Origin: an uncultured Clostridia bacterium
Lineage (GTDB): Bacteria; Bacillota; Clostridia; Oscillospirales; Ruminococcaceae
Length of the DNA: 37,647 nucleotides
NCBI GenBank assembly: GCA_947177735.1
Contig: CAMWVP010000013.1
Span: 1-37,647 of the forward strand
Direction of reading: 5' to 3'
In this document: positions 1 to 37,647 of the stretch, one piece after another
Layout: each line of letters opens with the position of its first letter
Numbering within the stretch: the stretch's first letter is position 1
Position numbers and translations under genes: made by a program
Notes under the pieces: generated by a model
Databases searched by the model: none
The model's input: the letters and a program-made list of their open reading frames with translations, nothing else
Told to the model about the DNA's origin: nothing

Positions 1-57
1 TCAATAGTATGACCTGTTGTTAAAACGGATATACTTTTGTTTAAAAACGGTAAATAA

Positions 58-82
58 AAGGCTGCGCATTTGGCGCAGCCTT
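58..82 (-). terminator. Intrinsic terminator of the lipoprotein operon
   Basis: A 10-bp perfect inverted repeat (AAGGCTGCGC and its complement) encloses a 5-nt loop. Read on the minus strand it is followed by a T-rich run (TTTATTTACC). It lies about 30 nt after the stop codon of the minus-strand gene ending at 115. Nothing else is visible in positions 1-114. Confidence 0.8.
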
Positions 83-114
83 AGCATGTGCAGACCGTTT
101 ACTCGGCGTGAACC

Positions 115-2664
115 TCAGGTCTCATTGTAGTATACGTATTCCGTGCCGAAGCTCCCCGTCAGCACGACGCGGCAGCGGTCACCCGGCATGGTGACGGTGT
201 TCAGGGGATAGCTGCGCAGGAACTCGTCATAGCTCATCTCCTTGAACCGCACATAATCGGCTTTGGATATCGAGCCGTCGCTCAGCAGCTTGTCGAGCGA
301 GCGAATCACCTTGTTGTAAGCTATGCGGAACTCGGTGTTGCCGGGCTTGCCCCAGAAACGATCGTAGTGCAAGTCCTCGAAATCCAGCTCCAGCTGCTCT
401 CCGAACTTGACGGTCAAAGGCTGTCGCGGGTCGTTGATGTCTCCGTTGTATACGTAGCTTGTTCTCACCCAGACGCCGTTTCTTTCGACTTCGACGTACA
501 AGTAGGTTATCTTAGCGTCCTCGCACGTCGGGCTGTTATTTGTTACCGTGACCGAGAGGTTTTGCTGCCGCGTCTGTGCGCTGCCGCTGAAAAAGAACCT
601 CCGATCGTTCGGCATATCAACAAGCTTGATTTCGCTGCTCGTGAACTCATACGCGCCGCAGGAAATCTTCAGCGTGTACGTGCCTTCGCCGAACGTGTCT
701 CCGTCGATAGCGGCGGTCAGCGGTACCGTGCCGTGCGGGTCGATTGAGCCGAGCTCCGAAACGTCGACCTCCATAAGCTCCGTGCCGTCCTTGAACAGCC
801 GCGCCGAGGTCGGACGAACGGAGCTCGTGCCTTTGACAGTGAGGTCGAATGTGAGCTCTTTCCTGCCGGACGGGAGCGTGTCGTACTCGGGCGTTACCGT
901 GCAATCTGCCGGCGCGCTGTCGTCGATATAAAACCCGCCGCTCACCTTGTTGCGCTCAAGGACGATCCTGTACTCGCCCGATGAGTTACCCGAAAGCTGC
1001 GAGATGTCGAACTCGATATCCACATAGTAGTATGGTTCGACAGTTTGTTCGGGAACGCTGCCCGAAACGCCCGTATTCGTCCACTTATCGCCGTCAAGCC
1101 GCTCGACGCGGTAGCTTCCTCCCGCCGTGACAGGCTGCTCGGTGTTGTTCCAGAAGCTGCATATCACGCTTTTGTCGCCGAACTTGTAGCCCCTGAGCTG
1201 CGGCGGCAGGTAGTACCGCTGCGAGTACATACGAAAACTGTCAAGCTCGTGCGCGTCATCTCTGTCACGGTTTACAACGCCGTTTTCGGTCATTTGCAGC
1301 CGCACGCTCTCCTCAAACCGCCCCGGCATATAGACGATCTCGCCGTTCGAGCTGGGCTTGCCGTTGTTGTCGATGCAGACCTTTTCATAGTACGATCCGT
1401 CATCGCCGATATCAAGTCTTATCGTATAATCGGGGCTGCCGTCGCGGTTGTAATCGTCGAACACCAGATCAAAGCCGCGCGAGTAGGAGAACGTGACCGC
1501 GCTCCGTGTCGCGTCGTCATAGTCGACGGGTGAGGAATAGCCTCTCACCCCGTTAACGTCATAAAACGCTCTGCGGAATTTCGCCGTTATGAGCCCGTCC
1601 CCGGAGGATGTGCCGTAGGGTTCGCGGGGGTCTTTGCTGATATCGGCATAGAAGATGTTTCCGTCCGACAGCATAAACGGATTATGCGAGACAACCAAAA
1701 ACTCGGTGTTCTCGCTATTAGGATAGCTCGCCTTGTATTCAGAGTATTTTTCGGTATCGTTGAAGAAATCGAAAAAAGTCTTATATCCGCTCTCGGACTT
1801 GTTTATACCGTTCAGTCCGCTTTTCAGCTCTTCGGCGGATGTGAAAGCGTCGTCATATTCTACGATCCTGCACACGCCGTTTTCCCAGCGGCAGCGCACG
1901 AACACGCACGCCCCGTCATAGTAATGGTAGAACTTGCTGTAGCTGTCGGATTTGAACACGCTGCCACGTTCTATGCCTTTGACGTCGAAGATCACCTCAA
2001 CGGCGAACTCGGTCGCGCCGCCGACAGTTCCTGCGGCAATAAACTTCCCGTCGGTATACTTGTCGGGAGAATAGCCGGTTATCTTATATGCGCCGCTCTC
2101 GCTCTTCAACGTATCAAGCCACATAAACACACAGCCCTGCGCCGCCTTTATGAATTCCTCTTTGGTGACGGGCTCGTCACACTCGTACAGGCAGTTGAAC
2201 ATACGCTTAGGGATCCGCTCGGGGTCGCCGTTTGCGACTATCTCACGTGCGAGCTTGCTCATCTCGGCGTTTTCGGGATAGTTCCGCCCGTCGATCGTCA
2301 GATACGTCTCGTAGGCGTTCCTCATCAGCGTGACCTCATGCTGCACCCCGTCTCTGTCGGCGGCGATGAAGCTGCACACCTTGCTGCCATCGGCGGAGGG
2401 CTCGAAAAACTCTCCCGAAACTATCTCGTTGTAAAGCGGTATAAACCTTTTTTGCAGCTCATCGTTACCGAATTCGTTATAGTGGTCGTCAGCGTCTATA
2501 AAGACGATCTCCGAGCCTGGGTCGAACGGTATCGCTGCGGTGTCCGTGACGATATCCTCGTACTTTTGATGCTTGACGCTGCCGCTGTTGTAGGGGATCA
2601 CACAGCCCGACATTGATAGCGTTACCGCCGCTGAGACCGCGCAGAGAATAAAACGTTTTTTCAT
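115..2664 (-). CDS. Large lipoprotein with Ig-like region, function unknown
   Basis: Predicted 849-residue surface lipoprotein. I place the start at ATG 2664 because GAAAGGA precedes it at normal distance and the protein then begins with a lipoprotein signal peptide (MKKRF, hydrophobic core, lipobox LSMSGC). An upstream in-frame ATG at 2754 would put 30 non-signal residues in front. Around the middle there is a short Asp-rich stretch (DDYNRDGSPDY) resembling FG-GAP or EF-hand-like calcium sites. Further on, sequence such as YRVERLDGDKWTNTG resembles a bacterial Ig-like fold. No catalytic motif is recognised. The gene follows the LRR lipoprotein after 26 nt and is probably cotranscribed with it, ending at the hairpin at 58-82. 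Surface binding or sensing is possible but unproven. Confidence 0.8.
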   Translation of the reverse strand: MKKRFILCAVSAAVTLSMSGCVIPYNSGSVKHQKYEDIVTDTAAIPFDPGSEIVFIDADDHYNEFGNDELQKRFIPLYNEIVSGEFFEPSADGSKVCSFIAADRDGVQHEVTLMRNAYETYLTIDGRNYPENAEMSKLAREIVANGDPERIPKRMFNCLYECDEPVTKEEFIKAAQGCVFMWLDTLKSESGAYKITGYSPDKYTDGKFIAAGTVGGATEFAVEVIFDVKGIERGSVFKSDSYSKFYHYYDGACVFVRCRWENGVCRIVEYDDAFTSAEELKSGLNGINKSESGYKTFFDFFNDTEKYSEYKASYPNSENTEFLVVSHNPFMLSDGNIFYADISKDPREPYGTSSGDGLITAKFRRAFYDVNGVRGYSSPVDYDDATRSAVTFSYSRGFDLVFDDYNRDGSPDYTIRLDIGDDGSYYEKVCIDNNGKPSSNGEIVYMPGRFEESVRLQMTENGVVNRDRDDAHELDSFRMYSQRYYLPPQLRGYKFGDKSVICSFWNNTEQPVTAGGSYRVERLDGDKWTNTGVSGSVPEQTVEPYYYVDIEFDISQLSGNSSGEYRIVLERNKVSGGFYIDDSAPADCTVTPEYDTLPSGRKELTFDLTVKGTSSVRPTSARLFKDGTELMEVDVSELGSIDPHGTVPLTAAIDGDTFGEGTYTLKISCGAYEFTSSEIKLVDMPNDRRFFFSGSAQTRQQNLSVTVTNNSPTCEDAKITYLYVEVERNGVWVRTSYVYNGDINDPRQPLTVKFGEQLELDFEDLHYDRFWGKPGNTEFRIAYNKVIRSLDKLLSDGSISKADYVRFKEMSYDEFLRSYPLNTVTMPGDRCRVVLTGSFGTEYVYYNET

Positions 2665-2690
2665 GTTATGTCCTTTCGTCGAGTTGTCTG

Positions 2691-4526
2691 TTACCACGCG
2701 TGGAAGAACGGCGCGTCGCTGAGGTTTATCTCGCAGTCGGGCAGCGCCGCGCAAAGCTCGTCCTCATATTCGAACGTTTCGCCTTCAATGGCTATGCTCA
2801 GATATTTAAGCGTCGGTATTCCGCATAGCAGCAGGGGATTGTCAACGTTAGTGCCGTTGCAGTCAAGCGATTCGAGCGGCAGGTCTTGTACGTAGGCGCA
2901 GTCGAATTTACCCGAACAGCCCAACAGCTCGAGCGATTTGAGATTGCGGCAGCGCGACAAAGACGAATAATCGCCGCTCCTGCCCATGATCTCGGAGTAT
3001 TTTTCGAGCGCCGTCATTTCTCCGAGGAACTCATAATCGGAAAACGTCTCGTTGACGGAGAGCGACTTGAGTTTTTTCAGCGCCGCCATATCGCTGCCGT
3101 CTATGCCTTTTAAGTAGTTGACTGAGAGGTCGGACAGCCCGCTCATCTCGCGCAGAAACGACCAGTCGCGGTGATCCTTGATATCGCTGAGCAGCAACGT
3201 CTTTATACTGTCCGCCTTGCCGAGCTCGGTGAGGTTCAGCGCGTGATCCCAACACCACACATAGAGCTTTTCCAGCTTTTTAAGTCTGCTTATCGGCGCG
3301 AAGTCAATGCTGCCCGAGCTGATCTCCAGCTCCCTTAGATTTTGCAGTCTGTCGATATTACCGAGGATATTTGTGTTTTTCGAGATTTTGAGCGATGTTA
3401 CCGCGGGGCAGTCGAACAGGCTCTCGGGAACGTCGCCGTCAATGCTGACATAAAGCTCCTCCAACCCCGTCATATCGTTTAAGAACGAGTAGTCGTCATA
3501 ATTGCCGTATATCCACAGGGAGCGCAGGTTCGGCAGATCCTTGAAAGGGAAATCCGCGGCGGCGGTCACCGAGGAATACGGGTCGACCGTCACATAATAG
3601 GACAGCGCCTCGAGGTGCTTCAGCTCCGAGACCGCGTCGGCGTTCTCCAGCTGCGCCTGATACATATACAGCTCTTTCAGCTTGGGGAGCTTTTTGGCGA
3701 TCTCCGCAAAATCGTAAACAATGTCCGAGAAATTGCTGTCGCTGCCGCAGATATATTCGCAGTCCTCCGGTATAAAGTTCCTGCCGAGAAGATCGACCAT
3801 ATCCCTGTCGCGGCTAGAGAGCACCAGCTTTTCGGTATCGGACGGCAGCTTCACGCCGCACACCATCACCCCGCTGCCGTCGGGTACTATCTCGCTGCTC
3901 AGCGGCGGCAGCATGCTGTCATTCCCCGCGAACTTCACCGATATCGTGACAAGCCCGTCTCTGTTCAACGAATACTCGGCGTTGGCAAAGTGCGGTTTCC
4001 CGTCCTCGGGCAGCCCGGCGTTTTGGACGAGCGCCGTTATCTCTTCGGCAGCGCGGAGGAACATTTCCTTGGAGCGTTCGCTCTTCGGGAGCTTTATGCA
4101 GATGTGGATAAGCGCCTCCTGCGGTTTGCGCAGATCGCCGTTTGTATCGAAACGCGACGCTTGCTCAAAGCCTTTCAGCATTGACGAGGCAAACTCCTCG
4201 CGTGATGAATAGCTCTGTCCGTAAGCGGAATAGCCCTCCTCCGACAGCATATCCGCCATTACCGAGACGGCAAGCTCCGCCGAAAAATCATCGGCGCTCT
4301 CTACGGACATTTCTTCGCCGTCAAGCACCAGCGCGACAGCGTTCCCGCGTGCGCTTTCAAAAGCACTGCCGAGCAGCTCGGAGCCTCTGCCCGAGAACGC
4401 CGACGGCTCGAAGGTATCCGTATCATCGGTGCGTGAAAAGCTGTCGTAAGGCTTAAATAGCCGCGCGCATCCGCTGAGGAGCAGTGACGAAATAAGTATC
4501 GAGACAATACGTAAAAGTTTTTTCAT
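2691..4526 (-). CDS. Leucine-rich-repeat lipoprotein
   Basis: Predicted 611-residue lipoprotein: MKKLL followed by a hydrophobic stretch and lipobox LLLSGC. GGAGG lies directly against an ATG at 4532 but 6 nt from the ATG at 4526, so I prefer 4526. From roughly residue 270 on there are irregular repeats with the LRR spacing (LKELYMYQAQLENADAVSEL, LEALSYYVTV, LRSLWIYG, LEELYVSIDG, LRELEISSG, LEKLYVWCW). These suggest a curved solenoid displayed on the cell surface, presumably for binding. The preceding 250 residues are unassigned. It is the first gene of a two-gene operon with the 849-residue lipoprotein. A TATAAT at 4573-4578 on the minus strand could be its -10, but no good -35 is seen. Confidence 0.85.
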   Translation of the reverse strand: MKKLLRIVSILISSLLLSGCARLFKPYDSFSRTDDTDTFEPSAFSGRGSELLGSAFESARGNAVALVLDGEEMSVESADDFSAELAVSVMADMLSEEGYSAYGQSYSSREEFASSMLKGFEQASRFDTNGDLRKPQEALIHICIKLPKSERSKEMFLRAAEEITALVQNAGLPEDGKPHFANAEYSLNRDGLVTISVKFAGNDSMLPPLSSEIVPDGSGVMVCGVKLPSDTEKLVLSSRDRDMVDLLGRNFIPEDCEYICGSDSNFSDIVYDFAEIAKKLPKLKELYMYQAQLENADAVSELKHLEALSYYVTVDPYSSVTAAADFPFKDLPNLRSLWIYGNYDDYSFLNDMTGLEELYVSIDGDVPESLFDCPAVTSLKISKNTNILGNIDRLQNLRELEISSGSIDFAPISRLKKLEKLYVWCWDHALNLTELGKADSIKTLLLSDIKDHRDWSFLREMSGLSDLSVNYLKGIDGSDMAALKKLKSLSVNETFSDYEFLGEMTALEKYSEIMGRSGDYSSLSRCRNLKSLELLGCSGKFDCAYVQDLPLESLDCNGTNVDNPLLLCGIPTLKYLSIAIEGETFEYEDELCAALPDCEINLSDAPFFHAW

Positions 4527-4532
4527 ATTCAT

Positions 4533-4756
4533 CCTCCAATGTCAACGTTTATCGTAAAAGAGAACATTTTGTATTATAGAAGCCGCTTATTAAACTTTTT
4601 CCCGCCGGAGGCGGGAAAAAGCCGATAAAACCGTGCCTTGCAAAATGAACGGCACACCGGTAAGCCGCGCCGGGAACACCGAAATATAACAGATCATCTG
4701 CCGTTATCCGAAGCGAGTGGGTTTGGACAACGGCAGGTGATTCACATTTTTTCGGC
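4533..4756. other. Intergenic region with inverted repeats
   Basis: This gap between the sensor kinase and the LRR gene holds an 11-bp inverted repeat with 3-nt loop at 4596-4620 (TTTTTCCCGCC and complement). It also holds a second imperfect palindrome near 4707-4740 (CTGCCGTT...AACGGCAG). The first has T on its 5' side and A on its 3' side, so it is not a canonical terminator on either strand. No convincing gene is present. It could be a repetitive intergenic element or a structured leader for the LRR gene. Confidence 0.4.
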
Positions 4757-7468
4757 TTAGCTGCCCGTAACGGTAAGCGCCTTGCTCCACTGCTCAACTA
4801 TGCTGAGACATTCGTCGATATCGCTGTCCGCCGCAGCCGCATTCAGACGCTCAAAGTATTCGGCGTTCTTATCAAAGTATTGGAATTTTGACATTTTGTC
4901 TGTTACCTCGTCGATTTGCAGAGTATCGAAATTGTCGAGCGCCTCTTGCATCTGCTCAAGCATATCTTTGATGTCATCCGTTTCGGCGGTACGTTTCTCG
5001 TCGTCGGACGCGTCGTCGAAGTATTTCTTTAACGCCTCGTGAAGCTGTAAATATTCCTCGATCATGCCGTCGGTTTTTTCGTTTATAAGCGCAATGTTTC
5101 CGTCGTTGCCCGCTTTTTCCAATTCCGCGGCTACCTCGGAAATGTGATCGGCTCCTATCTGCCGCGAGGTGTTCTTCAGCGAATGAACCTCGATCGTGTA
5201 ATTGCGCCAACGTGCCGACGCCTTATAATCGAGAATTATCTTAGCCTTTTTTTCGATAGCGTTGAAGTACTCCCTGAGCACCGTCCAGAAAAGCTTTTCG
5301 TTGCCGAGCAGGATAAGCGCGTTTTTGACGTTGAGCTCCTTGATATCCAACGCGCTGTAAGAGTTCTGAGACTTGTCCTCGGTCGAGGTCGGAGCTTCTA
5401 CGATAATATTGTCGTCCTTGCCGATCGGAATGATCTTTTCCGGCGGCAGCCACTTTCTGAGCTTTGAGAGCGCGTCCTTTATATCGATTGGCTTTGCAAT
5501 AAAGTCGTTCATGCCCTCGCGGATAAACATTTCCCGCGCGCCGCCGACGGCGTTTGCGGTAAGCGCTATGATCGGCACTTCCTTGTAGCCCGGGACAAGC
5601 CGTCTGATCACATGCATAGTCTCCACACCGTCCGCCTCGGGCATCATATGATCCATAAATATAAGATCGTACTTGGTGTTGCGGGTCATACCTATTGCCT
5701 CCGCCGCGCTTTGAGTCATATCGATCTTCATCTTCAGCGGTTCGAGAAGTCCCGACGCGACAATAAGATTGACGGAGTTATCGTCCACAATGAGAATATG
5801 CGCTTGGGGAGCTATAAACGAGAAGCAGTCGCTCTCGGACGAGCCGGTTTCAAAATCGATCTTGTGCAATCCCATCGCGTTGTACAGGCTGAGCGAATAC
5901 GCGGGCTTGCTTATCAGGCGGACGTTCGGGATATCTATCACGTCGAGGCTGTCGTATGATACAAGCACCAGGCACTGTATATCCGGATGGGCGACGATAA
6001 AATCCTGTATCTCTTGAGTAAAGAACCTCTTTCCGACAATGAAGTAATCTACATCCAGATTGTTGTACAACAAATTTCCGGCAAGGTCTACGTACTCCGC
6101 GCCGATACGATTCAGGTCGCGGATAAGCTGAGCCTTAACGTACCGGTTTTCCAAAAGCACCGCCGTTTTCAAGGGAGTTTCAAGCTGCGGCACCATGGGC
6201 GTAGAGTCAACGATCTTTTGCGGCACCTCGAAATAAAAGGCAGTACCCTTGTTGTATTCGCTCTTGACTGAGATCTCTCCGCCCATAAGCTGAAGCAGTT
6301 GCTGCGAGATCGCAAGTCCGAGACCCGTGCCTTCGATATTGCGGTTGCGCTTGCTGTCAACCTGCTGGAACGAGTTGAAGAGCTTGTGCATATCCTCTTT
6401 TTTAATGCCGATACCGGTGTCGCTGATCTCAGCTTTCATGATAACGGTATCCTCGTTCTGCGCCTCAAACCACAGTTTAAAATGAACCTCGCCCGCCTGG
6501 GTGAACTTGACCGCGTTTGTGAGCAGATTCAGAATTATCTGGTGGATCCTCACATTATCGCCGTAAAGCTTTTTCGGCATATCGGGTAAGATATCCATTG
6601 TAAACTCAATATCCTTTTCGCCGATACGACTGTTTATTATACTCGTCAGGTCCTGAACGACCGACAGCGGTTCATACTCGACCTCCACGATATCCATCTT
6701 TCCGGATTCGATCTTCGAGAAGTCCAAAATATCGTTGAGGATAACGAGCAGATTTTTGCTCGATGCTTTTATCTGATGTATGTATCCTCTTGCCGCGCGG
6801 GGCATATCCTCGCGCAGAGCAAGATCGGCGAGACCCATGACCGCGTTCATCGGCGTGCGTATCTCGTGGCTCATATTGGCAAGGAAATCGGACTTCAAAT
6901 GGGAAGCTTTTTCGATCTCAAGATTGATCTTGTGAAGCTCGTAGCTCTTATACGCGATACTCGAGAGCGTTGAAGCGATGACATACAGAAAATGCGCCGC
7001 CTTTTCGACCTGCGCCTTGCTCACCACGGGAACCCTTTTTACGGCTTCCTCGTATTCATCGGGGTCGATACCAAGCTTTGCGGCGGTTTTGCGGATACTC
7101 GGGATATCGGGCGGCTCGATGAGAACCTGTCCGCCGATAAAGCTTCCCACGATCTCGCCGTTCGCCATGATAGGCGCGGCAAAATCGACAAGCCCCGCGT
7201 GGCAGCGATAGGAGATCGAGCTTCCGTATCTTCGTGAGATCTCCGCGCCGTTTATATCGCAGCTCTCACACCGTTTACGTCCTATCTCGGTTGCGCGTGT
7301 GTGTTTCATACAGAAATCCGTAAAGCAGGAGCCGTTTGTTATCGCAATACCGTTGCTGTCCGTAGTAAGGCTTGCCATTCCCGTCATATCGGAAAACGCC
7401 TCCTGGATTTGTTGGAGGACTTTGGCGTCGATCAAATCGGTAAGATACAGTTTATTTTCGTTTTCCAT
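4757..7468 (-). CDS. Hybrid sensor histidine kinase with PocR domain
   Basis: A 903-residue cytoplasmic hybrid kinase with no membrane helix. Domains in order: PocR sensory domain (about 1-170, with Cys-rich CMKHT...RKRCESCD), a short coiled linker, HisKA with phospho-acceptor in SHEIRTPMN (His near residue 201), HATPase_c (N box, GIGIKKEDMHKLF, GTGLGLAI, about 300-420), a degenerate receiver-like segment, a true receiver (ILIVDDN, acceptor Asp near 605 in FMDHMMPE, KP pair) and a C-terminal HPt domain (His near 761 in VHSLKN). PocR domains are known to bind small ligands, often short hydrocarbons or sugar-like compounds; the ligand here is unknown. It is downstream of a stand-alone response regulator, the likely phosphorelay partner. 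Start 7468 is preceded by an in-frame TGA two codons upstream; its ribosome site (GAGGG, 12 nt away) is weak. Confidence 0.92.
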   Translation of the reverse strand: MENENKLYLTDLIDAKVLQQIQEAFSDMTGMASLTTDSNGIAITNGSCFTDFCMKHTRATEIGRKRCESCDINGAEISRRYGSSISYRCHAGLVDFAAPIMANGEIVGSFIGGQVLIEPPDIPSIRKTAAKLGIDPDEYEEAVKRVPVVSKAQVEKAAHFLYVIASTLSSIAYKSYELHKINLEIEKASHLKSDFLANMSHEIRTPMNAVMGLADLALREDMPRAARGYIHQIKASSKNLLVILNDILDFSKIESGKMDIVEVEYEPLSVVQDLTSIINSRIGEKDIEFTMDILPDMPKKLYGDNVRIHQIILNLLTNAVKFTQAGEVHFKLWFEAQNEDTVIMKAEISDTGIGIKKEDMHKLFNSFQQVDSKRNRNIEGTGLGLAISQQLLQLMGGEISVKSEYNKGTAFYFEVPQKIVDSTPMVPQLETPLKTAVLLENRYVKAQLIRDLNRIGAEYVDLAGNLLYNNLDVDYFIVGKRFFTQEIQDFIVAHPDIQCLVLVSYDSLDVIDIPNVRLISKPAYSLSLYNAMGLHKIDFETGSSESDCFSFIAPQAHILIVDDNSVNLIVASGLLEPLKMKIDMTQSAAEAIGMTRNTKYDLIFMDHMMPEADGVETMHVIRRLVPGYKEVPIIALTANAVGGAREMFIREGMNDFIAKPIDIKDALSKLRKWLPPEKIIPIGKDDNIIVEAPTSTEDKSQNSYSALDIKELNVKNALILLGNEKLFWTVLREYFNAIEKKAKIILDYKASARWRNYTIEVHSLKNTSRQIGADHISEVAAELEKAGNDGNIALINEKTDGMIEEYLQLHEALKKYFDDASDDEKRTAETDDIKDMLEQMQEALDNFDTLQIDEVTDKMSKFQYFDKNAEYFERLNAAAADSDIDECLSIVEQWSKALTVTGS

Positions 7469-7520
7469 AAATCACATACGCCCTCATGCTATATAAATAG
7501 CAAAATGAGGAACTCCTTTC

Positions 7521-7565
7521 AAAAAATCAGCCGCCTGTTTTGCATTATGCTGAACGGGTCGGCTG
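7521..7565 (-). terminator. Hairpin and T-run between response regulator and kinase
   Basis: On the minus strand CAGCCGACC pairs with GGCGGCTG and is followed by ATTTTTT. It lies in the 162-nt gap between the regulator and the kinase, so it could attenuate transcription and give more regulator than kinase. The stem has an internal mismatch and a long loop. Confidence 0.4.
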
Positions 7566-7630
7566 TATACACAAATATTTCGCGAACCGAAGTTCGTGCA
7601 GTCAAAAACAGCGCCTTTGCGTATTGCCGT

Positions 7631-8494
7631 TTAATCCGTAAGGGTTCTTATGGTCGCGGAAAGCATATCCATATCGATTGGCTTGAGCAAATAGCCGTGA
7701 GGCTTGAGCGACATAACCTCCATTATCTTTTTACGATCGGAAACGCCCGTTAAAAAGCATACCGGAATATGCGACGCTTTGGGATTATTCTTGATGCGTC
7801 TGAATATATCGGCGCCCGTTTCAATGGGCATTTCGTAATCGAGGATGATGAGATCGACTTTTTTCGTTTCGAGCAATTTATCCACCATTACGCCGTTTAT
7901 CATTGTGGTGATCTCGTATCTGTCACTGAGCGCGGATTTCAGCATCTTAAGAACGGTGCGGTCATCGTCCACGATGAGAATATGCTTTTTCTCGGCGTCG
8001 CCTGCAGCGGCTTTCGCTTCTTTCGCAGCGATCTCCGCCGCTTTCGCTTCGATAGCCGCCTGCTGCGCCTCCGCTTCGGTTTGCCGAACGAGCTCCTTTG
8101 CCTTGAGTTTTTCCTTTGCCTCTTCAACGTCGTCAAAATAGCGCGTTATTCTTAATGTAAGATTATCCGGAGAGACGGGGCGGCAGATAAGTACGTCTGC
8201 CGTGTATTTGGCGTTTTCCTCAATAAGGCTGCATGTTTCGGCGTCGCCGATAAGTACGATCGCAGCGCCGTTATAGCAGCTGTCCGTTTTCAGACTGCGT
8301 ATCTGATTGACCGTTTTTTCATAATCGCGATCCACAAAGCAAACGTATGCATCGGGAGCGAAAAGTTTAAAATGACCTAAAATGTCCTGTCGGCACTCCG
8401 ATGTGCTCAGCGTATGGAAAAACTCTTCGGTATACTGAATAAAGTCCATTAACAACGCATTGTTTCTGCCGCTTATCAAAACTTTGTATTTCAT
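7631..8494 (-). CDS. Response regulator with N-terminal receiver-like domain
   Basis: A 287-residue protein starting at ATG 8494, chosen because GAGGAG lies 5 nt upstream. Residues 1-120 (MKYKVLISGRNNALLMDF...) have a receiver-like pattern without the acidic pocket. Residues about 120-165 form an Ala/Glu/Lys-rich coiled coil. The C-terminal receiver (about 168-287) is complete: HILIVDDD, acceptor Asp near 218 in LIILDYEMP, FLTG and YLLKP. There is no DNA-binding or enzymatic output domain, so it probably passes phosphate on or acts by protein contact, perhaps with the HPt domain of the neighbouring kinase. It is the first gene of the two-component operon and has a consensus promoter at 8694-8722. 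Confidence 0.88.
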   Translation of the reverse strand: MKYKVLISGRNNALLMDFIQYTEEFFHTLSTSECRQDILGHFKLFAPDAYVCFVDRDYEKTVNQIRSLKTDSCYNGAAIVLIGDAETCSLIEENAKYTADVLICRPVSPDNLTLRITRYFDDVEEAKEKLKAKELVRQTEAEAQQAAIEAKAAEIAAKEAKAAAGDAEKKHILIVDDDRTVLKMLKSALSDRYEITTMINGVMVDKLLETKKVDLIILDYEMPIETGADIFRRIKNNPKASHIPVCFLTGVSDRKKIMEVMSLKPHGYLLKPIDMDMLSATIRTLTD

Positions 8495-8690
8495 AAAATC
8501 TCCTCTTAGTGAATGCTCTCGGCTTCGCAAGCAAAGTCCGTCTGCACAGAACTATACTTACCGGTATCATCAATCGTGTACCCACAGCGCGAAGCAAAAA
8601 TGTCCGATTATCGGATAAAGTTATCGGTCAACGACAGCCTCCGCAGGCGGTCTGCGCCGCTTAAATCCGTGTCAGCGAATCGCCGATAAC
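8495..8690 (-). other. About 190-nt untranslated leader of the two-component operon
   Basis: The mapped-looking promoter at 8694-8722 implies transcription start near 8686-8688 and a leader of about 190 nt. The leader is GC-rich, with several short complementary segments (GCGGCGCAGACCGCC, CCGATAACTTTATC, CCGATAATCGG). I cannot assign it to a known riboswitch class. Confidence 0.4.
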
Positions 8691-8693
8691 TAT

Positions 8694-8722
8694 ATTATAT
8701 CACATAAAATGTCGTTTGTCAA
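8694..8722 (-). promoter_or_regulatory. Sigma-A promoter of the two-component operon
   Basis: On the minus strand TTGACA (8717-8722) is followed by a 17-bp spacer and TATAAT (8694-8699), a perfect consensus preceded by TGTGA at the -10. Confidence 0.85.
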
Positions 8723-8849
8723 TCGTATTTGCTCAACAAGTTGCGGGGTATCAATTTCATTGGCAAACTTACAACCGGAAAAAAATACAATCTAATCTGC
8801 GAATATGCGGACAGTTGACTTTTTCCAGTAGAGCATTTATCCGCCGCAT

Positions 8850-8912
8850 ATCAATATAGAACAAAAACATATCAACCTAAAAGAGGAAATCGCGTTCAGA
8901 ATGTGATATAAT
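8850..8912 (+). promoter_or_regulatory. AraC-type direct-repeat operator and -10 of the fusion gene
   Basis: Two direct half-sites ATCAAtaTAgAAcA (8850) and ATCAAccTAaAAgA (8871) are 21 bp apart, two helical turns. The second ATCAA ends 31 nt before TATAAT at 8907-8912, with TGTGA just upstream. There is no good -35, as expected for an activator-dependent promoter. The same arrangement occurs at 17424-17486 and 17542-17602. Confidence 0.75.
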
Positions 8913-9002
8913 AACACTATACAGCAAATCCATAACACTTTGTGGATCATAGCAATGAAGCGGAATTTATTTGTTCCACGTAATAACAATGGAGGTATAC
9001 TA

Positions 9003-11273
9003 ATGAAAAAAAGACGATTGTTTTCCGCGATACTGATCGCCGCAATGGCGCTCACTATGACTGCCTGCGACGAAGAAACTCCTGTCAACCCCGGCAATAA
9101 CGGCTCGCCGGTCGCCGCTTCCACGCCGTCTTCGTTCGAAACAACCACTTCTTTTGAAGAAAATCAGGGCGTTAACGACGCTGTCGCGCAGATCACGGAC
9201 GGTCTGGATGACCCCGATCTTGAAGTAACAAAGCGCATAAAATGGATGGGTCATTACGATATCGACGAAACCACTGCCGGCGCCATTCTGTTCAAGAATA
9301 CATACGGCATTCCCGCAGAAGGCGATAATCCCGAAAGCGAGGGCAGAATATTCGAGTATTATAAGGTCGCGTACGCAGATCGTTACGATAAGCTCGGTGC
9401 CGCTATCTCATCCGGTGACTCTCCCGACCTGTTCCCATTTGATGCGCAGGATTACCCCTACGGCGTTCTTAAAGGACGATATCAGCCGATCGACGAGCTC
9501 ATTAATCTTGACAGCGCGAAGTGGCAATACACCAAAGAATTGATGGATCTGTACAAGCTTAACGGCAGATACTACTGTGCGTTCTGGGATGTTTCCATCA
9601 ACAACGTTATGTACTATCGCAAGTCGATGATAGAGGAAATCGCTGTGGAAGATCCAAGAGATCTTTTTAAAGCCGGAAAATGGACCTGGGATAAAGCGCG
9701 GAACTGCTCTACGTCGTTCACGGCACAGACCCCCCACAAGCTGTCGGAAAGCGCCGTAAAGGAAGTAAGCAGGCGGCTTGGCTCGTTTAAAACGCGCGAT
9801 GAAAAGCATATTCCAGAATTTCGGGATTACCTCGGCTGGTGCACATGGGACACTTTTTACGGGGCGGTCGATGAGGAAAAGGTCATAATAGGACTTGAAT
9901 CTTTTAAGAAAGCGGATTTTCCGCTTGGATTTATGATACTCGACGACGGCTCGTGGGACACCTATTATGACACTCTTAACAGCGCCGCCGCAAATCCGAA
10001 TAAATTCTCGGATGGTCTGCACGGACTTATCAAAAACGCCAAGGAGAATTACGGAATAAAAATTTTCGGCATATGGCACTGCTTCGAGGGCTACTGGGGC
10101 GGAATAAAGCCTGATGGCGAGGTCGCCAAAAAATACAGGCTCATCAAAAATGAAGCAAATATCCGACCATGGGAGGAAAAAGAGGTGATACAGGATATTT
10201 ACCTTATTCATCCCGATGAAGCGGAAAGGTTCTACGAGGAGCTTCATTCATATCTTCACGGCGAAGGCGTTGATATGCTGAAGATAGACGGTCAGTCCGC
10301 AATGGATCTTTTCACAAAAGGAAAAATCGGTCAGGGCGGATCAATGAAAAAATACCAGCAGGCAATGCAGAAGTCGGCGGAGAAATATTTCGGCAGCCGC
10401 GTTATTCACTGTATGTCCAACAGCAACGATGTGGCGTATAATATGCTTACCACAAACTGCTGGCGCAACAGCTATGACTATGCGCCAAAGGATATAAAAA
10501 TGCAGCAGGAGCATATCTACATCAACGCGATGAACGCAATGTGGTCACATACCTTTTCCGTTCCCGACTGGGATATGTTCCAGTCTCATTCGGCGGGCGC
10601 GGAGATCCATGCCGCGGCAAGAGCGATAAGCGGCGGACCGATATACGTATGCGATTATCCCGGAAAGCAGGATTTCGGTATATTTGAAAAGCTGGTAACG
10701 TCCGATGGGAAAACTCTCCGCTGCGACGCTTACGCGCTCCCGACCGAGGATTGTCTGTTCGTTGACCACCGCCGCGAAAAAAAGCTGCTAAAAATATACA
10801 ATTATTGCGGCAGCGTCGGAGTTCTGGGAATATTCAATTGCTGTTGTGATGAAAAAATCGCAGGGGAGCTTTCCGCAAGGGATATCCCCGATTTAGACGG
10901 CGAGAGGTTCGCGGTGTATTTCAACAGAACGGGCAAGCTTATATCGGCGGGAATAACCGATACTCTTCACGCCGAGATAACGGGGAGCGAGTATGAGCTT
11001 GTTTCGTTTTCGCCGATAACAAACGGGATTGCGCCGCTGGGGCTTATCGATAAATATAACAATTCCGCGGCAATAATAAGCCTTGCGGAAACCGACAGGG
11101 GAGTGACTGCGAAAATACGTGACGGGGGAAAAATAGGCTTCTATTGCGAAAAAGAACCCGTAAAAGTGCTTTGCTGCGGCGAAAAAGCGGAATATTTCTA
11201 CGACGGCGACACCGGAATGGTGATTGTAAATTCCGATAGGAGCGGCATAAACACAGTTGAAATATCCTTATGA
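9003..11273 (+). CDS. Chimeric lipoprotein: sugar-binding protein N-terminus fused to GH36 raffinose-synthase-like C-terminus
   Basis: A 756-residue protein starting at ATG 9003 (GGAGG 7 nt upstream). Residues 1-22 are a lipoprotein signal with lipobox LTMTAC. Residues 23 to about 232 match the first lobe of an ABC-transporter family 1 sugar-binding protein (ISSGDSPDLF, YQPIDELINL, VMYYRKSMIEE, GKWTWDKA). From about residue 235 the sequence changes to the catalytic part of a raffinose synthase/Sip1-type GH36: LGWCTWD (277-283), FMILDDG, the probable nucleophile in MLKIDGQS (Asp429), RNSYDY, PDWDMFQS and AISGGP. The binding protein's second half, the permeases expected in such operons and the GH36 N-terminal beta domain are all missing. 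The reading frame is intact. Whether the product is active is unknown; it would be secreted and membrane-anchored, unlike ordinary members of this GH36 group. Confidence 0.85.
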   Translation: MKKRRLFSAILIAAMALTMTACDEETPVNPGNNGSPVAASTPSSFETTTSFEENQGVNDAVAQITDGLDDPDLEVTKRIKWMGHYDIDETTAGAILFKNTYGIPAEGDNPESEGRIFEYYKVAYADRYDKLGAAISSGDSPDLFPFDAQDYPYGVLKGRYQPIDELINLDSAKWQYTKELMDLYKLNGRYYCAFWDVSINNVMYYRKSMIEEIAVEDPRDLFKAGKWTWDKARNCSTSFTAQTPHKLSESAVKEVSRRLGSFKTRDEKHIPEFRDYLGWCTWDTFYGAVDEEKVIIGLESFKKADFPLGFMILDDGSWDTYYDTLNSAAANPNKFSDGLHGLIKNAKENYGIKIFGIWHCFEGYWGGIKPDGEVAKKYRLIKNEANIRPWEEKEVIQDIYLIHPDEAERFYEELHSYLHGEGVDMLKIDGQSAMDLFTKGKIGQGGSMKKYQQAMQKSAEKYFGSRVIHCMSNSNDVAYNMLTTNCWRNSYDYAPKDIKMQQEHIYINAMNAMWSHTFSVPDWDMFQSHSAGAEIHAAARAISGGPIYVCDYPGKQDFGIFEKLVTSDGKTLRCDAYALPTEDCLFVDHRREKKLLKIYNYCGSVGVLGIFNCCCDEKIAGELSARDIPDLDGERFAVYFNRTGKLISAGITDTLHAEITGSEYELVSFSPITNGIAPLGLIDKYNNSAAIISLAETDRGVTAKIRDGGKIGFYCEKEPVKVLCCGEKAEYFYDGDTGMVIVNSDRSGINTVEISL

Positions 11274-11279
11274 TCGAAA

Positions 11280-11314
11280 AAGCTGTCCGCGTATGCAACA
11301 CACGCGGACAGCTT
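11280..11314. terminator. Bidirectional terminator between convergent genes
   Basis: A 13-bp perfect stem (AAGCTGTCCGCGT and complement) with a 9-nt loop lies between two convergent genes. It has ATATTATTT on one side and, on the other strand, TTTTCGATC, so it can serve both the fusion gene and the GH9 gene. Confidence 0.85.
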
Positions 11315-11317
11315 ATA

Positions 11318-13579
11318 TTATTTACTTGTGGCAAGCGCAGTGTTAAATACCATGACCGCGTTCCAGTATATCGCGTTCTCGTTGGTGACCCAGTCGTTTG
11401 CGCTGTCGTAATAGCATTTAAGAGGGAAATGCGAGATTATCCCGCCGTCATAGGAATTAACTCCGCCCGGCATATAGCCCGAGGGAACTCCGTCGGGGGA
11501 ATCACCGTAGTAAATGTTGCTGTAGGTACATTTTATCGGGTCTTCGCCCATGCCCGTTATAAAGCATTTGCGCACCGCGTTCACGCCTGTGATGAAGTTG
11601 ACGGCGTCCTGCGAAACCTTCTCGGCGTCCGACTTGTCAAGCCCGAGCAGCGAGCAGCCGATGTACATTTCCTGAGCGTTGCCGAGGATCATATTGAAGC
11701 TGCCCCACCAGAAGCTCCATTCGTTTATCGCGATACTCCACGGATTGGCCTTATACCTGTCAAGAACGGAGCGTTTCCAGCCCTCGAACTGTCTCGATAT
11801 TTCCGAGACCGCTTCCTCATCGCGGTTTTCGCAAAGCAAATAGGTATAATAGCCGTAAATTCCCATGTTACCGACATTATGACAGTTTGTTCCCGAGTTC
11901 AAAGAGCCGGTGAACATATCGTAATTTTTGAGGAACCAATTATGGGCGCTTTCGCTCTCCGTCGCGTAATATACGCACGCCGAAGCCCAGAAAGCGGAGC
12001 TTGAATTGTTTTCGCCCGAGTAATTTGTTGAGGTGTAGATGTTCGGATTTTCTTCGATATATGCCCAGCCTCTTTCGGCTGCCGCAAGCAGCGTATCCGC
12101 GTAATCGGAGTCGTGTTCTCTGAAGATCTTTGATGCAAACGCCAGCACGGCCGTACAGTCGGCGGTGGAATTGGTGATACACTTGTCGCCGTCGCCCACC
12201 CAGACTGTTCTGTCTCCGTCATCGTCGTTCTCGCTCTTTGATTTTACCTTGATATAAAAGCCGCCGCTCTTGTCCTGCATTTTTAACAGGAAATCAAGCT
12301 CAACGCGAACCTCGTCAAGGATATCCGGAATACCGTTCCCGCTTTCGGGGATATTATTTTGTCCGTCGGAAAAGCTGTCGGGGAACATCAGATAAGTCCA
12401 GAGCAGCGTGTTCGCCGCTGTAGCTCCCGGGCTTACGTACTTACCCACGTCTCCCGCGTCATACCAGCCGCCCGATACGTCGATCTTCACATCGCTGTCA
12501 TAGGAGAGCGGCGCTTCAAAGTCCTTCGGTGTCACATCGGAGCGTGTGTATTTCCCTCCGTACTCTGCAGTGATCTCCTCGTTGGCTCTCTGGTAATAGT
12601 AATAGCGCATGGTGCTTTTCAGCAGCTCGTCATAAACGCTCTCGGATATTTCAAACGAAAGGGAATCGCCAATGCCGTCCGCTCGGAGATAATAACTCCC
12701 CTCGACTCCGAAATCCGAAAAATCCGCACAAAGGATCTGCTCGCCCGAATATTTCTCGTCAAACTCGCTTACCATAGAAAGCTGCCCGGAGAAAACCGCC
12801 TCGCCCGTGGATTTGTCAACAAGCTCAAAGGCATCGCCCTCGTATACGGCGAGTTTCTCGGGAAAGCCGCTCACCAGAGCACGCTTTTCGGAATCGGGCT
12901 TGTAACCGAGCTGGTTTACTTTAAACTCGGGGAATGACTTTTCCTTGTCGGGGGCGCTTATAGTGATATTTCTTACTTGAATGCCCTTGCCGCCGACAAG
13001 AAACTGTCTTGCGCAGGAAAGATCCGTCTCTCCGGCTATTTCCGCGAGCGGTATCGTTACGCTCTTCCATTCGGAGGTTATCTCCGTGTCAAAAATTTTC
13101 GTAACGCTTACGCTCTGCTTGTTCCTCGTTTCCTCAAAGCCTATTTCAAGGCTTTCGCCGCCTTCAGTTCCCTTTACCTCAAGAGAAACATAACCGTTCG
13201 GAACGTAAAGCGACAGATCGGTCGAAGTCCAGCCCCGAAGCACGATCACGGATGGAGATTTGCTCAGCGTAATATAAGGGAAATCCGATTGATCCTCGGA
13301 CGGTCGAAGAACCGAAATGGCGTTTCCGTCGGGCTTTTCCTTGCCGAGAACGGTTATTGTCTGCAAGGTGTTGTATTCCGCGTCGATAAGCTGCAAAAGG
13401 ACTTCTCGGTCGGTTCGCGCCTTTTCCGCGAGTTCGTTATCCACCGTTTGAGAAATCGACGAATCTCCCGCCGCGGAATCGGTGTAGCTCTCGTCCGAGC
13501 CTCCGCTTTCTCCCGCGCAGCCCGATATTATTGACAAAATAATCGACATAGCTATTACTCCTGAAATTTTTCTTTTCAT
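11318..13579 (-). CDS. GH9 family glycoside hydrolase lipoprotein
   Basis: A 753-residue lipoprotein (MKRKIS, hydrophobic segment, lipobox IISGC). Order: Ser/Asp-rich linker; a carbohydrate-binding-like beta region (about 60-220); an N-terminal Ig-like cellulase domain (FKVNQLGYKPDSEKRALV, about 225-310); and a GH9 (alpha/alpha)6 barrel (about 320-753). The catalytic base lies in GGWYDAGDVGKYVSPG (Asp pair near residue 370) and the acid in NENAIYWN (Glu near 730). GH9 enzymes are inverting endo- or exo-acting beta-glucanases; the exact substrate cannot be read from sequence. The usual C-terminal histidine motif is not obvious. It is divergent from the AraC gene. A TTGATATAAT -10 at 13635-13640 on the minus strand lacks both a good -35 and the shared operator. 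Confidence 0.88.
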   Translation of the reverse strand: MKRKISGVIAMSIILSIISGCAGESGGSDESYTDSAAGDSSISQTVDNELAEKARTDREVLLQLIDAEYNTLQTITVLGKEKPDGNAISVLRPSEDQSDFPYITLSKSPSVIVLRGWTSTDLSLYVPNGYVSLEVKGTEGGESLEIGFEETRNKQSVSVTKIFDTEITSEWKSVTIPLAEIAGETDLSCARQFLVGGKGIQVRNITISAPDKEKSFPEFKVNQLGYKPDSEKRALVSGFPEKLAVYEGDAFELVDKSTGEAVFSGQLSMVSEFDEKYSGEQILCADFSDFGVEGSYYLRADGIGDSLSFEISESVYDELLKSTMRYYYYQRANEEITAEYGGKYTRSDVTPKDFEAPLSYDSDVKIDVSGGWYDAGDVGKYVSPGATAANTLLWTYLMFPDSFSDGQNNIPESGNGIPDILDEVRVELDFLLKMQDKSGGFYIKVKSKSENDDDGDRTVWVGDGDKCITNSTADCTAVLAFASKIFREHDSDYADTLLAAAERGWAYIEENPNIYTSTNYSGENNSSSAFWASACVYYATESESAHNWFLKNYDMFTGSLNSGTNCHNVGNMGIYGYYTYLLCENRDEEAVSEISRQFEGWKRSVLDRYKANPWSIAINEWSFWWGSFNMILGNAQEMYIGCSLLGLDKSDAEKVSQDAVNFITGVNAVRKCFITGMGEDPIKCTYSNIYYGDSPDGVPSGYMPGGVNSYDGGIISHFPLKCYYDSANDWVTNENAIYWNAVMVFNTALATSK

Positions 13580-13602
13580 TATTTCCTACCTTTCTGTTGT
13601 AC

Positions 13603-13631
13603 TTGACCGCAAAGCATTTTTATGTTATAAT
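13603..13631 (+). promoter_or_regulatory. Sigma-A promoter of the araC-type gene
   Basis: TTGACC (13603-13608), a 17-bp spacer and TATAAT (13626-13631). It overlaps the probable GH9 -10 on the opposite strand (13635-13640), so the two divergent promoters may compete. Confidence 0.8.
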
Positions 13632-13664
13632 TTAATTATATCAAGAATAAGGAGTTGTTTCCGA

Positions 13665-14495
13665 ATGGACGCGATCAAACTTGAGCTTCCCGAGGACTGC
13701 CGCGGCGGCTGCGGATTTCTTCATCAGCACAGCGTGGCTGAAACCTATCCGCTTCATTATCATGCAGACTTTTACGAGTTTTTCTTTGTCGTAAAGGGAA
13801 AGGCTATCCACTTTATAAACGGCGAGAACAGGCTGCTTACGCGCGGCTCGCTGGTATTCATTCGCCCGGGAGACAGCCACAGCTATGAGAGCTTCAACAA
13901 GCATGATTTTGAGCTTGTCTCGATTGGATTTCCCATTAACGAATTTGAGAGCGCCTGCGCGTTCATGGGAATATGCCCTCTCCTGTTTACCGAAAGCAGC
14001 TTTCCGCCGGACATGGTGCTTGACGGCTATGACCTGGCGGACGTTGAACGCAAGCTGCTTCATATCGGTCTGCACACATCTCCCGATGAACGCAAGCTCT
14101 ATTTCAGAGGACTTCTGCCGTTTATTCTTTACAGAATACTTTCGGACGGAGCGGAGCAGAGCGCGGCTATTCCCAACCGTCTGCGCATACTTCTCAATAA
14201 AATGAACGACAAGGATAATTTCACCGAGGGTCTGCCAAAACTGCTGGAACTTTCCGGAACATCGCAGGAGCATCTTACCCGCGAGTTCCGGAAATACCTG
14301 AATATGACCCCGACGGAGTTCATCAATCAGAAGCGTATAAGCTATGCCGCAGAGCTTCTTTTGAACAGCTCTCATGAGATAATCGACATTTGCTTTATTT
14401 GCGGCTTCAACAGTCTCAGTCACTTTTATCATATCTTTAAAGCAACCTACGGCTGTTCACCGAAGCAGTTTATCAGGGAACACCCAAGCTCTTAG
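13665..14495 (+). CDS. AraC family transcriptional regulator with cupin domain
   Basis: A 276-residue regulator; AAGGAG lies 10 nt before ATG 13665. The N-terminal half is a cupin ligand domain (YPLHYHADFYEFFFVVKGKA, LLTRGSLVFIRPGDSHSYE). The C-terminal third holds two AraC helix-turn-helix units (LPKLLELSGTSQEHLTREFRK; IIDICFICGFNSLSHFYHIFK) ending in the family signature YGCSPKQFIRE. Such proteins are usually activators that respond to a sugar and bind direct repeats near -35. The gene sits among four glycosidases, three of which carry matching direct repeats, so it is the obvious candidate regulator. Its stop codon overlaps the stop of the convergent GH31 gene by 4 nt. Confidence 0.93.
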   Translation: MDAIKLELPEDCRGGCGFLHQHSVAETYPLHYHADFYEFFFVVKGKAIHFINGENRLLTRGSLVFIRPGDSHSYESFNKHDFELVSIGFPINEFESACAFMGICPLLFTESSFPPDMVLDGYDLADVERKLLHIGLHTSPDERKLYFRGLLPFILYRILSDGAEQSAAIPNRLRILLNKMNDKDNFTEGLPKLLELSGTSQEHLTREFRKYLNMTPTEFINQKRISYAAELLLNSSHEIIDICFICGFNSLSHFYHIFKATYGCSPKQFIREHPSS

Positions 14496-17377
14496 GCTTC
14501 CTCTATCTCGATCCAGTTTGCACTCAGCTTTCCGCTGTGAACGAGCAGCCGTACCACCTGTTCTCCCTCACCAAGCGTTATGGGCGCGGAGGATACCGTC
14601 TGCCATTTATCTCCTTGTGTTTCCATGATCTCCGTGCTGTTCTGCGAATCAATATCAACGCTTATATCGGCGCTGCCGCGAACACGGAGCCTGAACACAT
14701 ACTCGCATGCCTTTCTTACGTTTACGGTATATTCCAGCCACTCGCCGCCGACCAGATTCTTTACATTGTAGCCGACGCCGACATCATCACAAAGTTCGAT
14801 AATTACGCTGTCCATACGGTATATCTCGCTTTTTGTATCGGTCAGCCTGTGATAGGAAATGCCCTCGCCGCCGCGGTCGTAGTTCTCGCAGTTTATCCTG
14901 CACGGAGCGCTTGCCGGCGGAAGCAGGAACGGGAGCTGCCCGCACAGCTGCACCTCCTCGGAGTTTTCGGAGGGCTTTATTATTGCCGCTCCTTTTGTGA
15001 TAACAAGCTCTTCAAGAACCTCTTTATCCGCGGGAATTTTAACATACAGCACGCCGTTGAACTTGTCGAAAAACCGACCGCTCTCCGCCTTTTCGGCGCG
15101 GCGCTTATATCCGTAATAATCAAGCTCTTTTCCGCCGAGGGTGACTGTTTTCGGCTCCGCGTCCACATAAATTTCAAGAAAGTATTCATCTGCCGCATAC
15201 AGAAGATTGGAGCGAGAGATGGCGATACGCGTCTCCGTTTCATTGTCCTCACACTCGATATGAGTAATGGTAAAATCGCCGCGCTCAAATTCGTAGCTTG
15301 TTCCGTCATCGGTGTACATATCAAAGCTGCTCTTTCCGCTCGGATATATTTTCAGATCGATATGTTTCCAGTCTATATCATTCGTGTGGTACACTTGTTT
15401 TGTCATAGGAATGATTGAGCCGCCCTTTGCGAAAACGGGTATTCTGTTCTGCGGAGCGTATACTGTATAGCTTCTGCCGCCCTCGTAGCAATAGCCGTGA
15501 TCCCAGTCATACCACTTTCCTTTCGGGAAATACACTTCTCTCTCGGTCGCCTTTTCCTCAATTACGGGCGCGACAAGCAGCTCGCTTCCGAACAGATATT
15601 CGTCCCTGATGTCGAGAACGTTTTTGTCATCGGGATACTCGAATACCAATGCTCTCATCATCGGTGCTCCCGTGATATGCGCGTTGCAATTATAAGAGTA
15701 TATGTAGGGCAGCAGGCGATATCTCAGACGTACATAACGCGCGGCACTGTCGGTAAGCAACTCTCCGAAAACAAACGGCGAGGACTGACCTGCATGGTGA
15801 ACTCTTGTTATAGGGCAGAAGCAAGCGAATTGCAGCCAGCGTTCGTATAACGCAGCATGAGCCGCGGGATCGTTTTTATATATGTTTTCATTGTAAAGGC
15901 TGTTGTTCGTGGCGGACATAAACCCGCCGCTGTCGCTTGTCCAGAGCGGTATTCCCGACATGGCGGTGTTCAGAGCCTCTGGGATATGCGCGGAGAAGGT
16001 CTTGTAATCGGAAAATACGTCGCCCGACCATATTGCGGCGTTGTATTTCTGTATTCCCGCGGTTCCGGTTCTCGTAAGGATAAACGGGCGCTTGTTATTG
16101 TTATATTCGAGCGTTATTTCGTTATAAAGTCTGACGTTCATCAGGCAGAACGGATTGTGTACCTTTGCTTTATCGCCGCCGTAATACTGCGTTCCGTCGG
16201 GGTCTCCCTCGGGTTCGGTAAGATCAAGCCACCAGCTCTCGACACCATCGTCAAGCACTCTGTTTAACTGTGGCTGTATCCATTGCTTCATTGCGGGGTT
16301 GCTGAAATCCATCAGCTCGCCGCCGTAATGCCCGCAGGTGACGGTATTTCCGTCCTTGTCCTTTGCGAGTATACCAGCGTCAAGCGCGCTCTGGAAATTA
16401 TCGCTGTCTTTGCGGATCATGGGACCCGAATTGGATATCATAAAGTGAATCCCTTGATTGCGATATTCGGCTATTTTTCGCGGGCTGTCGCCGTTCCAGC
16501 GCTTGTTCCATTTGAAGTTGTGGAAATTCTCCGCCCAATCGTAATCGAACACTATGCAGTCCAACGGAAAGTGTTTTTCGTCCAGCGTTTCGATGATCTC
16601 ATCGATCTCGTCCCAGCACCAATAGGAGCATTTACACTGAATGTAGCCCAGCGTCCACAGCGGGGGAAGCGAGGGTTTTCCGGTAAGATCGGTGTACTCG
16701 CCGAGAATATCCGCAAATCTGTCACCGCAGAAGAAATACTGAACGAAGCTTCCGCCCTCCGCACGCCAGAAATACTCATTGTCTTTGGTTTTTCCAATAT
16801 CGAAAGACATTCTGTAACTGTTGTCAACAAAAATGCCATAAGGCGCGCTTCCGCCTGTGCTCATGAAAAATGTAACGGGAATGTCCGCGGTGACATGACC
16901 GATATTTATACGCTGACCTGTCACCATATCCCTTGTTGTACCGCGCCTGTCCATGCTTCCGAGATAACCGTCGTTATCCTCGCCAAGCCCGTATAAATGC
17001 TCGCTTGCCGCCATATTATGCGCGCAGTACAGCGAACCGTCATCGTTACGGCATATCTCATTTTCGGAGGAAAGCACAATACCGTTCCGAAGATAATCAA
17101 TGCGGGTATTATGCTTGCTGAGCCTTACGGAAAGCTCCTTTGAGGAAACGACAAAGCTATCGTCCGTCTCGGTAATATCAACGTTGGACAGAACCTCGGG
17201 GAGCCTTTCAACAGCGTAGGAGCTATCCGGTTCGGAATTGCCGCTGAAATCCACGTACAGCCCTGCTGTTTTGTCGGAAATTAATGTTACAACAATGCGG
17301 GCGCTCCGATCTGTCCGAAATGTAACAGCGTTTCCGTTTTTTCGGAAATCGATAATGTTAAGTTCGCTTAATTTCAT
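14492..17377 (-). CDS. GH31 family alpha-glycosidase with C-terminal CBM-like domain
   Basis: A 961-residue protein. I choose ATG 17377 because the GGAG serving it lies 6 nt upstream and overlaps an earlier ATG (17389) that has no ribosome site. There is no signal peptide, so it is probably cytoplasmic. Domains: N-terminal beta-sandwich (about 1-210), GH31 barrel with nucleophile in WWLDLTEPEGD (Asp near 385) and acid/base in WSGDVFSDY (Asp near 453), C-terminal beta domains, then a jelly-roll domain resembling CBM6/35 (about 830-961, NCENYDRGGEGISYH, GGEWLEYTVNV, ANWIEIEEA). GH31 enzymes are retaining alpha-glucosidases, alpha-xylosidases or transglycosylases; which one this is cannot be said. 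The promoter region carries the shared direct-repeat operator. Confidence 0.92.
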   Translation of the reverse strand: MKLSELNIIDFRKNGNAVTFRTDRSARIVVTLISDKTAGLYVDFSGNSEPDSSYAVERLPEVLSNVDITETDDSFVVSSKELSVRLSKHNTRIDYLRNGIVLSSENEICRNDDGSLYCAHNMAASEHLYGLGEDNDGYLGSMDRRGTTRDMVTGQRINIGHVTADIPVTFFMSTGGSAPYGIFVDNSYRMSFDIGKTKDNEYFWRAEGGSFVQYFFCGDRFADILGEYTDLTGKPSLPPLWTLGYIQCKCSYWCWDEIDEIIETLDEKHFPLDCIVFDYDWAENFHNFKWNKRWNGDSPRKIAEYRNQGIHFMISNSGPMIRKDSDNFQSALDAGILAKDKDGNTVTCGHYGGELMDFSNPAMKQWIQPQLNRVLDDGVESWWLDLTEPEGDPDGTQYYGGDKAKVHNPFCLMNVRLYNEITLEYNNNKRPFILTRTGTAGIQKYNAAIWSGDVFSDYKTFSAHIPEALNTAMSGIPLWTSDSGGFMSATNNSLYNENIYKNDPAAHAALYERWLQFACFCPITRVHHAGQSSPFVFGELLTDSAARYVRLRYRLLPYIYSYNCNAHITGAPMMRALVFEYPDDKNVLDIRDEYLFGSELLVAPVIEEKATEREVYFPKGKWYDWDHGYCYEGGRSYTVYAPQNRIPVFAKGGSIIPMTKQVYHTNDIDWKHIDLKIYPSGKSSFDMYTDDGTSYEFERGDFTITHIECEDNETETRIAISRSNLLYAADEYFLEIYVDAEPKTVTLGGKELDYYGYKRRAEKAESGRFFDKFNGVLYVKIPADKEVLEELVITKGAAIIKPSENSEEVQLCGQLPFLLPPASAPCRINCENYDRGGEGISYHRLTDTKSEIYRMDSVIIELCDDVGVGYNVKNLVGGEWLEYTVNVRKACEYVFRLRVRGSADISVDIDSQNSTEIMETQGDKWQTVSSAPITLGEGEQVVRLLVHSGKLSANWIEIEEA

Positions 17378-17423
17378 ATTTTTCTCCATTCTGTGATGTT
17401 ATTCGCCAACTTGCGTTAAGTCT

Positions 17424-17486
17424 ATTATATCAAAGTTTAAATGAAAAATCTTCTGTTGGATTGATATGTTTTTGTGACATGTTGAC
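17424..17486 (-). promoter_or_regulatory. AraC-type direct-repeat operator and -10 of the GH31 gene
   Basis: On the minus strand half-sites GTCAA (starting 17486) and ATCAA (starting 17465) are 21 bp apart. The second ends exactly 31 nt before TATAAT (17424-17429) preceded by TTGA. The 15-mer ACAAAAACATATCAA is identical to that upstream of the fusion gene at 8861-8875. Confidence 0.75.
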
Positions 17487-17541
17487 ATTTGCGAAAATGT
17501 TTGAATTAATTTTTTGTCAAATACGGTTTACTTTAAATAAA

Positions 17542-17602
17542 ATCAATACAGAACAAATAAATCAATAAAAAAGAAGTTTTTTTAAAACTCTTATGATATA
17601 AT
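17542..17602 (+). promoter_or_regulatory. AraC-type direct-repeat operator and -10 of the GH127 gene
   Basis: Half-sites ATCAAtAcAgAAcA (17542) and ATCAAtAaAaAAgA (17561) are 19 bp apart. The second ATCAA ends 31 nt before TATAAT (17597-17602), with ATGA just upstream. The spacing to the -10 is the same as in the other two promoters of the set. Confidence 0.72.
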
Positions 17603-17778
17603 TAAGGCAGCACCGCACAAAGATCGCGCTTCGCGTTTTGTTGCCCGCTTAATTTCAAATTATTCCGTCGATTTGCCAAAATTCCCTCATAGGCGACAGC
17701 TTATTCATCGATTTTGTGCAATTCTGCAAAAAAAGTCCTATGTAATCGGGTAACTGTCTTTATGCGGTATTGCATTAA
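17601..17778. mobile_element. MITE-like element with terminal inverted repeats
   Basis: The ends GGCAGCACCGCACAAA (from 17606) and, inverted, GCAATACCGCATAAA (from 17773) form imperfect terminal inverted repeats. Extended to 19 positions, 15 match. The 168-bp body is flanked by the direct repeat ATTAA (17601-17605 and 17774-17778), a possible target duplication. There is no open reading frame of note. It lies between the GH127 -10 and its start codon, so it is transcribed as leader RNA. Confidence 0.6.
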
Positions 17779-17804
17779 AATGTAAATCAATATAGGAGGT
17801 TACT

Positions 17805-19631
17805 ATGCTTAAACAATTTGATAAAGGACAAGTTAATGTCCTGTCGGGAATTTTCAGAGATAGAATGAACATTAACAGAAACTATCTGATGGAGCTTGAC
17901 TCAACCTGTCTGCTTCAGAATTTCTACCTTGAAGCGGGTATTGAGATGCCAGGGCTTCAGGTTGTCGACGACCCTGCTTCTGCAAAGCTTCATTGGGGGT
18001 GGGAAGCGCCTACCTGTCAGTTAAGAGGGCATTTTCTCGGACATTGGCTTTCTGCCGCGGCCGCATTGGTCGCCAATGAAAACGATACGGAACTGAAAGT
18101 AAAGCTGGATAAAATTATTTCCGAGCTTGCAAGATGTCAGCAGTTGAACGGAGGGGAATGGGTCGGTTCTATACCCGAAAAATATTTTAAAAAAATGGCG
18201 GATGATCAGCAGGTATGGTCGCCGCAGTATGTAATGCACAAAACGCTCATGGGGCTTACCGACGCATACATATACACGGGAAATAATCAGGCGCTTGAAA
18301 TAGTCGATCATCTGAGCGACTGGTATGTACGCTGGACAGACATCATGCAGAAAGGAAATCCCAATGCCGTTTACAAGGGCGAGCAGGGTGGAATGCTTGA
18401 AGTATGGGCGGAGCTTTATGAAATTACACACAATGAAAAATATATGCGGCTCGTAAAGTGTTATTGGAACAACGGGTGGTTTGCCCGACTTGACAATGGC
18501 AGTGACGTGCTATCCAATGACCATGCAAACGCGAGCATTCCTCTTTCTCACGGTGCGGCAAAGGTTTATGAGGTAACGGGCGATGAGAGATGGCGGGAGC
18601 GTGTTGAGCAGTTCTGGAAATGCGCTGTAACCGACAGAGGAATGTACTGTACAAGCGGACAGAATGCGGGGGAATTCTGGATACCGCCTTTTAAACAAGG
18701 ACAGTTCCTTTGTGAGCGTAATCAAGAATTCTGTACAGTCTACAATATGGTGATAACGGCTCAATATCTTTTGAAATGGACGGGTGACGTCCGTTATGCG
18801 GATTATATTGAAAGATGTCTTTACAATGGATTTCTTGCTCAGCAGAACCCCACAACGGGCACACCGACGTATTTTCTTCCTCTCAAATCGGGAAGTCGAA
18901 AAAAATGGGGAAGCAAGACCCACGATTTTTGGTGCTGTCACGGAACTATGGTTCAGGCGCAGACTTTGTATCCCGAGCTTATCTATTTCAGGAACGACGC
19001 GAGTGATTCGATCATTGTCAGTCAGTACATACCGTCAACGCTCAAATGCCGTCTTAAAGATTCCGATATTTCTATTGAACAAACAACAGATATGAAGTCC
19101 TACAACAGTCAGGTCTTTTTCGATGAACAAAGCGGAGGGGAAATATCAAGGTGGTCTCTTAAGTTTGATATATCCTCTTCCGAACCAAAGGAATTTACAT
19201 TGTCCTTGCGCATACCATGCTGGGTAAAGGGCGAACCTTTTGTAACGCTCAACGGTCGGAAGTCGGAAAATGTGAATGTTGAAAACGGCTGGCTGAATAT
19301 AAAAAAGCAGTGGTCCGGTGATACTTTGCAAATACTGTTTTCAAGCGGTGTTGTTATGGAAACTCTTCCGGATAGAAGTGACCTTTCGGCGGCTGTAGAC
19401 GGTCCTATCGTTCTTGCGGGACTTACCGACAGCGATTGCGGACTGATCGGTGATTTTGACGATCCGGATACATTTATGTATCCTCAAACCGAGCATATAT
19501 ACGATACATATCCGTGGAAACAAAATTGTTATGTCACAAAGCATCAGTCGAAAAATATCCTTTTCAAGCCGCTTTATGAAATTACTGACGAAACCTATAC
19601 AGTTTATTTCACCCATAAGGAAATGAAATAG
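17805..19631 (+). CDS. GH127-type beta-L-arabinofuranosidase (DUF1680 family)
   Basis: A 608-residue protein with AGGAGG 5 nt before ATG 17805 and no signal peptide, so probably cytoplasmic. It matches the beta-L-AFase family (Pfam Glyco_hydro_127) over its length: LRGHFLGHWLSAAA near the N-terminus, then an (alpha/alpha)6 barrel and C-terminal beta domains. The metal-thiolate active site of characterised GH127 enzymes (Glu, Cys, Cys-Cys) is recognisable as NQEFC and FWCCHGT. Known members release L-arabinofuranose, but related GH146 and uncharacterised DUF1680 proteins differ, so the substrate is uncertain. It has an activator-type promoter and a long leader containing a MITE. It ends at the terminator at 19685-19727. 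Confidence 0.88.
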   Translation: MLKQFDKGQVNVLSGIFRDRMNINRNYLMELDSTCLLQNFYLEAGIEMPGLQVVDDPASAKLHWGWEAPTCQLRGHFLGHWLSAAAALVANENDTELKVKLDKIISELARCQQLNGGEWVGSIPEKYFKKMADDQQVWSPQYVMHKTLMGLTDAYIYTGNNQALEIVDHLSDWYVRWTDIMQKGNPNAVYKGEQGGMLEVWAELYEITHNEKYMRLVKCYWNNGWFARLDNGSDVLSNDHANASIPLSHGAAKVYEVTGDERWRERVEQFWKCAVTDRGMYCTSGQNAGEFWIPPFKQGQFLCERNQEFCTVYNMVITAQYLLKWTGDVRYADYIERCLYNGFLAQQNPTTGTPTYFLPLKSGSRKKWGSKTHDFWCCHGTMVQAQTLYPELIYFRNDASDSIIVSQYIPSTLKCRLKDSDISIEQTTDMKSYNSQVFFDEQSGGEISRWSLKFDISSSEPKEFTLSLRIPCWVKGEPFVTLNGRKSENVNVENGWLNIKKQWSGDTLQILFSSGVVMETLPDRSDLSAAVDGPIVLAGLTDSDCGLIGDFDDPDTFMYPQTEHIYDTYPWKQNCYVTKHQSKNILFKPLYEITDETYTVYFTHKEMK

Positions 19632-19684
19632 GCGGCGTTTTGTTTTCAAAAATTGAGCCGCATAAAACAAAGAATAGACGTGAC

Positions 19685-19727
19685 AAATAGCTGAGATGGC
19701 GAAATACCACCTCAGCTATTTTATTTG
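19685..19727 (+). terminator. Terminator of the GH127 gene
   Basis: AAATAGCTGAG pairs with CTCAGCTATTT, and inner TGG with CCA, followed by TATTTG. It lies 54 nt after the GH127 stop codon. Confidence 0.75.
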
Positions 19728-19776
19728 CGGATATCACTACTCTTAGTTTGTTCATCCTATTTCCTCCAAAGCAGAA

Positions 19777-19868
19777 AACCGCAGACTGCCAAATCCAGCC
19801 TGCGGTTAGTTGTTGTGTAAAGAAAAAAAGCTACATCCTTGTGCATTTTGCACTAAAAATGTAGCTTT
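19777..19868 (+). terminator. Two further hairpins after the GH127 gene
   Basis: AACCGCAG (19777) pairs with CTGCGGTT (19800). AAAGCTACAT (19827) pairs with ATGTAGCTTT (19859) after an A-run. Both look like transcription terminators or parts of the structured region that follows. Confidence 0.4.
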
Positions 19869-19896
19869 CAACTTGCGACACTTTTACCAAAAAGAT

Positions 19897-20018
19897 TTGA
19901 GCCTCAGCCGCCTATTGTCGGTGAATGGCTCTGCGTTGTTTTTCACGGTCTCGCAAAGCGAGATCGCGGACGACAGTCCGCGAAGTAAAAAACAATGCCG
20001 CTAAAGAGCTGAGGTCAA
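19897..20018. other. Nested stem-loop region without a gene
   Basis: The outer helix TTGAgCCTCAGC (19897) with GCTGAGGTCAA (20008) encloses a second helix of 11 pairs (19933-19943 with 19988-19998, core TTGTTTTT/AAAAACAA). That helix holds two perfect hairpins side by side: TCTCGC-AAA-GCGAGA (19949-19963) and CGCGGAC-GACA-GTCCGCG (19965-19982). It may be a structured RNA or a small DNA repeat. The whole gap 19632-20352 contains no convincing protein gene. Confidence 0.5.
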
Positions 20019-20048
20019 GCCTGCAGGGTGCAGACCGAAGCCTTTAGC

Positions 20049-20093
20049 GTAATACGAAATCGCCCTTGTTTTGCAAGGGCGATTTCGTATTAC
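20049..20093 (-). terminator. 20-bp perfect hairpin abutting the tRNA fragment
   Basis: GTAATACGAAATCGCCCTTG pairs perfectly with its complement around a 5-nt loop. On the minus strand it starts directly after the CCA of the tRNA fragment at 20094-20113, so it is probably the tRNA gene's terminator. Confidence 0.6.
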
Positions 20094-20113
20094 TGGCGGA
20101 AGCGGTGGGATTT
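20094..20113 (-). other. Attachment site: 3' end of a tRNA-Ser-like gene
   Basis: On the minus strand the sequence AAATCCCACCGCTTCCGCCA reads as the end of a T-arm (CCCAC), a 3' acceptor strand (CGCTTCC), discriminator G and CCA. The rest of the tRNA is absent: upstream is AT-rich non-tRNA sequence. A tyrosine integrase gene begins 240 bp away and base composition falls here. This fits one attachment-site copy left by integration into a tRNA 3' end. Discriminator G and a deduced 5' acceptor of GGAAGCG point to tRNA-Ser. Confidence 0.65.
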
Positions 20114-20352
20114 AATTTTACAATTTAAGTGATAATTATCGGTAATCAGAAATGCTCATTAAACCTCTCTGTTAAGCTATTTGCGATAAATTATCAATCA
20201 ACCTTAATCAGCTAATTTTTGCTTATTTTTAACTTTTCAAGGGATTTACAAGGGATTTTCAATGGAGAATAATCCCCTTGTTTTAATGGGCTACATAGGT
20301 TATTAAATTCTTGATATGGGATTTTTGATGTTTTCTGGCTGGATCAATCGGT
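20114..20352. other. AT-rich region between att site and integrase
   Basis: No gene is seen. It contains the tandem copy AAGGGATTTACAAGGGATTT near 20238-20258, which could be integrase arm-type sites. Confidence 0.3.
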
Positions 20353-21483
20353 TTATTCAACAATAGTATTAAGAACATTAATAGCTCGTTCTTCTTCCTT
20401 AGGGTATAGATGGCTATATGTGTCCCAAGTCATTTTTACGCTGCTATGACCTAATCTGCGAGAAACCTCTTGAATGTTAATTCCATTATTTGCCAGTAAA
20501 CTAGCGTGGGAGTGCCTGAAATCATGAACCCTAATGTGGGGTAATTCAGCCTCGGTTGAGTATAGTCGGTTCCTCTTATCAATAGAACTATCCCTTAACG
20601 GTTTTTCTCCACCACATATTCTAAAGTCATCAGAGAAATTTTGAGCACCATCTTTTTGACGGTTTTTATGTTCTTCTAATATATTCAGCAGGGGAGAGGG
20701 TATCTGCAAATCTCGGTAACTTGACTTGTTTTTGGGGGGAGTTTCTATATCTCCGCCTTTAACTTTTTGGGCAATGCTTCGTCTGATATGCATTATATTC
20801 CCATCAATATCAGACCATTTTAAGGCATTTATTTCGCCTTTTCTAGCCCCTGTATAGAACGCTATATTGAAAAATACATAATACCCCCAATCAATAATGG
20901 TTTCCGTGTGATTATGTGCTACCGTTATGAATTTGATAAAATCCTCGGGAGTATAGTAATGTAAAACTTCGGAAGGACTTTCGGATACATTTGGATCTTT
21001 GAAATTCCCTAATATCGTTAGCGGATTTTTGGGGATATATTCCATTTTAACGGCATAATTCAGCATAGAGGAAAAAGACTTGTACGCGAACTGTTTTGTC
21101 TTGAGTGCTAAGTCTTGTCCACTTATTTCGATTTTCCACCGTGCCAAAATCGGTTGTGTGAGTTTGTCCAATCTATAATCAGTCATTGTAGGGAGAACTC
21201 GTAACCGTAAGGCTTTCATAACGCTATCGTGAGAAGTTTTCTTAGTTTCGGTAGCATGATACTTTTCGTATTCATCGAAAAGTTCTCCTATTGTCATTCT
21301 TGATGAGTTAGCATTTTTCTTTATATAATCATTAATAAGTTGCTGTTCTAGCATAACTGCTTCGGAATTTCCGTATGCTGTACGTTCGATTTGAACCTGT
21401 TTCCCTTTAGCATTTTGATATGACACGCGAACACGGTATTGCATTTTTCCATCTTTTTTTTTACCTGTTTTTGTTATTGCCAT
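20353..21483 (-). CDS. int: Tyrosine recombinase / integrase
   Basis: A 376-residue phage/ICE-type integrase. There is an N-terminal arm-binding domain (MAITKTGKKKDGKMQYRVRVSYQN), a SAM-like core-binding domain (about 60-165) and a catalytic domain with Arg in YTGARKGEI, HDFRHSH, LGHSS and the nucleophile Tyr in WDTYSHLYP. It presumably carries out integration at, and excision from, the tRNA-derived site at 20094-20113. The ribosome site GGAGG lies in the 3' arm of a 12-bp hairpin (21484-21534), so translation may be controlled. It is in an operon with the small HTH protein upstream. Codon use and AT content differ from the glycosidase region. Confidence 0.95.
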   Translation of the reverse strand: MAITKTGKKKDGKMQYRVRVSYQNAKGKQVQIERTAYGNSEAVMLEQQLINDYIKKNANSSRMTIGELFDEYEKYHATETKKTSHDSVMKALRLRVLPTMTDYRLDKLTQPILARWKIEISGQDLALKTKQFAYKSFSSMLNYAVKMEYIPKNPLTILGNFKDPNVSESPSEVLHYYTPEDFIKFITVAHNHTETIIDWGYYVFFNIAFYTGARKGEINALKWSDIDGNIMHIRRSIAQKVKGGDIETPPKNKSSYRDLQIPSPLLNILEEHKNRQKDGAQNFSDDFRICGGEKPLRDSSIDKRNRLYSTEAELPHIRVHDFRHSHASLLANNGINIQEVSRRLGHSSVKMTWDTYSHLYPKEEERAINVLNTIVE

Positions 21484-21534
21484 AAAAACACCTCCGATGA
21501 GATTAATCGCGCAAATTTCATTGGAGGTGTTTTT
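21484..21534 (-). promoter_or_regulatory. Hairpin sequestering the integrase ribosome site
   Basis: On the minus strand AAAAACACCTCC pairs perfectly with GGAGGTGTTTTT, which ends directly at the integrase ATG. The 3' arm contains its Shine-Dalgarno and a five-T run, so the structure may block translation, terminate transcription, or both. Confidence 0.6.
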
Positions 21535-21833
21535 TATGAATTATTTACGAGTTTGACTTTTTGATATCTTGTTTCCAAGTCATCTATATCAAGCCCCCAA
21601 GTTGAATAAGCTACTTTTGTATTAACGTTATTAGCGTTCCACACTGGGGTCTTTTCTTCTGCCATTCTCTCACGGACTTTAGACTTTAGTCGTGTAATAG
21701 TTGCAGAGGAACATTTTCCAAAAAGCTCTTTAATATCCGAATTTGATAATTCCGTATGCTCGTAATATAGTCTTATTGCAGTTTCCAACGATGTGATTTG
21801 CGGTACTCTTACAGATAAAACCGATTTAGTCAT
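21534..21833 (-). CDS. Small HTH protein next to integrase
   Basis: A 99-residue protein with GGAGG 6 nt before ATG 21833. Residues about 15-60 look like a helix-turn-helix (LYYEHTELSNSDIKELFGKC, SSATITRLKSKVRERM). The C-terminus (NTKVAYSTWGLDIDDLETRYQKVK) is a helical tail. Position directly before int, with its own consensus-like promoter at 21889-21917, suggests a regulator or recombination directionality factor. Family assignment is not certain. Confidence 0.75.
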   Translation of the reverse strand: MTKSVLSVRVPQITSLETAIRLYYEHTELSNSDIKELFGKCSSATITRLKSKVRERMAEEKTPVWNANNVNTKVAYSTWGLDIDDLETRYQKVKLVNNS

Positions 21834-21888
21834 TTTTAGCCTCCTATTACGCTGTGTTGTGGTTTAAGAAGGCTTTTATTGCACTTCT

Positions 21889-21917
21889 ATTATACCACTT
21901 TTGATGCAATAATGCAA
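21889..21917 (-). promoter_or_regulatory. Promoter of the integrase operon
   Basis: On the minus strand TTGCAT (21912-21917), a 17-bp spacer and TATAAT (21889-21894). It starts transcription just past the broken dut gene. Confidence 0.75.
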
Positions 21918-21934
21918 GTACTTTTTATCTAATT

Positions 21935-22367
21935 TTATGCTTTGCCTGTGCTGCCTATTCCACCTCTACTGGCATCTTTGAGATATTCGACGATTTCAAA
22001 CTTGACGGATGGCTGTTTCTTTACTATCCTAAACTGACATATCATATCGTTTTTGTGTATAATGGCGTCTCTCAACGCATAAGCAGGGAAGTATCACTGA
22101 TCGTTATCTCCGCAATAGCTCTCGTCAATTATGCCACAATAATTGGTCTGAATAACCCCAAAGCTTGTAAAAGTGCTGCTACATGGAGCAATATGCGCTT
22201 CGTATCCTTTTGGGTGTATCATTCCCACTCCGAGTTTGATAAGACGGTATTTTCCCTGTTTCATTTTAACAGTCTCAGCGGAACACAAGTCAATCCAGTC
22301 GCCTTTGTCGATTTTTTTCAATCTTATCAATTTCATTGTCGAAATACTTGATTTTAATTGTTTTCAT
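21935..22367 (-). pseudogene. dut: dUTPase gene broken by a frameshift and an in-frame TGA
   Basis: Reading from ATG 22367 (GGAGG 7 nt upstream; ATGA overlap with the preceding stop) gives [18 protein letters not shown]. Then a run of seven A (22312-22318) puts the frame out by one. After removing one A the frame continues [17 protein letters not shown] through the trimeric dUTPase motifs: APCSST (motif 2), [10 protein letters not shown] (motif 3) and the C-terminal RGGIGSTGK (motif 5), stopping at TAA 21935. A TGA at 22094-22096 interrupts it in CGDNDQ[13 protein letters not shown], where Trp would fit. dUTPase converts dUTP to dUMP, the substrate of the adjacent ThyA. An internal ATG at 22336 has no ribosome site. 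Confidence 0.8.
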
Positions 22368-22651
22368 TTGTTATCCTCCATCCGAATTAAATTTCCTTTG
22401 GAATTGTAATCCCAAAGATGATGTCCAAGATTTTGTCCAGCAGACACCAGTTTTTGTCGTTTCTTTTCTGTTCGAGTATACTTTTTCTTTGATTTCAAAT
22501 TCCAACTGTCTATAGTTCCGTCTAGTTTGTAGAAAGATGGAGATCGTACCCCGCAAAATACGCACTCTGCTTGGAATCGGTTGTGCCAACCTCGCCAAAT
22601 ATTCGCAGCACTTCCACAGAGAGGGCAAGGATTTAAATCAGCTTTAATAAT
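22364..22651 (-). CDS. Lar-like zinc-ribbon protein lacking a standard start codon
   Basis: The frame encodes about 95 residues with the pattern of the Lar restriction-alleviation family: LNPCPLCGSAANIW, then AECVFCGVRSPS and GTIDSWNLKSKK, ending MEDNK. The two CxxC pairs should bind zinc. In this frame, from a TGA inside thyA down to the first CPLC motif, there is no ATG, GTG or TTG. The candidate starts are ATT codons at 22648, 22651 and 22666. A strong AGGGGAGG (22667-22674) lies directly after the thyA stop. The stop overlaps the dut start (ATGA). Position and conservation argue for a real gene; the start is unresolved and it may be a pseudogene. Confidence 0.55.
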   Translation of the reverse strand: MIKADLNPCPLCGSAANIWRGWHNRFQAECVFCGVRSPSFYKLDGTIDSWNLKSKKKYTRTEKKRQKLVSAGQNLGHHLWDYNSKGNLIRMEDNK

Positions 22652-22674
22652 ACGGTAAACTCTAATCCTCCCCT

Positions 22675-23502
22675 TTAAATCGCCACGGGAATAACCTCGT
22701 CAAACTCGTGATATTGATAGTTCTCCGCGGTAAAGCTGTACCGCGTGAACTTGTAGAAGTCGGTAATATCCTCAACACTCATTTTCGGCGCGGGGAACGG
22801 CTCTTTCTCGATAAGGCGTTTTACAATATCGACATGGCGGTCGTAGATATGCGCGTCCTCGATAACGTGAACCAGCTCGCCCGTCTCAAGACCGCTCGCC
22901 TTCGCGAACATTATCAGCAGCGCGGAGTACTGACAGACGTTCCAGTTGTTCGCCGCCAACATATCCTGTGAGCGCTGATTTAAGATACCGTTGAGCTTGC
23001 CACCGCTCACGTTCAGCGTGAACGAGTACGCGCAGGGAGCAAGCGCCATCTCGTTCAGGTCGGCGTGATTGTACATATTTAACAGTATGCGCCTTGAGGC
23101 GGGATCGTTTTTCAGATCGTACAGCACTTTATCCACCTGATCCATTTCGCCCTCGGGGAACTTGTGCTTAACGCTCATCTGATACCCGTAAGCCTTCCCG
23201 ATAGAACCGTTTTCGTCTGCCCAAGCGTCCCAGATATGCGTTGTCAGATCGTGAATGTTGTTGGACTTTTTCTGATATATCCACAGTATCTCGTCTATCG
23301 CCGAGCGATAGTAAACGCGCCGCAGGGTCATAAGTGGAAATTCCTCCCCGACGTTATACCTGTTTACAATGCCGAATTTCTTGATAGTGTGCGCGGACGT
23401 GTTATCCTCCCAGTGAGGGCGGACGTTCATATCCGCGTCGAATATTCCATTTTCCAGAATATCCCGGCAATTTTGTATGAAGATGTTATCTGCTTTGCTC
23501 AT
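22675..23502 (-). CDS. thyA: Thymidylate synthase
   Basis: A 275-residue protein from ATG 23502 (AAGGAG 7 nt upstream). ThyA methylates dUMP to dTMP using methylene-tetrahydrofolate. Family landmarks are present in order: the N-terminal R-loop region (VNRYNVGEEFPLMTLRRVYYRSAIDEILWIYQ), the catalytic Cys in ALAPCAYSF, the QRSQDM motif, NWNVCQYSALLIMFA and the dUMP-binding IEDAHIYDRH. It belongs with dut, nrdD, nrdG and the dNMP kinase in a phage-type dNTP supply set, although those genes are not all contiguous. Confidence 0.93.
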   Translation of the reverse strand: MSKADNIFIQNCRDILENGIFDADMNVRPHWEDNTSAHTIKKFGIVNRYNVGEEFPLMTLRRVYYRSAIDEILWIYQKKSNNIHDLTTHIWDAWADENGSIGKAYGYQMSVKHKFPEGEMDQVDKVLYDLKNDPASRRILLNMYNHADLNEMALAPCAYSFTLNVSGGKLNGILNQRSQDMLAANNWNVCQYSALLIMFAKASGLETGELVHVIEDAHIYDRHVDIVKRLIEKEPFPAPKMSVEDITDFYKFTRYSFTAENYQYHEFDEVIPVAI

Positions 23503-23513
23503 GTGTTTGCTCC

Positions 23514-23699
23514 TTACTTTTCTTGTTGAAGTGATTTGAACTTGTCTTTGAAGTATTCTTCTGCACAATTGGTTTCTTTTTCTACGGTATTATATTTGCT
23601 ATAAGGACAGGCATCGCAGCCGCAAGGGCTATCACCTGCAACGTAGCAAAACTCTTCAAAACAAGCATCCAGAATCTTTTCAATTTCGTGATTGTTCAT
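23514..23699 (-). CDS. Small Cys-rich protein
   Basis: A 61-residue protein starting at ATG 23699 with AGGAG 9 nt upstream. CGCDACPYSKY and other Cys residues suggest a metal site. It lies 11 nt before thyA and is probably cotranscribed. No family is recognised. Confidence 0.6.
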   Translation of the reverse strand: MNNHEIEKILDACFEEFCYVAGDSPCGCDACPYSKYNTVEKETNCAEEYFKDKFKSLQQEK

Positions 23700-23974
23700 A
23701 TGGTTCTTCTCCTTTCTGTTTGGATTATTTTCCAAACGATACTTCTTTTTCGCATTTGATAATTAAGGTATAATCTACTTGTGACATTTGGATCATCCTA
23801 TCTCTTGTGAAATTCCATACAATTTGTCGAAAAGAGTGATGAAATTTGGCAAAAGTGCTGATTTTTTCAAAAAAATTAAAATACACCTACTAATTATATA
23901 AGTTAATTACTTCCTCGTGAATATATTATATTAAAAGTCGAAAAAAAAGGTCTTTTATATACAGGAGGAATAAA

Positions 23975-24157
23975 ATGGGATTAATTGTCAGTGTGGTAAT
24001 TTCAATAACTTTGGTTTTTATTTTCTTTTTCTTGATAATTGAAAAGCTATGTAAGAAGATCAATAAAGGGAATTTTGAAATTGAGATTACATTTCTAAAA
24101 ATATTCAAAATACATATAAGGACAAGCTTGAAATCTTCTAACAAAAAAAATAAATAG
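23975..24157 (+). CDS. Single-pass membrane microprotein A
   Basis: A 60-residue protein with a strong ribosome site (AGGAGG, 6 nt). One N-terminal membrane helix (residues about 3-22: LIVSVVISITLVFIFFFLII) is followed by a basic tail with FLKIFKIHIRT and Lys-rich end. It runs opposite to its neighbours and resembles the protein at 25059-25247 in length, topology and the tail motif. Function is unknown; such proteins can be phage accessory, immunity or toxin-like proteins. Confidence 0.65.
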   Translation: MGLIVSVVISITLVFIFFFLIIEKLCKKINKGNFEIEITFLKIFKIHIRTSLKSSNKKNK

Positions 24158-24181
24158 GTATGCTTGAATTAACTTACATAG

Positions 24182-24460
24182 TCACTCCTCATTCCATTGT
24201 CTCAAAAGATCAGCGTAATAGTTGGCTTGATCTTCAAGATATTGCTCGTATTGCAATTCAAAATCTTCTTTCGCCTCACCAAGGCTATCGTAGAACTCAT
24301 AATCACCTTCGGTAACATTCAAGTCTTTACAAACATACCAGTATTTGGTTTTATCCTTTTTATCTGGCGTAAATTTTAATACAACAACTTCATTGTTAAA
24401 TCTATAAAAGTGCAATTCATAATAACCATTGTATTCTTTCCAAAATCTATTCGATTTCAT
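24182..24460 (-). CDS. Hypothetical 92-residue protein
   Basis: Overlaps the lipoprotein gene upstream by 4 nt (ATGA), typical of translational coupling. It is rich in Tyr, Trp and acidic residues (YWYVCKDLNVTEGDYEFYDS; C-terminal coil EAKEDFELQYEQYLEDQ). No family is recognised. Confidence 0.7.
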   Translation of the reverse strand: MKSNRFWKEYNGYYELHFYRFNNEVVVLKFTPDKKDKTKYWYVCKDLNVTEGDYEFYDSLGEAKEDFELQYEQYLEDQANYYADLLRQWNEE

Positions 24461-24795
24461 CTTGTTCCTCCGTTTGTGTTATTTTGAATTTCCTCAAGCG
24501 TATTGGTTTCGGGATTGTATCGGTAGGGGAGACCGTTTGGAGCATAATATGGGGAAGGAGTAGTGTTTGAGTAACCATAATTGCTCAAAGATCCATTCCA
24601 CCAGTATACTATTCGTGTTGTCGTATCATACCACAATCTATCGCCTATCTCGATTAATGCAGAAGTACCGAAAACCTTGCCGATGCTTGTATTGTTGCTC
24701 TCAACATTGGCATTTACCGACTTGGTTTCATTGCATCCTGTTAATGTGAGTGCTGTGGCTAGACATACGAGTGCTGCCATTATTCCTTTCTTCAT
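24457..24795 (-). CDS. Small lipoprotein, DUF6440-like
   Basis: A 112-residue protein with a lipoprotein signal (MKKGIMAALV, lipobox LTLTGC). The mature part (ALIEIGDRLWYDTTTRIVYWWNG, APNGLPYRYNPETNTLEEI) resembles the short DUF6440 beta fold found in Firmicute phages and their hosts. It is coupled to the 92-residue protein. An in-phage lipoprotein made with host signals could act in superinfection exclusion, but there is no direct evidence. Confidence 0.75.
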   Translation of the reverse strand: MKKGIMAALVCLATALTLTGCNETKSVNANVESNNTSIGKVFGTSALIEIGDRLWYDTTTRIVYWWNGSLSNYGYSNTTPSPYYAPNGLPYRYNPETNTLEEIQNNTNGGTR

Positions 24796-25058
24796 AAAAT
24801 CCTCCTTTTATCAGGTATCCATTCAATTATTTCTTTTAGTAAATTCATATTATGCCTTCCAAATTATGGCGTTTATTGTGCTAAATTAACAAAAACAGGC
24901 TGATAATTTGTCGATTTATACAAATCTATAAAAATTCATGGTTTTTATTGCTTGTAAATGTAGTAAAATTTTTTCCTCATACATATAATTTATTGTAAAC
25001 CAAAACACTTCTAATTTGGCAGTCTAAATGTTGTTCTTTTTGAACATAGGAGGAAAAA

Positions 25059-25247
25059 ATGATTTATATTGTTGTTTTTTTGCTAATTGTAGTACTTATG
25101 ATTGCAGCCTTTGCATTTATTTGGGGATTACTGAAACTTCAATTCGAAAACCAAAATGGAGATACTATTATTGTTCTTGAAATTTTCAAATTTATAAAAT
25201 TAAAAATACATACTAAAGCAAAACGAAAAAAAAACAATAAGAAATAA
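25059..25247 (+). CDS. Single-pass membrane microprotein B
   Basis: A 62-residue protein with AGGAGG 6 nt before the ATG. An N-terminal membrane helix (IYIVVFLLIVVLMIAAFAF) is followed by a tail ending FKFIKLKIHTKAKRKKNNKK. It parallels the protein at 23975-24157, and both genes face a convergent minus-strand gene about 20 nt after their stop. Function is unknown. Confidence 0.65.
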   Translation: MIYIVVFLLIVVLMIAAFAFIWGLLKLQFENQNGDTIIVLEIFKFIKLKIHTKAKRKKNNKK

Positions 25248-25266
25248 AAATCTCTTCTATCAACCT

Positions 25267-25626
25267 TTATGTTGACTCTGCGAACACTATGATCTTGAAT
25301 TTTGTCTGTTCCAATGCTGCTTTTGAAATAATCCCCATATCAGCGAGTTTGGGCAACTCGGCTTCTATCTCATCTCGGCAAAGCTCTGCATCTAACAAAT
25401 CGAAATGAACTGTGTCAAAATCGTATTCATCACCAGAAGCGAAAATATATCCCAAGTACAAATACGAGTTGTCCATAGGATCGTCAAACAACTGTATTTG
25501 CCCTGTAGTTTGGTTACAAGTATATTCTTCTCCTTGGTTAGTCCATTTCCAATCATCGTATTTGTCTGTCTTAAAATCAGTTAAGTCGTAACCGCCTATA
25601 ACATAGTAATTTTTATCTACACTCAT
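25267..25626 (-). CDS. Hypothetical phage-type protein
   Basis: A 119-residue soluble, acidic protein (VIGGYDLTDFKTDKYDDWKW, GQIQLFDDPMDNSYLYLGYIF) with GAGAGG upstream of ATG 25626. It follows nrdG after about 30 nt and may be in the same operon. I do not recognise a defined function. Confidence 0.7.
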   Translation of the reverse strand: MSVDKNYYVIGGYDLTDFKTDKYDDWKWTNQGEEYTCNQTTGQIQLFDDPMDNSYLYLGYIFASGDEYDFDTVHFDLLDAELCRDEIEAELPKLADMGIISKAALEQTKFKIIVFAEST

Positions 25627-25658
25627 TGTGATAACCTCTCTTACTTATTTAAATAAAA

Positions 25659-26159
25659 CTATCGATTTGTGTTATATAGAACAACAGAACCCTCGTTCAA
25701 CGACTTTTGAACATCTATCACGCGTTGGTTGCTCGATCCGCGCCATTTGAGATTGACGTCCCTCAGACTGTCTATATATTCGCCGTCAACGAGGTAATCA
25801 ATGTACTTCGTTGCTTCAAGTGTCTTGATATCCTCAAATTTGTATCCAGTCCATAGCCATGTCTTTATGCTGCCTCTATGCACATTCTTACAATCGGCTA
25901 ACAATTTGGTAACGGCGGTACTGTTTTCTGCTGCTAACGGTTCTCCACCAAGTATAGATACTCTTTGGGTAGATGGGCTCATAACGAGTTCCATAAATTG
26001 GTTATGGACTTTACGACTCCATTCCTTGCCGCCATTGAAATTCCAAGTATCGGGATTGAAACAGTTGTAACAATGTCTATCACATCCCTGTACGAAGAGG
26101 GCAACCCCGATGCCCTCTCCGTTGGAGATGTCCATTTTTCGTATGCTTGCGTATCTCAT
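25659..26159 (-). CDS. nrdG: Anaerobic ribonucleotide reductase activating protein
   Basis: A 166-residue radical SAM activase. The CxxxCxxC iron-sulfur motif is CDRHCYNC near residue 26, in the typical NrdG context (GEGIGVALFVQGCDRHCYNCFNPDTW), followed by SILGGEPL (the GGE SAM-binding motif) and YIDYLVDGEY. It generates the glycyl radical on NrdD, whose gene ends 6 nt upstream. GGAGG lies 11 nt before ATG 26159. Confidence 0.95.
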   Translation of the reverse strand: MRYASIRKMDISNGEGIGVALFVQGCDRHCYNCFNPDTWNFNGGKEWSRKVHNQFMELVMSPSTQRVSILGGEPLAAENSTAVTKLLADCKNVHRGSIKTWLWTGYKFEDIKTLEATKYIDYLVDGEYIDSLRDVNLKWRGSSNQRVIDVQKSLNEGSVVLYNTNR

Positions 26160-26165
26160 ACGTTA

Positions 26166-29100
26166 TTATTCCTCCAGATCGTGATCGTCAAGATGAATAT
26201 AGCGATCTTTTATCTCTGCTGTTCTGCCTTGATTCCAGAAATTGGTTCCCAAATATCCACAGGTGCGGCGTACTACGTTCATTTTTGTTTTGTCCGTATT
26301 CCCACAATTTGGGCATTGCCAAATAAGCTCGTTATCTTTGTCGATTATCTCGATCTCTCCGTCAAATCCGCATACATGGCAGTAATCACTTTTTGTGTTC
26401 AGCTCTGCGTACATAATGTTCTCGTAGATGAAGCGGATCACTTCAATTACAGCGGGGATATTATTCTGCAAATCCGCACACTCGATATAAGAAATAGCTC
26501 CACCGGGGCTCAACTCTTGAAACTTGCTTTCAATCTGTAGTTTCTTGAATGGATCAATTTTTTCAAACACCGGAACGTGATATGAATTCGTGATATAGTT
26601 ACGATCCGTAATCCCTTCGATAACTCCAAAACGGTCTTGCAGGCACTTTGCAAACTTATAGGTCGTCGATTCCAAAGGTGTTCCATAGAGGGAGTACGCA
26701 ATGTTCTCGTTCGATTTCCACTGATCGCATTTCTGATTGAGCCGCTGCATTACTTCAAGCCCGATTTTTTCTCCTATACCGCCGTCTGTGTGGCTATGTC
26801 CTGTCATATACTTGACGCATTCGTATAACCCCGCGTATCCAAGCGAAATAGTTGAATAGCCGCCGTACAGAAGTTTATCGATCTTTTCACCGCTTGCAAG
26901 CCTTGCGTATGCTCCGTCTTGCCAGATGATCGGCGCGACATCGGAAAGGGTGCCTTTGAGACGTTCGTGACGGCAACGCAGGGCTTTATGACAAAGCTCC
27001 GTTCTCTCCTCAAATAATTTCCAGAACTTATCGAAATTTCCCTTTGACGACAGTGCAATATCTGGGAGATTGAGTGTCACCACTCCCTGATTTATTCTGC
27101 CATAGTATTTTGACTTTCCATTTTCATCAACATACGGGGTGAGGAAGCTTCGGCAACCCCATTAACATTCACACAGTTCGCAACGCTGTGCAGTTCTCTT
27201 ATGAACTTCCCTATGTCACCATAGGATATTAGACTATATCACTAACCAACAAATGTTGGTCACCCACCATTTCGATTTAAACGGACTTATTATCCCATTG
27301 CCGTACTGCCATTAGCTTGCAGCTCTACGCTATTATTACACTTTCATGCATTTTCGCTAGTCGTTAGGCTTTTAAGAATTGATTATGTACTTGATTTCTG
27401 ATATACCATGTTTAAGATACCCTTTGTTCTTGCCGTGAACCCAGAACTTGACTGCCGCTTTTGTAACTCCATAATCTGTGGCAATCTCTTGACAGCAGTT
27501 GTAAATTCTGGTTTTCCCATTATACAAAACAATCCGAATGGGTTTGTATTCTTTATCTCCATATTTCCTTGAATGTAACTCGTTTTCTTTCTTGCTAACC
27601 CATTCAAGATTATCTACACTATTGTTTAATGTATTGCAGTCCTTGTGATTAACTTCAGGCAAGTTTTGAGGATTATCTATAAAATGCTGTGCAACAAGAC
27701 GGTGACGGAAAAATTTTTCTTTTTCAGGCATATGTCCCTTATGATAAAGACAAACTCGGCAATATCCGCCTGTATTTATATCTCCAATTAGCATATGCCT
27801 TGTGATTTTGTTTCTTACTTCACCATCTGTATTAACTTCATAATACTCTTCCCAACCTTTAATATTTTTCCACATCAGAAATCCCTCCTTTCAGTACAGA
27901 TTTAATCAATTCAATTTAGCAAGGTAAGTAACCTATTTTTATAGGCTTCCTCCTTTTAAGTGAGTTTGCTAATACCGTCACCAGCATTAGGCACAGGTTT
28001 TGTTTATGCAGGGATAGCATTGACCATTTCCGTTCTGGTCTATCTTCAGCCGTTTCATAACCTTTTCGCTGATATAATCTGGAACCATTCGCTTGGCAGT
28101 ACACTCGGCAGACAACTTAGTAAGGTAAAAATACTTGCTGTCATCATGAATGTTGCCCTCTTCAAGCACATAAAGCAGCTTAGGGAAAGCCTGCGTTACA
28201 TACACGCCAACACTGTTTTTCATTGACTGTATGCGCTGCTTGAGAAATTCTTCAATCAACATCGCCAGTTCTTCCTTGTATTCATCGGTTTCGCCGAGAT
28301 ACATGAATACGCTTAAGAAGGGAGCCTGCCCATTAGTGGTCGACATACTGTTGACTTGATAATTGAATGTCTGAACGCTGTCGGTGATCTCTTTATTTAA
28401 ATCAAGTTTCGCGAATTTTACCGCCTGACTTTCTTCAAAGCCCCACTCTTTATACTTTCGGACATACCTCTCGAAGCTTAACCGTACAAAAGGCGCGAGT
28501 GCGGTCAAGGTGATCGTTGCTCCACCATACTGGCTAGACGTAACGGCTGTGATGATTTGTGTCGCTATCGTCATTGCTGTGAGAAGCCTATGCGGTTTTT
28601 CAATCTTGACCCCGTTGATGACAGTTCCGTTTTGCAGCATATCCTCAAGGTTTATCAAGCCGCAGTTATGAATGTGCTCGATAAAATAATCTGTATCGTG
28701 AAAATGCAATATGCCGCTGTTATGCGCTTTTACCACATCTTCGGGGAGTAAGAAGCGTTTTGTAATATCATCACTTGTGATGCCCGCGAGATAGTCCCGT
28801 TGAACAGTTACAATAGTAGCGTTCTTGTTGGAATTCTCGTTATTCCAATAATCGTTGGTTCCGTCGATAAGCTCCAAAATATTCTTGTCGGTGGTGTTGC
28901 TTTCTCTTACTAACCCACGCTTATACCTATATGTAATATATGCTTTGGCAACAATCTTGTCTATTGACATAAGTTCCGATTCAACAACATCTTGAATGTA
29001 TTCAATATCAACTATGGAAGTATTTACGTTTCGCAGAAGAATATCATATACCAATTCTGGAACTTCATCAATCTGTTGTTTCTCTCGTTCACCAAAGCTG

Positions 29101-29216
29101 CTACTGTATACCTCTTTATATGCCTTTTCAACAGCGAGACGAATCTTCTCTTTATCGAAGGGAACTATCGTACCATCACGCTTTTTTACTTTAAGGTTCA
29201 TCAAAAATAGACTCAA
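26166..29216 (-). CDS. nrdD: Anaerobic ribonucleoside-triphosphate reductase, split by a group I intron
   Basis: The gene is in two exons, 29216-28006 and 27159-26166; joined they give 734 residues in frame. Start is TTG 29216, set by AGGAGG 7 nt upstream; the ATG at 29201 is too far from it. Exon 1 carries the ATP cone (VKKRDGTIVPFDKEKIRLAVEKA) and most of the barrel. The splice restores YPC-MGCRSFLTPY, the conserved NrdD block around a probable active-site Cys. Exon 2 ends with a zinc ribbon (CHVCGFD, CPNCGN) and the glycyl-radical loop RRTCGYLGTNFWNQGR. The enzyme reduces NTPs to dNTPs without oxygen, activated by the adjacent NrdG. Left unspliced, exon 1 would end shortly after YPC at a stop in the intron. 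Confidence 0.93.
27160..28005 (-). mobile_element. Group I intron in nrdD
   Basis: The 846-nt insertion is bounded as group I introns require: exon 1 ends in T (28006), the intron ends in G (27160), and joining 28006 to 27159 restores the NrdD frame exactly. The RNA contains the P7-like pair GACTA (27358-27362) and GATATAGTC (27232-27240), the latter typical of the 3' strand of P7. It contains a 167-residue HNH endonuclease gene in a peripheral loop. Phage T4 nrdD also carries a group I intron (sunY). Confidence 0.85.
27372..27875 (-). CDS. HNH homing endonuclease of the nrdD intron
   Basis: A 167-residue protein with GGAGG 7 nt before ATG 27875. It has an N-terminal NUMOD4 motif (WKNIKGWEEYYEVNTDGEVRNK), an HNH core (HRLVAQHFIDNPQNLPEVNHKD...NNSVDNLEWVS) and a C-terminal DNA-binding region (NCCQEIATDYGVTKAAVKFWVHG). 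Proteins of this type cut intronless alleles and drive intron homing. It lies wholly inside the intron and has no visible damage. Confidence 0.92.
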   Translation of the reverse strand: MWKNIKGWEEYYEVNTDGEVRNKITRHMLIGDINTGGYCRVCLYHKGHMPEKEKFFRHRLVAQHFIDNPQNLPEVNHKDCNTLNNSVDNLEWVSKKENELHSRKYGDKEYKPIRIVLYNGKTRIYNCCQEIATDYGVTKAAVKFWVHGKNKGYLKHGISEIKYIINS

Positions 29217-29239
29217 GTTAATTCCTCCTAAAACAACAA

Positions 29240-30103
29240 TTAAAAGTCAAGTACTTCAAATAATGAAGCAATTAAATCCGCCCAATCTCTACGGTCGTGC
29301 CACAACGAACAAGCCTTGTCATCTATGTAGAGGTCTGCTCCGATTTTGCGGCAGTCGTTTCCCCAAATCTTTACTCTTTCAGGAGAATTTTCGTTGGCAC
29401 GGTCGATCGGTACATTATTCTCCTTGCACCAATCCAACGCATCTTTCAGTTCTTTCCCCTCGCGGCAAGTATTGAGAATTATCTCGGCTCCTTTTGCCTT
29501 TGCCTTACGGAGAAAGTCAATTGTTTCAGGAATAGGGGAGATAATTCTAGGGTAAACCGTTTTGGCTATTGTATCATCAAAATCAACCGCTATAACTTTG
29601 CCTGCCCATTGTTGGTTGATTTGTTCTGCAAAATCTTCCACAATTAACTTAAACTCATCCAAAGAACCATAATTTTGAAGTTGGTAGTCATACTCATATT
29701 TGTATACATTAGCATCAGCGGAATTTGAAACGGGAGCTGACAAGAGCCTTTCTATTAAGATTGTCTTAGCTCCATACCGCTTAACGGCCTTTTCAATTTC
29801 ATCGGGTTCTCTTATGTCGATCAATAAAACCCTAGTTTTATCGTCCTTCTTGAACTCTTCGACTTGCTTGTCGAGGTAGTTCCAGATGTAATCTCCTTGT
29901 GAGTTTACGAACTTCTTTAACTCACAAAGGAACTTTCGAGCTTCATCCGTTTTGTTGCCGTTCCAACCGAGCGACTGAGCTGCTTGCTTCACAGGCGTTA
30001 TGCTCGATATGTGCTTGGTTGGGATATGCTCGTTGAGCAGATCAGTAAAGGTGTCTTTGCCGGCTCCGGCTGTACCGTTTAATATGAAAATTTGCTTATT
30101 CAT
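29240..30103 (-). CDS. Fusion of dNMP kinase-like domain and HAD phosphatase-like domain
   Basis: A 287-residue protein. ATG 30103 has GGAG 8 nt upstream and directly begins the kinase domain, so I prefer it to in-frame codons upstream. Residues 1-165 form a P-loop nucleoside monophosphate kinase (FILNGTAGAGKDTF as Walker A; LLIDIREPDEIEKA), similar to phage deoxynucleotide kinases. Residues about 175-287 form a HAD-like domain (IAVDFDDTIAKT with the two Asp of motif I; NTCREGKEL; ADLYIDDKA). Kinase plus phosphatase on nucleotides in one chain is unusual. The HAD part might be a 5'-nucleotidase or polynucleotide phosphatase. It lies between the methyltransferase and nrdD in the same direction. 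Confidence 0.85.
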   Translation of the reverse strand: MNKQIFILNGTAGAGKDTFTDLLNEHIPTKHISSITPVKQAAQSLGWNGNKTDEARKFLCELKKFVNSQGDYIWNYLDKQVEEFKKDDKTRVLLIDIREPDEIEKAVKRYGAKTILIERLLSAPVSNSADANVYKYEYDYQLQNYGSLDEFKLIVEDFAEQINQQWAGKVIAVDFDDTIAKTVYPRIISPIPETIDFLRKAKAKGAEIILNTCREGKELKDALDWCKENNVPIDRANENSPERVKIWGNDCRKIGADLYIDDKACSLWHDRRDWADLIASLFEVLDF

Positions 30104-30137
30104 TTGTTTTTCTCCTTCTTGCTCGACTACAATATCA

Positions 30138-30935
30138 TCAAACACTCAACTTTACTTGCTCAGAATCGTTACCGAAATTAAGCATTTTTTCTTTTGCATC
30201 ATTATAGAACTTTTTTGATACCTCGAACCCATATGAATTTCTACCTATTTCGTAAGCTGCACGGAGGGTAGTTCCGCTGCCGGCAACGGGATCGATAACC
30301 ACATCTCCCTCATCGGTAAAAATCTGTATCAGTTGTTTCAGTAATCCAACAGGCTTTTGTGTGGGGTGAATTTTAGGATACTCATTCTTGTTATCTCGCT
30401 TCCACTCAAACCAGTTGAATATCATCTTACCTTTTTGAGTTTCAGAACGACCGTTATTAAATTTCGGGAGTTTGTCGCGATACAACACAACAGCGTGTTC
30501 GACTGCACCCACGATTTTCATATTCGCTTTAAGTACCTGCGCCGAATAATTCTTAATAAAAAACAGCGGATAGCTGTTTTTAAAGCCGTATCTCTTGCCG
30601 TAGTCGATAACCATAGGAATTTGATCAAACGCACAAAACACAATCATAGCAGGAGCCTTATTCGTTTCCTTGGGTTCTTTTACAAGAAGCCTGCTGCAAA
30701 AGTGCATATACTCGGCAATTCTGAACTCATTATCCGTGCTGAAGAATGCTTTTCCGGCTTTCTTGCTTTCTCCTTGCTTGTTGTCCCCATTTATGTACCA
30801 TTCGGGGTTTGATGCGTATGCGTTCGCTCCGAGATTATAGGGGATATCAGCTATTACAAGCTGTGCTTTGGGAATCCCGTAGCATTTGTAATTCTGGAAG
30901 TTGTCGTTGAACAACTCACACTTTATCTTGCTCAT
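30138..30935 (-). CDS. Site-specific DNA methyltransferase (N4/N6, beta class)
   Basis: A 265-residue enzyme with the motif order of the beta class: catalytic motif IV (IADIPYNLG, DIPY instead of DPPY) near residue 30, the target-recognition region in the middle, then motifs X and I at the end (HPTQKPVGLLKQLI; VIDPVAGSGTTLRAAYEIGRNSYGFEVSKKF). It transfers methyl from SAM to adenine N6 or cytosine N4. No restriction enzyme is adjacent, so an orphan phage methylase that protects the element's DNA is likely. The recognition site cannot be deduced. Confidence 0.9.
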   Translation of the reverse strand: MSKIKCELFNDNFQNYKCYGIPKAQLVIADIPYNLGANAYASNPEWYINGDNKQGESKKAGKAFFSTDNEFRIAEYMHFCSRLLVKEPKETNKAPAMIVFCAFDQIPMVIDYGKRYGFKNSYPLFFIKNYSAQVLKANMKIVGAVEHAVVLYRDKLPKFNNGRSETQKGKMIFNWFEWKRDNKNEYPKIHPTQKPVGLLKQLIQIFTDEGDVVIDPVAGSGTTLRAAYEIGRNSYGFEVSKKFYNDAKEKMLNFGNDSEQVKLSV

Positions 30936-30975
30936 TTAGATTATTCCTTTCATAAGTTAATAAAATTCTCATTTT

Positions 30976-31398
30976 CTATATCCCGATTTCATTAATTTCA
31001 AGCCCCAAGTACTCTACATTTTCGCAAAACGAGAGTTGATTAAAGGCTTCGTCTAAATATCCTTCAGCGCAACTCTTGCACAGAAAGATGCCATCTATAA
31101 TACAGGCAGCGTTTTCCGCGTTACACCGTTCGCAAGTATCCTTGCCTTGATAAGTCAGATCATAATTGTCTGTAACGGTTTCTATTTTTTGCGTAAAATT
31201 AAGGGAATTGAAAACATCTTTTATGTAATCTATTGTGCAGCTTTCACAAAATTCATCCCCATCAATGTTATATTCTGCTTCGCAGTCACAACCACGATTA
31301 TCACATATATGAACTGGCACGTTTATATATGGGCAACTGTTCCCCATACATCCCATATCAGATGGGCACCCAACACATTCATCTCGTATTCTGATCAT
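30976..31398 (-). CDS. Cys-rich zinc-ribbon protein with internal duplication
   Basis: A 140-residue protein with about 20 Cys. The N-terminus (MIRIRDECVGCPSDMGCMGNSCPY) is a motif recurrent in small clostridial phage-related proteins. Two similar segments follow: CDCEAEYNIDGDEFCESCTI then IKDVFNSLNF, and CNAENAACIIDGIFLCKSCA then LDEAFNQLSF. They suggest a tandem duplication of a zinc-knuckle unit. Function is unknown. Confidence 0.7.
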   Translation of the reverse strand: MIRIRDECVGCPSDMGCMGNSCPYINVPVHICDNRGCDCEAEYNIDGDEFCESCTIDYIKDVFNSLNFTQKIETVTDNYDLTYQGKDTCERCNAENAACIIDGIFLCKSCAEGYLDEAFNQLSFCENVEYLGLEINEIGI

Positions 31399-31429
31399 TT
31401 TACCTGCTACTCAAAATATGGACAAACAC

Positions 31430-31563
31430 ATCCATACCGAGAAAATTCCTGCTTCAACCTATATGCTTTCATAATCGTTGCCAATATACTACTCACAAGT
31501 TCTTGTATAGTCCACAGGCGTAAATTCCCGACTAGCCATCGGTACACACTTACAATCGCTTTG
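31430..31563 (-). ncRNA. Probable right end and omega-RNA region of the TnpB element
   Basis: Sequence directly after tnpB has features common to IS200/IS605 right ends: GGGAATTTACGCCTGTGGAC, a hairpin-prone ACAAGAACTTGT, and GAAGCAGGAATTTTC near 31440-31455. TnpB guide RNAs are transcribed from this position. The exact end is not determined. Confidence 0.4.
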
Positions 31564-32739
31564 TTATGCGAGTTTGTAAGTTAAAACATCTCTTAAATTA
31601 AGACTTGCGTTATAATCTCTATCCGCTGTATAGCCGCATTCACAGACGTATGTCCTGTCCGATAATCTTAAATCGGACTTCACACAACCACAATTGTGGC
31701 AAGTCTTACTAGAAGAGTAGAAACGATCCGCAATCCTCAATTCAATCCCAGTTCGTTGCACTTTGCCATGAGTTTAGTTCTAAACTCGAAGAATTTCTGA
31801 TGTGCAATGGCTTCGGAGAGATGTCTGTTCTTCATCATACCCTTGACATTTAGATCCTCAATGGTTATCCACATTGGCTTGGTTTTCACCAATTCGGATA
31901 TTACCTTGTTAAGATAGTCTGTTCTAATATTGTCAAGTCTCTGATGAAGCTTCTGTACCTTCAGCTTTTGCTTTTGGATATTTTGCCGAGCAGCTACTCC
32001 TTTCAAAATATTTGATTTTTTACAGCCCTCGTATTTCCTCGAAAGACTGCGCTGTTCTCGTTTAAGTTTCTTTTCAAGTTTTCTTATCCGAGAACTCTTG
32101 TTTATATTCTTATAGGTTTCACCGTTTGAACAAACAGCAAAATCCTTTAAGCCTAAGTCAATCCCTATACTATCACCGGGCAAGCAAGGTTTTGGCATAT
32201 TTCCCTGTTCAACGAGAACAGATACATAGTATCTTCCCGCTTTGCAAGAAACCGCACCGCTTTTAATAATATGCGAATTTGGGTTTGTCGGTATGTAACC
32301 CTTTTCCTTTAACTGCACCCAGCCGAGAGTAGGAATTTCTATCCTATGCCGTTCGCAATGGATAACAGATTTAGCGTCTGTCTTAACAAAGTACATTTTT
32401 ACATCAGATTTACCTTTTTTCTTGAATCTAGGGAAACGAGATTGCCCTTTGAAGAAGTTCTTAAAGGCACGTTCTGCATTCATAATGCTTTGTTTTACGG
32501 ACTTACTGCTGACTTCCTTTATCCATTGGTATTCGGAGTTGAGGGGAATAAAATCATTGTTAAGCCACTTTGAAAAATCCATACCTGATACGAACCGATT
32601 TTCACTTTTGTACACTTCCTTGTTATGAGCCAAGTAGAAATTACACATAGCGGCAAGTACCTATCGTGCGATTGATTATCTGCCTTTGCTCAGATGTTGG
32701 GTTTATTTCGGTTTTGTAGCTCTTTAGCAATGGATTCAT
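31564..32739 (-). pseudogene. tnpB: tnpB of an IS605-family element, two frameshifts
   Basis: Reading from ATG 32739 gives MNPLLKSYKTEINPTSEQRQ...GTCRYV, then a TAA. The protein resumes in another frame at about 32650 with NFYLAHNKEVYKSE, as if 2 nt were lost. It continues through the RuvC-like nuclease (GIDLGLKDFAVCS, IEDLNVKG) to KCNELG, where about one nt is missing near 31743-31749. It resumes IELRIADRFYSSSKTCHNCG with a zinc finger and the last RuvC Asp in DRDYNASLNL. All three catalytic acids remain but in separate frames, so the nuclease is probably dead. No tnpA is seen, and the left boundary lies somewhere in 32740-32819. Confidence 0.85.
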
Positions 32740-32819
32740 CCTTTCCTTGAAGACTAACATATTTCTATGTTTGGCTATATTTTTCAATGTTTTAAATAAT
32801 CATTGATTACCTCCACTTG

Positions 32820-33583
32820 TTATCTGGTTTCATAAGTATCCCAATCCTCAGAATCATCTCTGCCAAGATATTCCATTTTAATGATGTTGCCACTGAATTT
32901 GGGAATGCAATTTAGACTTCCGTAAGCATAAACACTTGCTTCCAACACATCATCATCTATGATGAATTCAATTACATTAGCACAATCCACACCATCATAG
33001 TCTATGCACGGAGCATACATATTAGTGTCATCGCAATCACAAGGATCCTTGCCATCTCCTAAGATTACTGTGAATTCATTACCGCTATCAAGGGTTATTT
33101 TAAATCGATCTCCGATATTCACCGAGTAAAATTCACCCAAAGCAACAATATAATCATTATTAAATCTTCTCAGCCCGTCATCATCGGTATAGGCAGCCTG
33201 CTGTAAACGATAATGCGAGTATACCACAGACTATAATATCTGTAATCGGTATAGGTTTTGACGTGTGTTGGCAAGGTAGGGAGAGGAACCGATTCGCCAA
33301 TATCGAACTTCATACCCTCTACTTCGGTCAATGTTTTAGGCGGAGTTGTTTTTTCTGTAACGAGGGTAACATCGCTTTGAGAGCTTTTTGATTTATCTGT
33401 GGTAACGCTATAAGAGTAATCGGTTAATGCGCTCTTGACTTCCGCCTTAATGATTTCTGCACAATTGCAATTTGCTTCGGGCTGTTTCGCGGTATTGCCT
33501 CGAAAAAATATAAAAAAAGCAATGGTTAATATCATCAATGCAAACATTATAATATAGTTTACATTCTCCCCGTTGTTTCTCAT
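32820..33583 (-). pseudogene. Membrane-anchored exported protein split by a frameshift
   Basis: The first frame (33583 to 33170) starts MRNNGENVNYIIMFALMILTIAFFIFF, one membrane anchor, then a Ser/Thr/Lys-rich linker and a domain opening VKTYTDYRYY. The rest of that domain is in another frame down to 32820 (YRLQQAAYTDDDGLRRFNNDYIVALGEFYSVNIGDRFKITLDSG...DTNMYAPC). This is a beta-rich domain common in secreted Firmicute proteins, where DYR is normally followed after about ten residues by LQQ. The break is near 33225-33232. The total length is not a multiple of three. It is the first gene after a perfect promoter at 33650-33678. Confidence 0.65.
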
Positions 33584-33649
33584 AAATTTATTCCCCTTTC
33601 TTTGTGTTGAATTTTATGGCAAATAGTAAAAACGGATTGTTGTAACTAT

Positions 33650-33678
33650 ATTATAACACGCGGATTTTATTTTGTCAA
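33650..33678 (-). promoter_or_regulatory. Consensus promoter for the minus-strand genes
   Basis: TTGACA (33673-33678), a 17-bp spacer and TATAAT (33650-33655) on the minus strand: a perfect sigma-A consensus, likely driving the run of minus-strand genes below 33583. Confidence 0.85.
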
Positions 33679-33707
33679 GTGTTTTTTTAAAAAAAATAAA
33701 AATTTTT

Positions 33708-33740
33708 CCGAATCACCCTGTCGAGTCAGGGGTGATTCGG
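33708..33740. repeat. Inverted repeat between divergent promoters
   Basis: CCGAATCACCCTG pairs with CAGGGGTGATTCGG with one bulged base. It lies between the two divergent promoters at 33650-33678 and 33778-33806, so it could be an operator or an isolated terminator of an earlier transcript. No long T-run follows directly. Confidence 0.45.
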
Positions 33741-33777
33741 ATTATCCAATTGAATGTTCAATTTATTGCTTCAATTC

Positions 33778-33806
33778 TTGACTTTTTCTATAAAATGGTA
33801 TATAAT
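33778..33806 (+). promoter_or_regulatory. Promoter of the 214-residue membrane protein
   Basis: TTGACT (33778-33783), a 17-bp spacer and TATAAT (33801-33806), 31 nt upstream of the start codon. Confidence 0.82.
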
Positions 33807-33837
33807 ATAAATAACAAATTGATAAGGAGGAAATATT

Positions 33838-34482
33838 ATGGATTCAAATTTATTTTGGTGCGTTATGGGAATTTCTGGCAGCACTATTGTTAGCCTTTTA
33901 TTTTATTTCATAGGTAAAAGTCGCAAAAATTTAACTTACGAAATTAAAACCACTTGTATCATTTCGAATAAAATACAACAAGTTAAAGATTTGGAAGTTA
34001 GGTACAAGTCAAGCGAAATAGAAAATTTATATTGTTCCACAATTACAATAAAAAATATAGGGAATTCAATTATAAAAAGCCAAGATTTAGTTCCCTCATG
34101 CCCAATACATATATTAACATCTGGACAATTTTTAAATGCCGAACCTTATTGCATTGACTCACTCCCCAAAAATAAGGCAACTGTTTATAGTTTGTCTCAG
34201 CGGGAAACTGATGGAATATGTAAAAATATTGAATTCAACTTTGATTACATACCGAGAAAAGCTATCATTACTTATTCCTTGTTCCATACGGGGGATATAA
34301 AGCTTGAAGGTGATTTAATGGATGGAAAAATAATAGCTGTTGATAGTCAAAAAAATAATTTCAAAAAGAAATATGCTTTCTTATTAAATGAACATTCATC
34401 TATTTTTTCCAGTTTGTTGGGAGGGATTACCTCCTTAACAACTGCTTTAATAGCTTATTTAATAGAGTTAATGTTCAAATAG
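33838..34482 (+). CDS. Membrane protein with helices at both ends
   Basis: A 214-residue protein with AAGGAGG 7 nt before ATG 33838. Residues about 5-25 (LFWCVMGISGSTIVSLLFYFIG) and about 190-212 (SLLGGITSLTTALIAYLIELMF) are membrane helices. Between them is a beta-rich soluble domain of about 160 residues (CSTITIKNIGNSIIKSQDLV, FNFDYIPRKAIITYSLFHTGDIKLEG) reminiscent of the soluble halves of some phage-defence membrane proteins. No named family is recognised. It is very AT-rich and has its own promoter, like the two genes near the window end, so it is probably accessory cargo. Confidence 0.75.
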   Translation: MDSNLFWCVMGISGSTIVSLLFYFIGKSRKNLTYEIKTTCIISNKIQQVKDLEVRYKSSEIENLYCSTITIKNIGNSIIKSQDLVPSCPIHILTSGQFLNAEPYCIDSLPKNKATVYSLSQRETDGICKNIEFNFDYIPRKAIITYSLFHTGDIKLEGDLMDGKIIAVDSQKNNFKKKYAFLLNEHSSIFSSLLGGITSLTTALIAYLIELMFK

Positions 34483-34592
34483 TAATTCAATGATACAGGC
34501 GATTTTCTTTAACTTTAGCGCGGCATTCTCCATTAAAAACACTCTCCCATTATAATAAGGAAGGTCACATATATCTGGATTATATGTAGTAT
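34483..34592. other. Short gap, nothing recognised
   Basis: Between the membrane protein and the broken DUF3307 gene. No terminator, promoter or gene is recognised. Confidence 0.3.
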
Positions 34593-34889
34593 CTAATCCG
34601 TTGTAAGGTTTATCTTTGATTTATTTGCTTTTAAATCATCAATGAACGGATGAACCAAAGCGTTGACAACAAAACATATCCAAAAAGGGAGAGGTGGGGC
34701 GAAACAGTGGAACGCTGCGATGGGCAGCATTGCCATAAACGCCCAACTGAACCCGTGTGTTATCAATGCTACAATATAATCGTGCTTGTACAAAGGGCTC
34801 GGGGCGTTTTCGTGTCACCATTTTTTCTGCTTCATTAAAAAGAGTATGCATTGCAGATAGTAATTGTCTGCTATGTGGCAGAATATCAT
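34593..34889 (-). pseudogene. DUF3307-like membrane protein with an in-frame TGA
   Basis: From ATG 34889 (a TTG at 34916 is also possible) the frame reads MIFCHIADNYYLQCILFLMKQKKW, then TGA (34815-34817), then HENAPSPLYKHDYIVALITHGFSWAFMAMLP...FWICFVVNALVHPFIDDLKA to a stop at 34593. The order YYLQ, HxxSW and NxxxHxxIDDLK fits the phage and bacterial DUF3307 membrane family, where a second Trp after KKW would suit the TGA position. Part of the protein could also start at TTG 34793. The gene is either a nonsense mutant or is read with UGA as Trp. Confidence 0.55.
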
Positions 34890-35221
34890 TAGTGCGAATG
34901 TGAATGGTTTTGACAATCTCCTCTCTCACTTCCTTTTTCTTGTCAACTTTATCAAGATAATAACACGCGAAGATGTCAACGCTTTGCACAAGAAAGGTCT
35001 TTCCTTGTTTAATGGGCTTGATCCTATTAAACAAGTAAAACTACTTGTGTACGCAGATGAATTAAGGGGAGGTTAATAATACGACGATGGCGGTGGATAA
35101 CCGCCATTATTTGTGCAACAAAAGCATTGTTAATAATTACCAAAACGCCCCCCATGCTTTTGTACAGATCTCCAAAAAAATTACACGTTGCGCAGGATTT
35201 CGACATCTTGCGCAAAGGAGG
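34890..35221. other. Gap with a short plus-strand frame and a hairpin
   Basis: A 70-codon plus-strand frame (34864-35076) ends ITREDVNALHKKGLSLFNGL and so on but has no clear ribosome site; it may be a gene remnant. Eleven nt after its stop, ATGGCGGT-GGATA-ACCGCCAT (35087-35107) forms a perfect hairpin followed by TATTTG, a plausible terminator. Nothing else is seen. Confidence 0.35.
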
Positions 35222-35250
35222 TTGAAAAAAATGCAAATTTATACTATAAT
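35222..35250 (+). promoter_or_regulatory. Promoter of the nucleosidase-membrane gene
   Basis: TTGAAA (35222-35227), a 17-bp spacer and TATAAT (35245-35250), about 90 nt upstream of the start codon. Confidence 0.8.
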
Positions 35251-35340
35251 AAATATAGATGATTATAATGGTTCTGCTCATCGTTAGCACAACCTTGGAG
35301 TATTGTCATTTTTCAAGATGGATTTAAAGAGGGAATTAAT

Positions 35341-37140
35341 ATGGAAAAGAGCAGCAAGTTTGCAGAAGAAGTATTAAAAAATTTATCGGTGTTTTATAAT
35401 AATAATAGAGAATGGATTATGGAATACTCGGAGTATGGTCGTAAGTTCAATCCAGAAATGGTTGCCCGAGATACCCTTGATACCGAGTTGCCCGAAATGT
35501 TGGATGATTGCGATATTATAATATTGATAGCAAACTCAGTTGAACAAAATATATTAACTTGCAAATTATATTTTGAAATAAACAAATCAGAAAAAATGAC
35601 TCAAAAACTACACGAGATATACTTAGAAGATTGTAATTGTGTCTACCAGTTTGCGACAATATATAATGTTAAAATTGTTCACATACATCCTAATAGCACG
35701 GCATCATTTACGGCAGACGGTTCTGCTAACGCTATAAGGAGTGCTTTAAAACTTTTTCGCCCTAAGCTTATAATATCCCTTGGAGTTGCTTTTGGAACAG
35801 ATCCACAAAATCAGCAATTGGGCGATGTTATTCTTTCTAGCGAGGTTATACCGTATGATGTTTTTAATAAAGATAATAATGGAAAAATTACACTTCGTCA
35901 AAAAGATAAATTCTTTACTCATAATAGTTTAAATGCTTGGGATGTATTGTTGAGAAATCCAGAATTTTCCTTAGAAGAAAAAGAAAAAAATAGGGAGAAT
36001 TTAATTGGACGTGAAATTAATTTTAAATGGGGTTTGGGGGCAATATTAAGTGGAGGTAGCGTTTTAAGTAATGAACGTAAGAGTATGGCTTTACAAAAAG
36101 CTGCAAAAAATAATGGCGAGGAAAGAATTATTGGCGGAGAAATGGAAGGAGTTGGAATATATTACGAGTGCCAACAACCCAATATTCCCTGCATAATTAT
36201 CAAAGGTATTTGTGATTGGGGGGCAAAGAAAAATTCATGGAGTGAGGCAATTAAATTGGCCAATGAAATAAATATAGGCCAGATATATACATATCACAAT
36301 GAGAACCCGTCAAACGATCAACTTAAGGATTGTGTTCAAGCTTTTGCAACGGATAACGCAACAGAGGCATTATTTCGTTTGCTTCGATTTGATTTAATGT
36401 TTTTGAAAACAAATTGTTCTTCATCAATACGAGAAAACTTTATTTTTGGTTGGAACGATAGGGTTCACATGTGGTTTAAACAATTCTTTTATAAAAAAGA
36501 AAAATTGGCAATAGCAGTTATTTCTTTTTTGATTTTTATTTTTTTCACAGCATTTAATATGTTTGTGATCCCAGGATATGACGAAAAAAATAGTAGTACA
36601 CACTTGCATATTTATTTTGTTGAAGTTGCTATTTTGGTATTATCAATACTTATTGTTTTAACAATAAATAAAATGAAAATTCAACCCATAAAAACTCGAA
36701 ACCAATGGGTCGATCTTATAGTATATAAACTCGATTTAAAAGAAAAAACAGTTACAATTGGCTTAAACGATCATCGTGCAATTTTTAATGTCATTTTTTC
36801 TTGGTGGATACTTTCTGACAAAATCCAATATGCCCATTATCAAACCCCCAAGATTGAGCGTGAAAGCGCTGTATCCTTTGATTTCGTGGGGGTATTTAAT
36901 AAATATACTGTCTTACAGATAGAATATGAAATGGCGAATGGAGACACATATGTTCATTTACTTTCTCCCAAACATAACCACAGAATCATCAGCAAAACTC
37001 TTCAAAATAGTGAAAGATCTATTGCATATTGTGAACGTGTTTTTTGTAAAAAAGGCTCAAAACTGTGCTTTATGGGCAAGCGAAACGCAATTATACACAA
37101 ATATATCAGTAGTTCTAGTAGCTTATTCCTTGTAAATTAG
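35341..37140 (+). CDS. Nucleoside phosphorylase-like domain fused to two membrane helices
   Basis: A 599-residue protein with GAGGG 7 nt before ATG 35341. Residues about 50-320 form a PNP/UDP-phosphorylase (MTA/SAH nucleosidase-like) fold: LIISLGVAFGTD (near 147), GAILSGGSVLSN, GGEMEGVGIYYEC (Glu pair near 268) and IIKGICDWGA (catalytic-type Asp near 292). Two membrane helices follow (about 388-410, LAIAVISFLIFIFFTAFNMFVI; about 423-441), then a beta-rich C-terminal domain of about 150 residues without a known name. PNP-fold domains act as ATP- or nucleoside-cleaving effectors in several bacterial immune systems such as Detocs, some CBASS and Avs. The fusion here fits an effector held at the membrane. 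This role is inference; no sensor gene is identified. Confidence 0.82.
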   Translation: MEKSSKFAEEVLKNLSVFYNNNREWIMEYSEYGRKFNPEMVARDTLDTELPEMLDDCDIIILIANSVEQNILTCKLYFEINKSEKMTQKLHEIYLEDCNCVYQFATIYNVKIVHIHPNSTASFTADGSANAIRSALKLFRPKLIISLGVAFGTDPQNQQLGDVILSSEVIPYDVFNKDNNGKITLRQKDKFFTHNSLNAWDVLLRNPEFSLEEKEKNRENLIGREINFKWGLGAILSGGSVLSNERKSMALQKAAKNNGEERIIGGEMEGVGIYYECQQPNIPCIIIKGICDWGAKKNSWSEAIKLANEINIGQIYTYHNENPSNDQLKDCVQAFATDNATEALFRLLRFDLMFLKTNCSSSIRENFIFGWNDRVHMWFKQFFYKKEKLAIAVISFLIFIFFTAFNMFVIPGYDEKNSSTHLHIYFVEVAILVLSILIVLTINKMKIQPIKTRNQWVDLIVYKLDLKEKTVTIGLNDHRAIFNVIFSWWILSDKIQYAHYQTPKIERESAVSFDFVGVFNKYTVLQIEYEMANGDTYVHLLSPKHNHRIISKTLQNSERSIAYCERVFCKKGSKLCFMGKRNAIIHKYISSSSSLFLVN

Positions 37141-37239
37141 GAAAATACTGACAAAGAATTGTGTAAGTCTCTATTGCCTCATATCACTAATAAAAAATGA
37201 ATTTTATTGGAATATCTTGCACATTTATGAAAAATGTAG

Positions 37240-37268
37240 TTGAAAAAATTTTGAAAAAGTGTTATACT
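37240..37268 (+). promoter_or_regulatory. Promoter of the last gene
   Basis: TTGAAA (37240-37245), a 17-bp spacer and TATACT (37263-37268), about 70 nt upstream of the ATG. Confidence 0.75.
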
Positions 37269-37340
37269 ATATATAAATAAAAACATAATTGAAATCTGTT
37301 TTTGGAATTATATGGAAAAAATAATTTTTAGGAGGACATT

Positions 37341-37647
37341 ATGGCTATTTCAAAAAAGGTACTTAACAAATTATCAGACGCACTTGATGGGTATGTAGAA
37401 GATACACGCTTGTTGGGAAAGACCATTTGTGGTAGATCTAAGAATTTTTTTAGTATAAGATTTTTAGTTTTATCCTATACGGAATCCTATATAATAACTC
37501 CATTTCCTTTTAAAAGCATTAGAAAAATCGACGCATGTCTTAGTTCTGTTGGTTTTGATAAAGAGAATATGGATAATTTAAGTTATATTAATCCTGTATT
37601 TAATTGGGGTAGCGAATTATGCCCATATATTTTTAAAATTTTAAACG
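37341..37647 (+). CDS. Partial gene at the window edge, unknown
   Basis: ATG 37341 is preceded by AGGAGG at 6 nt. The 102 visible residues (MAISKKVLNKLSDALDGYVED..., SYTESYIITPFPFKSIRKID) run past the window end with no stop. No family is recognised. It has its own promoter and the same AT-rich composition as the nucleosidase gene before it, so it may be part of the same accessory cargo. Confidence 0.75.
   Translation, partial: MAISKKVLNKLSDALDGYVEDTRLLGKTICGRSKNFFSIRFLVLSYTESYIITPFPFKSIRKIDACLSSVGFDKENMDNLSYINPVFNWGSELCPYIFKILN

Follow-up and report, generated by a model that had tools for sequence, protein, structure and literature searches.

Three glycosidase promoters resemble one another closely in a 37,647-nucleotide stretch of DNA from an uncultured Clostridia bacterium (the window, by which we mean this whole stretch), and the gene of an AraC-family regulator lies among them. 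The locus thus raises the question of whether the three promoters form one regulon and whether that regulator is its activator. A sequence-only reading of the window had proposed so, naming the AraC protein by its position. From the comparisons described here, we consider it very probable that the three promoters form a regulon activated by the AraC protein encoded at 13665-14495, through the two-half-site mechanism proposed below.

The gene cluster

The features of the cluster are collected in Table 1. The first target gene encodes a fusion whose residues 4-232 share 50% identity with a protein from another part of the same genome, in a frame of 544 residues; for residues 244-613 the match is galactinol-sucrose galactosyltransferase 6 (7exf). 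The best solved match of the GH31 protein is 6jr6, a GH31 “candidate alpha-glycosidase”, with alpha-xylosidases lower in the ranking; its orthologues in loci L078 and L082 are 90% and 80% identical. The GH31 and araC reading frames share their last 4 bp. Next to the cluster, 4757-8530 encodes a hybrid kinase of PocR type and a receiver protein (Pfam). No megablast match pointed to a plasmid copy of 8600-20200, and the one Rfam match at gathering score in the window (31446-31518) is far away from the leaders, where a known RNA family had been considered.

Table 1. Promoter elements and genes of the proposed regulon (H1 and H2, outer and inner half-sites).
Feature	Position	Strand	Sequence or remark
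Fusion-gene operator, H1	8850..8866	+	ATCAATATAGAACAA; recovered by foreign-site matrix
Fusion-gene operator, H2	8871..8887	+	ATCAACCTAAAAGAGGA; 21 bp from H1
Fusion-gene extended -10	8904..8912	+	TGATATAAT; TATAAT starts 31 nt after the H2 RTCAA box
SBP-GH36 fusion, target gene	9003..11273	+	N-terminal half of an ABC solute-binding protein (SBP) joined to a GH36 (raffinose-synthase-like) domain; Pfam SBP_bac_8, Raffinose_syn
GH9 with CelD_N and CBM30	11318..13579	-	Pfam; without own operator; same strand as GH31, past araC
araC promoter-like TTGACC-N17-TATAAT	13603..13631	+	11/12 matches
araC, proposed activator	13665..14495	+	AraC-family regulator; Pfam AraC_binding, HTH_18, HTH_AraC
GH31, target gene	14492..17389	-	C-terminal CBM35/CBM6-like domain (Pfam)
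GH31 extended -10	17424..17432	-	TGATATAAT
GH31 operator, H2	17449..17465	-	ATCAATCCAACAGAAGA; kept in L078 and L082
GH31 operator, H1	17470..17486	-	GTCAACATGTCACAA; 21 bp from H2
GH127 operator, H1	17542..17558	+	ATCAATACAGAACAA
GH127 operator, H2	17561..17577	+	ATCAATAAAAAAGAAGT; 19 bp from H1
GH127 extended -10	17594..17602	+	TGATATAAT
GH127, target gene	17805..19631	+	Pfam; starts ~200 nt 3' of its -10

Operator architecture

The promoter features on which the sequence-only reading had built its case held up on recounting. The RTCAA repeats are spaced by 21, 21 and 19 bp at the fusion, GH31 and GH127 promoters, the second box lies exactly 31 nt before TATAAT in all three, and all three share the -10 context TGATATAAT. 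Two of the sites have the 15-mer ACAAAAACATATCAA in common, at 8861 (+) and 17475 (-), with no other copy in the window. The -35 is indeed poor, the best hexamers at 16-18 nt matching at 3, 2 and 1 of 6 positions. What had been described as a 5-bp half-site is present, but turned out to be merely the first of two boxes in a half-site of ~17 bp. Among 27 sites from the window and other genomes, this longer half-site is repeated at 19-22 bp; when distances of 10-55 nt were scanned without preference, the best -10 fell at 31 nt in 22 of the 27 and was tied there in one more. The inner half-site H2 covers the position of the absent -35. Because a ~17-bp direct repeat is combined with an almost fixed 31 nt to the -10 and with H2 over the missing -35, the operator geometry, as read from the DNA, is that of an AraC-type class II activated promoter.

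This placement also bears on whether the AraC protein is a repressor of the three promoters and not their activator. Of the named full-length models, ChbR scores best for the protein and is a dual regulator, and AraC itself is of dual nature at araBAD in the passages cited from PMC7408454. The sites, however, lie upstream of the -10 and over the missing -35, which is an activator position, and the promoters have no usable -35. Repression in place of activation is improbable, and the protein may have a dual role.

One might also suppose that the sites resemble one another through a recent duplication of promoter DNA inside the cluster, without selection on the operator, and the exact 15-mer common to two of them would fit such an origin. 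Yet the sites differ outside the boxes, and much the same boxes and distances recur in genomes with AraC proteins of 30-51% identity. The foreign sites have already largely refuted copying, to which we give hardly any credence.

Specificity within the genome

The sequence-only reading had named occurrence of the motif at random genome positions as what would refute it. That check, run by pattern and by profile scan on the organism's own genome (3,355,233 bases), did not refute it. Patterns derived from the window sites themselves gave, for the full RTCAA-N13..17-RTCAA-N29..33-TATAAT, four matches genome-wide, three of them the window sites and the fourth on contig C15, against none for the reversed control. 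The looser ATCAA-N31-TATAAT gave 12 matches versus 2 for its control, so that this half alone is weak. A five-site profile returned three genome matches at E<=4.2e-10, all three in its training set, and the next at E 0.0027. This last match, on contig C122, was taken as chance, since its stretch holds no RTCAA repeat.

Matrices from other genomes were also applied. One made from 10 foreign sites ranked the window sites 1, 2 and 3 in a scan of the window (36.3, 29.6 and 27.6; next 10.1). It is worth pointing out that this ranking is not fully independent, because the foreign sites, picked up either through their similarity to the window sites or from inspection of regulator-flanking DNA, go back to an initial scan that used a matrix of the window's three sites and had a preference for 31 nt built in; it is nonetheless less circular than the patterns. 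Across the genome, a profile from 11 foreign sites recovered a single one of the three window sites at E<=0.01, the 8850 site, which was its top match (E 1e-5), so the GH31 and GH127 sites are weaker in this test; the next own-genome match, on another contig (C33, E 0.0049), was taken as chance. Given the full-pattern counts, the ranking by the foreign matrix and the co-occurrence described below, a chance origin of the three sites was rejected.

The operator beside related regulators

Co-occurrence of operator and regulator was scored over 96 loci (100 minus the duplicates L084, L087, L088 and L092), with matrices that leave out a locus's own group and a site accepted when at most 1 in 100 first-order Markov sequences reached its score. 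Of the 29 other loci whose protein has at least 30% identity over 200 or more residues, 21 carry an operator no more than 600 bp from the AraC gene, versus 3 of the 66 other AraC loci (<30% identity or <200 residues aligned), namely L073 (29.96%), L104 and L127. The window locus passes too (22/30 with it), but its stretch was set by hand (13065-17700) and the count is therefore given without it. Locus L072, at 29% identity and beside GH38, falls short, with 3 of 100 random sequences reaching its score. Among the 8 of 29 close homologues without a site within 600 bp, L078 and L082 have their operator ~5.4 and 3 kb from araC, before GH31, and L081 has a split araC; the misses at L065, L066, L091, L095 and L096 are unexplained.

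GH31 retains its operator in L078 and L082, the two closest relatives, and in L085 and L059 an operator stands between araC and GH31. The L078 genome has a second strong site (C24), which was counted together with the first as one since the two stretches are near-copies (3038/3066 bases). Of 13 source genomes searched with model R2, one showed no site at E<=0.02 (G178, the genome of L063), and G348 had better matches elsewhere than beside its L073 regulator. No operator was found in the 1500 bases upstream of the GH127 orthologues in four genomes (G012, G019, G020, G393); the AraC protein had no match at E<=1e-20 in 36 same-genus genomes; and no strong operator was found in 36 other genomes (22 of the same genus), three of which have a match, at best E 0.002. 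The comparisons suggest a regulon core of araC-GH31(-GH9), to which the GH36 fusion and GH127 would have been recruited. They also suggest that new genes can join an existing araC-GH31 regulon by gaining a single promoter element.

The element could instead belong to another regulator, either a different AraC-type protein or a response regulator, with araC a mere neighbour. The genome held 20 AraC-type candidates at first look, one of which passes E<=1e-20, and the hybrid kinase and receiver protein are next door. This reading is nevertheless very improbable: the operator tracks homologues of the 13665 protein from locus to locus and seldom occurs near distant AraC proteins, and the receiver protein (7631-8530) has no DNA-binding domain in Pfam, on which ground the neighbouring two-component proteins were rejected as regulators.

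The regulator and its recognition stretch

The C-terminal HTH domain (HTH_18, E 1.5e-22; HTH_AraC, E 8.5e-20; Pfam) places the protein in the AraC/XylS family, and its N-terminal cupin (AraC_binding, E 2.3e-11; Cupin_2, E 9.6e-08) is a predicted sugar sensor. A short stretch of the first HTH, residues 200-203, reads [ST]-x-[EN]-[HY] in all 25 homologues that have a site (score >=17, plus L068, L069, L078 and L082 added by hand) and mostly S-P-[SV]-[AS] in the 71 without one. Glutamate at residue 202 also occurs in 7 of those 71, and phylogeny and recognition are confounded in this comparison. In a tree of 53 rows, the 25 with a site and 28 without (the first 28 of at least 28% identity), the close clade has a site in 16 of its 17 rows, with many unsure long branches; the site label needs 6 changes overall, and none of 500 shuffles was as low. 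Co-occurrence, the kept GH31 operator and the shared residues 200-203 thus support a small regulon under this AraC protein beyond the argument from position.

A regulator gene possibly inside its target unit

GH9 had been set aside as perhaps regulated differently, since its promoter has the -10 element and no repeat. The element itself, TTGATATAAT, is there on the minus strand at 13644-13635, and no operator of its own accompanies it; the separate regulation may not hold, as GH9 directly follows GH31 in L078 and L085. The case for a separate GH9 promoter, the extended -10 one at 13644 (-), draws on the presence of TGATATAAT at that place, and a weak terminator-like element within the GH31 end (14675-14656) speaks against read-through. 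On the other hand, the element is back to back with the araC -10, and a comparable inverse TATAAT stands at this place in L078, whose GH9 is nevertheless on the other side of araC. Simple and insensitive scans listed no minus-strand terminator-like site from 14655 to 12320, nor, in a second scan, within 14700-13560 (this one found none behind GH9 either). We put control from its own promoter at somewhat below an even chance; GH9 may be driven from the GH31 operator by read-through.

The gene order GH31 (-), araC (+), GH9 (-) leaves an opposite-strand gene inside the putative unit, and a transcript driven by the GH31 operator would enter araC antisense and might reach GH9. Tentatively, and at odds well below even, the activator gene may sit antisense inside its own target transcription unit, so that activating the target would silence the activator, a negative feedback built in by gene order. 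In L058, L083 and L094, whose sites are in the model's training set, the only operator detected genome-wide at E<=0.02 is at the 3' end of araC; it reads back through araC antisense, its -10 follows after exactly 31 nt, and a glycyl-radical enzyme gene lies beyond in the direction of reading. If transcription does run this way, embedding the activator antisense would make a simple circuit that limits itself.

Proposed model

We propose that an ordinary promoter of its own drives araC and that the cupin domain of the protein would bind a sugar released from plant polysaccharide. In the sugar-bound state, two AraC subunits would occupy H1 and H2. The H2 subunit would sit over the -35 place (~-48 to -32, taking +1 as 7 nt past the -10), contact RNA polymerase and substitute for the missing -35, while H1 would serve only as an anchor and could therefore drift by a base or two. 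GH31, GH127 and the GH36 fusion would thereby be turned on, and GH9 perhaps as well, via read-through from GH31 across the antisense araC.

Because the same operator is found beside AraC relatives in other bacteria, this looks like a previously undescribed sugar regulon of classical build; neither the motif nor the AraC subfamily is named in the open-access literature, among the matches listed and the portions of text these cover. The subfamily, which lies beside glycoside hydrolase and glycyl-radical enzyme genes in mostly gut-type Firmicutes, gains a concrete predicted operator and a candidate recognition stretch, and with these defined its targets should become predictable in uncultured genomes.

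Comparison with known systems

At araBAD, E. coli AraC likewise has two direct-repeat half-sites, I1 and I2, partly over the -35 region, and the sequence of that operator differs from the one in the window. Its centre is given as -52.5 in the cited part of PMC7408454, compared with ~-50.5 for the window operator by geometry. At the protein level, the window AraC scores only 28.4 bits on the AraC equivalog model (cut-off 208). Its best full-length NCBIfam matches, over sensor and DNA-binding domains, are the sugar-sensing ChbR (93.3 of 264 bits) and RhaS (80.2 of 288); it stays far below these cut-offs, none of the three being reached, and the likeness seen is at the protein level.

The rhamnose AraC-family regulators of Bacillales, Bacteroides and Enterococcus have direct repeats of 21-bp periodicity, derived by comparative genomics, with the motif of each group described as unique, in the section of PMC3870299 consulted; the window operator resembles them, by this description, in periodicity. 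In C. bescii, AxuRS and XylQ are AraC-family local regulators of genes for a transporter and a cytoplasmic alpha-xylosidase, and for alpha-xyloside use, and the AraC-family sites of this species are tandem repeats that precede the promoter elements, taken as a sign of an activator (PMC8579813, in the excerpt cited); it is by this description, tandem repeats before a promoter, that the window AraC is likened to them. As for the gene order, the noncontiguous operon menE-menC-MW1733-ytkD-MW1731 of S. aureus has an opposite-strand gene between genes of one unit, as outlined in the available text of PMC7154746. The position of araC between GH31 and GH9 is alike; unlike in the S. aureus operon, the interspersed gene here would be the activator of the putative unit.

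The regulon and its operator in the window

From sequence evidence, the three glycosidase promoters very probably form a real and new regulon, of a design already known for AraC-family sugar regulators. The sequence-only reading had placed a common operator before the SBP-GH36 fusion gene (8850, plus strand), GH31 (17486, minus strand) and GH127 (17542, plus strand), and all three promoters proved to be just as it described, with RTCAA repeated at 21, 21 and 19 bp and a constant 31 nt separating the second RTCAA from TATAAT. TGATATAAT recurs in all three and a 15-mer in two, again as claimed, and none of them has a -35, the best match being 3, 2 and 1 of 6. In contrast, TTGACA-17-TATAAT is perfect in a minus-strand promoter-like site at 8722-8694, and araC is preceded by a promoter-like TTGACC-17-TATAAT.

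The repeat-plus-promoter pattern has four matches in the window's own genome and none in the reversed control. Three of the four lie inside the glycosidase cluster, so the whole-genome motif scan, set beforehand as the test, does not put the motif at random positions. The half-pattern ATCAA-N31-TATAAT is weak alone (12 matches in the genome vs 2 for the control); with one mismatch allowed the window has six matches, whereas shuffled sequences average 1.9 and 2 of 100 shuffles reach six. A profile of five close sites, the three window sites being part of its training set, finds only those three in the genome at E<=4.2e-10, the next match having E 0.0027. A profile built from 11 sites of other genomes matches the 8850 site in the same genome (E 1e-5) and leaves the GH31 and GH127 sites unmatched at E<=0.01.

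Genes of the glycosidase cluster and other features of the window, with operators from three other loci
Feature	Location	Strand	Description
SBP-GH36 chimera gene	9003-11273	+	residues 4-232 ABC solute-binding protein-like, remainder GH36-type domain
GH9 with CelD_N and CBM30	11318-13579	-	domain search
AraC protein, cupin and HTH domains	13665-14495	+	domain search
GH31 with carbohydrate-binding module	14492-17389	-	domain search
GH127	17805-19631	+	domain search
Anaerobic ribonucleotide reductase gene, split	26166-29216	-	split by ~0.9 kb holding a NUMOD4-HNH endonuclease ORF (27372-27875)
RAGATH-18 RNA	31446-31518	-	67.9 bits vs gathering score 44.9
Operator, araC 3' end	L058:8797-8859	+
Operator, araC 3' end	L083:8849-8911	-
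Operator, araC 3' end	L094:8840-8902	-

GH9 had been read as having a separate promoter, possibly under different control. Its TTGATATAAT is indeed present; the separate promoter is less favoured, since the element and the araC -10 are placed back to back on opposite strands, and the related locus L078, whose GH9 is on the other side of araC, has a similar inverse TATAAT at that place. GH9 directly follows GH31 in L078 and L085, and in the window araC lies between them on the opposite strand. A weak terminator-like site (14675-14656) falls inside the end of GH31, and no further one is listed for the strand of GH31 and GH9 between 14655 and 12320. Read-through from GH31 into GH9 appears somewhat more likely than separate regulation; such a noncontiguous operon is a known arrangement (PMC7154746, in the part available).

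The operator beside AraC homologues

Among 394 genomes of the order, 16 have a homologue of the AraC protein at E<=1e-27, own genome counted; none at E<=1e-20 was found in 36 same-genus genomes searched, and a scan of one genome collection supplied 80 named loci. Strong matches to the matrix of the three window sites adjoin the regulator in many loci of the order. Co-occurrence was scored in the DNA around the regulator gene of 96 non-duplicate loci, with matrices excluding each locus's own group; a locus passed when a site lay within 600 bp of the regulator and no more than 1 of 100 Markov sequences scored as well. Where identity is at least 30% over 200 or more residues, 21 of 29 loci pass, window excluded; only 3 of the remaining 66 do. 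The eight without a site within 600 bp include L078 and L082, whose site precedes GH31 at a distance from the regulator of about 5.4 and 3 kb respectively, and L081, in which araC is broken into two frames; L065, L066, L091, L095 and L096 are misses without explanation. The L081 gene (4648-5562) encodes a close homologue (49%), and no operator was found within 600 bp of it, whereas the sister loci L079 and L080 have one at that range. The same operator type stands beside homologues adjoining GH38 alpha-mannosidase genes (L067, L068, L070, L073), and L063 has it upstream of a gene for D-lyxose isomerase.

Residues 200-203, which probably lie in the recognition helix of the first HTH, read [ST]-x-[EN]-[HY] in all 25 homologues having the operator and mostly S-P-[SV]-[AS] in the 71 loci without a site, seven of which have E at 202. 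Ancestry and recognition are inseparable in these data.

In L058, L083 and L094 the regulator is divergent from a pyruvate-formate-lyase-like (glycyl-radical enzyme) gene, and the operator overlaps the final 7 bases of araC, aimed back through araC toward that gene, with TATGAT as the -10 exactly 31 nt onward. It is the only operator at E<=0.02 in each genome, by a model whose training set contains these sites. The promoter seems to lie on the far side of araC, which would place araC in antisense orientation within its own target's leader. L060 and L086, whose target gene is of this kind too, have the operator in its usual place between both genes.

Evolution of the regulon

The closest relatives are L078 (AraC 88%, GH31 90%, GH9 82%) and L082 (AraC 82%, GH31 80%), in which operator, -10 and leader start stand out before GH31 as a conserved island; with a 171-base upstream query, blastn found no match in either at E 1e-3. 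In L085 and L059 (AraC 38-40%), araC and GH31, in L085 also GH9, are codirectional, with the operator between araC and GH31. From these four loci, araC-GH31(-GH9) is taken to be the core. The fusion gene and GH127 were probably recruited, since the former has no counterpart in the L078 or L082 genomes at E<=1e-20 and the DNA examined upstream of GH127 orthologues in G012, G019, G020 and G393 (55-64%) has no operator.

The GH36 part of the fusion has one match, at 31%, in 99 other relatives (E<=1e-20). The part joined to it resembles the N-terminal half of ABC solute-binding proteins and is 50% identical to such a protein elsewhere in the genome. Horizontal transfer would fit the patchy spread, the high identity of the window genes to the L078 MAG, which is labelled Lachnospiraceae, and a G+C of 0.477 vs 0.437 for the window.

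Just past GH127, the minus strand of 20353-32648 holds a phage-type integrase, then a thymidylate synthase, the interrupted reductase, a DNA methylase and an IS605-type transposase, and the cluster may border a mobile element. The interruption of the reductase gene resembles a homing intron.

Geometry and comparison with known systems

Over 27 sites, the outer half-site is mostly RTCAATATA-N3-5-AA and the inner mostly RTCAA(T)-N-AGAAGA, its terminal GA 19 nt before the -10; the first inner box is often poor in L090 and six sites with 22-bp distance. With the -10 sought over 10-55 nt without distance preference, 31 nt from the inner half-site is the sole best in 22 of the 27 and tied in one more, the exceptions being L082 (29), L086 (30), L090 (36) and L089, and half-site spacing ranges from 19 to 22 bp. 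A fixed inner and drifting outer distance would be expected if the inner subunit contacts RNA polymerase and the outer merely anchors.

No paper naming this operator was found in search listings of an open-access library, and by curated cut-offs the regulator is none of ChbR, RhaS and AraC. Direct repeats of 21-bp periodicity are known in AraC-family sugar regulators (available portion of PMC3870299), as are family sites just upstream of promoter elements (PMC8579813, likewise in part). With +1 assumed 7 nt downstream of the -10, the inner half-site would run from about -48 to -32, with the midpoint of both half-sites near -50.5; at araBAD the half-sites of E. coli AraC, according to the accessible part of PMC7408454, are centred at -52.5 and overlap the -35 in part.
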